The translations under genes and the position numbers were made by a program. This document shows, piece by piece, positions 1-64,000 of a stretch of DNA of 64,000 bases (the stretch's first letter is position 1; the number at the start of each line of letters is the position of its first letter). Below the pieces are notes generated by a model. The model did not search any database and was not told the origin of the DNA. It worked only from the letters and a program-made list of their open reading frames with translations. Origin of the DNA: Williamsia sp. 1135 (GTDB lineage Bacteria; Actinomycetota; Actinomycetes; Mycobacteriales; Mycobacteriaceae); assembly GCF_002095395.1 (NCBI RefSeq), contig NZ_MJEI01000107.1:372001-436000 (forward strand), in the 5' to 3' direction.

Positions 1-1592
1 GCCTTCAGTCGCTCGGTGTCGCGCAGCATCAAGGTCAGACGTTTGTAGGTCGCGGCGCGGCGGGCGAATCCGATCGTCAACACCCGCGAGCTGAACACCC
101 CGGCGGTCCACCCCAATTCGGCAGCCGAGAAACCGCGCTCGAGGCCGGACCGGCGTAGTCGGCGCCGGACCTCGGCGATCAATTCGGTACGAAGCAGATT
201 TCGGGTCGCCCAGAGCTGTTGCGCCGGAACATTTTTCATTGCTGCCAGCGTGTCCGCTTCGTCCGGCGTCCCGGCGTGACCCACGGCGGCCAGTTCGGTC
301 CAGCGGCGCGACGACCACGTCGGGGCGTGCACCCCATTGGTGACGGAGCCGATGGGCACCTGTGCGGCATCGAAACCCGGCCACAGCGGGCCGAACATCT
401 CGCGACTGACCGCGCCGTGCAGTTTGGACACGCCATTGGTTCGCTGCCCGAGGCGAAGTCCCATGTGCGCCATGTTGAATACACCGGGATCGCTCTCGCT
501 GCCCAGTTCCAGGATTCGGGACAACGCGAGCCCGGGCAGCAACGTCGATTGCCCCTGCTCGTCTCCGAAATAATGGCGCACCATGTCGAGCGGAAAGCGA
601 TCGATACCCGCAGGGACAGGTGTGTGCGTCGTGAACACGGTCGAAGCACGCACTGCGGCGAGCGCGGTGTCGAAGTCGAGACCGGCTCCGGCCGGAGATA
701 CGAACTCACGAATACGTTCCGCACCGAGGAAGCCGGCGTGACCTTCGTTCATGTGGAAAACGTCGGGATCGGGTAGGCCCTGGATCCGGGTGTATTCGCG
801 TACCGCGCGCACGCCGCCGACCCCGGCCAGGATCTCCTGTTTGATGCGATGGTCTTGGTCGCCGCCATAGAGCCGGTCGGTGACGCCACGCAGATCGGTG
901 TCATTGTCTGGAATGTCGGAGTCGAGGAGCAGCAACGGGATTCGTCCCACATCGGCCACCCACAGGCGGGCCCGCAAAACCCGGTTGTCGGGCATCGGGA
1001 CCCGAACGGTGACCGGGTTGCCGTCCGCGTCGTTGACCGTACGAACCGACAACCCCTGCGGATCCAGGTTGGGGTACCGCTCGGTCTGCCAACCATCGGC
1101 GGTGAGCGATTGCCGGAAGTAGCCACTGCGATAGAGCAGGCCGACGCCGATCAGCGGCAGTCCGAGGTCGGACGCGGCCTTGAGGTGGTCACCGGCAAGT
1201 ATCCCGAGGCCACCCGAATAGATGGGTAATACCTCCGAGACGCCGAACTCCATCGAGAAGTACGCGATACCGGTAGGGAAGCGGTGTCCGGAAGCCACCT
1301 GCTGTTGGAACCATCTGGGCTCCTCCAGGTAGGCGTCGAGGTCCGCGGCAAGTTCATCGAGCCTGCTCAAGAAGCCGTCATCATCGGCAAGTTCTTGCAG
1401 GCGAGCGGGCCCGATGTCACCCAGCAGTCGCAGTGGATCCCTCGATCCGGCCCACAGGTCCGGGTCGATGGAGGCGAAGAGATCTTGGGTCGGCGGGTGC
1501 CAGGACCAACGCAGATTGGTCGACAGATCCGCCAGGGCTTGGAGGGGCTCGGGGAGGTGGGCGCGGACGGTGAAGCGGCGCAGTGCTTTCAC
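1..1592 (-). CDS. glgP: Glycogen/alpha-glucan phosphorylase, 5' part only
   Basis: The frame is open from a GTG at 1592 to the window edge, giving about 530 N-terminal residues; the C-terminus is outside. It releases glucose-1-phosphate from alpha-1,4-glucans in the cytoplasm. Translated stretches match the bacterial GT35 phosphorylase subfamily seen in mycobacteria: an N-terminal segment with STNLRWSW, the block SMEFGVSEVLPIYSGGLGI, then HMNEGHAGF, FTTHTPVPAGIDRF, VTNGVHAPTW and, near the edge, TYKRLTLMLRD. The pyridoxal-phosphate lysine lies beyond the window. The start is supported by a -10-like TAGGGT seven bases upstream, which suggests a leaderless message. The gene is divergent from dop. 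Family assignment is firm; the exact start is probable. Confidence 0.9.
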   Translation of the reverse strand, partial: MKALRRFTVRAHLPEPLQALADLSTNLRWSWHPPTQDLFASIDPDLWAGSRDPLRLLGDIGPARLQELADDDGFLSRLDELAADLDAYLEEPRWFQQQVASGHRFPTGIAYFSMEFGVSEVLPIYSGGLGILAGDHLKAASDLGLPLIGVGLLYRSGYFRQSLTADGWQTERYPNLDPQGLSVRTVNDADGNPVTVRVPMPDNRVLRARLWVADVGRIPLLLLDSDIPDNDTDLRGVTDRLYGGDQDHRIKQEILAGVGGVRAVREYTRIQGLPDPDVFHMNEGHAGFLGAERIREFVSPAGAGLDFDTALAAVRASTVFTTHTPVPAGIDRFPLDMVRHYFGDEQGQSTLLPGLALSRILELGSESDPGVFNMAHMGLRLGQRTNGVSKLHGAVSREMFGPLWPGFDAAQVPIGSVTNGVHAPTWSSRRWTELAAVGHAGTPDEADTLAAMKNVPAQQLWATRNLLRTELIAEVRRRLRRSGLERGFSAAELGWTAGVFSSRVLTIGFARRAATYKRLTLMLRDTERLK

Positions 1593-1599
1593 GGCGCAA

Positions 1600-1605
1600 A
1601 CCCTA
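1600..1605 (-). promoter_or_regulatory. Leaderless -10 element of glgP
   Basis: On the minus strand TAGGGT lies seven bases before the GTG at 1592. TANNNT at this distance is the usual layout for leaderless actinobacterial transcripts. No clear -35 or ribosome-binding site is seen. Confidence 0.45.
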
Positions 1606-1712
1606 CCGACGAGCGGGCTACCGCGCGAGCGCGACGGTCAGATGTACATCTGGCTGTAATCAGCCGAGTCCTGCGGCGAGGAGCGCGCGACATGGCCGTG
1701 CGGTCGCACAGC

Positions 1713-1718
1713 TAGGCT
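1713..1718 (+). promoter_or_regulatory. Leaderless -10 element of dop
   Basis: TAGGCT ends six bases before the ATG at 1725, so transcription would begin at or next to the start codon. No Shine-Dalgarno sequence precedes dop. Confidence 0.45.
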
Positions 1719-1724
1719 CGGGGC

Positions 1725-3227
1725 ATGCAACGCATAATCGGAACCGAAGTCGAGTACGGGATCTCGGCACCGAACGATCCAGGTGCCAACCCGATCATGA
1801 CCTCGACCCAGGCTGTTCTCGCCTACGCGGCGGCCGCCGGCGTTCCCCGTGCGAAGCGGACACGCTGGGACTATGAGGTCGAGTCGCCGTTGCGCGATGC
1901 CCGCGGGTTCGATCTGGGCCGCAGCTCCGGCCCGGCTCCCATCATCGATGCCGACGAGGTCGGCGCCGCCAACATGATCCTCACCAACGGTGCTCGGCTG
2001 TATGTCGACCACGCCCACCCGGAGTATTCCGCTCCGGAAGTCACCGATCCGCTCGACGCCGTCATCTGGGACAAAGCCGGGGAACGGGTCATGGAGGCGG
2101 CGGCGCGGCATGTCGCGAGCGTGCCGGGCGCCCCGAAACTGCAGCTGTACAAGAACAACATCGACAACAAAGGCGCCTCGTACGGCACCCACGAGAACTA
2201 CCTCATGGCGCGCTCGACCCCCTTCACGTCGGTGATCACCGGCCTCACCCCGTTCTTTGCATCGCGTCAGGTGTTCACCGGGTCGGGTCGGGTCGGTATC
2301 GGTCAATCCGGCGACGAAACCGGCTTTCAACTGAGCCAGCGCGCCGATTACATCGAGGTAGAGGTCGGGCTGGAGACCACGCTCAAGCGCGGCATCATCA
2401 ACACCCGCGACGAGCCGCACGCTGACCCCGAGCGCTACCGCCGTCTGCACGTGATCATCGGCGACGCCAATCTGGCGGAGACTGCCACGTATCTGAAGGT
2501 GGGCACGGCCTGCCTGGTGCTCGACCTCATCGAGGCGGGGGTGGAGCTCAGCGACCTCGAACTCGCCAGGCCGGTGCACGCCGTCCATGTGATCAGCCAC
2601 GATCCGACGCTGCAGGCAACGGTCGCGCTCGCCGATGGGCGGGAGATGACGGCGCTTGCGCTGCAACGGATCTACCACGAGCGCGTGTCGGCTTTCCACG
2701 ATGCCAACCACAGTGACGACCTGCGGGCCAAGGACGTGATCGACACCTGGGCGGACGTACTCGACAAACTCGAGCGCGATCCGATGGAGTGCGCAGACCT
2801 CCTCGACTGGCCCGCGAAACTCCGATTGCTCGAGGGTTTCCGCCAGCGCGAGAACCTGGCCTGGTCGGCGCCCCGGCTGCACCTGGTGGACTTGCAGTAC
2901 TCCGATGTCCGGCTCGACAAGGGGCTGTACAACCGTTTGGTCGCCCGTGGCTCCATGAAGCGCCTCACCACCGAGCAGCAGGTCATGGATGCGATCGGGT
3001 CGCCTCCCGAGAACACCCGGGCGTACTTCCGCGGCGAATGTCTGCGCAGGTTCGGTGCCGACATCGCGGCGGCTAGTTGGGATTCGGTGATCTTTGACCT
3101 CGGCGGTGAGTCGCTGGTCCGCATTCCGACGCTCGAACCACTCCGGGGGAGTCGGGCCCACGTCGGTGAACTGCTCGATTCGGTGAATTCGGCGGCGGAA
3201 CTGGTTAATCAGCTGACCAATCCGTAG
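1725..3227 (+). CDS. dop: Pup deamidase/depupylase Dop
   Basis: 500 residues, the normal Dop length. Dop converts the C-terminal Gln of Pup to Glu so that PafA can ligate it, and also removes Pup from conjugates. It has a glutamine-synthetase-like fold. Visible are the N-terminal GTEVEYGIS (ATP/Mg glutamate), the nucleophile Asp95 in [28 protein letters not shown], and [11 protein letters not shown]. The insertion between residues 38 and 80, absent from PafA, marks it as Dop. It is upstream of pup, prcB and prcA as in other actinobacteria. The AAA ATPase gene mpa, usually nearby, is not here; glgP takes the upstream place. Confidence 0.96.
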
Positions 3228-3272
3228 TGCGGCCCGCGTCGGCATATACCAGGCGAGATCCCCTTGGCCCGG

Positions 3273-3307
3273 TAGGGTGAACAGTACGAGCGGTCCCTGC
3301 GGGACCG
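3273..3307 (+). promoter_or_regulatory. Possible promoter and leader hairpin of pup
   Basis: TAGGGT at 3273-3278 could be a -10 box for the pup-prcB-prcA genes. It is followed by a perfect short hairpin (CGGTCCC, three-base loop, GGGACCG, 3291-3307) that would lie in the 5' leader. A strong AAGGAGG at 3315-3321 then precedes the pup ATG. The promoter is inferred from sequence alone. Confidence 0.35.
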
Positions 3308-3326
3308 TGGTCTGAAGGAGGCAGCG

Positions 3327-3521
3327 ATGGCGCAGGAACAAACCAAGCGCACGGGCGGTAATGACGACGACAATGAATCGGGTCCCGATTCGGGTGCCGG
3401 TCAGGAACGCCGTGAAAAGCTGGCCGACGACACCGACGACCTGCTCGACGAGATCGATGATGTACTCGAAGAAAATGCCGAGGACTTCGTCCGTGCCTAT
3501 GTCCAGAAGGGCGGCCAGTGA
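3327..3521 (+). CDS. pup: Prokaryotic ubiquitin-like protein Pup
   Basis: 64 residues, acidic and largely disordered, with a central helical region (residues about 30-55, rich in Asp, Glu and Leu) that binds the proteasomal ATPase coiled coils. It ends in KGGQ, so it is made in the Gln form and needs Dop before ligation to substrate lysines by PafA. It has a strong ribosome-binding site AAGGAGG. Its stop codon overlaps the prcB start (GTGA), as expected for translational coupling with the protease subunits. Confidence 0.97.
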
Positions 3522-4387
3522 CCGATCGAATCCGGTCTCTCGGCCAGGACATCTCATCGTTTTCCGACTACCTGCGTAATTACGCTCCAGACTTGTTGCC
3601 CAAGAACAGGTTTCCGGAGGGGGCTACCGCGAACATTCCGCACGGCACCACCATCGTCGCGATCACCTACCCCGGTGGGGTGGTGATCGCGGGCGATCGT
3701 CGTGCCACTGCAGGTCACCTGATCGCCAGCCGCGACATGCGGAAGGTGTTCATCACCGACGAGTACTCAGCGGCGGGTATCGCGGGCACAGCCGGCGTGG
3801 CCATCGAGATGATCCGGCTGTTCGCCGTGGAGCTCGAGCACTACGAGAAGATCGAAGGCGTATCGCTCACGCTCGATGGCAAGGTCAACCGCCTCGCGTC
3901 GATGGTCCGTTCGAACTTGGAGGCCGCGATGGCCGGTCTGGCAGCGATTCCGCTGCTCGTCGGTTACGACTCGGATGCGATCGATCCGCAGCGTCCAGGC
4001 CGCATCTTCTCCTTCGACGTCGCCGGTGATCGACACGAGGAACACGGCGGCTACCAGGCAATCGGCTCGGGTTCGGTGTTCGCGAAGTCTGCCATCAAAA
4101 AGCTGTATCGCCACGACATGACCGCGGCGCAGGCGCTCGAGATCGCTGTCGAGTCGCTGTACGACGCGGCCGACGACGACTCCGCGACCGGCGGACCGGA
4201 CATGGTGCGTGGTCTCTATCCGACCGCGGCGACAGTCGGTCCCGACGGTGCGACGGTCGTCCCGGCCGAAGACATCGAAGAAGCAGCGCGCTCCGTCATC
4301 TCCCGTCGTTCCGCAGCGGGAGACGAAGCGAACCGGAGCTCGACCCGGACTGCCAATGGTGGCGTCAGTGCAGGTGGTGAAGCATGA
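3518..4387 (+). CDS. prcB: 20S proteasome beta subunit
   Basis: 289 residues, starting at a GTG that overlaps the pup stop. It forms the inner catalytic rings of the 20S core. A propeptide of about 43 residues ends at HG, exposing Thr44 (GTTIVAI) as the N-terminal nucleophile after self-cleavage. GDRRAT, GTAG and the lysine-containing strand follow the usual beta-subunit pattern, and [10 protein letters not shown] is characteristic of PrcB. The C-terminal tail after about residue 255 is Ser/Arg/Ala-rich and probably disordered. The gene overlaps prcA by four bases (ATGA). Confidence 0.97.
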
Positions 4388-5151
4388 CCTTCCCGTATTA
4401 CGCGAGTGCCGAACAGATCATGCGCGACCGTTCGGAGCTGGCCCGCAAGGGCATCGCACGCGGGCGCAGCGTCGTAGCGCTCACCTACGCCGACGGAGTG
4501 CTGTTCGTTGCCGAGAACCCGTCGAACACCCTGCGCAAGGTCAGCGAGATCTACGACCGCATCGGTTTCGCGGCGGTCGGCAAGTACAACGAGTTCGAGA
4601 GTCTGCGTAAGGCGGGCATCCAGCACGCCGACATGCGCGGATATCAGTACGACAGGCTCGATGTCAGTGGTTTGTCGTTGGCAAATGCGTACGCCAGCAC
4701 GCTGGGTTCGGTGTTCACCGAGCAGCCGAAGCCTTACGAGGTCGAGTTGTGTGTTGCCGAGGTGAGCCGTCCCGGCAAGCCCGGTCCGTCGCAGCTCTAC
4801 CGGATCACCTATGACGGATCGATCGTCGACGAGACCAAGTTTCTCGTCATGGGCGGCACCACCGAGGCGATCTCGGCGTCGATGAAGGAGTCGTACGACT
4901 CCGAGGCTGATCTGCGAAGTGCTCTGGCGTCCGCGATCAGCGCGTTGCAGACCCCGGCTGCATCGAATGGCTCGGGTTCTTCCTCGTCGTCATCATCGTC
5001 GACCCCGGCGCCTGCTCCGGAGCCACGCAAGCTCGAGCCAAGCGACCTCGAGGTCGCGATTCTCGATCACGGTCGGCCCCGGCGCGCATTCCGGCGACTG
5101 ACAGGTTCGACCTTGGTCGATCTTCTCCCGGAAGGCTCGACCGAAAGCTGA
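4384..5151 (+). CDS. prcA: 20S proteasome alpha subunit
   Basis: 255 residues. It forms the outer gating rings of the 20S core and docks activators such as the Mpa/ARC ATPase. The N-terminal gate begins [16 protein letters not shown], followed by the alpha-type helix [12 protein letters not shown] and the core fold ([30 protein letters not shown]). Residues about 199-208 are a run of serines inside a Ser/Pro linker that leads to a conserved C-terminal segment ([12 protein letters not shown]). There is no catalytic Thr, as expected. It is the last gene of the coupled pup-prcB-prcA unit; pafA follows after 39 bp with its own apparent promoter. Confidence 0.96.
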
Positions 5152-5178
5152 AGCACTACCCACCAGGACACTCGACGG

Positions 5179-5184
5179 TAGGTT
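5179..5184 (+). promoter_or_regulatory. Leaderless -10 element of pafA
   Basis: TAGGTT lies six bases before the GTG start of pafA at 5191. There is no ribosome-binding site, which fits a separate leaderless transcript for pafA. Confidence 0.45.
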
Positions 5185-5190
5185 GAAATC

Positions 5191-6549
5191 GTGGAACGAC
5201 GAATAATGGGTATCGAAACCGAATTCGGTGTGACGTGTACTTTTCACGGGCATCGTCGGCTCAGTCCCGACGAAGTTGCGCGGTATCTCTTCCGCCGGGT
5301 GGTCTCGTGGGGGCGTTCGTCGAACGTGTTCCTGCAGAACGGGGCGCGGCTCTATCTGGACGTCGGGTCGCATCCCGAGTACGCGACTGCCGAATGCGAC
5401 AACCTCCAGCAACTGATCGAGCACGATCGGGCCGGCGAGCTGGTGCTGGAAGACCTTCTGGTGGACGCCGAGCGGCGTCTCGCCGATGAGGGGATCGGCG
5501 GTGACATCTACCTGTTCAAGAACAACACCGACTCAGCAGGTAATTCGTATGGTTGCCACGAGAATTACCTGGTGGTTCGCGCCGGAGAGTTCTCGCGGAT
5601 CTCCGACGTGCTGCTCCCGTTCCTGGTCACCCGCCAGCTGATCTGCGGCGCAGGCAAAGTCCTGCAGACGCCGAAGGCCGCGACCTTCTGTCTGTCCCAG
5701 CGTGCCGAACACATCTGGGAGGGCGTCTCGTCGGCGACCACCCGCAGCCGGCCGATCATCAACACCCGAGACGAGCCGCACGCGGACGCCGAGAAGTACC
5801 GGCGACTACATGTAATCGTCGGCGACTCAAACATGGCCGAGACCACGACGATGCTCAAGGTCGGATCAGCCGCTCTGGTGCTTGAGATGATCGAATCGGG
5901 CGTCTCGTTCCGGGACTTCGCCCTCGACAACCCGATCCGGGCGATTCGGGAGGTCTCGCATGATCTCACCGGACGTCGTCCGGTTCGGCTGGCCGGCGGC
6001 CGACAGGCGAGCGCGCTCGACATCCAGCGCGAGTACCACGTGCGCGCCGTCGAGCACCTGCGCACCCGCAAGCCGGATCAGAACATGACCCAGGTCGTCG
6101 ACCTCTGGGGCCGGATGCTCGACGCGGTCGAGCAGCAGGACTACGCGAAGGTCGACACCGAGATCGACTGGGTCATCAAGCGCAAGCTGTTCCAGCGCTA
6201 CCAGGACCGTTACTCGATGGAGCTGTCCGATCCGAAGATCTCTCAACTCGACCTTGCGTACCACGACATAAAGCGTGGTCGCGGTGTCTTCGACCTGCTG
6301 CAACGCAAGGGTCTGGCCGCCCGGGTCACCACAGACGAGGCGATCGCCGCCGCCGTCGACACACCGCCGCAGACCACGAGGGCGAAACTGCGCGGGGACT
6401 TCATCGCCGCGGCACAGAAGGCGGGGCGTGACTTCACGGTCGATTGGGTTCACCTCAAACTCAACGACCAGGCCCAGCGCACAGTCCTGTGCAAGGACCC
6501 CTTCCGCAATGTCGATGAGCGCGTCGAACGGCTGATCGCCTCCATGTAG
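5191..6549 (+). CDS. pafA: Pup-protein ligase PafA
   Basis: 452 residues. It uses ATP to phosphorylate the C-terminal Glu of Pup and joins it to a substrate lysine, marking proteins for the proteasome. It is a homologue of Dop with the same glutamine-synthetase-like fold. Visible are GIETEFGV with Glu9 (ATP/Mg), Asp57 in [30 protein letters not shown], and [11 protein letters not shown]. It lacks the Dop loop, which separates the two paralogues. The GTG start is chosen from the TAGGTT box six bases upstream and because homologues begin at this Arg-rich MGIETE segment. Confidence 0.96.
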
Positions 6550-6561
6550 ACCGCGCGGCAC

Positions 6562-6567
6562 TAGTCT
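6562..6567 (+). promoter_or_regulatory. Leaderless -10 element of pafB
   Basis: TAGTCT lies six bases before the GTG at 6574, in the short gap after pafA. It suggests that pafB and pafC can be transcribed separately from pafA as a leaderless message. Confidence 0.45.
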
Positions 6568-6573
6568 GGGCGG

Positions 6574-7620
6574 GTGGCAGAGTCAGGAATCAAGCCCGGG
6601 GGAAGTGGGATCGGCGGAGCCCCAAAGCCCAAGGCGAAGGTGGAGCGACAGATGAACCTGGTCATCTGCCTGCTCTCGACGCGGCAGTTCTTGTCCGCCG
6701 AACAGATTCGCAAGATCGTGGGCGGTTACGAGACGTCCAAGTCCGACGAGGCGTTCAACCGCATGTTCGAGCGGGACAAGAACGAACTCCGGGATCTGGG
6801 TATCCCGCTGGAGACCGGACGTAGCTCAGGACTGTCGCCGGTCGACGGCTACCGCATCGACCGCGATGCCTACGAGCTCAGTGACGTCGACCTGACCGAG
6901 GAAGAGGCCGCGGCAGTCGCGCTGGCTGCGGCCTTGTGGGATTCGCCCGGGCTCGCCGCCAACACCCACAGTGCGCTGATGAAGTTGCGCGCCGCGGGGG
7001 TGCAGGTCGACGCAGACGCCGTCTTCGAGGAATCGGCTCCCTCCATCCATTCTTCGGCGCCTCGCGGGATCGGTTCCCAGGAGGTCCTGACGACCCTCCT
7101 GGCGGCGGTCGATGCCCGTCGGCAGGTCCGTTTCGAGCATCGCTCGGCCAAGAACCAGCCGTATCAGACACGAACGATGAAGCCGTGGGGCGTTGTCACC
7201 CACCAGCGGCGTTGGTACCTGGTCGGCCACGATGTAGATCGAGGCGAGCCCCGGACCTTTCGGCTGTCCCGGATCGCCTCGGTGGAACCGTTCGGCAAAT
7301 CAGGCGTGGTCGTACAACCCGACGACGTGGATCTACGGGCAATCGTGGCCGATGCGGTGACCGTGTCGGGACCGCCCCGTATCGCCAAGATCTGGGTGGC
7401 GGACAATCGCGCCGCCGGTCTGCGGCGGATTGCGGCGGCGTCGTCGCCCGGTGTTTTCGCCGGCCGCGACGGTACGGTCCTGGACGTCGCGATGAACTCG
7501 ATCGATGGACTGTCCCGGCAGGTGCTCGGCGCCGGAGCGGATGCGGTCGTCGTGGAACCCGCCGAACTCCGGGACCACGTCGTCAACGAACTGCGGGCAC
7601 TGGTCGGGGGAGGGCGATGA
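6574..7620 (+). CDS. pafB: WYL-domain transcription activator PafB
   Basis: 348 residues. PafB and PafC form a heterodimer that activates the RecA/LexA-independent DNA damage response in mycobacteria. The N-terminal helix-turn-helix (residues about 25-90, RQMNLVICLLSTRQFLSAEQI) is followed by a WYL domain with the motif RRWYLVGHD and a C-terminal WCX extension. Despite the name it is not a proteasome component; it only lies next to pafA. Its stop overlaps the pafC start (ATGA), so the two subunits are made together. The role is transferred from mycobacterial homologues. Confidence 0.93.
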   Translation: MAESGIKPGGSGIGGAPKPKAKVERQMNLVICLLSTRQFLSAEQIRKIVGGYETSKSDEAFNRMFERDKNELRDLGIPLETGRSSGLSPVDGYRIDRDAYELSDVDLTEEEAAAVALAAALWDSPGLAANTHSALMKLRAAGVQVDADAVFEESAPSIHSSAPRGIGSQEVLTTLLAAVDARRQVRFEHRSAKNQPYQTRTMKPWGVVTHQRRWYLVGHDVDRGEPRTFRLSRIASVEPFGKSGVVVQPDDVDLRAIVADAVTVSGPPRIAKIWVADNRAAGLRRIAAASSPGVFAGRDGTVLDVAMNSIDGLSRQVLGAGADAVVVEPAELRDHVVNELRALVGGGR

Positions 7621-8603
7621 GTTCTCCGACAACGACGTCTCACCTCACCCGGCTGCTGGTCATGGTTCCGTACCTACAGGCTCATCCCGGTGTCAGCGCC
7701 GCGACGGCGGCGCGGGATCTGGGCACCACCAGCAAACAGGTGATGAGTGACCTCAACCAACTGTGGATGTGCGGGTTACCGGGGTATTCACCCGGAGACC
7801 TGATCGATCTGTCGTTCACCGAGGAAAGCATCGAGGTCACCTTTTCGGCGGGCATCGATCATCCACTTCGCTTGACCGCGGCCGAGGCCGCGCCGTTGCT
7901 CATCGCGCTGCGCGCGCTGATCGACACAGCGGGAGTAGTCGATACAGGTTCTGCGCGCACGGCCATCGCGAAGATCGAAGCGGCGATGGGCCCGTCGTCG
8001 GGTTCGGGTATCACGGCACCCACTGACGCCGGACCTGCCGAATCCAAAGCGGTTGTGGCCGTCCGCGTCGCAGTTCGAGACAAGCGCGCCCTTCGCCTGC
8101 GGTACTACTCCGCGTCCCGCGACGCGATCACGGACCGAATCGTGGATCCGGTACGACTGCAGGCGGTGGAGGGCAACGGTTATCTGGAAGCCTGGTGCCG
8201 CGACAGCGATGGGATCCGGCTGTTCCGATTCGACCGTATCGACGAAGCCGTGGTGCTCGATGAACCGGCCACGCCGCCTCACGGCACCGACGACTCGGCC
8301 GCACTGGGCCTGTTCGAATCCGACCCGGCGCTACCGTCCGCCTTGATCGAGATCGATTCCGATGTGATCTGGGTGATGGAGTACTACCTGATCGAGCCCG
8401 CCGACCCCGACGCGATTCCGGATTCGACGAAGCCGCTGCTGGCGACCATGACGTACGGTTCCGCGGAGTGGCTGACCCGGTTCATCGCCAGTTTCGGTGG
8501 CAAGATCCGTGTTCTCGACAACCCGGCTGTCAGCGCTGCTGTCACTGATCGGGCCACGGCTGCGCTGGCAATGTATTTGCAGAACACATCGGATTCGGTG
8601 TGA
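7617..8603 (+). CDS. pafC: WYL-domain transcription activator PafC
   Basis: 328 residues from the ATG at 7617, which overlaps the pafB stop. It is the partner of PafB. It has an N-terminal helix-turn-helix (HLTRLLVMVPYLQAHPGVS through TSKQVMSDLNQLW) and a WYL-type domain in which the motif reads GYLEAWCRD followed by RLFRFDRI. An in-frame upstream extension exists but would run inside pafB and does not resemble PafC, so it is rejected. It is proposed to sense DNA damage and recruit RNA polymerase, as shown for mycobacterial PafBC. Confidence 0.93.
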   Translation: MSSPTTTSHLTRLLVMVPYLQAHPGVSAATAARDLGTTSKQVMSDLNQLWMCGLPGYSPGDLIDLSFTEESIEVTFSAGIDHPLRLTAAEAAPLLIALRALIDTAGVVDTGSARTAIAKIEAAMGPSSGSGITAPTDAGPAESKAVVAVRVAVRDKRALRLRYYSASRDAITDRIVDPVRLQAVEGNGYLEAWCRDSDGIRLFRFDRIDEAVVLDEPATPPHGTDDSAALGLFESDPALPSALIEIDSDVIWVMEYYLIEPADPDAIPDSTKPLLATMTYGSAEWLTRFIASFGGKIRVLDNPAVSAAVTDRATAALAMYLQNTSDSV

Positions 8604-8708
8604 ACGTTCGGCAAACCCGGTCCGGGACGCCAGTCCGGGACACCAACTCCGGTAGCATCGACCCATAGTCGATTATGCCCTTATCGATTTTGTCAGAAAG
8701 GTAGTTCA

Positions 8709-8972
8709 ATGACTGGAGCACTCAGCTGGTGGCACATCGTCATTGTCGTCGCCGTCTTCATACTTTTGTTCGGTTCGAAAAAGCTGCCTGACGCGGCACG
8801 CGGCCTCGGCCGCTCCATGCGCATCTTCAAGAGCGAGATCAAAGAGATGCAGAACGATGGCAAGCCCGAGGGCGAGGCGCCGTCCGCTGATGCCGCGCCA
8901 CAGATCACCTCCGGCCTCGATGGTTCTACGCCGTCGCAGACGAACCCCGACACCGAGCGTCGATCCGCGTAA
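8709..8972 (+). CDS. tatA: Twin-arginine translocase subunit TatA
   Basis: 87 residues with the standard TatA layout: one N-terminal membrane helix ([15 protein letters not shown]), the GSKKLPD hinge, an amphipathic helix ([13 protein letters not shown]) and a polar, disordered tail. It oligomerises to form the export pore for folded Tat substrates. tatC follows after 107 bp. A possible -10 TAGCAT is at 8653-8658. The same order pafC-tatA-tatC-helY is found in M. tuberculosis. Confidence 0.95.
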
Positions 8973-9079
8973 CGATCACGGTCCTGTTGGCAGCAAGGCA
9001 GTTCACCGTTCATGAGAGTTCGGTGATCGATCCGGCTTGGTGCCAATCCACCAGCAACTGATCTGAAAACAGTCCACCA

Positions 9080-10051
9080 GTGCGCATTCCTCTCGACCCT
9101 CGGCGCCGTAAGCGCAAGGTCAATCCCGATGGCACCATGTCGTTGGTCGACCACCTTCGCGAGTTGCGGACCCGGCTGCTGATTTCAGTGGCCGCCATCG
9201 CGTTCACCACGATCCTCGGCTTCCTGTGGTACTCCCACGGCGTACTCGGCATGGATTCCCTCGGTGACCTGCTGCGTCAGCCCTATTGCGACCTGCCGGC
9301 GTCCTCACGGGCGAACCTCACAACCGACGATGCCTGTCGGCTTCTCGCGACCGGTCCGTTCGATCAGTTCATGCTTCGCCTCAAGGTGGCGTTGACCGCA
9401 GGTTTCGTGATGGCCTGCCCGGTCTGGTTCTACCAACTCTGGTCGTTCATCACACCCGGTATGCACTCGAAAGAGCGCAAGTACGCGGTCTCCTTTGTCA
9501 CTGCCGCGGCCATCCTGTTCATCGGTGGCGCCATTCTCGCGTACATGGTGGTCAGCAAGGCGTTCGAGTTCCTGCTCACCGTCGGTGACAACGTCCAGAT
9601 CACGGCGCTCGCCGGCGACCAGTACTTCAACTTCCTGCTGCACCTGCTGTTGATCTTCGGCGTGAGCTTCGAGATACCCCTGCTGATCGTCTCGCTGAAC
9701 TTGATCGGGGTGTTGCCCTACGCGAAGCTGAAGGCCTGGCGCCGCGGCCTGAACTTCGGGATGTTCGTGTTCGCAGCCGTGGCGACCCCCGGTAACGACC
9801 CGTTCACGATGCTGGCGCTGGCGGTTGCCCTGTGCATCCTGCTCGAGTTCGCGATCCAGATCGCCCGCATCCACGACAAGCGCAAGGCCAAGCGGGAAGC
9901 GTTGGAGTGGGGCAACGTCAGCGACGACGAGGCCTCGCCGATCGCCCCCGCGTCACCTGCCGAACCGGCGACGGCACCCGTCCGATCGTCGGCGCCGGTG
10001 TCGGCCACCTCCTCGGCGAGCGGAGTCGATCACTACGATGACACTCTCTGA
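9080..10051 (+). CDS. tatC: Twin-arginine translocase subunit TatC
   Basis: 323 residues, with six membrane helices. It recognises the twin-arginine signal peptide. The N-terminus has the TatC pattern [15 protein letters not shown], then [22 protein letters not shown] and a polar Ala/Pro/Ser-rich C-terminal tail of about 50 residues. The GTG start is at 9080; the next in-frame ATG (9137) would cut off the basic RRRKRK leader but is possible. Its last 14 bases overlap the helicase gene, indicating coupling. Confidence 0.94.
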
Positions 10052-12839
10052 CACCGGCGTAGAACTGGAAAAGTTCTCCGCGCGCCAGGCTTTCGCACTC
10101 GACCCGTTCCAGCTCGACGCGTGCGCCGCGCTGGCCGATGGTCACGGTGTGCTGGTGTGCGCTCCGACCGGCGCAGGCAAGACGATCGTCGGTGAGTTCG
10201 CGGTGCATCTCGCCCTCGCCGCCGGAAGCAAGTGTTTCTACACCACGCCCATCAAGGCGTTGAGCAACCAGAAGTATGCCGACCTCGTCCGGGCACACGG
10301 AGCGGACTCGATCGGACTGCTGACGGGCGACTCGTCGGTGAACTCGAATGCACCGGTCGTGGTCATGACGACCGAAGTCCTGCGGAACATGATCTACGCG
10401 AATTCTCCTGCCTTGGAGCATTTGTCGCACGTGGTGATGGACGAGGTCCACTTCCTGGCCGACCGCTTCCGCGGTGCGGTCTGGGAAGAGGTGATCCTTC
10501 ATCTGGCGCCGTCCGTGCGAGTGGTCAGCCTGTCGGCGACCGTCAGCAACGCGGAGGAGTTCGGATCCTGGATTCAAACAGTCCGCGGCGACACGACCGT
10601 GATCGTCGACGACCATCGCCCGATTCCTCTCAGCCAGCACATGATCGTCGGGAACCGACTCTTCGACCTGTTCGACCGCAAGGATCCGACTGCGCCGAAC
10701 AAGAAGCCGGCGGTGAACCCCGAACTGACCCGTTACATCAGGCACCGCGAGCTGGCTGCCCGTCGGGACGATGACTACTCGCCGCGTGGATCACGGGGGC
10801 GCCGCGGCGGATCGCAGCGGAGCGATGGGCGACGGGACGGCACCCGCCCGATTTCTCGACCTGATCTGATCGCCAGGCTCGACCGCGACGGGTTGTTGCC
10901 TGCCATCGGATTCATCTTCTCTCGCGCCGGGTGTGAGGGCGCATTGAGTCAATGCCTTCGGTCGGGGCTACGTCTGCTGGAGCCGCACCAGGCCGACGAA
11001 GTCAATCGCATCGTCGACAAGTACGTGTCCGAACTGTCGGCGTCCGATCAAGACATTCTCGGGGTGCCCACTTGGCGGGAAGGCCTGACCCGGGGGTTCG
11101 CCGCGCATCATGCCGGATTGCTCCCTGCGTTCCGGCATGCCGTCGAGGAGCTCTTCGTGAAGGGGCTGGTGAAGGCCGTATTCGCAACGGAAACACTGGC
11201 TCTGGGCATCAACATGCCGGCGCGGTCAGTGGTGCTCGAGCGCCTGATCAAGTTCAACGGAGAGGCCCACGTCGACCTGACACCGGGGGAGTACACGCAG
11301 CTGACCGGCCGCGCGGGCCGCCGCGGTATCGACGTCGAAGGACATGCGGTTGTCGTCTGGACCGACGATCTCGAGCCCACCCGGGTGGCGGGGCTCGCCG
11401 GGGCGAGAACGTTTCCACTGCGGAGCTCGTTCGCGCCCGAATACAACATGGCGGTGAACCTGATCGGCAGGCTCGGACTCGCCGGCTCCCGCAATCTCCT
11501 CGACCGATCCTTCGCGCAGTTCCAGGCCGACAAGTCGGTGGTGGGTCAGGCGCGGCAGATCGACACTGCGCGGCGACAGCTCCGCAAGATCGAGATCGAA
11601 CTCGAGAATCGGGCCGAAGGCCGGGGCCTCGACGGGGGAATCGACGGCTTCCTGGGCTATACGCGACTGCGCGAAGAAATCCGCTCACGCGAGCGTTCCT
11701 TGAAGTTCGAAAACCGCATGGCCACCCAGCAGAGCACGGTCGAGGATCTCTCCGCTCTCAAACGCGGGCAGGTGATCGGGCTGCACGGGGGCAGACATCG
11801 TGGATTGGCTGTGGTCCTCGAGGCCGCGACCGACATTCGCGACCCGAAGCCACTGGTGATTTGTGAAGACGCCTGGTGTGGCCGCGTCGGACCCCGTGAT
11901 TTCCTCAACCCGCCGCAGGTCCTCGGAAACATGCGGCTGGCCAAGCAGATCGACCGGCGAACCGGCCGCGGTCGACGAGATCTCGCGTCCGCGTTGAGGT
12001 CTGCGGGGATAGACATGCCGAAGGGCAAGCAGAGCAAACGTACGCAGGCAGCCGACGACACCGGACTCGCGCGGCTGCGTTCCGAGTTGCGCGAGCACCC
12101 GGCACACCAGATACCGCAACACGACGAGCTCTTTCGACTCGCGGAACGACGCAATCGCGTCGCGCGAGAGATCGCGTCGCTGGAGGAGTCGGTCGCACAA
12201 CGCACGTCCACCCTGTCGATCAACTTCGACCGGATCGTCGGAGTTCTGAAAGAACTCGGTTATCTCGAACAGAACGCAGGTAAGTCCAACGGCGACCTGA
12301 TGGTGACCACAGCAGGGGACACCCTGAGCCGCGTGTACAGCGAAAGCGACCTGCTGATCTGCGAATGCATCCGGTCCGGGCTGTGGGATCAGCTCGGCGC
12401 CGCCGAACTCGCGGCCGTCGCGTCGTCGGTCGTATACGAATCGCGCCGCGATTCTTACGGCGGCGCGGAACTCGTCACCGGTGTCGCCAGCGTCCGTGAG
12501 GCACTGAGCCGCACCCACGCGGCGTGGCAGGCGCTGACGCGGATCGAGATGAGCCATCTGATCGAACCCACCCGGGAGCCCGACGCCGGATTCGCCACAG
12601 CCATCTACCTCTGGGCGTCCGGCCGGAGCCTGACCGAGGTACTCGCCGCAGCGGGCGAACGCGGTACCTCGCTGCCTGCAGGTGATTTCGTGCGGTGGAG
12701 CCGGCAGGTCATCGATCTGCTGGAACAGATACGCACTGCGGCAAGCCTGGAATCGTCCGGAGAATCCCGGTTGACGAAGTCGGCCACAGCCGCGATCGCC
12801 GGTATCCGCCGTGGTGTGGTGGCCGTCGAGCTCGGTTGA
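10038..12839 (+). CDS. helY: Ski2-like DEVH-box helicase HelY
   Basis: 933 residues from the ATG at 10038, overlapping tatC by 14 bases. This is a superfamily 2 RNA helicase of the Ski2/Mtr4 type. Walker A is APTGAGKT (42-49), the DEVH box is at 135-138, SATVSN is motif III, and [12 protein letters not shown] is motif VI. A charged, Arg/Gly-rich insert lies near residues 245-275. The C-terminal DSHCT region ([16 protein letters not shown] through [11 protein letters not shown]) is typical of the family. It probably takes part in RNA turnover or processing. Longer in-frame starts lie inside tatC and are not supported. Confidence 0.93.
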
Positions 12840-12971
12840 GCCTGATTGCTGGTGCCACAACATCGGCCCTGGCGCGGATTGTGCCTTCCGAAGCAGGCCC
12901 GGCATGTGCGGTATGTTCGGGGTCGGTGATCCCCGTAACTTCGGTGCGGTGAGGACAAGCGGAGGGACAAC

Positions 12972-13778
12972 ATGAGCGGGCCACACGACCCCAACAATCC
13001 GGGCAGCACGGGGGCGCCTGATGCGTGGCAGCCGGGCGGTCAGCCTGATCAGTGGAGCCAGACGCAGTACCAGCCTCCCGGACCAGGCGAACAACAACCT
13101 CAGGGACAGGCGCCACAAGGTCAACCGCCGCAACAGGGTTGGGGCGGGCAGGCACCGCAGGAGTACGGGGCGCCCCCCGCCGGGTACCCGCAGCAGCCTC
13201 CCGGCGGCAGCTACGGTCAGCCGGGGCAATACGGTCACCAGCCGGGACAGCCTGGGCAATATGGTCAGCAGCCCGGACAGTATGGTCAGCCTGCGGGTCA
13301 GCAATTCGGTGCACCGCAGAACGCGGGCCAGTACGGGCAGCCCGGTCAGTACGGCCAGCCGGGTCAAGCCGGCCAGTACGGACAACCCGGCCAATTCGGT
13401 CAGGGCGGTCAGGGCGGTCCGGACCAGTTCGCGAACATGGCGCCGCCGAAGGCGAAGAAGAACCTGCCGCTGTTCGTGGGAGCGGGCGTGGTCGCGTTGA
13501 TCGCGGTCGTACTCCTCGTCACCGCGTTTCTGGCGCCGGGGTTCGCGGTCACCAAGGTTTTGAGTCAGGATGCCGCACAAGAAGGTGTGAAGACGGTCCT
13601 CGAGACCGACTATCAGGCGAAAGATGTGCAGAACGTGCAGTGCCCGAAAGACAAAGAAATCAAGAAGGGCGACACCTTCACCTGCACCGCCACCGTTGCA
13701 GGGGCCAATCAGCAGGTGAAGATCACGTTCCTCGACGATGACGGCAAGTACGAGGTAGGGCAACCCACCGCAGCATGA
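12972..13778 (+). CDS. Repeat-rich membrane-anchored DUF4333 protein
   Basis: 268 residues. The first 155 are low-complexity, built of Gln/Gly/Pro/Tyr repeats such as QPGQYGQ. One membrane helix follows ([22 protein letters not shown] without a signal peptide), then a C-terminal DUF4333 domain with two cysteines (VQCP and FTCTA) likely to form a disulfide outside the membrane. It matches the position and layout of Rv2091c in M. tuberculosis. A GGAGGG ribosome-binding site is present. Its function is unknown; the orientation suggests a cytoplasmic repeat tail and an outward-facing small domain. Confidence 0.85.
13201..13421 (+). repeat. Coding tandem repeats of the DUF4333 protein
   Basis: Imperfect in-frame units coding for variants of GQPGQYGQ. 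They are degenerate rather than exact copies, and lengths differ, so slippage within the gene is the likely origin. Boundaries are approximate. Confidence 0.6.
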
Positions 13779-13811
13779 TCGAGCACGCGGACCGGAGTGC
13801 TGTTGCGCTGG

Positions 13812-14756
13812 TCAGCCGACCTGCCAGCCGAGCGCTTTGCTGAGCCGGCCCACCGAGGAGCCGATTCCGAGTTCTTCGATGAGGTCGGCGAGCCCGGCGG
13901 GATCCGCCGGTTCGGATGGTAGATGATCGTCGCCCAGTCCTACGATGTCGGCATCGGTCCGCACGAAGACGACCGTGCGTGCCGCGCTGAGATAGTCCGC
14001 GCCCTCAGCAAGTGACTTGCGTTGCCGGGTCGATACTCGTTTGTCGGCGGTGGAAGCGGCACGCTGCAGCTCATCGAGGTTGCCGAACTCGTGCAACAGT
14101 TTTGACGCGGTCTTCTCTCCGATACCGGCAACTCCGGGTAGGCCATCGGAGGGATCACCGCGCAGTATCGCCATCTCGGCGTACGCGGATCCGGGGTTGT
14201 CTGTGGGGAGGTCGTATCGTTCGGCGACCTCGGCCGGGCCATACATCTCGGCCTTGGCGAGTCCGCGTCCCACGTACAACACCCGCACCGGAACGGGATC
14301 GTCGGCGACCACCTGCAGCAGATCTCGATCTCCACTGACCACGATGACCGGGTCGGTACCTTCGCTGTCGGCAAGCGTGCCGAGGACATCGTCCGCCTCG
14401 CAACCCTCCGCTCCGGCGGTCGCAATACCGGCGGCAGCAAGGACTCTCATGATCATGTCGACCTGAGGCGTCAGGGTGTCCGGAACTTCCTCTGACCCGT
14501 CCGTGGCCTCTTCGGCCACTCGGTGCGCCTTGTAGGACGGGATGAGGTCGGTGCGGAACGCCGGCCGCCAGTCGAGATCGAGGCACACCACGAGTCGGTG
14601 CGGATGCTCGCGGGTCACCAGTGACGCGATCATGTCGATGAAGCCTCGCACCGCGTTGACCGGGCGGCCGTCCGGCGCCGTCATCTTCTCGGGAAGGGCA
14701 TGAAAGGCCCGAAACCACAGACTCGCACCGTCGAGCAACATCACCGGGGGGCTCAT
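13812..14756 (-). CDS. 5'-3' exonuclease (PIN/FEN family)
   Basis: 314 residues. It resembles the N-terminal nuclease domain of DNA polymerase I but stands alone, as Rv2090 does. The acidic metal-binding residues are seen in [51 protein letters not shown] and [11 protein letters not shown] helix-hairpin-helix segment follows ([22 protein letters not shown]). It probably removes RNA primers or 5' flaps. It is convergent with the DUF4333 gene and lies 42 bp after the alpha/beta hydrolase gene on the same strand. Confidence 0.93.
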
Positions 14757-14798
14757 GCCTCAACCATGCCAGATCGGCCGACGCCCGACGGGACCGAG

Positions 14799-15824
14799 TT
14801 AAGTCGCGCTTCGCTCGTCGTTTCCCAACGCATCGAGTACCGCAAGTCGTGTTCCGCTGTCACCGGTCAGCGGTTTCTCGGAAGGACCCTGCCGGAGCTT
14901 GGCTTTCACGTCATTTCGTGAGATGACCGCGGGGTTGGTGGCGGCCACGAACGTGAAGAACAGTTCGAGGAATCGGTCCGGATCATCACGGAATGGAAAG
15001 TGTCCCGCGCCGTCGAACACTTCCAGTTGAGATCCTGGCATCGCGCTGTGCAGCATGTGGGCGTGGGCCACAGGTATCACCTGATCGTCCGAACCCCACA
15101 CGATCAATGTCGGAATGCCCGCGCTGAGGTAGCAGCGGTCCAGCATGGTCACGACCTGCCCGCGCCAGTCCACCGCTGAGCGCAGTGTGCGGGCAAAGAC
15201 TTCAGCCGAGCCTTTCTCGGGCATGCGTTCGAGGACCCGCACGATCTCGTTGTTGTCGGTGAACAGGGCGGCAGGGATCAAGTTCTGCAAAGACTTGGCG
15301 GCGGTGGAGAACGTCGAGAAGACTGCAGGAATCGACATGAGGCCGAGAACGTATTCGGAGAACGGAAGTGACAACGCGCGCAGTGCGGGGTTGACGTCCT
15401 TGGTGACACCGCCGGTTCCCACCAGCACGAGACGTTCGACGAGTTCGGGGTACTGATAGGCGAACTGTCCGGCAACTCCTCCGCCGAGCGAGTGCCCCAC
15501 GACGGTCACTCGCTCGATGTCGAGGTAGGTGAGGAGGTCGCGCATCCCGTTGGCAAAGGCCGACACCGAGTAGTCCGCGCGCGGACGATCCGAGAAGCCG
15601 TGACCCAGAAAGTCTGGTGCGATCACGGTGAACTTCTCGGTGAGCTGATCGAACAGCGGCTCCCACGCCAGCGAGTTGTCGCCGATGCCGTGCAGGAGCA
15701 GGACGGCGGGCCCGCTGCCTGCCATGCGATATGCGCGCTTGTATCCGTGCAGCGTGGCGAATTGCACGGGTGTGGCGTCACTCGGAACCGCGCGAAGACG
15801 GCGCGGCGTGCCTTCACGGTCCAC
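14799..15824 (-). CDS. Alpha/beta hydrolase
   Basis: 341 residues, starting at GTG 15824 behind a GAGGAGG ribosome-binding site. The fold is clear: oxyanion strand LLLHGIGDNSLAWEP, nucleophile elbow GHSLGGG, acid in VWGSDDQVIP and His in GAGHFPF. It is similar to mycobacterial hydrolases of the Rv2715 group. The substrate cannot be read from the sequence. It may be co-transcribed with the downstream exonuclease, and it is divergent from the M24 peptidase. Confidence 0.88.
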   Translation of the reverse strand: MDREGTPRRLRAVPSDATPVQFATLHGYKRAYRMAGSGPAVLLLHGIGDNSLAWEPLFDQLTEKFTVIAPDFLGHGFSDRPRADYSVSAFANGMRDLLTYLDIERVTVVGHSLGGGVAGQFAYQYPELVERLVLVGTGGVTKDVNPALRALSLPFSEYVLGLMSIPAVFSTFSTAAKSLQNLIPAALFTDNNEIVRVLERMPEKGSAEVFARTLRSAVDWRGQVVTMLDRCYLSAGIPTLIVWGSDDQVIPVAHAHMLHSAMPGSQLEVFDGAGHFPFRDDPDRFLELFFTFVAATNPAVISRNDVKAKLRQGPSEKPLTGDSGTRLAVLDALGNDERSAT

Positions 15825-15991
15825 GGTGACCTCCTCGTTGTGTTGTTCCGTCTATCTTGGGGCCAAGCGGCGAACTTCGCCTGTTCAGTGGCCAGGGAAT
15901 GGTCTGGCCGCCGAGTACGGGGTGCGACACTGCGCTACTGCGCGTTCGATGCTTCATCGGTTCTTCACGATGCCACATTCGGTTCAGCCGT

Positions 15992-15997
15992 TAGCCT
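15992..15997 (+). promoter_or_regulatory. Leaderless -10 element of the M24 peptidase gene
   Basis: TAGCCT lies seven bases before the ATG at 16005. There is no ribosome-binding site. This supports the 16005 start over longer in-frame alternatives. Confidence 0.45.
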
Positions 15998-16004
15998 TGG
16001 GTAC

Positions 16005-17123
16005 ATGGTGGAGCAGAGATTTTCGGCATCGGTGTACAGGTCACGGCTCGAGCGGGCGCAGAAGTTGACCGCAGAAGCGGGGCTGACCGCGCTATTCATC
16101 ACACCTGGGCCCGATCTTCGCTACCTGACGGGTTCCCGCGCGGCGACCTTCGAGCGGCTGACGGCTCTCGTGATCAGCCCTGACCGCGAGGCCCAGGTAG
16201 TGGTGCCGCGACTCGAGCTCGCGGCGCTCCGCGAGTCGGCTGTCGGCGAGCTCGGACTGCCGATTCACGATTGGGTCGATGGCCAGGATCCGTACGCTCT
16301 GGCCACAGCGGCCCTCGGCGATGAGATCGGCCGATATGCGGTGTCGGATGTTGCGCCCGCCCTGCACACTGTCCCCTTGGCGGCCCGAATCGGGTTCGGC
16401 CCGGAACTGGCCACCGCGGTGCTCCGAGAGCTGCGGATGGTCAAAGACCAGGCCGAGATCGACTCGCTGCGTGAGGCGGGTGCGGCCATCGACCGCGTGC
16501 ACGCCCGGGTGGGTGAATGGCTCAAGGCCGGCCGTACCGAGAGTGAGGTTGCCGCGGACATCGAGGCAGCGATCATCGCCGAAGGGCACACCGGGGCCGA
16601 GTTCATCATCGTGGGTTCTGGTCCCAACGGCGCCGATCCCCACCACGAGGTGTCCGATCGTGTGATCGAGGACGGCGACGTGGTCGTGGTCGACATCGGC
16701 GGACCGGTCGAGCCGGGCTACAACTCCGACTGCACTCGAACCTATTGTGTGGGAACAGCTTCGAGTACCGTCACCGAGCAGTACGCGATCTTGCAGCAAG
16801 CGCAGGCCGCGGCTGTCGCCGCAGTGCGGCCCGGGGTTCGTGCCGAGCAGATCGACGCTGCCGCCCGCGACATCCTCATCGATGCAGGACTCGGGGAGCA
16901 GTTCGTGCACCGAACCGGACACGGCATCGGATTGTCGGTGCACGAGGAGCCGTACATCGTCTCCGGCAATGACACCCCACTGGCCCCGGGCATGGCGTTC
17001 AGCATCGAGCCAGGGATCTATTTTCCGGGGAGCTGGGGTGCGCGCATCGAAGACATCGTCATCGTGACCGAGGACGGTTGTGAACCGCTCAATCGGCAAC
17101 CGCACGAGCTGAAAGTCGTCTGA
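16005..17123 (+). CDS. pepE: M24 family metallopeptidase (Xaa-Pro aminopeptidase type)
   Basis: 372 residues. The N-terminal creatinase-like domain (about 1-140) is followed by the pita-bread peptidase domain. Metal ligands are seen as Asp in VVVVDIGG and DCTRTY, His in HRTGHGIGLSVHEEPY and Glu in FSIEPGIYFPG and ARIEDIVIV. It should remove N-terminal residues before proline, or cleave Xaa-Pro dipeptides, in the cytoplasm. Its position next to the exonuclease matches Rv2089c (pepE). Longer in-frame starts reach into the divergent hydrolase gene and were not used. Confidence 0.92.
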   Translation: MVEQRFSASVYRSRLERAQKLTAEAGLTALFITPGPDLRYLTGSRAATFERLTALVISPDREAQVVVPRLELAALRESAVGELGLPIHDWVDGQDPYALATAALGDEIGRYAVSDVAPALHTVPLAARIGFGPELATAVLRELRMVKDQAEIDSLREAGAAIDRVHARVGEWLKAGRTESEVAADIEAAIIAEGHTGAEFIIVGSGPNGADPHHEVSDRVIEDGDVVVVDIGGPVEPGYNSDCTRTYCVGTASSTVTEQYAILQQAQAAAVAAVRPGVRAEQIDAAARDILIDAGLGEQFVHRTGHGIGLSVHEEPYIVSGNDTPLAPGMAFSIEPGIYFPGSWGARIEDIVIVTEDGCEPLNRQPHELKVV

Positions 17124-17138
17124 CACCAGCGCACGCTC

Positions 17139-17200
17139 CCGCTCGCAAAACTTGGTCCCGCTCGCTCTGTCGACCGAGCGGGACCGAGTTCTGCGAGCGG
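17139..17200. terminator. Long stem-loop between convergent genes
   Basis: Arms 17139-17164 and 17175-17200 pair over 26 bases with two non-Watson-Crick positions, both G-U compatible in one orientation; the loop is ten bases. It lies exactly between the ends of the M24 peptidase and the F420/PPOX-fold gene, so a bidirectional terminator is the simplest reading. There is no T-run. The length is unusual for a simple terminator, so an intergenic repeat element is an alternative. Confidence 0.6.
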
Positions 17201-17227
17201 AGTCGCAGCCAGGACGTGCTCAGCGGT

Positions 17228-17638
17228 CTAGTCAGATGCGGTGAGCAAGCTCTGTGAGCCGAGGATGCGTGCGACCTTGATCTCGATGACCACTCGCCGT
17301 GGGTTGATCTTGGGCTGCCGGTACCGCAGCGCATAGCGCCTGACGCCCTCGGCAATCGAGTCGGCGTCGCGCTTTACGGCTGCCGCGCCCTCCAACGTGA
17401 GCCACCGCGGTCCGTCCACCTGGAAAACCGCCGCGTATCCGGCACGTCCGACGTTCTTCACCTTTTGGCTGCCCTCGAACGTGATCACCCGGACGATCTG
17501 CGCCTCGGAGTCGTAGGTGAACCCAACAGCAACGACGTGTGGCGTTCCGGCGGCTCGGACCGTGCTGAGGCTGCCGAGATGGCGGTCGGTGAGGAACTCG
17601 AGGGCCGCTGGGGTGAGGTCGTCTGCAGATTTGGCCAT
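17228..17638 (-). CDS. PPOX-class F420-dependent enzyme/heme-binding split-barrel protein
   Basis: 136 residues from the ATG at 17638. The split-barrel flavin-fold shows as FLTDRHLGSLSTVRAAGTPHVVAVGFTYD, then GRAGYAAVFQVDGPRWLTLEGAA and a C-terminal strand. It belongs to the small F420 or flavin-binding family that includes Rv2074, whose M. tuberculosis homologue reduces biliverdin with F420H2. The gene order (Rv2074, then Rv2073c and cobL homologues) supports that relation. A longer frame exists upstream but lacks homologous features. Confidence 0.85.
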   Translation of the reverse strand: MAKSADDLTPAALEFLTDRHLGSLSTVRAAGTPHVVAVGFTYDSEAQIVRVITFEGSQKVKNVGRAGYAAVFQVDGPRWLTLEGAAAVKRDADSIAEGVRRYALRYRQPKINPRRVVIEIKVARILGSQSLLTASD

Positions 17639-17744
17639 GTCATCGAGACTAGTTGCCGTCCTCTGGTGCTCCACCTCCGAGTGCCGTGTCATCTCTTCAT
17701 ACCAACGAAGCCTTTGTTGCCTGCGCAAACGGGTGCCTACGTGC

Positions 17745-17750
17745 GATAGT
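17745..17750 (+). promoter_or_regulatory. -10 element of the TerD-nuclease gene
   Basis: GATAGT, preceded by TGC to give an extended -10 (TGCGATAGT), ends six bases before the GTG at 17757. A leaderless message starting on GTG 17757 or ATG 17760 is likely. Confidence 0.45.
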
Positions 17751-17756
17751 CGGCGC

Positions 17757-19778
17757 GTGATGGACCAGACCGTGGAAGCACTCGAACTCGTTCGTGGGCA
17801 GAATCTTTCCCTCGAATCGATCAGTGGTGGTGACGAGCAGATCGTCGTCGGCGTCGTCAGTGAGTTTCCCTCAGAGAGTTCGGCTCGGCCCGACGTGAGC
17901 ATCTTGCTCCTCGACAACGCCGGGAAGGTACGCACCAACGCTGATTTCGTCTTTTACAACCAGCGCGAGGCCGCCGGCGGTGCAGTACGTCTTGTGGAGC
18001 GAGCCCCGTCGCCGAACGATGCAACAGGGTCGCCAGGTGAGGTACTCGTCGTCGATTTCGCCTCGTTGCCTGCAGATGTCGACCGAATCGTCGTCGGTGC
18101 GAGTCTCGATTCCGATGCCGAGCTGACGTTCGCGAACGCCGACCAGCTGGAGATCAGCCTGCTGGTTGCAGAATCGTTGTCGCCGAGTGTCGTCTTCAAG
18201 GTCGCGGTGCAGGAACCGGTTTTGGCCCTGCTGTTCGGAGAGTTCTACCGGCGTGGCGACGAGTGGAAGTTTCGTGCACTTGGCCAGGGGTATGAGGGCG
18301 GGCTTTCTGCGCTGGCACAGGAGTTCGGGGTCGACATAGACGATGAACAAACAACCACCGACAGTTCCGGGGTAGTCGCAGAGATCGGTCCAATAGCGGA
18401 AGAGATCGACGAACCGGCGGCATCTTCGGACCTCGACGGCCTCCAGTCTGTCGACATGGAACCGATCGCTGATCCAGCTCCCATGACCATCAAGAAGGTC
18501 GTGCGGCCACCCAGGCTGCCTGAGTGGTCTTTGCGAAACGATCTGAACGACGAGGCCGAATGGGATCGGGCGCGGTTGTTCTCGGTGTCCGCGATCGGGA
18601 GTGGTGACGAGCGCGAGCGGCGCGCCGTGTCGGCACTGCTGTCGGTGATGAACGGGGTGCGGGAGTTCGGCCGAGAACTTGTCCGGCGAAGCAGTGGGCC
18701 GGCCGGCACGATCGAGACCTTCATCGAGCCCGAGTTCGAATGGAACGAGAAGAAGTATCGACCCGACGGCCTGATCCGAGTCACCCGTGGCGTGAAGCAA
18801 TGGACTGCGCTCGTCGAAGCAAAATCGTCAACGGCGAAGCTCGAGGACAGTCAGGTGGAGGTCTACGTCGACATCGCGCGGAAGCTCGGTTTCGACGCTG
18901 TGATCACGGTGAGCAACCAGCTGTTGGGTGCTCACGATCAACATCCGGTCACCATTGACAAGCGCAAATTGAAGAAGGTCTCACTACATCACCTGTCCTG
19001 GGATGAGATCCGTTCTGTTGCGATACAGATGTCGATGCACCGACAGGTCCAGGATTCGACACAGAGTTGGGTGCTGCGGGAGTTCGTCCGATACCTGCAG
19101 CATCCAAAGTCCGGGCTGCACGGCTTCACCGACATGGGACCGCAATGGGTCCAGGTCCGAGAAGCTGTGAAGACCCGGACACTGAATGTCGACAACAAGG
19201 GGGCCATCGAGGTCTGCAACCTGTTCGACCAGCTCGTTCGCCACATCGGCCATGACTTGTCTTGTCTGTTGAGTACCGATGTCCGCCCGATCTTCCCGCG
19301 TAATCGGCCTGACAGCACAAGCCGCATCCAGCAACTCGCCGACTCCGGGATGATGTTCGGATCCCTCCGCGTACCCGGCGCGACCGGGCCGCTGACTCTC
19401 GCCGTGGATCTGCGATCTGACACAGTCGAATGCTCGACTCTCGTCGACGCGCCTCGTGAGGGTCGGCCCGTGACGCGAGTGAACTGGATCGTCAAACAGA
19501 TGCCTGACGCCCACGTCGATACCCTCGTCGAGGCGGTGCTTCCGGGTCGGGCTTCCGCAAACGTCGGAGCACTGCTGGGCCAGCTACGTGAGTCGCCGGA
19601 TGCGCTGGTCCCGGCCGATGGCAAATTGCCCAAGCAGTTCAAGATCACTCGCGGCCACACGCTTTCTCGCAACCGCGGAAACGTCGTCATCTCGGCCAAC
19701 AAACTGGTCGAGGAGTTCTACCGAAACGTCGTGCAGGTTCTGCGGTCACCGAAGCCGGCGAAGCCCGCCAAGGGCTGA
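17757..19778 (+). CDS. TerD domain fused to a predicted PD-(D/E)XK nuclease
   Basis: 673 residues counted from GTG 17757 (ATG 17760 is equally possible). Residues 1-195 are a TerD domain of the variant type: DNAGKVRTNADFVFYNQ, then FYRRGDEWKFRALGQGYEGG, without the acidic GEGEGDDE loop of classical TerD. An acidic linker (196-245) leads to a restriction-endonuclease-like core: a helix with Glu near 285-287, YRPDGLIRV with Asp337, LVEAKSS with Glu354 and Lys356, then Gln366 in DSQVEVYVDIARKLGFDAVITVSNQ. The final 280 residues are unassigned. The gene sits between homologues of Rv2074 and Rv2073c, where M. tuberculosis has no such gene. Nuclease activity is predicted from the motif pattern only. 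DNA or RNA cleavage during stress or phage attack is an inference. Confidence 0.8.
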   Translation: MMDQTVEALELVRGQNLSLESISGGDEQIVVGVVSEFPSESSARPDVSILLLDNAGKVRTNADFVFYNQREAAGGAVRLVERAPSPNDATGSPGEVLVVDFASLPADVDRIVVGASLDSDAELTFANADQLEISLLVAESLSPSVVFKVAVQEPVLALLFGEFYRRGDEWKFRALGQGYEGGLSALAQEFGVDIDDEQTTTDSSGVVAEIGPIAEEIDEPAASSDLDGLQSVDMEPIADPAPMTIKKVVRPPRLPEWSLRNDLNDEAEWDRARLFSVSAIGSGDERERRAVSALLSVMNGVREFGRELVRRSSGPAGTIETFIEPEFEWNEKKYRPDGLIRVTRGVKQWTALVEAKSSTAKLEDSQVEVYVDIARKLGFDAVITVSNQLLGAHDQHPVTIDKRKLKKVSLHHLSWDEIRSVAIQMSMHRQVQDSTQSWVLREFVRYLQHPKSGLHGFTDMGPQWVQVREAVKTRTLNVDNKGAIEVCNLFDQLVRHIGHDLSCLLSTDVRPIFPRNRPDSTSRIQQLADSGMMFGSLRVPGATGPLTLAVDLRSDTVECSTLVDAPREGRPVTRVNWIVKQMPDAHVDTLVEAVLPGRASANVGALLGQLRESPDALVPADGKLPKQFKITRGHTLSRNRGNVVISANKLVEEFYRNVVQVLRSPKPAKPAKG

Positions 19779-19804
19779 CCGGAGACCGCCGGTTGCCCGT
19801 TTGG

Positions 19805-19810
19805 GATACT
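19805..19810 (+). promoter_or_regulatory. Leaderless -10 element of the SDR-cob operon
   Basis: GATACT lies six bases before the GTG at 19817. It would drive the coupled short-chain dehydrogenase, cobL, cobM and cobK genes as a leaderless transcript. It also supports GTG 19817 over the upstream TTG 19793. Confidence 0.4.
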
Positions 19811-19816
19811 CACCAG

Positions 19817-20575
19817 GTGAGCAATGGTCAGGTAGTGGTCCTGTTCGGTGGACGCAGCGAGATCGGGATCGAGGTCGCTGCGCGGATCGCCGCTGGTGCC
19901 ACGGTTGTGCTGGCGGCTCGGCGCCCTGATGACCTCGAGGAACAGCGCGAGCGCCTGACGAGCGAAAATGCCGCGGCGGTCCACACGGTGGAGTTCGATG
20001 CGAACAACACTGAGCAGCACGGCGCGCTGATCGAACAGATCATCGCCGAGCACGGCCGCATCGACGTCGCGATCGTCGCCTTCGGGATTCTGGGCGATCA
20101 GGCGCGCGCCGAGACCGATGTGACGCACGCACTGCAGATAGCCCACACGGATTACCTCGCGCAGATCAGCGTGCTGACCCCACTCGCCGCGACGATGCGT
20201 AGTGCCGCTCACGGCGACATCATCGTCTTTTCGTCGGTTGCAGGCGTGCGAGTCCGCCGCGCGAACTATGTCTACGGATCGACCAAGGCTGGCCTCGACG
20301 GGTTCGCGAGTGGACTGTCGGATGCCCTCCACGGCAGCGGAGTTCGCCTGCTACTCGTCAGGTCAGGTTTCGTGATCGGGAACATGACCAAGGATTTGAT
20401 GGCTTCAGGAGTCAAACCGGCCCCGATGTCCAGAACTGTGCCGGAGGTGGCCGACGCGGTCGTAGCCGCCTTGCATCGCGGAAAGAGCGTGGTCTGGGTA
20501 CCAGGCAAGCTCCGACCTGTCTTCTTCGTCATGCGACTACTCCCGCAGGCTATCTGGCGCCGGTTGCCGCGATGA
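19817..20575 (+). CDS. Short-chain dehydrogenase/reductase
   Basis: 252 residues. The nucleotide-binding glycine motif is FGGRSEIG, followed by the AARRPDDL region; the catalytic Ser is in FSSVAG and the YxxxK motif is YGSTK. It resembles the DprE2-like family and Rv2073c, its positional counterpart in M. tuberculosis. Substrate is unknown. The C-terminus (RPVFFVMRLLPQAIWRRLPR) is amphipathic and may touch the membrane. It overlaps cobL by four bases (ATGA), but a cobalamin role is not implied by its family. Confidence 0.88.
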   Translation: MSNGQVVVLFGGRSEIGIEVAARIAAGATVVLAARRPDDLEEQRERLTSENAAAVHTVEFDANNTEQHGALIEQIIAEHGRIDVAIVAFGILGDQARAETDVTHALQIAHTDYLAQISVLTPLAATMRSAAHGDIIVFSSVAGVRVRRANYVYGSTKAGLDGFASGLSDALHGSGVRLLLVRSGFVIGNMTKDLMASGVKPAPMSRTVPEVADAVVAALHRGKSVVWVPGKLRPVFFVMRLLPQAIWRRLPR

Positions 20576-21783
20576 GCAATCACCGCTACATCGTTGTCGG
20601 TATCGGTGCAGATGGTTGGGACGGGCTGACGCCGGCCTCCCAGCGCGAGTTGCAAGGCGCCAAAGTCGTGTACGGATCGCCGCGACAACTCGGTCTTCTC
20701 GATCCGATCGATGCAGAGCTGCGACCCTGGACCTCGCCGATGTCGGAGCACCTTGCGTCTGTTCTCGCAGACCCGCAGTCGTGCCCGGTCCACATCCTCG
20801 CGTCGGGGGATCCGATGTTTCACGGCGTGGGTGCCAGCATTGTCAAAGCAGTTGGTGCGGAGAATGTTCGGGTTCTACCAGCCGTGTCCAGCGTGAGTCA
20901 CGCTGCGTCCAGGCTCGGGTGGGATCTGGCGACCACACGCATCTGTAGCGTCGTCGATCGGCCGTTGAGTTCGATTCTCACCAGTGTCAGCGACAACGTG
21001 CAGCTCCTGGTACTCAGCCGCGATGAGACAACCCCCGAAGCACTCGCGAAGCTGCTGACCGCCCACGGTTTCGGCTGGTCGCACCTGACCGTGCTCGAAC
21101 AACTCGGCGGCCCTGCTGAACGCACGTACGGCGGGATCGCTCGAACGTGGCGGTACGCCGCCGGCGACCGGCTCAATCTCGTCGCGGTCCAGTGCGTCGG
21201 CCCCGCGGTCAGCGCGCAGGCAGGTCTTCCCGACACCGATTTCAGCAACGACGGGCAGATGACGAAGCAGGCAATTCGCGCCCTGACGGTCACCGCGCTG
21301 CGTCCCGCTGCGCGTCAACTGTTGTGGGATGTCGGAGCAGGCGCGGGAAGCATCGCGATCGAGTGGTTGCGCACCGATCCCTCGTGTAGCGCAATAGCCT
21401 TCGAGTCCGACGGCGCTCGGCGCGATCGGATCGGCCACAACGCGTCGGAACTCGGTGTAGCGCAGGGGTTGACGATTTTCGAGTCCGCTCCGGAGCACTT
21501 CGGACACGCACCCGACCCCGATGCGATCTTCATCGGTGGCGGCGTGACCACGGCGGGGATCTTGGAGGGTTGCTGGGACGCGCTGCTCGAGGGTGGCCGC
21601 ATTGTCGTCAACGCTGTGACCATCGAATCCGAAGCGCTGCTGGTCACGTGGCACTCGGCGGTCGGTGGCACGCTTCGTCGTTTTCAGGTTGATCACGCCG
21701 AACCACTCGGGTCTATGACCGCCTGGCGACCAACTCTTCCGGTCACGCAGTGGATAGCCGACAAGCCGGTGGCAACACCATGA
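20572..21783 (+). CDS. cobL: Precorrin-6Y C5,15-methyltransferase (decarboxylating)
   Basis: 403 residues with the two domains of CobL. The N-terminal tetrapyrrole methylase domain (1-205) has the ILASGDPMFHGVGA loop and adds the C5 methyl group. The C-terminal class I methyltransferase domain (about 220-403) has the SAM motif DVGAGAGSIAIEW and carries out C15 methylation and decarboxylation of the acetate side chain. It belongs to the aerobic cobalamin pathway, with cobM and cobK overlapping downstream. Confidence 0.95.
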   Translation: MSNHRYIVVGIGADGWDGLTPASQRELQGAKVVYGSPRQLGLLDPIDAELRPWTSPMSEHLASVLADPQSCPVHILASGDPMFHGVGASIVKAVGAENVRVLPAVSSVSHAASRLGWDLATTRICSVVDRPLSSILTSVSDNVQLLVLSRDETTPEALAKLLTAHGFGWSHLTVLEQLGGPAERTYGGIARTWRYAAGDRLNLVAVQCVGPAVSAQAGLPDTDFSNDGQMTKQAIRALTVTALRPAARQLLWDVGAGAGSIAIEWLRTDPSCSAIAFESDGARRDRIGHNASELGVAQGLTIFESAPEHFGHAPDPDAIFIGGGVTTAGILEGCWDALLEGGRIVVNAVTIESEALLVTWHSAVGGTLRRFQVDHAEPLGSMTAWRPTLPVTQWIADKPVATP

Positions 21784-22547
21784 CGGTCTACTTCCTGGGG
21801 GCCGGACCCGGTGCAGCAGACCTGATCACCCTGCGCGGTGCCCGCGTTCTGTCGCAGTGCGACACCTGTCTTTACGCCGGATCGCTGGTGCCGGAGGAGA
21901 TGCTCGAGCACTGCCCAACCGGAGCGAACCTCATCAACACCGCAAAGATGCCGTTGACGACGATCATCGAACACATCAGCGACGCGCATCGGGCGGGCCA
22001 TGACGTCGCCAGGCTGCACTCCGGCGACCCTGCCTTGTATTCGGCTGTTGCGGAGCAGATCCGGCACCTTCGGAAACTCGGCATCGACTACGAGATCGTC
22101 CCCGGTGTACCCGCTTTCGCGGCGGCGGCCGCGGCACTCAAGCAGGAGCTGACGGTCCCAGGGGTGGGGCAGTCCCTGCTGATCACGCGGGTATCCACCC
22201 TGTCGACGGATATGCCCGCCGGTGAACAACTCGAGGAGCTCGCGCGCTCAGGGGTCACGATGGCGCTCCACCTGGCCGCCCATCGGGCTGAGCAGATCGT
22301 CGAGGCGCTCGTACCTCACTACGGCGCGCAGTGCCCTGTCGCGGTGGTGGCCTTCGCCAGCCGCGAGAACGAACAGGTCTTGCGCTGTCGGCTGGAGGAA
22401 CTGCCGGAACGTCTGGCTGCCGACAACATCGTGCGCACCGCGGTCATCTTCGTCGGCGAAGTGCTGGCGGCTGACCAGTTTCCTGACAGCTACCTGTACT
22501 CGACCGCTCGGATGACGAAACTCCGCGACGACGCTCGGCGCCCGTGA
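21780..22547 (+). CDS. cobM: Precorrin-4 C11-methyltransferase
   Basis: 255 residues from the ATG that overlaps the cobL stop. It is a single tetrapyrrole methylase domain: GAGPGAADLITLRGARVL at the N-terminus, LHSGDPALYSAVAEQ for the SAM loop and VPGVPAFAAAAA. It methylates C11 of precorrin-4. A start 30 bases further upstream is possible but would lie well inside cobL. The stop overlaps the cobK start (GTGA). Confidence 0.95.
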   Translation: MTVYFLGAGPGAADLITLRGARVLSQCDTCLYAGSLVPEEMLEHCPTGANLINTAKMPLTTIIEHISDAHRAGHDVARLHSGDPALYSAVAEQIRHLRKLGIDYEIVPGVPAFAAAAAALKQELTVPGVGQSLLITRVSTLSTDMPAGEQLEELARSGVTMALHLAAHRAEQIVEALVPHYGAQCPVAVVAFASRENEQVLRCRLEELPERLAADNIVRTAVIFVGEVLAADQFPDSYLYSTARMTKLRDDARRP

Positions 22548-23302
22548 ACGGCCATCGGGTTCTGATCCTCGGAGGTACGGCCGAGGCCAGGTCTCTCGCG
22601 GCTCTGCTCCACGACGCCGGCATCGACGCTGTCTCCTCGCTGGCAGGCCGGGTGAAGAATCCCGCGCTGCCGGTGGGAGAGGTGCGGGTCGGTGGCTTCG
22701 GCGGCGTCGACGGGCTGGTCTCGTGGCTTCGAGCAAATGAGTGCACCGCCGTAGTCGACGCCACCCATCCGTTCGCCCGAGTGATCTCGGCGAACGCCGC
22801 GCAAGCGGCAGCTGTCGTTGAACTACCGCTGCTGACGTTGCGCAGAGCTGCGTGGGAAGCTCGACCCGGTGACACCTGGATAGAGGTCGACGACATGGGT
22901 GGCGCTGCGCGGGCCGTCGCCGAGATGGCAGCCGTGCGGGACGATCTGCGGGTCTTCCTGACCACAGGAAGGCAGGACGTCGACGCCTTCAAGGCCGTTG
23001 ATGATGCATGGTTCCTGATTCGGCTCGTGGACCCACCCGAGCGCGAGGGGCCCCGACACAGCACCACGATCCGAAGCCGGGGGCCCTACACACTCGACGG
23101 TGAACTCGCCCTGATGCGCGAACACGGTATAGACGTCATCGTGACAAAGAACAGCGGCGGCCAGTTGGTGAGGGCCAAACTCGATGCGGCGCAGGAATTG
23201 TCACTCCCGGTGATCATGGTCCGTAGGCCATCCACTGTCGGCGGACCGCGCGTTCATACCGCGGCCGAGGCCGCTCACTGGGTGGCGGGGCTTGCCGAGT
23301 AG
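22544..23302 (+). CDS. cobK: Precorrin-6A reductase
   Basis: 252 residues from GTG 22544. It uses NADPH to reduce precorrin-6A. The N-terminal dinucleotide-binding LILGGTAEARSLAALL, the substrate motif DATHPFA, TTGRQD and ITKNSGGQ-like VTKNSGGQ are typical. It is last in the cobLMK unit. Its final 28 bases overlap the end of cobIJ on the opposite strand, so no room remains for a separate terminator. Confidence 0.94.
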   Translation: MNGHRVLILGGTAEARSLAALLHDAGIDAVSSLAGRVKNPALPVGEVRVGGFGGVDGLVSWLRANECTAVVDATHPFARVISANAAQAAAVVELPLLTLRRAAWEARPGDTWIEVDDMGGAARAVAEMAAVRDDLRVFLTTGRQDVDAFKAVDDAWFLIRLVDPPEREGPRHSTTIRSRGPYTLDGELALMREHGIDVIVTKNSGGQLVRAKLDAAQELSLPVIMVRRPSTVGGPRVHTAAEAAHWVAGLAE

Positions 23303-24780
23303 CGACGATTCGTGAACACTGCCTGACCGCCCACGCGGTCGACGACGGTGGTGGTGGTGGACCCGATGATCAGCAGTGTCCGCATGTCGACGGTTGCCGG
23401 ATCCAAGTCGGCCACCGTGGTGATCACGAGAGACTGTTCGGGTCCGCCGACATCGCGGCCGAGGATCACCGGGGTTGTGCCCGCAATCTGCTGCAGCAGA
23501 ATGTCTTTCAACTCGGCGACCTGCCAGGTTCGGCTGGCCGACCCCGGGTTGTAGATGGCCAGCACGAGGTCGGCGCGCAGTGCGGCGCGGACCCGGTCGG
23601 CCACGACGTCCCAGCTCTTGAGGCGATCCGACAGAGAGATCACCGCGTAATCGTGGCCGAGGGGAGCGCCGGCCAGACTCGCGACGGCGTTGGCGGCTGT
23701 CACTCCGGGCACCACGCGGACGGGCACCTCACGCCATTGTTCGTCAGCGGCTTCTTCGATGACGGCGGCTGCCATCGCGAAGACGCCGGGATCGCCCGAG
23801 GACACCACCACGACCCGCGCGCCGCCTTTGGCGAGATCGAGTGCCATGCAGGCTCGTTCGGACTCGACCTTGTTGTCGCTGGCGTGCAGTCGCTGACCGG
23901 CGCGCGGCGTGATCCGGTTGAGATAGGTCTTGTAGCCGACCAAGTCTGTGGCCTGGGCCAGTTCGGCACGCACCTCAGGGGTCGTCCATCGATCTGCACC
24001 CGGCCCGAGGCCGACCACCACGACCTGGCCGACGTTGTGACCCGACCCGGAGATCAGTGGGTTGTTCAGCTCGCCCGGAATGACGATCATCGAGAAGTAG
24101 GGAACCGTCGAGGCGTCCACGTCGACGACGGGGACCACCCGTTGCGTTGGCGTCGAAGCCCGCTCGACGTACCAGGCCTGCTCGAGGCGGCCCGACTCCA
24201 TCAGCGCAGCAACAACATCGGGGAAGGTCCGGCCGAGCTTCATGATGGCCACGGCGTCGCTGTCGCGCAGTCGGCGGACCAGTTCGTCCTTGGGAAGGGT
24301 GCCGGGCAGGACTGTGAGCGTTTCGTCCGCCTCGACCAGAGGTAGTCCGGTGGCGGCCGCCGACGCACTCACCGAGGTCACTCCGGGGATGATTTCGGTG
24401 TCGAAATCTTCGACCAGGCGTTTGTGCATGTGCATGTAGGAGCTGTAGAAGAGTGGATCGCCCTCGGCGAGCAGTGCGACACTCCGTCCTGCCGAAAGAT
24501 GCTGTGCCAGAGTCTGTGCCGCGGAGGTATAGAAATCCGCGAGTGCGCCTCGATAGCCGCCGGGGTGGTCGGTGCTTTCCGTGGTGACCGGATACATCAA
24601 CTTTTCTTCGATCTGACCGCTGCGCAGGTACGGTGCCGCGACGGACCGGGCGATGGATCTGCCGTGCCTGGCGCAGTGATACGCGACGACGTCGACCTCG
24701 CCGATCACTCTGGCGGCCTTGACGGTCACGAGTTCGCTGTCCCCGGGGCCCAGGCCCACACCCCATAGTTTGCCGGTCAT
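23275..24780 (-). CDS. cobIJ: Fused precorrin-2 C20- / precorrin-3B C17-methyltransferase
   Basis: 501 residues from the ATG at 24780. The N-terminal half is CobI (GVGLGPGDSELVTVKAARVI, LLAEGDPLFYSSYMHMH); the C-terminal half, from about residue 250, is CobJ (VVVGLGPGADRWTTPE, VSSGDPGVFAMAAAV, AIYNPGSASR). The fusion is normal for actinobacteria, as in Rv2066. It carries out two non-consecutive methylations, with CobG acting between them. It lies eight bases after cobH in the cobG-cobH-cobIJ operon and overlaps cobK tail to tail. Confidence 0.95.
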   Translation of the reverse strand: MTGKLWGVGLGPGDSELVTVKAARVIGEVDVVAYHCARHGRSIARSVAAPYLRSGQIEEKLMYPVTTESTDHPGGYRGALADFYTSAAQTLAQHLSAGRSVALLAEGDPLFYSSYMHMHKRLVEDFDTEIIPGVTSVSASAAATGLPLVEADETLTVLPGTLPKDELVRRLRDSDAVAIMKLGRTFPDVVAALMESGRLEQAWYVERASTPTQRVVPVVDVDASTVPYFSMIVIPGELNNPLISGSGHNVGQVVVVGLGPGADRWTTPEVRAELAQATDLVGYKTYLNRITPRAGQRLHASDNKVESERACMALDLAKGGARVVVVSSGDPGVFAMAAAVIEEAADEQWREVPVRVVPGVTAANAVASLAGAPLGHDYAVISLSDRLKSWDVVADRVRAALRADLVLAIYNPGSASRTWQVAELKDILLQQIAGTTPVILGRDVGGPEQSLVITTVADLDPATVDMRTLLIIGSTTTTVVDRVGGQAVFTNRRYSASPATQ

Positions 24781-24787
24781 GATCTCT

Positions 24788-25423
24788 CTATTCCGCTGTC
24801 GAAGCGAGCGCGTTGATGGCTGCCGCAGTGATGGCCGAACCCCCGCGCCGGCCGAGCACGGTGAGATACTCGAGGTCGGTGCGATCCGCAAGGGCCTGGC
24901 ACGATTCGGCTGCTCCGATGAAGCCCACTGGTGCGCCGATGACCGCCGCAGGACGTGGCCCGCCCGCGTCGATGAGCTCGAGGAGAGCGAACAGCGCGGT
25001 CGGTGCATTGCCTATCGCGACCACTGCTCCTTCCAGGACGGGGCGCCAAAGCTCTATGGCCGCAGCCGTTCTCGTGGTGTCCAACTCGGCCGCGAGTTCG
25101 GGGGTCCGAGGATCTCGGAGCATACACAGGACGTCGTTGTCGGCAGGCAATCGCTTCCGGGTGACTCCGGAGGCCACCATGTTGGCGTCGCACAGAATCG
25201 GGGCGCCGGCCTCGAGGGCTCCGCGAGCTGCAGTCACCACGCGGTCACTGGCCCGGACATCGGCGGTCAGGTCAACCTGACCGCAGGCATGGATCATCCG
25301 GACGACAACGCGCGACAGGTCATCGTCGAAACCGCCGAGGTCTGCCTCGGCGCGGATCGTGGCGAAGGACTGGCGGTAGATCTCAGCGCCGTCTCGAATA
25401 TGGGAGTACATGGTGTTTGCCAC
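24788..25423 (-). CDS. cobH: Precorrin-8X methylmutase
   Basis: 211 residues. It moves the C11 methyl group to C12, giving hydrogenobyrinic acid. The catalytic His45 is in RMIHACGQVDL; DANMVASGVTRKRLP and GAPVGFIGAAESC are family signatures. The start is GTG 25423; an ATG four codons later is an alternative. It follows cobG by 12 bases. Confidence 0.94.
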   Translation of the reverse strand: MANTMYSHIRDGAEIYRQSFATIRAEADLGGFDDDLSRVVVRMIHACGQVDLTADVRASDRVVTAARGALEAGAPILCDANMVASGVTRKRLPADNDVLCMLRDPRTPELAAELDTTRTAAAIELWRPVLEGAVVAIGNAPTALFALLELIDAGGPRPAAVIGAPVGFIGAAESCQALADRTDLEYLTVLGRRGGSAITAAAINALASTAE

Positions 25424-25435
25424 GATAGAGGTCGC

Positions 25436-26560
25436 TCAGATCTGCTGACGTACGTACCCGTCGTCGGTGGCCTCGACGCGGGTGTGGCCTCCGTGGGGTG
25501 AACCACACCCACGTTCGCAGCCCACCCAGTGCTCACGAGTGGTGAGCTCGACGTCGGGTGCACTCAGCAGCAACTCCAGGTCCCCGCGGACGTCAGCGCG
25601 AGACTTGTCGCATCCGGGGGAGCCGGCACACGCGCTGACCCGGGTCCACGGCGAGTTCGCATCGAAGATGAGTCCCATGGGAGCGAGCACCCGCAAGACG
25701 GTGTCGGCCATCCCCTCCGAGAGGTCGACGATGACGATCTCTTTGCGCGGGGTGAAGTAGATGTCCCGTTCGATCGCCGCGAGGAACTCGGCGATGCGCG
25801 ACGACATGCGGCCGTGTGCCACGACCGCACCGAGGGCGACGAGTCCATCGTCCTGGTCGAGCCAGCCGACCAGGGGTTCAGCGGGCGGAAACGGCAGTTG
25901 GTGCGGGGGCGCGAGGGCGAGCGATTCGAGTAATCCACTGATCGCAGGATGGCCGGCCAGGTCTTCGATCCGCCATTCGTCTGTGCGGTCGACCAGGAAC
26001 GCATGTGCCACTGCCAACAGTGTCTGCGCTGCCTCGACGACGGTGGTCACTCGACCGGTGGGAACTCCGCCCACCACGACTTCCAGGATGTCCCGGTCGA
26101 TGGCCAGCAACCCGGCGTCGGGTGCTTCGCCCACGATGTCGCCGCGGCCGTCGTCGACGCCGAACAGGAAACGGGCGGGCAGGTGGGCGAGCCCGGCATC
26201 GGCGCGTAGGCCGACGTCCAGGCCGTCGAGAATCGGCCGCGCGTCGAGGAGTCCGCCGCGGCGCCCGGTGAGCGCCGACAGTTGCAGGTTGCGCACCCGC
26301 TCGTGGCTCGGGGTCGGGATCAAGCCGGCGTCGGCGATCAGCTCGGCGGCACCGTCCAGGTCCGAGATGCCTCTGAGCTGTAGATTGCCGCGGGACGTGA
26401 GTTCCAGATGAGCATCCCCGAACTCGTCGGCGACTACGACGAGCGCCTGCAGTTGAGTTGGAGAGATGAGTCCGCCGGGTAGCCGGATCCGCGCGAGATG
26501 ACCATCTGCGGCGGGGTGTGCAGAAAACACCCCTGGGCAGCGGTCAGCGGGTCGGCTCAT
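25436..26560 (-). CDS. cobG: Precorrin-3B synthase
   Basis: 374 residues from the ATG at 26560. It is a nitrite/sulfite-reductase-like [4Fe-4S] mono-oxygenase that uses O2 in ring contraction, marking the aerobic route. LTSRGNLQLRG is the sirohaem-reductase-type N-terminal motif. Four cluster cysteines appear as CAGSPGC and CERGC near the C-terminus. It opens the cobG-cobH-cobIJ operon and is divergent from cobN, with a leaderless -10 (TACCGT) seven bases upstream. Confidence 0.93.
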   Translation of the reverse strand: MSRPADRCPGVFSAHPAADGHLARIRLPGGLISPTQLQALVVVADEFGDAHLELTSRGNLQLRGISDLDGAAELIADAGLIPTPSHERVRNLQLSALTGRRGGLLDARPILDGLDVGLRADAGLAHLPARFLFGVDDGRGDIVGEAPDAGLLAIDRDILEVVVGGVPTGRVTTVVEAAQTLLAVAHAFLVDRTDEWRIEDLAGHPAISGLLESLALAPPHQLPFPPAEPLVGWLDQDDGLVALGAVVAHGRMSSRIAEFLAAIERDIYFTPRKEIVIVDLSEGMADTVLRVLAPMGLIFDANSPWTRVSACAGSPGCDKSRADVRGDLELLLSAPDVELTTREHWVGCERGCGSPHGGHTRVEATDDGYVRQQI

Positions 26561-26567
26561 GGGTCCA

Positions 26568-26573
26568 ACGGTA
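26568..26573 (-). promoter_or_regulatory. Leaderless -10 element of cobG
   Basis: On the minus strand TACCGT lies seven bases before the ATG at 26560. There is no room for a riboswitch, so cobGHIJ and cobN appear to be regulated differently. Confidence 0.4.
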
Positions 26574-26639
26574 CTGCTTCCGCCCGCCCTCATCCTCCGA
26601 TGGTGTGTCCTTGTGGCGAACGAAAGCCCAGGTGGGGTT

Positions 26640-26806
26640 CGCCAAAGGGCCCCATCATCGGGGACGATAGTCTGATACCTGACCTGCAATAGGGAAGCCG
26701 GTGCGATTCCGGCGCGGTCGCGCCACTGTGTCGGGGAGACCCGAAGTCAGACCCCTGTCGCTCCATCGCTGTACTACCCGTCGGGCGCGAATCCCCGGCA
26801 AGGAGG
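26640..26806 (+). ncRNA. Cobalamin (AdoCbl) riboswitch upstream of cobN
   Basis: The conserved core is visible: AGGGAAGCCGGTG at 26691-26703, the GATTCCGGCGCGGTCGCGCC stem region, the B12 box CGCCACTG at 26721-26728 and GAAGTCAGACCC at 26743-26754. Shortly after come the AAGGAGG ribosome-binding site (26800-26806) and the cobN GTG at 26816, which suggests control of translation through access to the site. High cobalamin should turn cobN off. The outer boundaries are approximate. Confidence 0.93.
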
Positions 26807-26815
26807 TTCCACCCC

Positions 26816-29800
26816 GTGATCTTGCTGCTGTCCACCTCGGACACCGATCTGCTGACGGCCAAGGCGTGTGGTGCGGGCTACCGGCTCGCCAACCCGTCTC
26901 GATTGCTGATCGACGAAGACCTCCCGGTGCTCCTCGCCGATATCGACCTGGTCGTCGTCAGAATCCTGGGCGGCCGACAGATCTGGGAAAAAGGCCTCGA
27001 GGCCGTGCTGGCCGCAGGACTGCCGACGGTGGTGCTCTCCGGTGAACAGCTTCCGGACCCCGACCTGATGTCGATGTCGACCGTCGCGCCCGGTGTCGCC
27101 GCGGATGCGCACAACTACCTGGCGCAGGGTGGCCCGGAGAATCTCACGAACCTGCACGCGTTCCTCTCCGACACCGTCCTGCTCACCGGTCATGGTTTCG
27201 GCGGGCCGGTCGCGACCGCGCAGTGGGGATTGCTCGAACGGCCGCACACGACCCCGGCGTCGGGCCCGACCATCGCCGTTCTCTACTACCGGGCGCAGCA
27301 CCTGGCCGGGAACACCGCGTACATCCACGCACTGTCCGACGCGATCGAACGGAAAGGCGGCCGGGCCCTGCCCATCTTCTGCGCGTCACTGCGCACCGCA
27401 CCCGACGATCTGCTCGAACAACTCGGCGCGGCAGATGCGTTGGTTGTCACCGTGCTCGCGGCCGGAGGCGCGACGCCCGCGACCGCCTCGGCCGGTGGCG
27501 ACGACGACAGCTGGAACATCGAGCAGCTCGCCCGCCTGGACATACCGATCTTGCAGGGTCTGTGCCTGACGTCGTCGCGAGAGAACTGGGCTTCGAACGA
27601 CGACGGGATGTCCCCGCTCGACGTTGCCACCCAGGTTGCCGTGCCCGAGTTCGACGGCCGGATCATCACGGTGCCGTTCTCGTTCAAGGAGATCGGCGAC
27701 GACGGGCTGCCCTGGTACCGGCCTGATCACGAGCGCTGCGACCGCGTCGCCGGTATCGCCGTCCGCCATGGCAAACTGCGGCACATCGCTCCATCTGAGC
27801 GCCGAATCGCGATCATGCTCTCGGCCTACCCGACAAAGCATTCGCGGATCGGGAACGCCGTGGGTCTCGACACCCCACAGAGTCTGCTCCGACTTCTCGA
27901 CGCCATGCGTGCGGCCGGTTACGACATCGGGCCGGAATCGGGCGACGGTGCGGTCCCGGGACTGTCGGAGAACGACTCGGACAAGCTGTTCCACACCCTG
28001 ATCGCCGCCGGCGGCCAGGACCCGGACTGGTTGACCGAGGAATCCTTGGCAGCCAACCCGATTCGCCTGTCTGCGGCCGATTACCGCGAGTGGTTCGCCA
28101 CCCTCCCCGACGATTTGCGGGAAGGGATGACCACGCACTGGGGTGAGGCACCTGGCGAGCTGTTCGTTGATCGTTCCGTCAACCCCGAGGGCGATATCGT
28201 CATCGCCGCAATGCAATTCGGCAACACCCTGTTGATGGTGCAGCCGCCCCGTGGCTTCGGCGAGAACCCGGTCGCGATCTACCACGATCCGGATCTGCCG
28301 CCGAGTCACCATTATCTGGCGTGTTACCGCTGGGTCGCTGCTCAGAACGGCTTCGACGCCGACGCCGTCGTCCACGTGGGCAAACACGGCAACCTCGAGT
28401 GGCTGCCCGGCAAGACACTCGGGATGTCCGCCTCGTGCGGTACCGACGCAGCCCTTGGCGATCTGCCCATGATCTACCCGTTCCTCGTCAACGACCCGGG
28501 TGAGGGCACCCAGGCCAAGCGGCGCGCACACGCCACCCTGGTCGACCACCTGATCCCACCGATGGCTCGCGCCGAGAGCTACGGCGACATCGCCCGACTC
28601 GAGCAGTTGCTCGACGAGCACGCGAACATCTCGGCGCTCGACCCGAGCAAACTGCCCGCCATCCGCCAGCAGATCTGGACGCTGCTGCAGGCCGCCAAGA
28701 TGGATCACGACCTCGGACTCTCGGAACGGCCGGAGGAAGACGTCTTCGACGACATGTTGCTGCACGTCGACGGCTGGCTGTGCGAGATCAAAGACGTGCA
28801 GATACGCGACGGTCTGCACATCCTCGGACAACCGCCGGCGGACGACGTCGAGGTCGACCTCGTCCTCGCGATGCTCCGGGCCCGACAGTTGTGGGGCGGC
28901 AAGCAGAGTCTGCCGGGGCTCCGGGAAGCTCTCGGTCTCGTCGAAGACGGCAACGCGGGGCGTACCGCGACCGATGACATCGAAACCGTTGCGCGCGAAC
29001 TTGTCGCCGCCTGCGCAAAGGGCAACTGGGATACCGACACGATCACCCGGGTCGCGGCCGACCATCCCGAGGACGTTCACCGGATCCTCGAATTCGCTGG
29101 CACGGAGATCGTGCCCCGTCTCCGGCAGACGGATCAGGAAATTCCTCGGATCCTGCACGCGCTGAACGGTGGTTTCATCCCGGCGGGGCCGAGCGGTTCA
29201 CCGCTGCGTGGCCTCATCAACGTGCTGCCGACGGGACGCAACTTCTACTCTGTCGACCCCAAGGCCGTGCCGTCGAAACTCGCGTGGGAGACCGGCCGTG
29301 CGATGGCCGACTCCTTGCTGGCGCGATATCTGACCGACCACGGGGAGTACCCGCGATCGGTGGGTCTGTCGGTGTGGGGGACCAGTGCGATGCGGACCTC
29401 TGGCGACGACATCGCCGAAGTCCTTGCGTTGCTGGGCGTCATGCCGATCTGGGATGAGGCCTCTCGCCGCGTGACGAAGCTCGACCTGATCGATCTCGCA
29501 GAACTGGGGCGACCGCGTGTCGATGTCACGGTTCGTATCTCGGGCTTCTTCCGCGACGCGTTCCCTCACGTGGTCACCATCCTCGACGACGCCGTACGGA
29601 TGGTCGCGGCCCTCGATGAGCCCGACGAATCCAATTATGTTGCCGCCCACGCCCGTGCCGACATCGCCGAACACGGTGACACCGATCGCGCGACCACCCG
29701 GATCTTCGGTTCCAAGCCCGGAACCTACGGCGCCGGCCTGCTGCAACTGATCGACTCCAAGGACTGGCGCAGCGACGCCGACCTCGCGGAGGTGTACACC

Positions 29801-30415
29801 GCATGGGGTGGTTATGCCTACGGTCGGGGTCGAGACGGAGTCGCGGCGGTCGAGGACATGCGGTCGGCCTATCGTCGGATTGCGGTGGCAGCCAAGAACA
29901 CCGACACCCGTGAGCACGACATCGCCGATTCCGACGACTACTTCCAGTACCACGGCGGTATGGTCGCCACGGTTCGCGCGCTGACCGGTCAGGACCCCGA
30001 GGCCTACATCGGGGACAGCACCAGCCCCGACAACGTCCGCACCCGGACGCTGTCGGAGGAGACCACCCGCGTCTTCCGCGCGCGCGTGGTCAACCCGAGG
30101 TGGATCTCGGCGATGCAGCGACACGGATACAAGGGCGCGTTCGAGATGGCGGCGACCGTCGACTACCTGTTCGGCTACGACGCGACCACGAATGTCATGG
30201 CTGACTGGATGTACGAGCAGCTGACCGAGTCCTACGTGCTCGATCAGGAGAACAACGACTTCATGACGAAGTCGAACCCCTGGGCGCTCCATGGAATTGC
30301 CGAACGGCTCCTCGAGGCCGCGCAGCGAGAGATGTGGGCTGCTCCGCCTCCGGAGATGCTCGACGAACTCCGCCGCGTCTTCTTGGAGACCGAAGGCGAT
30401 ATCGAAGGCGCCTGA
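26816..30415 (+). CDS. cobN: Aerobic cobaltochelatase large subunit CobN
   Basis: 1199 residues, within the usual CobN size. It is the large subunit that inserts Co(II) into hydrogenobyrinic acid a,c-diamide with the ATPase subunits CobS and CobT, which are not in the window. The signature [15 protein letters not shown] and [27 protein letters not shown], as well as [10 protein letters not shown]-like [13 protein letters not shown] near the end, are clear. The start is GTG 26816 behind AAGGAGG and the riboswitch. A hairpin terminator follows the gene. Confidence 0.96.
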   Translation: [1199 protein letters not shown]

Positions 30416-30423
30416 CCCGATCT

Positions 30424-30474
30424 TGGTGGGTTCTGGCGAGCGTGACCTGGGAAAACGCTCGCCGAAACCCACCA
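30424..30474 (+). terminator. Stem-loop terminator after cobN
   Basis: Arms 30424-30443 and 30455-30474 pair over 20 bases with two mismatches, and TTTT follows within a few bases. It lies nine bases after the cobN stop and would separate cobN from fxsA. Confidence 0.6.
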
Positions 30475-30553
30475 TTTTCGGGGAGTGGGAGAAAATCGGA
30501 CGTCCCGTGCGTTGACCGTGTGTACGCACAGCCGATAGTCGGGATGGTTTCTC

Positions 30554-31078
30554 ATGAAGTTCGCGCTCTTCCTCCTCTACGTGGCAATCGAGATCGCCGC
30601 CTTCGTCGGGCTCTGCTACGCCATCGGCTTCGGATGGACCCTGCTGCTCGGCCTGGCAACGGTGATCGGCGGATTCTGGCTCTTGCGCCGACAGGGCGCC
30701 AAGGTGTTTCGCAATCTGCGGGAAGCGGGCGAGAAGGCCGCAGGCGGTCAGCCGGCCGGGCCCGCAGAATCCGCGGCGCCCGTTGCCGACACGGCATTGC
30801 TCGCCGCAGCGACCATTGCCATGATCATCCCCGGCCTGGTCAGCACTGCGGTTGGAATCCTGTTGTTGCTCAAACCGATTCGAATTCTCTTGCGCCCTGT
30901 TGTCATCGCGCTCGGCACGCGCAAGGTGGTCGGGGCGATGGAGACCTACTCGCGGTACGGCCGGGGGATGGCAGGCGTGACCGTCGTCGAGGGACAGGTT
31001 GTCGACACCACGGAGTACGGCCCGACCGGATACGACCCCACCCGTCCGCAGTTGCGTAAGCCACAGACCGAGCGCTGA
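30554..31078 (+). CDS. fxsA: FxsA-family membrane protein
   Basis: 174 residues. Two or three N-terminal membrane helices (MKFALFLLYVAIEIAAFVGL, GFGWTLLLGLATVIGGFWLL) precede RRQGAKVFRNLREA, and another hydrophobic stretch follows (TIAMIIPGLVSTAVGILLLL). FxsA proteins are inner-membrane proteins of unknown role; in E. coli overproduction eases phage T7 exclusion by the F plasmid. The soluble C-terminal tail is about 50 residues. Its place next to an amidohydrolase and lnt matches the Rv2053c region. Confidence 0.87.
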   Translation: MKFALFLLYVAIEIAAFVGLCYAIGFGWTLLLGLATVIGGFWLLRRQGAKVFRNLREAGEKAAGGQPAGPAESAAPVADTALLAAATIAMIIPGLVSTAVGILLLLKPIRILLRPVVIALGTRKVVGAMETYSRYGRGMAGVTVVEGQVVDTTEYGPTGYDPTRPQLRKPQTER

Positions 31079-31139
31079 CGCCATCGGTTCGCGGCCCTGG
31101 CCACACCGAGTCGGCGCCTGACAGGCAGACTGGACCGTC

Positions 31140-32750
31140 GTGGACAGTCAACTGCTGATCGGCGGGCACATCTATTCGCCGGTGGCCCCCGATGCAACCG
31201 CCATGGCGATCGAGAACGGTGTGGTGGTCTGGGTCGGATCGGACCAGGTCGGCCGCACGCTGCATCCGAAAGCCCAGATCATCGACCTCGGTGGTGCGCT
31301 GGTCGCGCCTGCTTTCGTCGACTCTCACGTACACCTCACGTCGACCGGCCTCGCGATCCGCGGTCTCGATCTCAGCGATGCGGTCAGTCGTGAAGACTGC
31401 CTCGAGCAGATCCGCCGATACGTCGCCGAGAACACCGACACCGACCTCATCTGGGGTCTGGGTTGGGATGAGTCGAACTGGCCCGACCTGACCTGCCCGA
31501 CGACTGCGGAGATCGACGCGGTGGTCGGCTACCGGCCGGTCTATCTGGCCCGGATCGACGAACACAGCGCAGTTGCCTCGACCGCTCTGCGTTCGCGTGC
31601 CGACGGTCTGATCGGCGCTCAGGGTTATGACGAACAAGGTCCTTTGACAGCCGACGCACATCACCGCGTGCGCGGCGCCGCCCGCCTGCTGTTGTCCCAG
31701 ACCGGCCGGTACCGAGCCCAGCATTCGGCCCTCGACGACGCTGCCTCGCATGGGATCGTCGCCGTCCACGAAAACGGTGGACCCGACATCAGTGGGCTCG
31801 ACGACTTCCTCTCACTCGCGGATCTCGACCATGCGGTCCAGATCCGGCGATATTGGGGTGCGCCGGTCGCCGACGCAGAGCAGGCGGTCTCGCTGCTCGC
31901 CGCGACCCGCGCCCATGCTCTCGGCGGGGACCTGTTCATCGATGGAGCGATCGGCTCTCACACTGCGTTGCTGCGCGAGCCCTACACCGACGCCGACACC
32001 AGGGGGGTCTGCTATCTCGACGGCCACACCGTCACCCGACACATCCGGGCGTGCACTGAGGCCGGTATCCAGTGCGGCTTCCACGTCATCGGAGATGGTG
32101 CCACCGATCTTCTGGTCGAGGGTTTCAGCACCGTGGCCGCCGAACTCGGCGCGCCCGCGCTCGCGCGTATGGGTCACCGGATCGAACACGCAGAGATGAT
32201 CACTGCCGAGCAGGCAGCCATTCTGGCGTCGTGCGGCGTCATCGCGAGCATGCAGCCACTGTTCGACGCGCTGTGGGGTGGACCCGAGCAGCTCTATGAA
32301 CAGCGACTCGGGCTACCGCGGGGACGCTCGCTCAACAATTTCGCGCAACTCGCGAGGGCTGGGGTCGGATTGGCCTTCAGTTCGGATGCCCCGGTGACGG
32401 CGATGCGCCCGTGGGAGGCGATTGCCGCTGCTGCACACCACAACAACCCGACGAGCGCGATCTCGGTGCGGGCGGCTTTCGCGGCAGCCACGCGCGGAGC
32501 CTGGCGCGCAGGGGGAGAGCGGGATGGTGTCGCCGGAACGCTGGTCCCAGGTGCTCCCGCCGACTACGCCGTGTGGGAGGTCGACGAGCTCGTGGTCGCG
32601 GGGTCGGCTGATCCTGCGGTCGCACGGTGGTCCACCGATCCACGTTCTCGGGTACCCGCGTTACCGGATCTGCGACCGGGTAGCCGGCTACCCGAGTGTG
32701 TCCGGACGGTGCGAGCCGGTACGCCGATCTACGATCGGGCAGGTTTGTGA
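31140..32750 (+). CDS. Amidohydrolase family protein (YtcJ-like)
   Basis: 536 residues from GTG 31140. This is a metal-dependent amidohydrolase of the amidohydrolase-3 group: metal-binding VDSHVHLT near residue 62, HVIGDGATD and the later GHRIEHAEM, and Asp in FSSDAPVTAM. An N-terminal beta-sandwich (residues 1-55) is typical. Substrate is unknown. The stop codon overlaps the lnt start (GTGA), so the genes appear to be co-expressed, though no shared function is evident. Confidence 0.88.
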   Translation: MDSQLLIGGHIYSPVAPDATAMAIENGVVVWVGSDQVGRTLHPKAQIIDLGGALVAPAFVDSHVHLTSTGLAIRGLDLSDAVSREDCLEQIRRYVAENTDTDLIWGLGWDESNWPDLTCPTTAEIDAVVGYRPVYLARIDEHSAVASTALRSRADGLIGAQGYDEQGPLTADAHHRVRGAARLLLSQTGRYRAQHSALDDAASHGIVAVHENGGPDISGLDDFLSLADLDHAVQIRRYWGAPVADAEQAVSLLAATRAHALGGDLFIDGAIGSHTALLREPYTDADTRGVCYLDGHTVTRHIRACTEAGIQCGFHVIGDGATDLLVEGFSTVAAELGAPALARMGHRIEHAEMITAEQAAILASCGVIASMQPLFDALWGGPEQLYEQRLGLPRGRSLNNFAQLARAGVGLAFSSDAPVTAMRPWEAIAAAAHHNNPTSAISVRAAFAAATRGAWRAGGERDGVAGTLVPGAPADYAVWEVDELVVAGSADPAVARWSTDPRSRVPALPDLRPGSRLPECVRTVRAGTPIYDRAGL

Positions 32751-34384
32751 CGGCCGTGACCACCGCGGCGGACAACCCCGGATTCCGCAACAGGGTCGGG
32801 TTCTTCGGGACCCGTGAGTTCCTCTTCCGGACCGCGGGCAGTGTGTCAGGCGGCCTACTGATGTGGGCTGCGTTCCCGCCTCGGAACCTCTGGTTCCTGG
32901 GCATCGTGTCCCTGGCGTTCCTCGCCGGCTCGCTCGGCGGCGTCGTCCGCTTCCGTGAAGGTTTCTGGTACGGCTTCGTCTACGGGCTGGCGTTCTTCCT
33001 GCCACTGCTCCCGTGGATCGGCGTCTACGTGGGACCTTTGCCGTGGGTGGCGCTCGCCATCGTGCTGTCGCTGTACACCGGACTGTTCGGGGTCCTGGCG
33101 GTGCGGACGACCACCTTGCCTCTGGGTCCGCTTTGGTTCGCGATCACCTGGGTTGCAGTCGAATGGGCGCGGTCGTCGTTTCCTTTCGGGGGTTTCCCGT
33201 GGGGAAGGGTGGCATTCGGGCAGATCGGGGGCCCGATGCTCTCGCTGGCCTCCATCGGTGGAGCGCCTCTGGTGTCGTTCGGGGTCGTGCTGTCCGGCGC
33301 CGCGCTCGCGGCGCTCGCAGGTGCGCTCGCCCGTACGCCGCGCCGCTGGCAGGCGTTGATCCCGGCGACCGCGCTGGTGCTGCTCGCACCACTGGTCGCC
33401 GCGGCGCTCTGGCCCTCGGTCGATGGCCGCAACACCTCGGACGACACCATCACGGTTGCCGCGATCCAGGGCAATGTGCCCCGGCTCGGGCTCGACTTCA
33501 ACTCACAGCGCCGTGCCGTACTCGACAATCACGTCCGAGAGACGCTGCGGCTCGCCGAAGCCGTCAAGGCAGGAGACTCGCCACAACCCGACATCGTGTT
33601 GTGGCCCGAGAACGCCTCCGACATCGATCCGACTGCGAACTCCGATGCTGCGGCCGAGATCACCGCCGCATCGATCGCCATCGACGCCCCGATCATGGTC
33701 GGCACTCTTGTGCGAAATCCAGATGGACGACCGACCAACACCGTGCTCGTCTGGGACGGGCGGCTGGCGGCAGACGGACAGCAGATCCGCGGTCGATACG
33801 ACAAGCACATCATCCAGCCGTTCGGTGAATACCTGCCGTGGCGAAGCTTTTTCACGCACTTTTCTTCCTACGCCGAACAGGCGGGGAACTTCAAGGCGGG
33901 CACGGGCCCCGGGGTGGTCGACGTCGACATCGCGAACGGGCGACAGGTGACGGTCGGGGTGTCGACCTGCTGGGAGATCGCGTTCGACCGCTCGGCCCGT
34001 GGGGCCGTGAAATCAGGCGCCGAGTTCTTGTCCGTACCCACGAACAACGCCACCTTCGGCCGCACCCAGATGACCTATCAGCAGCTCGCCATGTCGCAGC
34101 TCCGTGCGGTCGAGCACGGTCGCGCCGTGGTGGTCTCCGCAACGAGTGGTGTCAGTTCGATCATTGCGCCGGACGGCCACAGCATGTCGCGGAGCGGGTT
34201 CTTCGAACCCGCAGCACTGGTGAACACCATCCCATTGCATACCGAACAGACGGTCGCAACGACAATGGGTCCGTGGCCTGAGCGATTGGCCGTACTCTTG
34301 GGAATCTGCGCTTTTTTGTACCTGTTGGCGCCAGGCGTTAGGTTCAGGGGATGGTCAAAGGAGGAGCATGGTGACGGGGCCTGA
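32747..34384 (+). CDS. lnt: Apolipoprotein N-acyltransferase
   Basis: 545 residues from GTG 32747. Five to seven membrane helices (residues about 27-220) are followed by a nitrilase-fold domain. The catalytic triad is Glu288 (VLWPENASD), Lys353 ([14 protein letters not shown]) and Cys408 ([11 protein letters not shown]). It N-acylates the lipidated cysteine of lipoproteins at the outer face of the membrane. It overlaps ppm by 17 bases. In M. tuberculosis the two are one Ppm1 polypeptide; here they are separate, as in several other actinobacteria. Confidence 0.94.
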
Positions 34385-35168
34385 GGACAACTCGCGTGGT
34401 ACGCGAGCCGTGGTGGGGGCTGACGGGGCCGGTACTTTGGTGATCATCCCGACGTTCAACGAGATCGAGAACCTGCCGTTGATCGTCAAGCGGGTGCACG
34501 CGGCGCAGCCCGCCGTTCACATTCTCGTGGTCGACGACAGCAGTCCGGACGGCACCGGCGAACTCGCCGATCAACTGGCCGAGACCGATGGTGCAGGCCG
34601 CATCCATGTGCTGCATCGGACCGTCAAGAACGGGCTCGGCGCTGCGTACATCGAAGGTTTCCAGTGGGGTCTGGCACGTGACTACGCCGTGCTCGTCGAG
34701 ATGGACGCCGACGGCAGTCACGCACCCGAGGAGCTACATCGTCTGCTCGACCGCCTCAACGAGGGCGCTGACCTGGTGATCGGCTCCCGCTATGTACCCG
34801 GGGGCACAGTGGTGAACTGGCCCCGCCGCCGCGAAATCCTCTCACGAGGCGGGAACATCTACTCACGGCTTGCGCTCGGAGTATCGGTGAAGGACATCAC
34901 CGGCGGTTTCCGGGCCTACCGTCGTGAGGTGCTCGAGACTCTCGACCTGAGTGCCATCGAATCGCACGGATACTGCTTTCAGGTCGACCTCGGCTGGCGT
35001 GTGATCCAAGCCGGATTCGACGTAGCCGAAGTGCCTATCACCTTCACCGAGCGTGAACTCGGCGAATCGAAGATGAGCGGCAGTATCGTCCGTGAGGCCG
35101 CATTCAAGGTTCCACGCTGGGGTTTGACCCACCGCCTCGGCAAGTTGCGGAAGGCGAAGCGCGCCTGA
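34368..35168 (+). CDS. ppm1: Polyprenol-phosphate mannosyltransferase (GT2)
   Basis: 266 residues from the ATG at 34368, behind AAAGGAGG. It transfers mannose from GDP-mannose to polyprenyl phosphate, supplying the donor for lipomannan, lipoarabinomannan and protein mannosylation. GT2 features are [24 protein letters not shown], the metal-binding EMDADGSH and IGSRYVPGG. It has no membrane helix of its own and probably binds Lnt for anchoring, as shown in M. smegmatis. Confidence 0.94.
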
Positions 35169-35178
35169 AGGCTCGTCG

Positions 35179-35937
35179 ATGACGCAAGCAGACGTCAGCG
35201 TGATCCCGGCAGCCGACCGGGAACATTGGCGCAGCGAATGGCTCTACTCACGCCAGTCGTTCCTGGCCACAGGGAACTTCGACCTTGCGGCAGGCGCCCA
35301 CGGGATGTTGATGGTCCACAACGATGACATCGTCGACGCAGGCGAGGGTTTCGACACCCATCAGCATCACAGTGTCGAGATAGTCACCTGGGTCCTCGAG
35401 GGCACTCTGGTCCACCAGGATTCGCTGGGACACTCGGGAATGATCTACCCGGGACTTGCGCAACGGATGAGCGCGGGGAGTCGGATCATGCATTCGGAGA
35501 AAAACGGCGCACTGCGACGCGACGGCACACCGCTTCGCGTCGTGCAGATGTGGCTTCCACCCGACACCGCCGGTGGCCAGTCGAGCTACGAGGAACTCGA
35601 CGTGGCGACGGAGCTGCGCGACGGCTCATTGGTCACGGTCGCCTCCGGTATGAAGAGAGACCGGAACACCGCCGCGATCGGCATCGGGAACAGTCATGCC
35701 GCGCTCCATGTCGCCCGCCTACAGCCCGGTCAGTCCGTGACGATCCCGGACGCCCCTTACGGCCACGTCTTCGTTGCCCGGGGAGAAGTTGTCCTCGAAG
35801 ACACCGGTGACCTGGGCGAAGGTGACGCGGTTCGCATGACGGCGACCGGCGGGCATCGCGTCACTGCCACAACGCGGTCTGAACTGCTGATCTGGGAGAT
35901 GCAGCGCGGGTTCGGAGCACACAACAAAACGCCGTAG
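35179..35937 (+). CDS. Pirin-like bicupin protein
   Basis: 252 residues with two cupin domains. Metal ligands of the N-terminal cupin show as FDTHQHHSVEIVTWVLEG and MHSEKNG. Pirins of this type can act as quercetinases or bind redox-active iron; the function here is unknown. It begins ten bases after ppm, and its stop codon lies in the arm of the following terminator hairpin. Confidence 0.88.
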   Translation: MTQADVSVIPAADREHWRSEWLYSRQSFLATGNFDLAAGAHGMLMVHNDDIVDAGEGFDTHQHHSVEIVTWVLEGTLVHQDSLGHSGMIYPGLAQRMSAGSRIMHSEKNGALRRDGTPLRVVQMWLPPDTAGGQSSYEELDVATELRDGSLVTVASGMKRDRNTAAIGIGNSHAALHVARLQPGQSVTIPDAPYGHVFVARGEVVLEDTGDLGEGDAVRMTATGGHRVTATTRSELLIWEMQRGFGAHNKTP

Positions 35938-35956
35938 CACCGTCTGGTGCTACGGC
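35931..35956. terminator. Bidirectional terminator hairpin between pirin and rbpA
   Basis: A perfect 11-bp stem (GCCGTAGCACC and GGTGCTACGGC) with a four-base loop. It lies between the convergent pirin and rbpA genes and should end transcripts from both sides. The T-run is weak, as is usual in this group. Confidence 0.75.
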
Positions 35957-35997
35957 GACTGTCGCCTGTATGTCGACCCTCGGCGGGTCGTAGAGAC

Positions 35998-36342
35998 CTA
36001 GCTGGAAGTGCCGCGGCGACGTGCCTTGAGCAGGTCGAGACGCTCGGTCAGCAATACCTCGAGCTCATCTTCGCTTCGCCGTTCGAGCAGCATGTCCCAG
36101 TGCGTCCGCGGTGGCTTGACCTTCTTCTCCTCAGGCTCTGCGCCTTCGAGAATCGTGCCTTCCATACCGTTCTTGCAGGGCCACGTGGACGGGATCTCGG
36201 CGTCGTCGGCAAACGGGACGTCGAAGATCTCACCGTTGTCGGTGCGGTACTGCACGATCCGGCGCGGTGCGAGGTCATGATCGCGATCGGTCTCGTAGCT
36301 CACCGCTCCGAGGCGGCTGCCGCGTAGAACTCGATCTGCCAT
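35998..36342 (-). CDS. rbpA: RNA polymerase-binding protein RbpA
   Basis: 114 residues, the normal size. It binds RNA polymerase and the principal sigma factor and stabilises the open complex. The N-terminal tail (MADRVLRGSRLGAVSYETD), the core (RIVQYRTDNGEIFDVPF), the linker and the sigma-interaction domain (RTHWDMLLERRSEDELEVLLTERL) are all in place. The second cysteine of the zinc-type motif is absent; only one Cys is seen (TWPCKNG). It has its own promoter region, divergent from a zinc-ribbon gene. Confidence 0.96.
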   Translation of the reverse strand: MADRVLRGSRLGAVSYETDRDHDLAPRRIVQYRTDNGEIFDVPFADDAEIPSTWPCKNGMEGTILEGAEPEEKKVKPPRTHWDMLLERRSEDELEVLLTERLDLLKARRRGTSS

Positions 36343-36530
36343 AACTTCTATCCTCTCGTTGGATTACCTATCCATCTTACGCGCGTCTGGAGACTACTGG
36401 CCGCGGGCGGCGGCACCGCCGCCGACTTTCCTGCGGTTACCGGCGAATCAGGGCGCCGAGGGGCGGTGAACGACCGGTGTTCGGCCCGGTTGTCGCCGAT
36501 GCCCGCAGACGCCGAGTACCGTCATCGGAT

Positions 36531-36878
36531 ATGGAGCAGGAGGCCGCCCCTCGCCGCAACAGGGCGCGTAACTCGTGTGCGTGGTGCGGCCGCGAGATCG
36601 TGGAGTCCGAGATCGGACGTCGCCGCAAGTACTGCAAACAGTCATGCCGTCAACGAGCTTACGAACAGCGGAGCCTGGTTGCCGGATCGTCTATCCCGGC
36701 CGACGCCGTGGTGCTGAGCGCTGGTGAGGCCGACGACCTCATCGAACGGTTGTTCCGCCTGAGATGTGCTGCGGAGGACATCGCCACGGCAGTCGACGAA
36801 AACGCGGGCAAGAGTGAACTGGCAAGTCTGGGCGCGGAACTCGTCGCCCTGGCCAAGGAGGCCGAACGGTGGCGTTAG
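36531..36878 (+). CDS. Small zinc-ribbon protein
   Basis: 115 residues from the ATG at 36531. A basic N-terminus leads to a likely zinc site, CAWCG and YCKQSC, followed by RQRAYEQR. The second half is helical (EADDLIERLFRLRCAAEDIATAVDE through ALAKEAERWR). The motif recurs in small actinobacterial proteins of unknown function and suggests nucleic-acid binding. It is divergent from rbpA and ends four bases before the Ter operon ends on the other strand. Confidence 0.72.
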   Translation: MEQEAAPRRNRARNSCAWCGREIVESEIGRRRKYCKQSCRQRAYEQRSLVAGSSIPADAVVLSAGEADDLIERLFRLRCAAEDIATAVDENAGKSELASLGAELVALAKEAERWR

Positions 36879-36882
36879 CGCG

Positions 36883-38526
36883 TCAGGCGTTCGGGTTGGC
36901 ACCCGACCGAGGCTGATCACTGCTCAAAGTGGCAACGATCCGTCTGGCCTGTGCGCCGGCCGGATCGATGTGCTCGGCCGCCACCGACCACGGTAGACCG
37001 ACCCACGGGTCATGGGCGCGGGCCTTCTCGGTCACCGGAATCATCATCGTTCGATCCGCGATGGTGCTCACCAGGGGATCGCTGTCGTTGTCGTCGAGGG
37101 ATCCGGCGAACACAAACGCCCAGCCGAGTTCGCTTCCGCGATCTGCAATTCGGAGCAGCCTCGCCATCGCCCCGACGTCCCACCCGAACGGCAGATCTGC
37201 GATGACCACCACGCGGGTGTCGATGTCATCGACCTCGCCGGCCTGCAGCGCCATCTGCGTGAGGTCTATCGACGACTCCAGCACCGACAGTCGGTCGGCA
37301 ACGGACTCCGGCGCAGTGACCGCGGGCGCGGTGAGCACCGGCGACAGCATTTCGGTCATCGGTGCCAATGAGCCCGTCAGATCGAACACGTCGATCAGCA
37401 CCGTTCCACCGTTGGAGGTCCTCCGCGTTCCGGGGAAGGGCACCCGGGCGGCGACCACGAGTCGCAACACCAACGACGTCACAACGGATAGCACCGGGTC
37501 GCCGGTGTCGAGCACCCACAGCGGTCGAGCGATCGGTGTCGGCACGCAGAACGGAAGCCGCAGATCGCCGCGCTCGGGGGCGAACAACTCACCGATGCGG
37601 AGGCCACCTGCAGAAGGCGAACCGGCGTGGTTCCAGGCAGGCGACTTCCACGACGCCATCGCAGGCGGCAACTGCGGATCCAATGCAGCCAACTCCGCCA
37701 TCAACACTGCCGAGTCGGCGTCGAAACGACTTCTGGCCGACGTCACGAGGTCGTCGCACCGCTGCTGCGCGGCGGCTCGGGCGCGGTCGGCGGCAGGCGA
37801 GTTGCGTTGCGCAGGATCCGCCAGCAGGTCGCCGAGTTCTCTGTCGAGTCGGTCCATCGCAAAACCCTCGGCCTGGACGTACCCGGCGGCCGACCTGGCC
37901 GCATCCTCGAACACGACGTGGGCACGCGCGACGGCGGCGCCGTAGTCGGATCCCAAGGTGACCAGAGCCGGCGGCAGGGAATCGTCGCCGCACTGTGGCC
38001 CAACGGGTTGCGGGTCGGCGGGCGCCCGAGGCGGTACCTCCGGCGCATCATCGACCTCGACCTCGACGCCGTGCGCGGTCAGCAGCGCTGCGAGTCCGCC
38101 TTGATAGCCCTGTCCGAGTGCGCGCACTCGCCACCGTCCCGACCGCTGATAGAGCTCGAAGCACAACAGCGCCGTCTCGCCGTGGAGCGGGCGCAACGGA
38201 AACGAGTACTCGGAGTTGTCCGGCGCGCCGTCGAGTTCAGCCGTGAGGCCGGGCGCCAGGCCTACATCGGCATCACCGCTCACCGCACACAGCACGATCG
38301 CGTCAGGGGGCAGCGACCCCAGATCCACCACAATGCGGTGACCCTCGAGCCGTACCCCGGCCGTCTGTGGCTGGTTGTAGAAGACGACGCTGTCCGAATC
38401 GCTCGTCCGCAGATCCGGACCGACCACCAATCCGACCAGATCCGCTTCACCGATGCCACCGTTCACCGAGAACACCAACGTCGATGCCGCCACCGGCACG
38501 TTCTGACCGGGAACCAACTCGTTCAT
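36883..38526 (-). CDS. TerD-like domain with degenerate FtsK-like C-terminal domain
   Basis: 547 residues. Residues 1-155 are a TerD-like domain (SVVFYNQPQTAGVRLEG, LCFELYQRSGRWRVRALGQGYQGGLAALL) without calcium-loop acids. A helical, Ala-rich middle region follows (about 190-275). The last 250 residues have the pattern of the non-canonical FtsK-like ATPases found in actinobacteria: RLPFCVPTPIARPLWVLD, VVTSLVLRLVVAARVPF, TVLIDVFDLTG, and VVVIADLPFGWDVGAMARLLRIADRGSELGWAFVFAG. The Walker A position (LWVLDTGDPVLSVV) has no GKT/S, so ATP hydrolysis is unlikely. It is the last gene of the Ter operon, 22 bp after the double-TerD gene. The FtsK link is inferred from pattern. Confidence 0.75.
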   Translation of the reverse strand: MNELVPGQNVPVAASTLVFSVNGGIGEADLVGLVVGPDLRTSDSDSVVFYNQPQTAGVRLEGHRIVVDLGSLPPDAIVLCAVSGDADVGLAPGLTAELDGAPDNSEYSFPLRPLHGETALLCFELYQRSGRWRVRALGQGYQGGLAALLTAHGVEVEVDDAPEVPPRAPADPQPVGPQCGDDSLPPALVTLGSDYGAAVARAHVVFEDAARSAAGYVQAEGFAMDRLDRELGDLLADPAQRNSPAADRARAAAQQRCDDLVTSARSRFDADSAVLMAELAALDPQLPPAMASWKSPAWNHAGSPSAGGLRIGELFAPERGDLRLPFCVPTPIARPLWVLDTGDPVLSVVTSLVLRLVVAARVPFPGTRRTSNGGTVLIDVFDLTGSLAPMTEMLSPVLTAPAVTAPESVADRLSVLESSIDLTQMALQAGEVDDIDTRVVVIADLPFGWDVGAMARLLRIADRGSELGWAFVFAGSLDDNDSDPLVSTIADRTMMIPVTEKARAHDPWVGLPWSVAAEHIDPAGAQARRIVATLSSDQPRSGANPNA

Positions 38527-38548
38527 GACGCGAATGTATTCATCGGGG

Positions 38549-39958
38549 CTACTTCATGAAGTCGTTCGACAAGAACCGTTGCAGCTGCGGGACCGCCTCA
38601 CCGGGATGCTTTGCAGTGATGCCCTCACCGATCGCCTGCAGCTTCCAGGTGCCGTCCTCGCGGAACACCTTCGCCATGACCACGCCGGTGTAGGCCATTC
38701 CGCCCGCGAGGGTGTACCGCGCGAGCTCCACATTCGTCGTCTGGTCGACCAATCGGCAGAACGCGTTCTGCACCTGCTCGAACGTCTGGCCCTGGTAGGA
38801 GGTGACGATGAAGATGATCGCGTTGACGTGCATCGGGACGCGAGTGAGGTCGACCGTGACCACCTCGTCGTCGCCCTCGCCCTCCCCGGTCAGGTTGTCA
38901 CCGAGATGCCGTATCGATCCGTCCTTGGACGTGAGTTGCCCGTAGTAGGCGACATCGGCGAGTTGGGTGTCGGCATACATGACCGCTGAGGCGTCGAGGT
39001 CGATGTCGGCGCCACGGCTTCCGAACATCTTCTTGACCACGACGGGATCCCAACCGAGCCCCATCTGGATGTTGGTGAGTGCGACCCCACCGTCCTTCTT
39101 CAGCGAAACACGTTGTCCCTTGGACAGACTGACGGGTCGATTCTTGGTGAGACTGACCTCGGGCGGACTTGTCGGTGCCGGGGCGGCATAACCGGGCTGC
39201 TGGTTATAGGCCGGTTGCTGGTTGGGAGCGGGCTGCTGCGGAGGCGGGTACGCACCGGGCTGCGGTTGCTGCGGCGGGTAGTTCGGGGCCGGCGGTTGCT
39301 GCGGCGGATAGTTCGGGGCCGGCGGCTGTTGCGGCGGGTAGTTCTGCTGTGGCGGATGGTTCTGGGCTGGTGGCTGCGGGGCGACGGGCGCCGAGGGTTG
39401 CCGGGAGTAGCTCGGCGGAGGGCTGTTCCGCACCGAGGGAGGCGACGGCGCGGCCGCTGGGGCGGGTGCGTCGTCGACCGAGACGCCGTGGTCGGTCACC
39501 AGTGCGGCGAAACCGCCCGCATAACCCTGCCCGACTGCGCGGACCTTCCAGTCGCCACCGCGGCGGTACACCTCGAGTGCGATCACGATCGACTCACTCG
39601 ACAGACCGTCGATCCGGTATTCGTACAGCGATTGTCCGCCACCGCTGACGCGGGCGACCGGCGGCGCCACCGCGCCGAAGGTGCCGTTGTCGAGCGTGAT
39701 CACCGCTCGCACCTGGCTGATGTCAGCAGGGACGGCGCCCAGCGAGATGGACAGAGTTCCGATCCCGGCGCCGGCTTGCAGCGACACCCCCGGCCCGTTG
39801 GGTTGGTTGAAGAAGACGAAATCGGCGTCGGTTCGGACTTTGCCGTTGTCGGTCACCAGCAACGCGGACAGATCGCCCGCGGTGGCGAGGTCGACGGTGA
39901 TCTCGACCGTCGCCGCGTTCAGCGGGCCGTTTTGCCCTTTGACCAGAGTTGTTGTCAT
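38549..39958 (-). CDS. Double TerD-domain protein with Pro/Gln linker
   Basis: 469 residues from the ATG at 39958. The N-terminal TerD domain (1-175) is the variant type, close to that of the TerD-nuclease (LVTDNGKVRTDADFVFFNQ, YRRGGDWKVRAVGQGYAGG). A Pro/Gln/Asn/Tyr-rich linker (about 185-300) follows. The C-terminal TerD domain (about 305-469) is classical, with LGWDP, ADIDLDASAVMY and the Ca-binding loop GDNLTGEGEGDDE. The start overlaps the HAD gene stop by one base (TGATG). TerD domains bind calcium and are linked to tellurite, phage and envelope stress. Confidence 0.9.
   Translation of the reverse strand: MTTTLVKGQNGPLNAATVEITVDLATAGDLSALLVTDNGKVRTDADFVFFNQPNGPGVSLQAGAGIGTLSISLGAVPADISQVRAVITLDNGTFGAVAPPVARVSGGGQSLYEYRIDGLSSESIVIALEVYRRGGDWKVRAVGQGYAGGFAALVTDHGVSVDDAPAPAAAPSPPSVRNSPPPSYSRQPSAPVAPQPPAQNHPPQQNYPPQQPPAPNYPPQQPPAPNYPPQQPQPGAYPPPQQPAPNQQPAYNQQPGYAAPAPTSPPEVSLTKNRPVSLSKGQRVSLKKDGGVALTNIQMGLGWDPVVVKKMFGSRGADIDLDASAVMYADTQLADVAYYGQLTSKDGSIRHLGDNLTGEGEGDDEVVTVDLTRVPMHVNAIIFIVTSYQGQTFEQVQNAFCRLVDQTTNVELARYTLAGGMAYTGVVMAKVFREDGTWKLQAIGEGITAKHPGEAVPQLQRFLSNDFMK
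39264..39353 (-). repeat. Three 30-bp coding repeats in the TerD linker
   Basis: Three adjoining 30-bp units at 39264-39293, 39294-39323 and 39324-39353, the first two differing at one base, code for PAPNYPPQQP-type decapeptides. The third is more diverged. Copy number could vary by slippage. Confidence 0.75.
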
Positions 39959-40947
39959 CACCTGAGCCCTTCGTTGGGTGTGGAATTGTCGATGATCGAG
40001 CTCCGCTGTGCTTCGTCTACGCCTACCGCACCGGCGACCTGTGGAGCCAAGGCCGATTTGCCCGGTTCGTCGACGTTCACCATTGTGCCTGCCCGCATCA
40101 GCAGCCATGTCAGCATCTCCTCGGACGCCGCGAGGCCTCGCCCTTCGGTCACCGCCACATTCGAGTGGTTCCACCCGAGTTCTTCGAGTTCACCGTGCCG
40201 CGGACGGATGGCCTCGTCGGCGCCGACGAGCATCGGCTGGTCGAGCACACCGTCGCCCGCAGCGTAGGTGGATGACGGCACGTCGGCCAGCCGCACGCGC
40301 ACCTCGTCGACCGCGAGTTGTTTGGTCACCGGATCCGGCATCACATAGATCTTTCGCCCCTGGCGGGAGACATTCCAGCCCCGTTCGGCGGCCCAGCTCG
40401 CCCACGCCGGAACCACCTGCGGGGGAAGCAATTCGAGTTCGACGACGACGTAGCAGAAGAGTCCGTCGGCAATCCGCATCGTGCGCAGCCACGGCGCGCC
40501 GGCGGCGTCGGCACCGAGCCGCTCGTACACAGCGTCGACCCCGACGCCCAGCGTGCCGAGCAGGTCCGAGACCCGTCGGGACCACGCTTCGTCGCGGACC
40601 CCGTTCACCAGTATGTTGCCGCCGTTGCTGGTGATCGCGAAGCGCGGGGTGCCGATCGGCAGCGTGATCCGCCGGTACTGCTCGATGGTGCGGGTGGTCG
40701 TCGGCACCACCTCGGCGATCGCGGCCAACTCGATCAGCATCGACATCGCCGAGGGCGACATGAACGACTGCGGCCGGTCTTGATAGATCTCCACACAGTG
40801 CGCCGTGGCGGACAGCGCCGCGGCGGCGGCAGCGTCCGTAGCTCCCTCGGCGATTGCGGCAGCCGAGTAGATCAGGGTGCGATCGAGGTCGATCGTGGCG
40901 AGTGCACGTCCCGTGGACGGTGTCGCCACGGTGTCGAGTGTGTTCAC
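39958..40947 (-). CDS. HAD-superfamily phosphatase of the Ter operon
   Basis: 329 residues. The complete HAD active site is visible: DLDRT at residues 20-24 (nucleophile and acid/base Asp), ITSNGG for motif II, a Lys in PVTKQLAVDEV and GDGVLDQPML for the metal-binding motif. The cap layout is close to sucrose-phosphatase-like HADs. In Ter-linked operons such phosphatases are predicted to dephosphorylate a sugar- or nucleoside-like intermediate made by the neighbouring PRTases. It overlaps the PRTase_1 gene by four bases upstream and the double-TerD gene by one base downstream. Confidence 0.85.
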   Translation of the reverse strand: MNTLDTVATPSTGRALATIDLDRTLIYSAAAIAEGATDAAAAAALSATAHCVEIYQDRPQSFMSPSAMSMLIELAAIAEVVPTTTRTIEQYRRITLPIGTPRFAITSNGGNILVNGVRDEAWSRRVSDLLGTLGVGVDAVYERLGADAAGAPWLRTMRIADGLFCYVVVELELLPPQVVPAWASWAAERGWNVSRQGRKIYVMPDPVTKQLAVDEVRVRLADVPSSTYAAGDGVLDQPMLVGADEAIRPRHGELEELGWNHSNVAVTEGRGLAASEEMLTWLLMRAGTMVNVDEPGKSALAPQVAGAVGVDEAQRSSIIDNSTPNEGLR

Positions 40948-42080
40948 GAGACCTCTTTCACCAAACCCATACAGCTGTAGGCGAGGTCCGGGACGACCTC
41001 GACGGGAACGCCTCGGGCAGTCGCCAGAGCGCGGATGTGCTCGTGTTCCGGATCATCCGCCGTTCGTACCAGGATCATCCAGGGGACCCTGCGCAACAGC
41101 ACGCGGGTGGTCTCACCGACCCCTGGCTTCACGAAGTTGACCGACGAGATGCCGTGACTGCTACGGACCTCCTCGACCGAACGCCATCCGGACCAGGTCG
41201 GCGTGCGGTCAGAACGCTGGATCTCGTCCCGGCGGGTCGACGCCTCCGCTGTCGCCGAATCGAACTCGGCGGTCACCGCGTCGAGCAGAACGGCCGACAT
41301 GTCCTGCCCGGACAGCTCCGCGTAGAACTTGGCGCCATGGAAATCGTCAGCACCGATGAAGTCGACATTGAGGACTGTTCGCGAGATCAGACCGGAAACG
41401 GTCGAGTTCAGGCACGCCGACGCGATGAGGAAATCGTCGCGGGTACCGAATGTGCGAACGCACGACCCCGGGTCCGCGAGCACCGCCAGGTCCGGATTGA
41501 ACACCGGGCCACCGTCGGCGGACAAGGCATCGAGGGCTTCGGCGAGTTCTTTGGTGATCGCGCCCTTGCCGGTCCATCCGTCGACGAACACGACGTTCCC
41601 CGGATCGTGGTGGGCGGCCAGGTATTTCATCGCGTTCTCATCGATGCCCCGGTCGCGGACGATCGACACCGCATAGTGGGGGAGGTCCAGACCGTGCTGG
41701 TGCTGGGCCCAGCGACGCATCAACACACCGACCGGTGTTCCGGCTCTGGCCAGGGAGGTCAGCACCACGTCGGTACCGCGTTCCGCGAGAACCAGTTCGG
41801 TGACCGCGCCCACCGCGACAGCCAGCCGGTGCGCACTGTTTGCCAACACTCGCCCGAACAACTCCTGATAGGCGGCATCGGGCTGGAACTCGACGGGCAG
41901 CGACTCTGCGTAGTGGGCAAGGCCCGCCTGGATCCGCTGCTCCCGCGCGGCCACGTCGCCTTCGAGCGCCACCGAGGAGAGGTCCTTGAGGAGCCACTTC
42001 ACCTCGTCGGGGCCATAGCTGCCGAACTCGGGTCCGGTGAGTGGGCCCGGGGACACCCGGATGTCGCCACCAGGACTCAC
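40944..42080 (-). CDS. Ter-operon phosphoribosyltransferase (PRTase_1/StiP) with PELOTA domain
   Basis: 378 residues. The N-terminal domain has a PRPP-binding-like loop VVFVDGWTGKGAI at 163-175 and SLARAGTPVGVLMRRW, matching the family once called cysteine protease StiP and later reassigned as a phosphoribosyltransferase. The C-terminal 90 residues (SVNFVKPGVGETTRVLLRRVPWMILVRT through LAYSCMGLV) match the PELOTA_1 RNA-binding-like domain. It is predicted to act with the next PRTase in making a nucleoside-like compound; the real substrate is unknown. Four-base overlaps join it to both neighbours. Confidence 0.85.
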   Translation of the reverse strand: MSPGGDIRVSPGPLTGPEFGSYGPDEVKWLLKDLSSVALEGDVAAREQRIQAGLAHYAESLPVEFQPDAAYQELFGRVLANSAHRLAVAVGAVTELVLAERGTDVVLTSLARAGTPVGVLMRRWAQHQHGLDLPHYAVSIVRDRGIDENAMKYLAAHHDPGNVVFVDGWTGKGAITKELAEALDALSADGGPVFNPDLAVLADPGSCVRTFGTRDDFLIASACLNSTVSGLISRTVLNVDFIGADDFHGAKFYAELSGQDMSAVLLDAVTAEFDSATAEASTRRDEIQRSDRTPTWSGWRSVEEVRSSHGISSVNFVKPGVGETTRVLLRRVPWMILVRTADDPEHEHIRALATARGVPVEVVPDLAYSCMGLVKEVS

Positions 42081-43369
42081 GGCGTCTCCCTCGCTGCGCG
42101 GAGGGCAAGGTAATCGGTCCCCGGCACAACAACCAGTAAGACATCGATTCCCGCACCGCTGATGGTGTCGAGTAGTCCACCCGATGCCGTCAGCGCTTCG
42201 GTATCGGCGGGTGAATCGATGATCATCACCAATCTCGCTCCGGGATCGTCATGAGTTGCGTTGTACAGGTATCGATCTCGTGCCTCATCTGGTTCGGGAG
42301 CGATGAAATGGTACCCACGCCGCAGCGGATAACCCTCGTGATCGATCACGTGTGCGGGTGAACGCGTGGTGGTCTGACTCAAGATCGGGGCCTCGATGAA
42401 CTGGGCAAGACTCCCGGCCACGCGCTGGGGCAGATACATGAGTTCCTCGTGTCCGACCACGACGACCGACCTGGCCGGATCCAGGTGCCGGGCCACGACG
42501 CGGGCCACCTCGGAGATGGCCCCGTCGAACTGTGGCCAATCGGCCCGCCGGAAACCGTGGCGACCGCCGTCGGGAACCGACGCCGGCCACGGGACCTCCA
42601 GTCGTTCCACCGATCCTGGGTGCAGGGTCGTCGGCGAAGGTGTGGCAGCCGGCAATCCCACGACCCTCGCGGGCAGGCCTTCGGGGATATGGGTGCGACC
42701 CCGGGCCAGACTGACGAACTCGACCTCGGTGCCCAGTTCGTCCGCGCGCAGACGGCACCGGGTGATGTCTTCGTCGGTACGCATGTCGACCAGCGATGAC
42801 ACCAGGTACAGCGATCGGCTGTGGATGCGCTGCATCGACGAGATCGCGTCCAGGGCCGTCGCGCCCGTGGAGATCTCGTCGTCGACGAGCACTACGGGCA
42901 GATCGGTGCATAAGCTGTCCGGGTCCGTGGGCACGATCAGGTGGTCGGTGGCGTGGGAGTGACCCTCTTCGAATCGAGCGACCACCGGAACCGCGGAGTT
43001 CCCGCGCCGGGTCGACTGCAAGTAGTGCCCGGCATCCATCTGGTGCGCGACCGCATGTCCCAGGCCTGTGGCGGTCTCGGCGAACCCGAAGACCAGCGAG
43101 TCGGTGAGACCATGTGCGCGCAGGGCGGCGGTGGACAGCACGCCGAGATCGGCGGCGGCTGCGAAGATCACAGCAGGGGGGACCGGTATGTGTTTACCGA
43201 GCACGGTGGACACCCAGAGGTGAGCCCGTTTCGGGTTGCGCCGAAGACCCGGGCGTACCAGGTCTTCGACACGCCAGCCATTGACACCGGACACATGTTC
43301 GGCGCCGAGCCCGAAGTGCTCGCGTGCATACGACTCGGTCCCCGGTGCCGCACCGTTGCCGGCGATCAT
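42077..43369 (-). CDS. Ter-operon phosphoribosyltransferase (PRTase_2) with TRSP domain
   Basis: 430 residues. A clear PRPP loop VVLVDDEISTGAT lies at 159-171, with type I phosphoribosyltransferase features before it (FGFAETATGLGHAVAHQ, the flexible loop near STRRGNSAVPVV). The C-terminal TRSP domain carries its name motif at 335-338 (TTTRSPAHVID) followed by PLRRGYHF. These domains occur together in Ter-linked operons. It may join a base to phosphoribose or run in the reverse direction. ATGA overlaps connect it with both neighbouring genes. Confidence 0.87.
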   Translation of the reverse strand: MIAGNGAAPGTESYAREHFGLGAEHVSGVNGWRVEDLVRPGLRRNPKRAHLWVSTVLGKHIPVPPAVIFAAAADLGVLSTAALRAHGLTDSLVFGFAETATGLGHAVAHQMDAGHYLQSTRRGNSAVPVVARFEEGHSHATDHLIVPTDPDSLCTDLPVVLVDDEISTGATALDAISSMQRIHSRSLYLVSSLVDMRTDEDITRCRLRADELGTEVEFVSLARGRTHIPEGLPARVVGLPAATPSPTTLHPGSVERLEVPWPASVPDGGRHGFRRADWPQFDGAISEVARVVARHLDPARSVVVVGHEELMYLPQRVAGSLAQFIEAPILSQTTTRSPAHVIDHEGYPLRRGYHFIAPEPDEARDRYLYNATHDDPGARLVMIIDSPADTEALTASGGLLDTISGAGIDVLLVVVPGTDYLALRAARETP

Positions 43370-44571
43370 CGAAGCACCACCGCCGTCAGCAGGTCGACCA
43401 CACCGATCTCAGGTTGCAGCACTCCGAATGCCTGGGATCGGATGAGCGTCTTGACGGCCCAATTCCGATGCGGGCGCCGCTCGTTCATCTTGTTCCGGTA
43501 GGCCGACGCCAGTACACCACCCGTGTCGTCGACCCCCAGCACCGCAACAGCGTCGTCGTACTCCTCGTGTGGCACAGCGCTCATCGCGTGCACGACGTTC
43601 ACGTGCGACGGGTGGATGACGGTCTTGCCCTGCAATCCGTTCGCGCGGTCGAGAACCAGTTCGCGCAGCAGACCATCGAGATCGCGACTGACCAGATGTG
43701 TCCGGAATCGAACGGCATCGATCTCCTCGAAAGGCGTGTGGCGCAGCAACGGCCGGAACATCCGGTCGTGGGTGTTGTAGTACTCCCACACCGGCCCCGT
43801 GATCGTATGGCCGGTACCGTCGGCCCTGCCGAGCACGTTGACGATGGCACTGATGACCTCGGCAACAGGGTGGACGTCATAGATGGTCAGGTCGGGATCG
43901 CGCCGGATACCGAGCGCACCACACATGTCGGTGCCGCCGATCCGGACGGCCAGGATCTTGCCCCGATGTTTGTCGAGCACCTGCCTGATCGACTCCAGCG
44001 CAGCAGCCCGGGTCTCGAGATGGAGCACGGATGTCGACTCGATGATCGGCATCGCGTACAGCACTCGGCCGACCTGGGCCTGTGCGGCCTCGATCCGATT
44101 CAGATAATCGTCGCCGTCCACCCCTGTGAACTTCGGGAGCACGAACCCGGCGAGGCTGTCGACGCCGTCGCCGAGCCGTCCGAGCAATTCGTCGATTTGC
44201 TGTGGACGCCGGACCCGGACGAAGAGCAGCGGCGCTGCCTGGCGACCTGCCGCCAGCTCACGGAGTGTGTTGGTGAGGTTGGTGATCGCCGCGTCGACGT
44301 CACCGTCGGCGATTGCGTCCTCGAGGTCGATGACCATCGACGTCGAACCGCTCCGGCGCTGCCGCAGGATCAATTCGGCAAGTCGTTCGCGGCTGGCAGG
44401 AATGTACAACGTGGCGCCCAGGGCGACGCTCAGCAGTTCCGGAGGCGCGTCTATCCCGATCGGTTCGGGAACGCGGAAGAACAGTCGTTCGCGTTCTGCG
44501 TCGTCGAGTGCGGTGAAGTGCTGCAGTTGCTTCGTCCCCGCGGTACCGGCAGCGCTCGAGTCTGTTGTCAC
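43366..44571 (-). CDS. Ter-operon CitE/HpcH-like C-C bond lyase
   Basis: 401 residues from the GTG at 44571, whose GTGA overlaps the stop of the upstream gene. It is a TIM barrel of the citrate-lyase beta/HpcH type: ATLYIPASRERLAELIL, MVIDLEDAIADGD with the Mg-binding acids, FVRVRRP, VLPKFTGVDG, YAMPIIES, RIGGTDMCG and KTVIHPSHV. Such enzymes make or break carbon-carbon bonds in acyl-CoA or 2-oxo acid substrates. Here it probably adds or removes a carbon unit on the compound handled by the two PRTases and the HAD phosphatase. Confidence 0.87.
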   Translation of the reverse strand: MTTDSSAAGTAGTKQLQHFTALDDAERERLFFRVPEPIGIDAPPELLSVALGATLYIPASRERLAELILRQRRSGSTSMVIDLEDAIADGDVDAAITNLTNTLRELAAGRQAAPLLFVRVRRPQQIDELLGRLGDGVDSLAGFVLPKFTGVDGDDYLNRIEAAQAQVGRVLYAMPIIESTSVLHLETRAAALESIRQVLDKHRGKILAVRIGGTDMCGALGIRRDPDLTIYDVHPVAEVISAIVNVLGRADGTGHTITGPVWEYYNTHDRMFRPLLRHTPFEEIDAVRFRTHLVSRDLDGLLRELVLDRANGLQGKTVIHPSHVNVVHAMSAVPHEEYDDAVAVLGVDDTGGVLASAYRNKMNERRPHRNWAVKTLIRSQAFGVLQPEIGVVDLLTAVVLR

Positions 44572-45779
44572 CGCCTGGCCTCGTCCTTCATCTTGCTCAC
44601 TACTCCGGACACGAAGTCGGAGATGGCGCGCAGGTCCACCAGATACCCCCAATAGTCAGGATGCCGACCGGTCAGAGCCGCCACGGCTCGATCGACTCTC
44701 AAAACCTGTGCGTCCAGAACCGATCCCCATTGTTTGACCAAGCCGAGGTTGACGGCGAGCAATTGAGCATCCCGGATCTGAAACCGAACCCTACCGGCAG
44801 CTGCCGGCGGATCCCGCTGAACAACCCGAAGTTCATTCAAACGATCAGTGACCCCGTCGACCAATTCCTCGGCCTCGGACAAGTGCTTGCGAGCCCGGGT
44901 GATGGCCGCTGACGCCGATTCCGGGTCGGATCTGAGTACGGTTGCGGCCGAATCGATTTCATTGGATGCGCGGTCGAGTTCCTGCGCGCTGAGATGATCA
45001 TGACCCACCAGGTCACGAGAGCACTGTGCGCTGAATTCACGGAGCAGGGCCGAATACGCTTCCGGCATCCTGGCGCTGCGATTCCGGACCGCCGACAGCC
45101 GGGTACGGACAGATGCAAGCGCCGCACGGGCATCCTCGGCCTTGCCCGGAGCTGCGGCAATGGCCTGTTCCAGCTTCTTGACGGCCTCGCCGAGCGCGGC
45201 GGTCCTGGCCCGCAGTTCGGCCCGGTCGCCGCCCCCCTGGGATACCGAAAGCTGGGCCGCCTCGAGCTCCCTGAGGCATCGATCATGTTGCTGTACAGCA
45301 GTTGTCACAGAGGTGTACGCAAGCTGATCGGGAGGTAGACGAGCCAGCCGATCGGCGAGGCTTTTCGAATCGGCGCGCACCCGCGCCGCCTCCTCCGGTA
45401 CGGCCGCATAAGAGATCCTGGCGTGTTCGAGCTGGGTCGAATGACGTTCGTAGAACTGATCGAGCGTTCGAATCGAATCGGTGATCTGAGACATCGTGCG
45501 CTGATAGTCGTTCAGAGGAGCAAGTGGTCCGTCGGTCCCGCTGAGGGTCAGATACTGATTGATCGTCTCGTAGCAGGCGTCTCGGATGGGTACGAAGGCG
45601 CGCACCAATTCACCACCTGTGCCCAGGACCTCGGCGGCTGCGACGGAATCGCTGATGATCGACAAGCGCTGGTCGAGTTGGAGAAAGGCATTGACCATGT
45701 CGTTTCGGGCATGCTCGACGGCGCCAGTGGATCCGCCACCGGCACTACGGTCATCTCGTTGAAACCAGCCCCTGGCCAC
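44568..45779 (-). CDS. Coiled-coil protein heading the Ter operon, function unknown
   Basis: 403 residues, starting at GTG 45779. An ATG at 45788 is in frame, but it forms part of the TAGGAT box, which is seven bases before GTG 45779; a leaderless start there is preferred. The N-terminus WFQRDDR is followed by long helices without membrane segments, rich in Ala, Glu, Arg and Leu with heptad-like spacing (RAELRARTAALGEAVKKLEQ; DSAATVLRSDPESASAAITRARKHLSEAEELVDGVTDRL). I do not recognise the family. Overlap with the lyase gene ties it to the pathway. A scaffold or membrane-shape sensor, somewhat like TelA, is a guess. Confidence 0.7.
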   Translation of the reverse strand: MARGWFQRDDRSAGGGSTGAVEHARNDMVNAFLQLDQRLSIISDSVAAAEVLGTGGELVRAFVPIRDACYETINQYLTLSGTDGPLAPLNDYQRTMSQITDSIRTLDQFYERHSTQLEHARISYAAVPEEAARVRADSKSLADRLARLPPDQLAYTSVTTAVQQHDRCLRELEAAQLSVSQGGGDRAELRARTAALGEAVKKLEQAIAAAPGKAEDARAALASVRTRLSAVRNRSARMPEAYSALLREFSAQCSRDLVGHDHLSAQELDRASNEIDSAATVLRSDPESASAAITRARKHLSEAEELVDGVTDRLNELRVVQRDPPAAAGRVRFQIRDAQLLAVNLGLVKQWGSVLDAQVLRVDRAVAALTGRHPDYWGYLVDLRAISDFVSGVVSKMKDEARR

Positions 45780-45786
45780 ACCGCGC

Positions 45787-45792
45787 ATCCTA
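45787..45792 (-). promoter_or_regulatory. Promoter -10 of the Ter operon
   Basis: On the minus strand TAGGAT lies seven bases before GTG 45779. This is the only obvious promoter for the seven coupled genes that run to 36883. No inverted repeat for a known repressor was found in the 233-bp gap to the divergent terD. Confidence 0.4.
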
Positions 45793-46012
45793 CTGGGATG
45801 AGACGAACCGGCTCCGCCGGCGGATGAGGGGACCGGTCGTACTGCGGCCGGGGGAAACGGGAGTCATTCAATCGGTTCAGCGTTCGGCTTTGTCGCCCCC
45901 GTCGATGTCCACTTTCACGTACGGTTACTTCCAAGGACTGGTTCTGAGCAGAAGTTGCTCCGACCTCTGGGCCTCATCTACTCACGAAGACAAACTCAGG
46001 AAGGGTACTGAC

Positions 46013-46588
46013 ATGGGCGTCAGCTTGAGCAAGGGCGGAAACGTTTCGTTGACCAAGGAGGCTCCGAACCTGACCGCAGTGGCGGTCGGTCTCGGCTGGG
46101 ACGTGCGTTCCACCACGGGCACGGACTTCGACCTGGACGCGAGCGCGATCGGCGCCGGAGCCGACAAGAAGGTTGTTTCCGACCAGCACTTCATCTTCTT
46201 CAACAACCTGCGGTCCCCGGATGGCTCCATCGAGCACACCGGTGACAACACCACGGGCGAAGGCGAAGGCGACGACGAGGTCATCAACGTCGATCTGGCT
46301 GCGGTGCCGCCGAACATCGAGTCGGTCGTCTTCCCCGTGTCGATCTACGACGCCGATGCGCGTTCGCAGTCATTCGGTCAGGTCCGTAACGCATACATCC
46401 GGGTCACCGACCGTTCCAACGGCAACGAACTCGCCCGCTACGACCTGTCGGAAGATGCCTCCACCGAGACCGCGATGGTCTTCGGCGAGCTGTACCGCAA
46501 CGGCGCCGAGTGGAAGTTCCGGGCGATCGGTCAGGGTTACGCCTCGGGTCTCGCGGGCATCGCTCGTGACTTCGGCGTGAACGTCTAG
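46013..46588 (+). CDS. terD: Classical TerD family protein
   Basis: 191 residues, the normal TerD length, from the ATG at 46013 behind AGGAAGG. It begins MGVSLSKGGNVSLTKE and has LGWDV, the acidic FDLDASAIG, the calcium loop GDNTTGEGEGDDE and the end FGELYRNGAEWKFRAIGQGYASGLAGIARDFGV. TerD/TerE proteins bind Ca and are linked to tellurite resistance, phage inhibition and envelope stress. It is divergent from the Ter biosynthetic operon across a 233-bp gap and followed by a TerC-related gene. Confidence 0.95.
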   Translation: MGVSLSKGGNVSLTKEAPNLTAVAVGLGWDVRSTTGTDFDLDASAIGAGADKKVVSDQHFIFFNNLRSPDGSIEHTGDNTTGEGEGDDEVINVDLAAVPPNIESVVFPVSIYDADARSQSFGQVRNAYIRVTDRSNGNELARYDLSEDASTETAMVFGELYRNGAEWKFRAIGQGYASGLAGIARDFGVNV

Positions 46589-46630
46589 CCTTCCGGCGGC
46601 GGATGGCAACCACATAGAAGTACACTTGCG

Positions 46631-46666
46631 CACTATCGCGGAACCACCCCCGGTTCCGCGATAGTG
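46631..46666 (+). terminator. 15-bp stem-loop between terD and the DUF475 gene
   Basis: A perfect 15-bp stem (46631-46645 with 46652-46666) and a six-base loop. It may end the terD transcript. However, TACACT at 46621-46626 could be a -10 box for the next gene, in which case the hairpin would form the 5' leader of that message. There is no T-run. Which role is correct cannot be settled from sequence. Confidence 0.6.
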
Positions 46667-46694
46667 CTGTCACTGGCAAAACTAAGGAGCACGT

Positions 46695-47810
46695 GTGGTC
46701 ATCCGCGTATTCGGCATTTCGATCGCTGTCACGATCGTCTCGCTGGGCGTTGCGTACCTATATGGCGGGTGGACTGCGCTTGCTCTGTGCGCAATCCTCG
46801 GAGTCCTCGAGGTGTCCCTCTCCTTCGACAACGCGGTCATCAACGCGACCGTGCTGGAGAAGATGAGTGAGTTCTGGCAGAAGATCTTCCTCACCATCGG
46901 CATTCTCATCGCCGTCTTCGGCATGCGTCTGCTGTTCCCGCTGCTCATCGTGTGGGTCACGGCCGGACTGAATCCGGTCGAGGCCTTCGACCTCGCGATG
47001 AACGTCCCTGAGGAGGGTTCGGGTCAGCAGTCCTACGAAGAGATCTTGACTGCGGCACACCCGCAGATCGCGGCCTTCGGCGGCATGTTCCTGTTCATGC
47101 TCTTCCTCAACTTCATCCTCGAAGACAACGAGATCAAGTGGTTGACGTGGCTGGAGCGGCCGCTTGCCGTCATCGGCAAGCTCGACCAGCTGGCCGTCGT
47201 CATCGCCGGCGGCAGCCTGGTCCTGATCGCAGAGTTCCTGGCTGAAGACGACCAGATCTCGACGGTCATGGTCGCCGGAGTGCTCGGCATCATCACCTAC
47301 ATCACGGTCAACAGCCTGGGCCAGTTGTTCCACACCGAGGAGCTCGCAGCAGAGCACGACGAGGCGGTCAAATCGGGGGGACCGTCCCAGCTGGCGAAGG
47401 CCACGGGCAAAGCCGGGTTCTTCCTCTTCCTCTACCTCGAGGTCCTCGACGCGTCGTTCTCGTTCGACGGTGTCATCGGTGCCTTCGCGATCACGGCGGA
47501 CCCGATCATCATCGCCCTGGGTCTGGGCTTCATCGGCGCGATGTTCGTTCGGTCGATCACCGTGTACCTCGTGCGGGCGGGAACGCTCAACGAGTACCGG
47601 TACCTCGAGCACGGAGCGCACTGGGCCATCGGAGCTCTCGCGGCCATCTTGTTCTTCTCGATCAAGTGGCACATCAACGAGATCATCACGGGCCTCGTCG
47701 GCGTGGCGTTCATCGGCGCGGCCGCGCTGTCGAGCATCGTGGCCAATCGTAGGGAAGCAGCAGAGTCCGGCAGCGATACGTCCGAGAAGGATTCGCTCAC
47801 CGCCAAGTAG
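46695..47810 (+). CDS. TerC-superfamily (DUF475) integral membrane protein
   Basis: 371 residues with about nine membrane helices. The start is GTG 46695 behind AAGGAG. The paired intramembrane motifs LEVSLSFDNAVINA (near residue 38) and LEVLDASFSFDGVIG (near residue 250) are typical of TerC-like proteins and suggest metal binding or transport within the membrane. TerC relatives interact with TerD/TerB and some export manganese. The C-terminal tail is short and charged. It stands next to terD but is separated from it by the hairpin. Confidence 0.88.
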   Translation: MVIRVFGISIAVTIVSLGVAYLYGGWTALALCAILGVLEVSLSFDNAVINATVLEKMSEFWQKIFLTIGILIAVFGMRLLFPLLIVWVTAGLNPVEAFDLAMNVPEEGSGQQSYEEILTAAHPQIAAFGGMFLFMLFLNFILEDNEIKWLTWLERPLAVIGKLDQLAVVIAGGSLVLIAEFLAEDDQISTVMVAGVLGIITYITVNSLGQLFHTEELAAEHDEAVKSGGPSQLAKATGKAGFFLFLYLEVLDASFSFDGVIGAFAITADPIIIALGLGFIGAMFVRSITVYLVRAGTLNEYRYLEHGAHWAIGALAAILFFSIKWHINEIITGLVGVAFIGAAALSSIVANRREAAESGSDTSEKDSLTAK

Positions 47811-47855
47811 CTCGTGCGCCGCGATCCCACTCTGCGCACACCACCAAACGCTGCG

Positions 47856-47871
47856 GTGTACATGTGTACAC
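47856..47871 (+). promoter_or_regulatory. Palindromic operator upstream of the reductase-desaturase genes
   Basis: GTGTACATGTGTACAC is a perfect 7-bp inverted repeat with a two-base centre. It overlaps TACACT (47868-47873), which resembles a -10 box. Repression by a TetR- or GntR-type lipid-responsive regulator is likely, but the protein is not encoded next to it. Confidence 0.6.
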
Positions 47872-47891
47872 TCGAATGCACACGCACGGCC

Positions 47892-47919
47892 GTGGTGACG
47901 CTCTTCTGGGCGTCACCAC
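47892..47919 (+). promoter_or_regulatory. Leader hairpin before the ferredoxin reductase gene
   Basis: A perfect 10-bp stem (GTGGTGACGC and GCGTCACCAC) with an eight-base loop, 20 bases before the reductase start. If the promoter is at 47868, it lies in the 5' leader. It could instead be the terminator of the DUF475 gene. Confidence 0.45.
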
Positions 47920-47939
47920 AGCGGTGATGACGGAGCGGA

Positions 47940-49055
47940 GTGTTTGTGGACTTGCTGAAGTGGAGTAAGCGCCCCGCCGCCGGGGTGGAGGCGACCAAAC
48001 CCCAGATCAATGTGCTCAGGGGGCTGGTGGCGCGGGCTACCACGCCGCTGCTGCCCGACGATTATCTGCACCTCCTGAACCCCCTGTGGTCCGCGCGTGA
48101 GCTGCGGGGACGGATAGTGGCGGTGCGCAAGGAAACCGACGACACGGCCACCGTGGACATCGAGACAGGCTGGGGCTTCAGTCATCGTTATCGACCGGGC
48201 CAGTACGTCGGAATTGGTTTGCAGGTCGAAGGCCGCTGGCACTGGCGGTCCTACTCACTCACGTCGATCGCAGGAGACGACAAGGTCATCTCGGTGACCG
48301 TGAAGGCGAATCCGGACGGTTTCTTGTCCAGCCACCTCGTCGACGGTGTCCTGCCGGGAACAGTCATCCGGCTCGCGGCGCCCAAGGGCGACTTCTCGCT
48401 GCCCAGTCCGCCGCCGGAAAAGGTGCTGTTCGTGACCGCCGGTTCGGGTGTCACGCCCGTGATGGCGATGTTGCGCGGTCTGAGTTCTCGGGGCGACATG
48501 CCGGACGTGGTCCATCTGCACTCCGCACCGAATCGCGAATCCGTGATCTTCCACGACGAACTGGTCGCGCTGCAAGAGCAGTCGCCGTCATACCACCTCG
48601 AGATGCAGTTCACCCGGGAAGACGGCAAGATCGATCTGCACGATCTCGGGTCGGTTGTACCGGACTGGCAGGATCGGGAGTGTTGGGCGTGCGGGCCCGT
48701 GCAGATGCTCGACGTCGCCGAACAGGTCTGGGAAAAAGCCGGCCTACACGAGAACTTGCACATCGAACGGTTCGCGATCGCCCGCACTGACAAGGGCGGC
48801 GAAGGCGGCACCGTGACGTTCAGCAAGACGGGCAAGTCTGCGGAAATCGACGGTGCCACAACGCTATTGGAAGCCGGCGAAGAACTGGGTATCCAGATGC
48901 CGTTCGGTTGTCGGATGGGTATCTGCCAATCGTGCGTCGTACCGTTGTCCGGGGGCTACGTTCGAGACCTGCGTTCGGGAGACGAGCGCCGAGAAGGAGA
49001 TCGAATCCAGACGTGCATCAGCACCGTGTCTGGCGAATGCACACTCGACCTCTAG
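47940..49055 (+). CDS. Ferredoxin reductase with C-terminal 2Fe-2S domain (desaturase partner)
   Basis: 371 residues. An FAD domain with RSYSLTS (about residue 103), an NAD(P) domain with VTAGSGVTPVMAML and a C-terminal plant-type ferredoxin domain with CRMGICQSC plus a later Cys (QTCIS) form a complete electron chain. It resembles Rv3230c, the partner of the DesA3 stearoyl-CoA desaturase. The desaturase gene begins 12 bases downstream. The start may be GTG 47940 or GTG 47946. Confidence 0.92.
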   Translation: MFVDLLKWSKRPAAGVEATKPQINVLRGLVARATTPLLPDDYLHLLNPLWSARELRGRIVAVRKETDDTATVDIETGWGFSHRYRPGQYVGIGLQVEGRWHWRSYSLTSIAGDDKVISVTVKANPDGFLSSHLVDGVLPGTVIRLAAPKGDFSLPSPPPEKVLFVTAGSGVTPVMAMLRGLSSRGDMPDVVHLHSAPNRESVIFHDELVALQEQSPSYHLEMQFTREDGKIDLHDLGSVVPDWQDRECWACGPVQMLDVAEQVWEKAGLHENLHIERFAIARTDKGGEGGTVTFSKTGKSAEIDGATTLLEAGEELGIQMPFGCRMGICQSCVVPLSGGYVRDLRSGDERREGDRIQTCISTVSGECTLDL

Positions 49056-49067
49056 GAGGGGCACATA

Positions 49068-50306
49068 GTGGCGATCACTGATATCGACCTATACGCACAC
49101 CTGACCGAAGCCGACGTCGAAGCACTCGGCAAAGAGTTCGATGCGATCAGGCGTGACATCGAAGAATCGCGGGGCGAGCAGGATGCCCGCTACATTCGGC
49201 GCGCGATCACGATCCAACGCAGTTTGGCGGCGGGTGGTCGTGCGGTGCTGTTCGCCAGTCACAAGAAGCCCGCGTGGATTGCGGGCACGGTGATGCTCGG
49301 TCTTGCGAAGATCATCGAGAACATGGAGCTCGGGCACAACGTGATGCACGGGCAGTGGGATTGGATGAATGATCCCGAGATCCACTCGTCGTCGTGGGAG
49401 TGGGACACCACCTGCCCGAGCAGTCAGTGGAAACACTCGCACAACTTCATCCACCACAAGTACACGAACATCGTCGGAATGGACGACGATGTGGGCTACG
49501 GAATTCTCCGGGTGACGCGCGACCAGCCATGGGAATGGTGGAATCTCGGCAATCCGATCTACAACCTCACCCTCGGAACGTTTTTCGAGTACGGCGTCGC
49601 GCTACACCACGTCGAGACAGAGAAGGTCCGCAAGGGAGAGAAGAGTCTGGGCGAGGTCGGCAAAGACCTCCGCATCATCGGTCGCAAGGTGGGCAAGCAG
49701 GCGGCCAAGGACTATCTGATCTTCCCCGCGCTGACCGGTCCCAACTGGAAACACACCCTGACTGCCAACGTCACGGCAAACTTCATCCGCAACTACTGGA
49801 CGTACGCGGTGATTTTCTGCGGTCACTTCCCGGATGGGGCCGAGAAGTTCACCAAAGAGGAGTACGAGAACGAGGATCAGGCTCGCTGGTATCTGCGGCA
49901 GATGCTGGGTTCGGCAAACTTCCGCGCCGGCAAGCTGATGCGGTTCATGTCGGGCAACCTCAGTCATCAGATCGAACACCACCTGTTCCCGGATCTGCCG
50001 AGCAACCGCTACGAGGAAATCGGTGTCCGCGTCCGTGAGCTGTGTGAGAAGTACGACCTTCCGTACACCACCGGCACGATCTGGCACCAGTACCTGCTCA
50101 CGTTCCGGACGATCGCGAAATTGGCGCTGCCGAACGCGCTTCTCTCGGCGAGCAGCGACGATGCGCCGGAAACTGCATCCGAACTGCGGTTCAACATTCG
50201 GGAGGGCGTGCAATCGAGCTTCAGCGCGGATCCGGAGTCCGGAAGAAGGCGAGGTCTGCGCACAGCGCTGAAGGAGCTGCGCGATTCGAAGGTGAAGGCA
50301 GCCTGA
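49068..50306 (+). CDS. desA3: DesA3-type delta-9 acyl-CoA desaturase
   Basis: 412 residues. The three histidine boxes of membrane desaturases are present: HNVMHGQ, HNFIHHKYTN and QIEHHLFPD, with membrane helices between them. It makes oleoyl-CoA from stearoyl-CoA in the membrane, using electrons from the upstream reductase. GTG start at 49068 after GGAGGGG. An operator and promoter upstream of the reductase probably control both. Confidence 0.92.
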   Translation: MAITDIDLYAHLTEADVEALGKEFDAIRRDIEESRGEQDARYIRRAITIQRSLAAGGRAVLFASHKKPAWIAGTVMLGLAKIIENMELGHNVMHGQWDWMNDPEIHSSSWEWDTTCPSSQWKHSHNFIHHKYTNIVGMDDDVGYGILRVTRDQPWEWWNLGNPIYNLTLGTFFEYGVALHHVETEKVRKGEKSLGEVGKDLRIIGRKVGKQAAKDYLIFPALTGPNWKHTLTANVTANFIRNYWTYAVIFCGHFPDGAEKFTKEEYENEDQARWYLRQMLGSANFRAGKLMRFMSGNLSHQIEHHLFPDLPSNRYEEIGVRVRELCEKYDLPYTTGTIWHQYLLTFRTIAKLALPNALLSASSDDAPETASELRFNIREGVQSSFSADPESGRRRGLRTALKELRDSKVKAA

Positions 50307-50364
50307 CCGCGTCACGTGCGCGTGTCATCGCTCCGGCGCCGCCGGTCCACATAGACTTTCTCCG

Positions 50365-51204
50365 ATGAGCAAGGCGAGCGACGGCGGCGATATCGCCAGT
50401 GGATCAGCGCAGGTTCGTCGAGGCGCCGGTCGGCTCGGAGATTTTCTGGTGCGCGCCGATGGCAGTGAGGGGCTCGTGCGGGCCGCGCGCGCAGCCCGCA
50501 GAGTGGCGCCGGGGGCGCGCCCCGACATCGATCCTGAGCGTTTGCGGCACTCCGAACGCATCGCGGGGTTGATCGCGCAGGCTCGCGGCGAGAGGCCAAG
50601 TGCCGTGCGGGAACTGGCGTTGGCTGCCGTCGAGTCGTGGCAGGCATTGGTGACGCGCAGACGCCCTGATGTTCCCGATGTCAGCGGCCCGGTGACCATA
50701 CTGTTCACCGATCTTGTCGGCTTCTCTACCTGGGCGTTGGGAGCAGGGGACGACGCGGTGCTCGAACTCCTTCATCAGGTCAACGAGTCGAGTACCGAGA
50801 TCATCAACAGGCGTGGTGGCTCGGTGACCAAACACCTGGGTGATGGCCTGATGGCGGTCTTCCGAGACGGCGCGGTCGCCATCGAGGCCGCTCACGAGGC
50901 AGGCGTGGCGGTGTCGGCGATCACCATCGACGGTTATCGTCCGGCCCTGCGCGCAGGGCTGCACACGGGAGAGCCGCGACACGTCGGCGACGACTACCTC
51001 GGGGTCGATGTGAACATCGCCGCCAGAGTCGCCGATGCGGCATCAGCAGGGGAGGTCCTGGTGACCGAGGCGACCCTGGCTGCCACGGACGAGACCAAGT
51101 ACATCAAGCGACGCCGACGGTTTCGGGCGAAAGGAACGCCCAAGGATCTTGTCGTCTATGCGGTCCTCCCGCGCTACGACGGCGAACCCGACGAGCTCGA
51201 CTGA
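50365..51204 (+). CDS. Class III adenylate cyclase
   Basis: 279 residues, soluble. The first 100 residues are helical and resemble the regulatory N-terminal domain of mycobacterial cyclases such as Rv2212. The cyclase homology domain (about 108-275) has metal-binding ILFTDLVGFSTW and HLGDGLMAVF, the substrate-specifying Lys (VTKHLGD) and Asp (LGVDVNIAARV), and the transition-state Asn/Arg. All catalytic residues seem present, so it should form homodimers that make cAMP. Confidence 0.9.
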   Translation: MSKASDGGDIASGSAQVRRGAGRLGDFLVRADGSEGLVRAARAARRVAPGARPDIDPERLRHSERIAGLIAQARGERPSAVRELALAAVESWQALVTRRRPDVPDVSGPVTILFTDLVGFSTWALGAGDDAVLELLHQVNESSTEIINRRGGSVTKHLGDGLMAVFRDGAVAIEAAHEAGVAVSAITIDGYRPALRAGLHTGEPRHVGDDYLGVDVNIAARVADAASAGEVLVTEATLAATDETKYIKRRRRFRAKGTPKDLVVYAVLPRYDGEPDELD

Positions 51205-51223
51205 ACCGAGTGCACGAGTGTCC

Positions 51224-51823
51224 TCAAGCCTGTTTCAATGCTGAGTACAGGACCTTGAGCTGCGCAGCGGCGACATCCAGCGACTCGACGTTCCGTTGGC
51301 TTCGACACTGGATTATCGCGCCTTCGATCGCGTTCACCACGAACAGCGCGAAGCTCTCCGCGTCATCGATCGACAGCCCGCCGCGGAGTGCGGAGTCGGC
51401 GACCAGGCGTCGCCAGGCATCAAATGCCACGTTGGCCGTGGCTGCGACCTCCGGTTCGTCTGGCGCGGCCATGGCAGCGGCCGCCACCGGACACCCGAGT
51501 GCGTAGTCGCTGCCCTCGAGTTCGCGCTTCCACCACTTCACCAGGGCATCGACGGCCTCCTGCGGTGTCCGGGTGGTGGTGAGGTGGTCGATGAAAGCTG
51601 TCATCTGCTCGCCGGATTCTGCGGTGGCGGTCGCGATCAGCCCGGACTTCCCGTTCGGGAAGTGTTGATAGATGGAATTCCTGGCCGCACCGCTGTGACC
51701 TAGAAGGTCGGCGACACTCGTCGCGAAGACACCGCGCCGCCGGACCAGGTCTATAGCAGTGGAGATCAGCCGTTCGCGCGGTCCTGCAGATGCGTCGAAC
51801 TCCTGTATCGGGTTGTCAGCCAC
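51224..51823 (-). CDS. TetR-family transcriptional regulator
   Basis: 199 residues from GTG 51823, behind a GAGGAGAG site. The N-terminal helix-turn-helix is RERLISTAIDLVRRRGVFATSVADLLGHSGAARNSIYQHFPNGK; the C-terminal domain is the LmrA/YxaF-like type (WKRELEGSDYALGCPVAAAAM). It is divergent from a hotdog thioesterase gene, and two palindromes in the gap probably serve as its operators, so it is expected to repress both genes. Confidence 0.92.
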   Translation of the reverse strand: MADNPIQEFDASAGPRERLISTAIDLVRRRGVFATSVADLLGHSGAARNSIYQHFPNGKSGLIATATAESGEQMTAFIDHLTTTRTPQEAVDALVKWWKRELEGSDYALGCPVAAAAMAAPDEPEVAATANVAFDAWRRLVADSALRGGLSIDDAESFALFVVNAIEGAIIQCRSQRNVESLDVAAAQLKVLYSALKQA

Positions 51824-51847
51824 CCTGGTCTCTCCTCGCCTACTCCA

Positions 51848-51863
51848 TAGACCAATTGGTCCA
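51848..51863. promoter_or_regulatory. TetR operator 1
   Basis: TAGACCAATTGGTCCA contains the perfect 12-bp palindrome GACCAATTGGTC (51850-51861). It lies 25 bases upstream of the TetR start, in its likely promoter. Confidence 0.7.
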
Positions 51864-51887
51864 TCCGCGGTGTTACGCTTCACGGTA

Positions 51888-51903
51888 TGGACCATTTGGT
51901 CCA
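51888..51903. promoter_or_regulatory. TetR operator 2
   Basis: TGGACCATTTGGTCCA is a near-perfect 16-bp palindrome, differing only at the centre. It shares the GGACCAWTTGGTCC core with operator 1, 40 bases away (centre to centre), and lies 24 bases before the thioesterase start. Confidence 0.75.
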
Positions 51904-51926
51904 CCACGCTACCAGGAGGGAGTCCC

Positions 51927-52415
51927 ATGACCGGGCGAATGACCGAGCAGGCCGCAGCCGGTACCTCGGATCAGATCTCGATCGGCGAGATGACGGGGTT
52001 GGAAGTGTTGCGGTACATGACCGGACTGCCGGAGCGACCGCCGAACATCGCGCAATTGGTGGGTATGGAAGTCGAGTCGCTGGAAGAGGGCCACGTCAGA
52101 TTCAGCTTGAATGCCCGGCCAGACATGACCAATCCGATTGGATCACTACATGGCGGCATCTGCGCAACTCTGCTCGACTCGGTGATGGGGTGCGCGGTGC
52201 ACACGACCCTCGGTGCGGGTGTCGGCTACGGAACACTGGAACTCAAGGTCAACTACATTCGGTCTGTTCCCACCGATGGACGCCGAATCATCGGCTATGG
52301 CAAGACCATTCACGTCGGACGTCGGACCGCTACCGCAGAGGGCGAGATCCGGGACGAACGAGACAAGTTGATCGCCCACGGCACCACCACCTGCATCATC
52401 CATCAGCCGGACTGA
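51927..52415 (+). CDS. PaaI-type hotdog thioesterase
   Basis: 162 residues from the ATG at 51927 behind AGGAGGG. The hotdog fold is shown by NPIGSLHGGICATLLDSVMGCAVHT, with the catalytic HGG and Asp, and GTLELKVNYIRSVPTDGR. It hydrolyses acyl-CoA thioesters of unknown chain type. Divergent TetR and shared operators suggest induction by an acyl-CoA or a related lipid. Confidence 0.92.
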   Translation: MTGRMTEQAAAGTSDQISIGEMTGLEVLRYMTGLPERPPNIAQLVGMEVESLEEGHVRFSLNARPDMTNPIGSLHGGICATLLDSVMGCAVHTTLGAGVGYGTLELKVNYIRSVPTDGRRIIGYGKTIHVGRRTATAEGEIRDERDKLIAHGTTTCIIHQPD

Positions 52416-52453
52416 TGCGAGCCCGGTGGAGGGGCGCCTCGATCAGGAGACCC

Positions 52454-52459
52454 TAGACT
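52454..52459 (+). promoter_or_regulatory. Leaderless -10 of the PAP2-kinase gene
   Basis: TAGACT lies seven bases before the GTG at 52467, again the leaderless layout. No ribosome-binding site is seen. Confidence 0.45.
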
Positions 52460-52466
52460 TCGTGGG

Positions 52467-53855
52467 GTGCAGTCTCCCGAGATACCGCGTCCTGTTCCAG
52501 GTGGCCGAGGTTGGCCCGATCCGTTGATGCGCAATCTGACGCTGTCGGCCAACCACGGCAAACTGTGGTTTGCGGTCGCAGGCGTCCTGGCTCTGGTGGG
52601 TAAACGGCAGCGCCGCGCGGCCGCGCGCGGTTTGGGATCGCTGGCCGGTGCGAGCCTGTTGTCCAACACCGTGATCAAACCGCTGGTGGGCCGCAGTCGC
52701 CCTCCAGCAGATCTGCTGCATCCGCATCGGCAGTTGCCGAGAATGCCCTGGACATCGTCCTTTCCCAGCGGTCACAGCGCCTCGGCCGCAGCATTCGCGG
52801 TCGGCGCGGCGCTGGAACGGCCGCGCACCGCGATAGTCCTGGCGCCGCTCGCTGCCGCGGTCGCCTATTCCCGGGTCTACGTCGGTGTGCATTATCGAAC
52901 AGACGTGGTCGCCGGGGCAGCGGTCGGCACCGGCGTGGCACTCGCCGGCCACTTCCTGTGGCCGGCCACTCCGCTCCGAGCGGCCGAAACCGCCCCCGGG
53001 TCGGCACCGGCACTACCGGCTGGTGAAGGTTTGGCCGTCGTCGTCAACCCCCGGTCAGGGTCGGCAGCCGATGCCCCGGCTGAGGTCGCAGCCGCACTGC
53101 CGGGGGCGACCATCGTGCAGTGGGACGTGGACAGGCCACTAGACGACCAGATTCCCGACGGAATTCGAGCGCTGGGCGTTGCGGGGGGCGACGGCACCGC
53201 CGCGACGGTTGCGCAACTCGCGCTAGATCGGGGACTGCCGTTGGCCGTGTTCCCGGCCGGCACCCTCAACCATTTCGCCCGATCGCTTGACCTGGAGACC
53301 TACGCCGACACCGCGCGCGCAGTGACGATGGGAACAGCCGGAACTGTCGACGTCGGACGGATCGATGGCCGCGTTTTCCTCAATACTGCAGGCCTCGGCG
53401 GATACCCGGAGATGGTCCGGCTACGCGATCGCCTCGAACATCGCATCGGAAAGTGGCCCGCAGCAGCGTTCGCGCTCTACCGGGCGGTGAAGGGACGTAA
53501 ACCCGTCGACCTGGTCATCAACGGACAACATCATCTGGTCTGGGCGGTATTCGTCGGCAACGGCGTGTACCGACCTCGCGGTCTGAGCCCGGCACGACGT
53601 TCCGACCTGGCCGACGGTGTGCTGGACCTCCAGTACCTCCGCGCAGACCGGAAGCTCGGTCGCACCACGGCAATTGTTGCGTCGCTGTTCGGTACGGTCG
53701 AGCGATCCAGGGTCCTCGGGTCCGTGCAAGCTTCTCGATTGGAGATCACCAGCGCGTCCGGCCCCCTGCTCACCGCTCACGATGGCGAAGTGACCGGGCC
53801 TGTCGAGAACGTGCTCCTCGAGCTCGATGAGCAGCGGCTGACGGTTTACCGCTGA
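52467..53855 (+). CDS. PAP2 phosphatase fused to a diacylglycerol-kinase domain
   Basis: 462 residues from GTG 52467. The N-terminal PAP2 phosphatase domain has all three signature parts: KPLVGRSRP, FPSGHSASA and SRVYVGVHYRTD, with several membrane helices. From about residue 190 comes a lipid kinase domain of the DAGK/YegS type: VVVNPRSGSAAD, GVAGGDGTAATVAQ, PAGTLNHFARSL and FLNTAGLGGY. One domain removes a phosphate and the other adds one, both on lipid substrates, so it may remodel phosphatidic acid, diacylglycerol or polyprenyl phosphate. Actinobacteria have such fusions, but their substrates are poorly known. Confidence 0.92.
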   Translation: MQSPEIPRPVPGGRGWPDPLMRNLTLSANHGKLWFAVAGVLALVGKRQRRAAARGLGSLAGASLLSNTVIKPLVGRSRPPADLLHPHRQLPRMPWTSSFPSGHSASAAAFAVGAALERPRTAIVLAPLAAAVAYSRVYVGVHYRTDVVAGAAVGTGVALAGHFLWPATPLRAAETAPGSAPALPAGEGLAVVVNPRSGSAADAPAEVAAALPGATIVQWDVDRPLDDQIPDGIRALGVAGGDGTAATVAQLALDRGLPLAVFPAGTLNHFARSLDLETYADTARAVTMGTAGTVDVGRIDGRVFLNTAGLGGYPEMVRLRDRLEHRIGKWPAAAFALYRAVKGRKPVDLVINGQHHLVWAVFVGNGVYRPRGLSPARRSDLADGVLDLQYLRADRKLGRTTAIVASLFGTVERSRVLGSVQASRLEITSASGPLLTAHDGEVTGPVENVLLELDEQRLTVYR

Positions 53856-53859
53856 GCAT

Positions 53860-54060
53860 TCAGATGATCGTCGGCCCGGGGCTCGGCTCCGGGGGCGATG
53901 GCGCGGGAAACGCCGGATCGGGTGCGGGATGTTCGGGACCCGGCGGGGTGGTGGGCTCCGGCTGAGGCGTCGGAACGGGTTCCGGCTCAGGCACGGACGG
54001 GATGGTGGGCTCGGTTCCCGGTGGGTCCGGACGATCTGGAGTCGGAATAGGTTGTCCCAT
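53860..54060 (-). CDS. Small proline-rich protein
   Basis: 66 residues from the ATG at 54060, which has GAGGAG nine bases upstream. More than a third of residues are proline, with PEPEP and PSPPEPSPGP repeats; it has no membrane segment or Cys. It ends with the PGPTII tail, four bases from the end of the PAP2-kinase gene. Function unknown. A good ribosome-binding site supports it, but high-GC proline frames can be spurious. Confidence 0.5.
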   Translation of the reverse strand: MGQPIPTPDRPDPPGTEPTIPSVPEPEPVPTPQPEPTTPPGPEHPAPDPAFPAPSPPEPSPGPTII

Positions 54061-54312
54061 GGTCGATCTCCTCACCTATGGGGTGACTGCGCGGAGCGCG
54101 GACGGCGGTTTGCATCGTGCGCTTCACCTTCATGCTTACCAGGGCGGGAGATCGGGTGAGGGCGATCAGGCACGGATGTCCCGATTCGTTCTGGTAACCA
54201 CCTCATCCACGACGTCCGCGCTGGTATCAAGAATGAGCCGCGGGTGCAGATGCGTCCGCGACATCGGCGCGGTATGTCCGTTCTTGGCCGATGCGTCGGG
54301 TAGACAAGACCC

Positions 54313-54702
54313 ATGGAGGTTCTCAGTGGCCGAATCATTCTCCGCCCGTCAGACCCGCGGACGACGATCCGGTTCTATCGCGATCAACTCGGATTGGCCG
54401 TCGCCCGTGAGTACCCCGGCGGAATTGTCTTCTTCGCCGGGGCCGCGCTGATCGAGGTGGCTGCGCACATGGACGCGAGTGGCGCACCACCGGGTACGAG
54501 CGTCCTGTGGTTGCAGGTGCGTGACATCGCCGTCGCAGAACGTGAGCTCCGCGTATCAGGCGTCGCCATCACCCGGGATGCGAAAACTGAACCCTGGGGG
54601 CTCATCGAGATGCATGCGGTGGATCCCGACGGCACCGAGATCATCTTTGTAGAGGTTCCCGAGGACCACCCTCTTCGCCGCGATGGACGGGCGCCTGCCT
54701 GA
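54313..54702 (+). CDS. VOC (glyoxalase) family protein
   Basis: 129 residues. The single vicinal-oxygen-chelate fold shows as IILRPSDPRTTIRFYRDQLGLAVAREYP, FFAGAALIEVAAH, VLWLQVRDIAVAERELRVSGV and WGLIEMHAVDPDGTEIIFVE. Metal ligands may be the His/Glu of these strands; the substrate is unknown. TAGACA lies six bases before the ATG, a possible leaderless promoter. Confidence 0.88.
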   Translation: MEVLSGRIILRPSDPRTTIRFYRDQLGLAVAREYPGGIVFFAGAALIEVAAHMDASGAPPGTSVLWLQVRDIAVAERELRVSGVAITRDAKTEPWGLIEMHAVDPDGTEIIFVEVPEDHPLRRDGRAPA

Positions 54703-54743
54703 ACTCTTGTTTGCCGCTGCGGCCGACTGGGTAATTCCGGACC

Positions 54744-55325
54744 ATGGATGACCAGCCCTCATCACGTTCTGTCGCTGTGCGCTCTGGCCCGGTTCGAACG
54801 ATCGGACTACATGTCAACGGCGAACACCGTGATATCGAATGTGACCCCCGGACAACGCTTTTGGATGCTCTCAGAGATCACATCGGCTTGACGGGCTCGA
54901 AAAAGGGATGTGACCGCGGCCAGTGCGGTGCCTGCACCGTTCTGGTCGACGACCGCCGTGTGGTGAGCTGCCTGATGCTCGCGGTGTCCGCACAAAACCA
55001 TCGGATCACGACGATCGAGGGAATCGATCAAGTCCCTTCCGGGTCGACGCTGCAAAAGGCGTTCATCGATCACGATGGATTTCAATGCGGGTTCTGTACT
55101 CCCGGCCAGATCTGCTCAGCGGTGGGCATGCTCGATGAGGCCAAGCATGGATGGCCGAGCGCAGCGACCGCGGACGTGGCGGAGCCTCACGACGTCGTGC
55201 TCGACGACGAAGAGATACGAGAACGATTGAGCGGCAACATCTGTCGATGTGGCGCATACGTGAACATCGTGGCTGCGGTCCGTAGCGCCACGGATGAGGG
55301 CGCGGCGGGCGAGGTGTCGTCATGA
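54744..55325 (+). CDS. Molybdenum hydroxylase 2Fe-2S subunit (YagT/PaoA-like)
   Basis: 193 residues. It carries two [2Fe-2S] clusters: Cys56, 61, 64 and 76 (GCDRGQCGACTV, SCLML) in a plant-type ferredoxin domain, and Cys115, 118, 167 and 169 (CGFC, CRC) in the helical domain. It passes electrons from the molybdenum subunit to FAD. There is no obvious Tat signal, so a cytoplasmic complex is likely. It overlaps the FAD-subunit gene by four bases. Confidence 0.93.
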   Translation: MDDQPSSRSVAVRSGPVRTIGLHVNGEHRDIECDPRTTLLDALRDHIGLTGSKKGCDRGQCGACTVLVDDRRVVSCLMLAVSAQNHRITTIEGIDQVPSGSTLQKAFIDHDGFQCGFCTPGQICSAVGMLDEAKHGWPSAATADVAEPHDVVLDDEEIRERLSGNICRCGAYVNIVAAVRSATDEGAAGEVSS

Positions 55326-56320
55326 AGACCTTCGACTACCTCGCGCCGGATAGCGTGGACATCGCCGTCGAGCGCCTCGGGGCAGACCCGGACTCCAAGC
55401 TCCTGGCCGGCGGCACCAACCTCGTCGACCTGATGAAGCTCGGTGTGTGCAATCCCGACACCCTCATCGACATCAGTGCTCTGCCGCTCGATCAGGTCGA
55501 TCTGACCGAGTCGGGCGAACTACAGATCGGCGCCAACGTCCGGAACAGCGATCTCGCCGCGCATCCAGTCGTACGAACGCGTTATCCGGTGCTGTCGGAG
55601 GCCCTGCTCGCGGGGGCCTCGGGGCAGTTGAGGAACATGGCGACGACCGGAGGCAACCTGTTCCAGCGAACCCGGTGCCCGTATTTCATGGACACCGCAA
55701 AGGCCTGCAACAAGCGCGAGCCCGGTTCCGGGTGTTCTGCGGTGGGCGGAGTCAACCGAGACATGGCGATCCTGGGCGCGTCGTCGCAGTGTGTCGCCAC
55801 CCACCCGTCGGACATGGCAGTGGCGCTGGCTGTCCTCGAGCCGCATCTGGAGATTCTCGGACCAGCAGGTCGGCGCGTCGTCCCCTTCGATGCGCTCTAC
55901 CGACTCCCGGGAGACCACCCCGAACTCGACACCACACTGGAACGTGACGATCTCGTCGTCTCGTTGGCCATCCCTGCCCTGCAGGCGGCCCGGACCTCGA
56001 CCTATCGGAAGGTCCGCGACCGGGCATCGTTCGCTTTCGCTCTGGTGTCGGTTGCCGCGGTCCTGGAGGTCCAGGACGGCGTGGTCTCGGCAGTTCGGAT
56101 CGCGCTCGGCGGTGTGGCCCACAAGCCATGGCGCGCGCGTGCGGCCGAGCAGCAGCTGATCGGTCGATCGCCTACCCGTGCGGAGTTCGCTGCTGCCATC
56201 GAACTCGAACTAGAAGCTGCACAGGCACTCTCGGACAACGAGTTCAAGATTCCGATGGTGCGATCGCTTGTTACCCAGACGCTGGTCCAGCTCGCGGGTG
56301 GTCAGGTGGCGCAGCGATGA
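55322..56320 (+). CDS. Molybdenum hydroxylase FAD subunit with 4Fe-4S site (YagS/PaoB-like)
   Basis: 332 residues. The FAD-binding domain begins FDYLAPDSVDIAVERL with the AGGTNLVDLMK loop and TTGGNLFQRTRCPYF. Cys119, 129, 138 and 157 match the extra [4Fe-4S] cluster typical of the PaoB type, setting it apart from simple xanthine dehydrogenase medium subunits. It accepts electrons from the 2Fe-2S subunit. The stop overlaps the start of the large subunit (ATGA). Confidence 0.93.
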   Translation: MKTFDYLAPDSVDIAVERLGADPDSKLLAGGTNLVDLMKLGVCNPDTLIDISALPLDQVDLTESGELQIGANVRNSDLAAHPVVRTRYPVLSEALLAGASGQLRNMATTGGNLFQRTRCPYFMDTAKACNKREPGSGCSAVGGVNRDMAILGASSQCVATHPSDMAVALAVLEPHLEILGPAGRRVVPFDALYRLPGDHPELDTTLERDDLVVSLAIPALQAARTSTYRKVRDRASFAFALVSVAAVLEVQDGVVSAVRIALGGVAHKPWRARAAEQQLIGRSPTRAEFAAAIELELEAAQALSDNEFKIPMVRSLVTQTLVQLAGGQVAQR

Positions 56321-58434
56321 GCGCGCTCGGGGTGCCGCACCGCCGCATCGAGAGCGACGACAAGGTGAGGGGAACGGCCCGTTACACCGCAGATCAACGG
56401 CCCGACGGAGACGGTGTCGTCCACTGTCGCCACGTCGGCTCGCAGGTCAACCGCGGTCGGGTCATCGCAGTCGACGTCGAGTCGGCGCTGTCGCACCCGG
56501 GCGTCCTTGCTGTGCTGTGGCATCAAAACGCGCCCGCGCTGGACGAAGTCGACGACACCGAATTGATGATCATGCAGTCCGACGAGGTCAACTACCGAGG
56601 ACAGATCGTTGCGGCGGTCATCGCCACCTCCCCGGAGACTGCGCAGGCGGCCGCCGACTCTCTGGACATCACCTACGAGAGCTCATCCGATTTCGACAAC
56701 GTACTGGAGAGGGACCACCCGGATCATTACGCACCGGAGGAAGTCAACGCCGGTTTTCCGACCGACGCCCGCCGTGGCGATCCCGAGCAGGCGCTGTCCG
56801 ACGCGGCACACGTCGTCGACCACTGGTACTTCACGCCTGCCATGCACAACAACCCGATGGAGCCACACGCTTCCGTCGCTCGATGGCGGCACGGCGACGG
56901 AGGAGGTGCCGAGGTCACGGTGTGGGACTCCACCCAAGCTCCGTCGGGGGTGCAGGGGGATCTCGCGACGATGTTCGGTCTCGAACCGGAGCGCATTCGG
57001 GTGATCGCCGAGCACGTCGGCGGCGGTTTCGGCGGAAAAGGGAGTACTCGTCCGAACGTGGTGCTGGCGGTCATGGCGGCCAGGCACCTGAAAAGCACGG
57101 TCCGCGTCGTCCTCCCGCGGTCGGCGACATTCACGTTCGTCGGGTACCGAACCCCGACCTATTCGCGACTGGCTCTGGGCGCCGATCCGCAGGGGCGATT
57201 GTCGGTCGTGTGCCACGACACCATGCAGCAGACATCGAAGATCGTCGAGTTCGTCGAACAGACCGCCGAGGGTACTCGGCACATCTATCGATCGGACCAC
57301 AGCAGGACCACGCATCGTGTTGCTGCCCTAGATGTTTCGACGCCGCGGTGGATGCGTGCACCGGGGGAGGCGCCGGGTATCCACGCTCTCGAGTGCGCCA
57401 TCGATGAACTCTCGTACGAGCTCGGGATGGACCCGATCGAACTCCGCATCGTGAACGAGCCCGATGCGGACCCGGCAACGGGAACCCCGTTCAGTTCACG
57501 CAACGTGGTCCGAGCGCTTCGGGTCGGGGCGGACAAGTTCGGCTGGGAACAGCGTAATCCTGAGCCTGCAGCCACACTCGTGGGACGAAAGCTGTGGGGC
57601 ACCGGGGTCGCCCTCGCCTCGTACCCCGCACTCACCTCGCCCAGCACCGCCCGGGCCCGAGCGAACAGTGATGGAACCTTCGACGTCTCCATTGCCGCCT
57701 CCGATATCGGCACCGGCGCGCGCACCGTGCTCGCACAGATAGCCGCCGACGCCCTCGACGCACCCTACTCGGCGGTTCGCCTGCACCTCGGCGACAGTTC
57801 CCTACCGAAAGCACCCGGAGCCGGTGGCTCAGCCGGTACGTCGTCGTGGGGTTTTGCCGTGGACAAAGCATGCCGCGATCTGCATTATCAGCTCAGGCAG
57901 GTCGGCGTACCGACTACGGCCCTCGAGGTCACTGCCGACACCGCAGACGATGTGGCGGCTCGGGCGCAGATGCCACGCGAAGCCTTCGGTGCCCAGTTCG
58001 CGCAGGTGAGCGTCGACGTCGATACCGGTGAGGTGGCCGTCGAGCGGATGCTTGGTGTGTTCGCGGTGGGGCGGGTGCTCAATCCGCGATTGGCGCGGTC
58101 ACAGCTCATCGGCGGCATGACCTTCGGCCTCGGGATGGCGCTGCTCGAGGAGGGGATTCCCGACCACGATTACGGCGGCTTCACGAACGAGAACATGGCC
58201 GACTATCACGTGCCCGCTCATGCCGACGTCAGAAACATCGACGCGATCTGGATCGACGAAGAGGACAACGACCTCAACCCGATGGGCAGCAAGGGAATCG
58301 GAGAGATCGGTAATGTCGGTTCCTCAGCCGCGATCGTCAACGCGGTGTACCACGCCTGCGGGGTGAGGGTCAGAGATCTGCCGGTGCGACCCGACAAGCT
58401 GCAATCCCTGATAGATCCCGCACTGCGCGAGTGA
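56317..58434 (+). CDS. Molybdenum hydroxylase catalytic subunit (YagR/PaoC-like)
   Basis: 705 residues from the ATG that overlaps the FAD subunit. It binds the molybdopterin cofactor: GGGFGGKGSTRPN, RAPGEAPG, GTGARTVLAQIAAD and the catalytic Glu in MGSKGIGEIGNVG. It probably oxidises aromatic or other aldehydes in the cytoplasm, as E. coli PaoABC does. No chaperone gene (XdhC/PaoD type) is next to it. The stop codon overlaps the malQ start. Confidence 0.93.
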   Translation: MSALGVPHRRIESDDKVRGTARYTADQRPDGDGVVHCRHVGSQVNRGRVIAVDVESALSHPGVLAVLWHQNAPALDEVDDTELMIMQSDEVNYRGQIVAAVIATSPETAQAAADSLDITYESSSDFDNVLERDHPDHYAPEEVNAGFPTDARRGDPEQALSDAAHVVDHWYFTPAMHNNPMEPHASVARWRHGDGGGAEVTVWDSTQAPSGVQGDLATMFGLEPERIRVIAEHVGGGFGGKGSTRPNVVLAVMAARHLKSTVRVVLPRSATFTFVGYRTPTYSRLALGADPQGRLSVVCHDTMQQTSKIVEFVEQTAEGTRHIYRSDHSRTTHRVAALDVSTPRWMRAPGEAPGIHALECAIDELSYELGMDPIELRIVNEPDADPATGTPFSSRNVVRALRVGADKFGWEQRNPEPAATLVGRKLWGTGVALASYPALTSPSTARARANSDGTFDVSIAASDIGTGARTVLAQIAADALDAPYSAVRLHLGDSSLPKAPGAGGSAGTSSWGFAVDKACRDLHYQLRQVGVPTTALEVTADTADDVAARAQMPREAFGAQFAQVSVDVDTGEVAVERMLGVFAVGRVLNPRLARSQLIGGMTFGLGMALLEEGIPDHDYGGFTNENMADYHVPAHADVRNIDAIWIDEEDNDLNPMGSKGIGEIGNVGSSAAIVNAVYHACGVRVRDLPVRPDKLQSLIDPALRE

Positions 58435-60641
58435 CGCCGAGTAGTAGCCGGGGCGAGCGCAACGCCGGCAAACCTGGCAGCATCGCAGAGGTGTGGTACA
58501 CCGAGCAGCTGAGAATCCTTGCCGATCGATGTGGTGTCGCCACTTCGTACGAGGGCTGGGACAAGCAGCGCAAGCAGGTGTCCGACAGCAGTTTGCAACA
58601 CATCCTCGGGGCGCTGGGTGTCAACTGCGATACTTCCGACACCATCGCGCAATCCCTTCACGAGATCGACGAAAAACCGTGGCGCAGGACACTGCCTCCG
58701 GTCCTCGTCATCACCGAGGGATCGGACAGCCACATTCCGGTCCACATTCCTCATGGGACGCAAGTCCGCGTGTGGGTGACCACCGAGCAGGGTGCCCGCG
58801 TCGCAGTGGACCAGGTGAACGTCTGGACGGAGCCACGCGAAGTCGACGGCGTACTGATCGGGCGAGCGACCTTCGCTGTGCCGGCCACGTTGCCCACCGG
58901 GTGGCATTCGGTGCATGCCGAGCCCGACGACGGAGCGCCTGCGGTGTGCTCCCTCGTCGTGACTCCGAAACGACTGACGACCGCCGACAGGTTCGCTGCT
59001 GATCAACGGTGGGGATTGGCTGCTCAGCTGTACTCGATCCGTTCGCGCCGGTCGTGGGGAATCGGGGACCTGGCCGACCTGTCGGACATCGCACACATCG
59101 CCGGATCGGTGCACGGCGCCGACTTCGTGCTGGTCAACCCCCTTCACGCTGCTCAGCCGCAGCCACCGCTGGAGCGATCTCCGTACCTACCGACCACCAG
59201 AAGGTTCGTCAATCCGCTCTACATCCGGGTCGAGGACATCCCTGAGGCGGCGTTGCTGCCGGAGACCGCCCACCGGCAGATGCACGATTACGCGGCCAAA
59301 TACGCGAAGAGCAACGCCGACCCGAACCGCATCCGCCGGAACTCGGTGTATCGCGCGAAGCTTCAGGTTCTCGAAACCATCTTTCGCGTTCCGCTGAGCC
59401 CGCACCGACGCGGCAGCCTGGATCGATACCTCAACGCTGAAGGCGAAGGTCTGCTGGAGTTCGCGACCTGGTGTGCCCTGATCGAAAAGTACGGCGCAGC
59501 AAGCCCGAAATGGAGGAAGTCTCTACGAGATCCCAGCGGCGTCGCCGAATCGAGAATCAAGCTGGCCGATCGAATTGGCTTCTACAGTTGGTTGCAGTGG
59601 ATCTGCGACGAGCAGCTTGCGTCCGCTCAGGAGGCCGCCACCGACGCGGGTATGAGCATCGGGATCATTCACGATCTCGCGGTCGGGGTGCAGCAGGGTG
59701 GCGCCGATGCATGGGTGCTCGGCGACGCGCTGACGACAGGTGTTTCAGTTGGCGCTCCTCCCGATGCGTTCAATCAACAGGGGCAGGTGTGGAACCAGCC
59801 ACCTTGGCACCCATGGCGTTTGGCCGAGCATGGTTACGTCCCGTTCCGGGACATGCTCCGCACGGTCCTGCGCCGCGCGGGGGGACTCCGCATCGATCAC
59901 ATTCTCGGTTTCTTCAGGCTGTGGTGGATTCCGGAGGGCGAATCGGCGGCCGCGGGTACCTACGTCACTTTCGACCACGAAGCCTTGATCGGCATCCTGG
60001 TGCTGGAGGCACAACGCGCCGACGCCGTGGTCATCGGCGAGGATCTCGGTGTCTTCGAACCGATCGTTCAGGACTACCTCAGCGCACGTGGGGTCCTGGG
60101 GACGTCAATCCTGTGGTTCGAACATGGCGAGTTCGCCCCGATTCCGCCGGAGAACTACCGCACCCTGTGCCTGACCTCCGTCAACACCCACGACCTGCCG
60201 CCGACCGCCGGTTACCTGGCCGGGGAACACATTCGATTGCGAGCTGAACTCGGGTTGCTCGAGCAGGACGAGGCCACCGAACGCGCGGACGACGCCCGCG
60301 ACCGCGAGGCGATCCTGCAATTGGCACGCGACCGCGGGCTGCTGGCAGCCGACGCCGACGAGGTGCAGACTGTGGATGCACTCCACGCGCTGATCGCGCG
60401 CAGTCCGTCCATCTTGTTGTCAGTGGCGCTGGCCGATGCGGTGGGGGAGCGGCGGATCCAGAATCAGCCGGGAACAGACGAAACCCAGTATTCGAACTGG
60501 TCCATCCCACTCGCCGACGGCGAAGGGAACGTGGTCGGCGTCGAAGATCTCATCGACAACGCGCGATTCACGAGGTTGGTGCGAGCGCTCCGGCCGAATC
60601 CGGGTGGGGATCGACCGGAGACGCACCCCGGTCAGCAGTGA
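58431..60641 (+). CDS. malQ: 4-alpha-glucanotransferase
   Basis: 736 residues from GTG 58431. It moves alpha-1,4-glucan segments between malto-oligosaccharides (GH77). The N-terminal domain of about 170 residues is typical of actinobacterial MalQ. Catalytic features are LRIDHILGFFRLWWIPEG (nucleophile Asp), VIGEDLGVFEP (acid/base Glu), and NTHDLPPTAGY. QLYSIRSRRSWGIGDLADL is a further family signature. Four-base overlap with the oxidoreductase gene implies co-expression with an apparently unrelated enzyme. Confidence 0.95.
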   Translation: MTPSSSRGERNAGKPGSIAEVWYTEQLRILADRCGVATSYEGWDKQRKQVSDSSLQHILGALGVNCDTSDTIAQSLHEIDEKPWRRTLPPVLVITEGSDSHIPVHIPHGTQVRVWVTTEQGARVAVDQVNVWTEPREVDGVLIGRATFAVPATLPTGWHSVHAEPDDGAPAVCSLVVTPKRLTTADRFAADQRWGLAAQLYSIRSRRSWGIGDLADLSDIAHIAGSVHGADFVLVNPLHAAQPQPPLERSPYLPTTRRFVNPLYIRVEDIPEAALLPETAHRQMHDYAAKYAKSNADPNRIRRNSVYRAKLQVLETIFRVPLSPHRRGSLDRYLNAEGEGLLEFATWCALIEKYGAASPKWRKSLRDPSGVAESRIKLADRIGFYSWLQWICDEQLASAQEAATDAGMSIGIIHDLAVGVQQGGADAWVLGDALTTGVSVGAPPDAFNQQGQVWNQPPWHPWRLAEHGYVPFRDMLRTVLRRAGGLRIDHILGFFRLWWIPEGESAAAGTYVTFDHEALIGILVLEAQRADAVVIGEDLGVFEPIVQDYLSARGVLGTSILWFEHGEFAPIPPENYRTLCLTSVNTHDLPPTAGYLAGEHIRLRAELGLLEQDEATERADDARDREAILQLARDRGLLAADADEVQTVDALHALIARSPSILLSVALADAVGERRIQNQPGTDETQYSNWSIPLADGEGNVVGVEDLIDNARFTRLVRALRPNPGGDRPETHPGQQ

Positions 60642-60645
60642 CGCC

Positions 60646-61491
60646 TCAGGACGCGTTCGACCGCGGCATCCTTGCAGTGTCCGCGTGTTCCAGCGCCCAA
60701 TTCAGGGCGTAGTCGGCGACGGCCTCCCAGCCCGGCTCGGCGCAGGTCCAGTGTGAGCGTCCCTCGAACTCGTGAAAGTCGGTCAGCGCCTTCGATTTGT
60801 GATAGTGCTTGGCATTCGACTTGTTGACCGATGGCGGCATGATGTGGTCTTCGCTGCCGGCTATGAACAATAGCGGCGCGCGATCGTCGAGACTGTAGTC
60901 GACCCACGTTTCCTGGTGTCCCGGTTTGAAGTTCGCGATCAGCCCGTACGCCCAGACCCAATTGCCCGGTGCCCCGATGTGGTACCGGTCGTAGACCCTC
61001 TTCGAGTCTTCGGCGCTGAGGGTGTTCGTGAATGCGTAGTGAAACTCTTCTGGAGTGAACCCGGCGGCCTTGTGTCGGTTGGCCGGGTTCTTCAGTACCG
61101 GGAACAGCGATTTGACCTGTGAGAGCGGGTTGACCCGTACGCCTTCGGTGGGCGCCGAGTCGATCACCACCGCTGCCGATCCGAGACCGCGGGCGACCAA
61201 CAGCTGAGTCAGTGTGCCGCCGAAGGAATGACCCATAAGGATCGGGGGCGTCTGCACACTCTCGATGACCTGGGCCAGGTGCTCTACTGTTTCGGGGACT
61301 GTGAGACCGGCGATGACGTCCGGGTTCTCTCGCAAGGCCTCGACCTCGATCTCGAACCCGGGGTAGGCCGGCGTCAGGACGCGGTACCCCTTCGCCTCGT
61401 AGTAACTCACCCAGCCTTCCCAACTCCGCGGAGTCATCCAAAGGCCATGGATCAGAACGATTGTGTCGGGCGCTGCGGCGGAATTGGTCAC
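60646..61491 (-). CDS. Alpha/beta hydrolase
   Basis: 281 residues from GTG 61491 behind AAAGGACC. The elements are VLIHGLWMTPRSWEGW, the nucleophile elbow MGHSFGGTL, the acid in IAGSEDHIMPPSV and the His in EGRSHWT. It belongs to a serine hydrolase group common in actinobacteria whose substrates are unknown. It is convergent with malQ, four bases apart. Confidence 0.9.
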   Translation of the reverse strand: MTNSAAAPDTIVLIHGLWMTPRSWEGWVSYYEAKGYRVLTPAYPGFEIEVEALRENPDVIAGLTVPETVEHLAQVIESVQTPPILMGHSFGGTLTQLLVARGLGSAAVVIDSAPTEGVRVNPLSQVKSLFPVLKNPANRHKAAGFTPEEFHYAFTNTLSAEDSKRVYDRYHIGAPGNWVWAYGLIANFKPGHQETWVDYSLDDRAPLLFIAGSEDHIMPPSVNKSNAKHYHKSKALTDFHEFEGRSHWTCAEPGWEAVADYALNWALEHADTARMPRSNAS

Positions 61492-61675
61492 GTGAGGTCC
61501 TTTCGTCGGTCACTGAGGCTACGTCGGCGTGATCGCCCGGAACTGGCTGAAACTGCACAGTTCTGTGCTGACGGCGCACCGCGTGTGTCCGCGCGGTCCG
61601 TCGGTGTCTTCTCGAGCCGATGAGTCAGCGCAAGCGCATCCGCCAACGCACGCGCGTGGGTGGCCTCGGGATCGA

Positions 61676-62908
61676 CTACCTGCTACCGGGATTGCGGGCC
61701 TGACGTATGTCTCTCAGGGCCGATCTCAGCCCGTGCCGACGATCTCCACCGGCGTCGGTCGGAAGGTGTGAACCCGTGAACGAGAAACGGCGTTCCGAGC
61801 TGGTTTCCGGCGCGTCATCCGACGTGCGATTGAGAAAGCTGTCGGGGAGCGCGAGCTTGTGTATTGTCCGCAACGCCAACCAGTACTGCCGGCCCAGCGA
61901 TCCCGTCGTGTACGGCAGGTCGTACTTGTCGCACAACGCCTCGACTCGCTGCGCGATCTCGACGTAGCGATTGCTCGGTAGATCGGGGAACAGGTGGTGC
62001 TCGATCTGGTAGCACAGGTTTCCACTCATGAAGGCCATCACCGGTCCAGCCCGAAAGTTGGCGCTGCCTAGCATCTGTCGCAGGTACCACTCCGGCTTAG
62101 TCTCATTCTCGTACTGCTCGACGGTGAACTTTTCCGCCCCGTCGGGAAAGTGGCCGCAGAAGATCACCAGGTATGCCCAGAGATTCCGGATCAGGTTCGC
62201 AGTGGCATTGGCGGTCACGGTGGTCCTCCACGACCGTCCGGCGAGCGCGGGGAAGAGTACGAAATCCTTCCCGAGTTGCCTGCCGATCTTCCGGTAGAAG
62301 ACCGCACTGGCCTGCGAACCCCGCTCGTGCGGTCCGACGCCGTCCAACTTCTTCTGCGCGTCCAGGTCATGCCGCGCGATGCCCCATTCGAATGTCACTG
62401 CGAGAATGACGTTCGCGAAGGGTTGAACGAGATTCGCAGGTCGCCAGGGCACGTCGCGCGTCATTCGCAGGATTCCGAAGCCGATGTCGTCGTCCATGCC
62501 GACGATGTTCGTGTAGATGTGGTGGGTGTAGTTGTGGGCTCGTTTCCATTGGGACGACGGCCCCACCTGATCCCATTCCCATGTGATGCTGTGAATCTCC
62601 GGGTCGTTCATCCAGTCCCATTGCCCATGCGAGATGTTGTGGGCGAGTTCCATGTTCTCGATGATCTTCGACGAGGAGAGAAGGGCAGTACCCAACAACC
62701 ACAGAGGACGGCGGCGAGAACCCGTGAGAGTCGCGCGAGCACACACCTCGAGGCCGCGTTGAAGCGCGATCGTGCGTCTGATGTACCGGGCGTCGCGCAC
62801 TCCGCGATCATCCTCGACGTCTGATCGAATCGAATCCAGTTCGTCGCCAAGTGCTTTGACGTCCACATCAGTCAGATGGGCGAACTGGGCAATGTCGGTG
62901 ATGGCCAA
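61676..62908 (-). CDS. Second DesA3-type membrane desaturase
   Basis: 410 residues if it starts at TTG 62908 (TTGGCCATCACCGAC), chosen because the first desaturase starts at the equivalent Met and a GGAG lies eight bases upstream; longer frames exist. The histidine boxes HNISHGQ, HNYTHHIYTN and QIEHHLFPD are complete. It is a close paralogue of the protein at 49068 but has no reductase gene next to it, so it may share that partner. The N-terminus is the least certain part. Confidence 0.85.
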   Translation of the reverse strand: MAITDIAQFAHLTDVDVKALGDELDSIRSDVEDDRGVRDARYIRRTIALQRGLEVCARATLTGSRRRPLWLLGTALLSSSKIIENMELAHNISHGQWDWMNDPEIHSITWEWDQVGPSSQWKRAHNYTHHIYTNIVGMDDDIGFGILRMTRDVPWRPANLVQPFANVILAVTFEWGIARHDLDAQKKLDGVGPHERGSQASAVFYRKIGRQLGKDFVLFPALAGRSWRTTVTANATANLIRNLWAYLVIFCGHFPDGAEKFTVEQYENETKPEWYLRQMLGSANFRAGPVMAFMSGNLCYQIEHHLFPDLPSNRYVEIAQRVEALCDKYDLPYTTGSLGRQYWLALRTIHKLALPDSFLNRTSDDAPETSSERRFSFTGSHLPTDAGGDRRHGLRSALRDIRQARNPGSR

Positions 62909-63181
62909 CGTCAACTCCGATTGGCGTCGGCCGGTGTCACCGGACCGATGCGTGAGAAACGTCCGACCGTTTACCGCGGTGCGGGCGAACGAAAACAATG
63001 TTCCGGGCGGCGACACTTACGGCGGCACGACCCACGGGCGGCACCACCGGTCCCAGGCCGGCTGTGTTGTCAGCACGTACAACGAAACCCGCGTTCTGGC
63101 CAGGTGTCAAGACGTGCAGGTCGACACCGGTTGGTAGTTGTCTCATGCGCCCGAAGCGAACGCGTTCTGTCGGCTGCGATG

Positions 63182-63634
63182 TCAGGGCTTCGCTTCGTGA
63201 TGGCGCCGGCCGCCGGTCCGTCGACGTTCCTTCATCTCGGCCTCGAACACATGCCGAACGCCGCCCTGGAGCTTGTCCCGTGTTCGTCGCTCGTGCTCGC
63301 GGAAAGCCGCCCAGTAATTGTCGTCGAAGTCTTCGACGATCTGGAAAGTCCAACGTCCTTCGATGACGTTTCGGCCGATCAGCTCCTCGTCGAGTTCTTC
63401 AGCGATGTCGCCGTGTCCGGCTTCCCGCAGTTGGTCGACGGCATCGCCGAGAAGTAGATCGGTGTGGCCCATCATCTGGTGGAACGAGTAGAGGTGCCCG
63501 CGGGCGCGCTCGAGAGATTCCAGCGCTTCGGACAGTTTCCCGACCGCAGCGACTGTGTCGTCGGAGACACCTTCGGGACGTCGTTCGCCGAGAGCTGCGG
63601 ATTCGAGGTCGTGGGCTTTGCGAGAGTAGGACAC
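63182..63634 (-). CDS. Conserved hypothetical protein
   Basis: 150 residues, starting at GTG 63634. Helical and charged (EALESLERARGHLYSFHQMMGHTDLLLGDAVDQL), then DNYWAAFREHERRTRD and a basic tail rich in Arg, His and Lys. No membrane segment. I do not know its function; the composition suggests an RNA- or protein-binding helical bundle. It follows another small gene on the same strand by 33 bp. Confidence 0.7.
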   Translation of the reverse strand: MSYSRKAHDLESAALGERRPEGVSDDTVAAVGKLSEALESLERARGHLYSFHQMMGHTDLLLGDAVDQLREAGHGDIAEELDEELIGRNVIEGRWTFQIVEDFDDNYWAAFREHERRTRDKLQGGVRHVFEAEMKERRRTGGRRHHEAKP

Positions 63635-63667
63635 AGGGCGGGGATACCCAGAGGATCGCAGTTGTAT

Positions 63668-63985
63668 TCACCTGCCGAGAGCCCCGTGAGTCACCGACGA
63701 CATGCGTAGCCTGAAGTGGTGTCTCGTAGTCCAGCGCCGTTGTGGCTCTTTGCCGATCAGCTTGGTCCACACATCCACTCCTCCCAGGAGAACGCCGAGC
63801 GAGATGTCGTTCTCATCGAGTCTTCGGCGGCCCTTCGCCGCCGAGCCGGCCATCGACAGAAGGCTCATCTCCTTCTGTCCGGCATGCGCCATCTGGCGGC
63901 TGAGCTCGGAGATCGCGCCCAGTACATCCGGGGCGTCGGCTACCGGGACGTGCTCGCCGAACTTCCGGGTCCGGTCGCCGTCCAT
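63668..63985 (-). CDS. Hypothetical protein, possibly 5'-truncated by the window edge
   Basis: 105 residues from the ATG at 63985; the frame stays open to the window end, so the true start may be beyond it. The central stretch (DVLGAISELSRQMAHAGQKEMSLLSMAGSAAKGRRRLDENDISLGVLLGGVDVWTKLIG) looks like a real helical protein. The C-terminus is less convincing. Function unknown. Confidence 0.5.
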   Translation of the reverse strand: MDGDRTRKFGEHVPVADAPDVLGAISELSRQMAHAGQKEMSLLSMAGSAAKGRRRLDENDISLGVLLGGVDVWTKLIGKEPQRRWTTRHHFRLRMSSVTHGALGR

Positions 63986-64000
63986 GAGCCGACGTCGCGG

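Follow-up and report, generated by a model that had tools for sequence, protein, structure and literature searches.

A TerD domain joined to a putative PD-(D/E)XK nuclease in Williamsia and other actinobacteria

The gene and its neighbours

The window analysed here, a stretch of 64,000 nucleotides from the soil bacterium Williamsia sp. 1135, contains at 17757..19778 on the forward strand a gene for a protein of 673 amino acids (from here on TerD-nuclease), full-length relatives of which exist; the protein of the nearest named record, from W. soli, is 99% identical to it. The GTG start of the gene is supported by the relative L030, which keeps the GTG, whereas the next codon, ATG in the Williamsia gene, is no start in L030. 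TerD is the only family above the Pfam cut-off in the protein, and NCBIfam and PADLOC gave zero matches. That a TerD domain and a PD-(D/E)XK nuclease are united in one gene had been proposed in a sequence-only reading of the window; the Pfam match to TerD, the conserved catalytic residues and the predicted fold agree with the proposal, and the motifs YRPDGLIRV, LVEAKSS and DSQVEVYVDIARKLG stand in the open reading frame where that reading had placed them.

In Williamsia the gene is flanked by an oxidase-like gene on one side and by an SDR/cobalamin cluster on the other. Upstream is a pyridoxamine-phosphate-oxidase-like gene (Pfam PF01243; 17228..17638, start approximate, reverse strand), downstream a short-chain dehydrogenase (SDR) gene (Pfam; 19793..20575, forward strand), followed by cobalamin-type genes. 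TerD-nuclease is present in five of nine genomes of the genus, its own included. In the four Williamsia genomes without it the PF01243 gene adjoins the SDR gene, the matches to the two flanks being 57-74 bp apart as compared with about 2.16 kb in the window. The gene is in this genus a clean one-gene presence/absence unit. The one-gene device that had been envisaged is thereby borne out in that presence and absence concern a single chromosomal site and that no partner gene is fixed among the 25 neighbour clusters listed (down to five loci; ORFs of at least 100 aa), in which there is also no fixed position beyond synteny of the Williamsia type.

By Pfam the 10 neighbouring ORFs of the window look like housekeeping genes; a DNA methyltransferase family had zero matches in these 10, and cyclase (CD-NTase) models had zero matches in the 8 scanned for them. 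Broad PADLOC helicase matches (best HamB, 2.4e-28) to a DSHCT-type helicase gene at 9825-12839 and weaker matches to a tetrapyrrole methylase gene (mad2, 5.6e-10) and a hydrolase gene (C3a206, 0.0045) were read as general similarity, because Pfam names those genes otherwise. About 17 kb downstream of TerD-nuclease, at 36883..47810, is a Ter locus with genes for TerD proteins, StiP, PRTase_2-TRSP, C-C_Bond_Lyase, TerD and TerC/DUF475 (Pfam scan). In another genome of the same family a small helix-turn-helix-like gene, recognised by eye (L123:7047-7361), follows TerD-nuclease at a distance of about 70 bp on the same strand.

The TerD domain and the linker

The TerD domain, the probable sensor part (17781..18326, residues 9-190), matches PF02342 with E 5.4e-34 and 117.7 bits versus a curated cut-off of 25.3; its solved relatives are 3ibz and 2kxt. 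It is joined to the nuclease by a fast-evolving linker (18345..18542, residues 197-262), which is only 30-38% identical to that of L030, L031 and L032, as against 59-95% for the other three parts of the protein. Where defined, dN/dS of the linker in these three comparisons is 0.32-0.49; that of TerD is 0.08 and 0.15 against L030/L032 and undefined for L031. The linker had been described as acidic, which it is (net charge -9), TerD itself being even more so (net -20). Residues 431-673 are basic (net +8), and this charge pattern suggests that TerD may cover a DNA-binding face.

Calcium sensing, which had been considered for TerD, was not supported. The acidic loop GDNTTGEGEGDDE of the stand-alone TerD of the window, presumably the calcium-binding loop of canonical TerD, is lost from TerD-nuclease by sequence comparison, and calcium was dropped as the default reading. 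The loop is also lost in 5 other Williamsia-type and 6 Rhodococcus fused forms and partly retained in the Streptomyces fused forms (21 of 38 fused rows compared, with the stand-alone row L084 left out). In a gene of Streptomyces silvae (L048:8001-9788) TerD is joined to another C-terminal region, about 420 residues long, in which Pfam recognises nothing; output domains of several kinds may be linked to TerD.

The nuclease domain

The putative nuclease domain (18543..19046, residues 263-430) contains Asp337 (18765..18767), the putative catalytic Asp of PDG, and the ExK motif Glu354-Ala-Lys356 (18816..18824). The sequence-only reading had proposed conservation of these residues as a check: all 20 aligned relatives have Asp337, Glu354 and Lys356, and so do, in a set of 55 rows, all 53 that cover the site, L104 and L019 being truncated. 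The same 53 rows have the QxxxY motif (Gln366-x3-Tyr370, 18852..18866), which we take to resemble that of RecB-type nucleases. Not in the set are L127, a duplicate of L109, any copies of the locus in the window itself, the weak partial L105 and L106, and L010-L013 (from the same genomes as L029-L032).

Structure prediction, the other check that had been named, yielded for residues 261-673 an AlphaFold2 model with pLDDT 80.9 and an alpha-beta-beta-beta-alpha-beta core of the PD-(D/E)XK type. The D...(D/E)xK residues in the sequence and this core in the model are both features of the superfamily, and we consider fold and active site well supported. Fold matches include AF1548 (1y88), MspJI, PaqCI, FokI, McrC-containing entries, Can2 and Card1; Foldseek alone gave zero PDB matches at E 0.001 for either model, and a search of PDB sequences with a profile of alignment A2 gave only two, at chance level. 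A named nuclease family could not be assigned, since VRR_NUC was sub-threshold and no curated family of Pfam, NCBIfam or PADLOC reached its cut-off on this part. TerD-nuclease shares the nuclease core and the D-ExK motif with the Mrr-like and MspJI-like nucleases (AF1548, MspJI, FokI), from which it differs in its partner domains and in that the curated families stay below cut-off; 1y88 is, we assume, what is called 'Mrr-like'.

Against L030, L031 and L032 dN/dS is 0.04-0.06 for the nuclease and 0.04-0.11 for the C-terminus. Against L029, L014 and L033 it is 0.00-0.48 where defined, the L029 values (nuclease 0.48, C-terminus 0) resting on very few changes and those of L014 and L033 (0.18-0.38 or undefined) on synonymous sites near saturation. 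Judged from these substitution rates, nuclease and C-terminus are under purifying selection. TerD-nuclease is very probably an active nuclease.

The connector and the C-terminal domain

A helical connector (19047..19175, residues 431-473), read from the AlphaFold2 model, carries the motif GFxxMGxxW, in which Trp464 is conserved in 55 of 55 rows and Met460 and Gly461 each in 54. It is followed by an alpha/beta domain (19176..19757, about residues 474-667), which when modelled alone with AlphaFold2 reached pLDDT 87.7, so that the region left unassigned in the sequence-only reading is predicted to hold a second folded domain. Among the 50 fold matches listed for it chaperone-like proteins predominate, and we tentatively predict a YbjN / type III secretion chaperone-like (TY-chaperone) fold. 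The likeness is one of predicted fold and does not extend to the YbjN sequence profile: compared with 24 aligned YbjN-family sequences in hhalign, it reached a probability of 0.1%. TY-chaperone domains are reported in conflict systems (PMC9503650).

The C-terminal domain bears on whether the protein could be a modification-dependent, type IV-like restriction enzyme, in which this domain would read modified or foreign DNA and the nuclease would cut it, TerD only tuning or locating the enzyme. The nuclease matches to MspJI, PaqCI, FokI and McrC-containing entries, the methyltransferase-free neighbourhood (10 ORFs), the patchy, plasmid-borne distribution described below and the basic residues 431-673 would all suit such an enzyme. 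We nevertheless hold it to be unlikely: the C-terminal fold matches are mainly chaperone-like, no modified-base reader was recognised among the 50 listed, and Pfam found no DNA-reading domain in the protein.

Distribution and origin of the fusion

In a sample of 396 genomes of the phylum 20 match the nuclease family, two of them weakly and partially; the others include two forms. Named fused forms are from Williamsia, Pseudonocardia, Streptomyces, Actinacidiphila and Rhodococcus. In the bare form, found elsewhere in the phylum, nuclease and C-terminal domain occur without TerD in proteins of about 450-545 residues (called with the longest start). One of 119 genomes in a sample of the phylum of Planctomycetaceae and one of 111 in that of Deinococcales were positive, both without TerD upstream; three genomes of other phyla tried first had no match to the family. 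One bare-form gene has as its neighbour a gene for a Schlafen group 3 helicase (L112:5380-7221), in which GIY-YIG matches below threshold.

In an unrooted tree of 53 rows (the set of 55 minus L104 and L019) a branch supported at 100/97 separates the 38 fused rows from the 15 bare ones, of which some are long-branched. Since the fused rows form one side of this branch, a single TerD fusion event is the simplest reading of the sequences. At E 0.01 the nuclease part matched none of 50,697 phage records, and a pattern search of viral contigs likewise gave no copy of it; with the TerD part alone, 5 phage records match at 29-31% identity.

Plasmid copies and the question of defence

The fused form is also encoded on 11 plasmids, 6 from Streptomyces and 5 from Rhodococcus. 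The six Streptomyces plasmid regions, all of which were viewed, have no constant partner. On three of the five Rhodococcus plasmids a CBASS operon (CD-NTase, E1-E2, JAB, NucC) lies within 2.6 kb of the gene, on two of them about 1.0 kb downstream and on the third 2.5 kb upstream with two genes between (called by annotation on all three plasmids, by PADLOC on two and by similarity on the remaining one). Because two of the three plasmids carry identical TerD-nuclease copies, these count as two arrangements rather than three. Relatives of the plasmid CD-NTase at E 1e-20, a figure that covers this cyclase family alone, are found on only 6 of 72,556 plasmid records. TerD-nuclease is not encoded in an operon with a CD-NTase in the window (8 neighbouring ORFs scanned), and the plasmid CBASS has its own NucC.

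On pLP337 of R. qingshengii a two-gene module with weak PADLOC matches to LeoA/LmuB and BnzB (L126:4718-7056) lies between the CBASS operon and TerD-nuclease; 10 Rhodococcus plasmid records carry its second gene. On two plasmids the module P0002/P0003 adjoins TerD-nuclease, but it is no part of the unit: of the 10 plasmid records with its second gene, 8 are not among the TerD-nuclease plasmids. R. ruber plas2, which is not among the TerD-nuclease plasmids, has a CBASS operon of the same type, behind which lie genes for an HD-domain protein and a type I restriction subunit (L196, 5469-13491).

Four of the five Rhodococcus plasmids, one by partial match, have near the gene a RES/HTH pair, presumably of toxin-antitoxin type. 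Together with the acidic TerD and linker beside a basic C-terminus, this would fit a toxin-like nuclease that is silenced by its own TerD, independently of Ter signals, and serves to kill the cell in a programmed way or to maintain a plasmid. Such a role is very unlikely, as TerD-free bare forms are common (15 tree rows) and the 25 neighbour clusters listed contain no partner (ORFs of at least 100 aa, small antitoxins being below that size).

Around 22 other loci 127 neighbour genes matched 25 PADLOC families at E 1e-15, mad3 in three genes and the others in one gene each, many being alternative models for a single kind of helicase; the control, 119 genes taken from 20 stretches in 13 of the genomes, matched two. 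Genes of at least 3.6 kb were dropped from both sets, and the figure of 25 counts families rather than distinct genes, which is compatible with a small excess. There is no clear excess of defence genes around the chromosomal copies over the matched control, and defence islands at these sites were discarded as an explanation. Of the defence device originally envisaged, the proximity to CBASS on the Rhodococcus plasmids speaks in favour, but the surroundings of the 22 loci do not. A defence role is suggested; that defence is the main role we propose tentatively, as a reading that may well prove wrong.

The absence of clear defence enrichment at the 22 loci, the purifying selection and the chromosomal position amid housekeeping genes in Williamsia would also be expected of a housekeeping nuclease that repairs DNA or helps the cell to recover from stress, and that belongs with Ter-dependent stress tolerance and not with phage defence. 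To this we assign a low probability, since patchy presence (20 of 396 genomes, two weak), presence and absence within one genus and plasmid copies fit an accessory role.

Association with Ter genes

All 13 fused-form genomes tested have PRTase_2 over its cut-off, as do all 4 Williamsia genomes that lack the fusion; of 16 bare-form genomes none does, two having a sub-threshold match. In a set of 61 relatives that takes in the own genus and the fused forms, the rate is 27/61. TerD is likewise absent from the bare-form genomes (0/17). The pattern fits a TerD domain that is useful only where Ter exists, and one fusion in a Ter-bearing lineage would give the same: the association is confounded by descent, because there was one fusion event, in lineages having Ter anyway. 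The nuclease also exists in genomes without TerD, so that its basic role does not require TerD as a gate.

Possible function and comparison with known systems

We give an even chance to the proposal that TerD-nuclease is a self-contained, regulated (Ter-gated) single-gene PD-(D/E)XK nuclease, and the same chance to gating of the nuclease by TerD through the Ter system. The acidic TerD domain would hold the nuclease in check or fix the protein to Ter complexes. When the Ter system reports stress or infection, TerD would release the nuclease, possibly via the nucleoside-like product proposed for the PRTase_2 operon, and the released nuclease would cut the DNA of the invader or of the infected cell, which would thereby be stopped. 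Dimer formation, or the binding of a protein or DNA target, is the most likely task of the C-terminal domain. Gating and defence are what we infer here, and calcium sensing is not supported.

Signal-gated PD-(D/E)XK nucleases are known from type III CRISPR (Can2/Card1) and from CBASS (NucC). TerD-nuclease may resemble them in working, TerD replacing their sensor: the proposed logic, a sensor part governing a PD-(D/E)XK nuclease, would be the same, and Can2 and Card1 are among the fold matches. It differs from Can2 and Card1 in having TerD, with a presumed gating function, where they have CARF, and from the NucC of CBASS in that the window has no cyclase family in the 8 ORFs scanned. With Ter systems it has in common a TerD domain above the Pfam cut-off and the company of PRTase_2 in all 13 fused-form genomes; it differs in its distance of 17 kb from the ter locus of the window, in the fusion to a nuclease and in the loss of the canonical acidic loop.

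In a more specific form, which we find rather doubtful, TerD would be a ligand-gated switch, and TerD-nuclease would cut DNA as the effector of a second-messenger pathway of Ter. Upon infection or stress the PRTase_2/C-C_Bond_Lyase/StiP operon would produce a nucleoside-like signal, which TerD would bind, thereby freeing the nuclease. If this were true, it would be a Ter-based equivalent of CBASS and type III CRISPR signalling, and the gene could travel alone because the signal maker would already be in the host. According to two papers, TerD may sense a nucleotide- or nucleoside-type signal (PMC7824862; PMC7159879).

Among the papers listed on TerD with nuclease/endonuclease, anti-phage or PRTase none was recognised as describing the fusion, a comparison that does not include the 2012 Ter survey. 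That survey, by Anantharaman, Iyer and Aravind, reportedly speaks of DNA-processing in its title and may already mention TerD-linked endonucleases.

Significance

The TerD-nuclease fusion is an unnamed protein found in several groups of actinobacteria and is probably a stress- or phage-triggered nuclease. In the databases the nuclease is hidden behind the label 'TerD family protein', under which alone 10 of the 11 plasmid copies are publicly annotated, the eleventh record being unannotated. To our knowledge, neither the signal sensed by TerD nor the reason for which ter genes give protection from phages, colicins and tellurite has yet been settled. With its bare and its fused form the nuclease family lends itself to a natural comparison, and a TerD domain fused to an enzyme with an easily measured output would provide a direct assay for Ter products or metals via the cutting of DNA.
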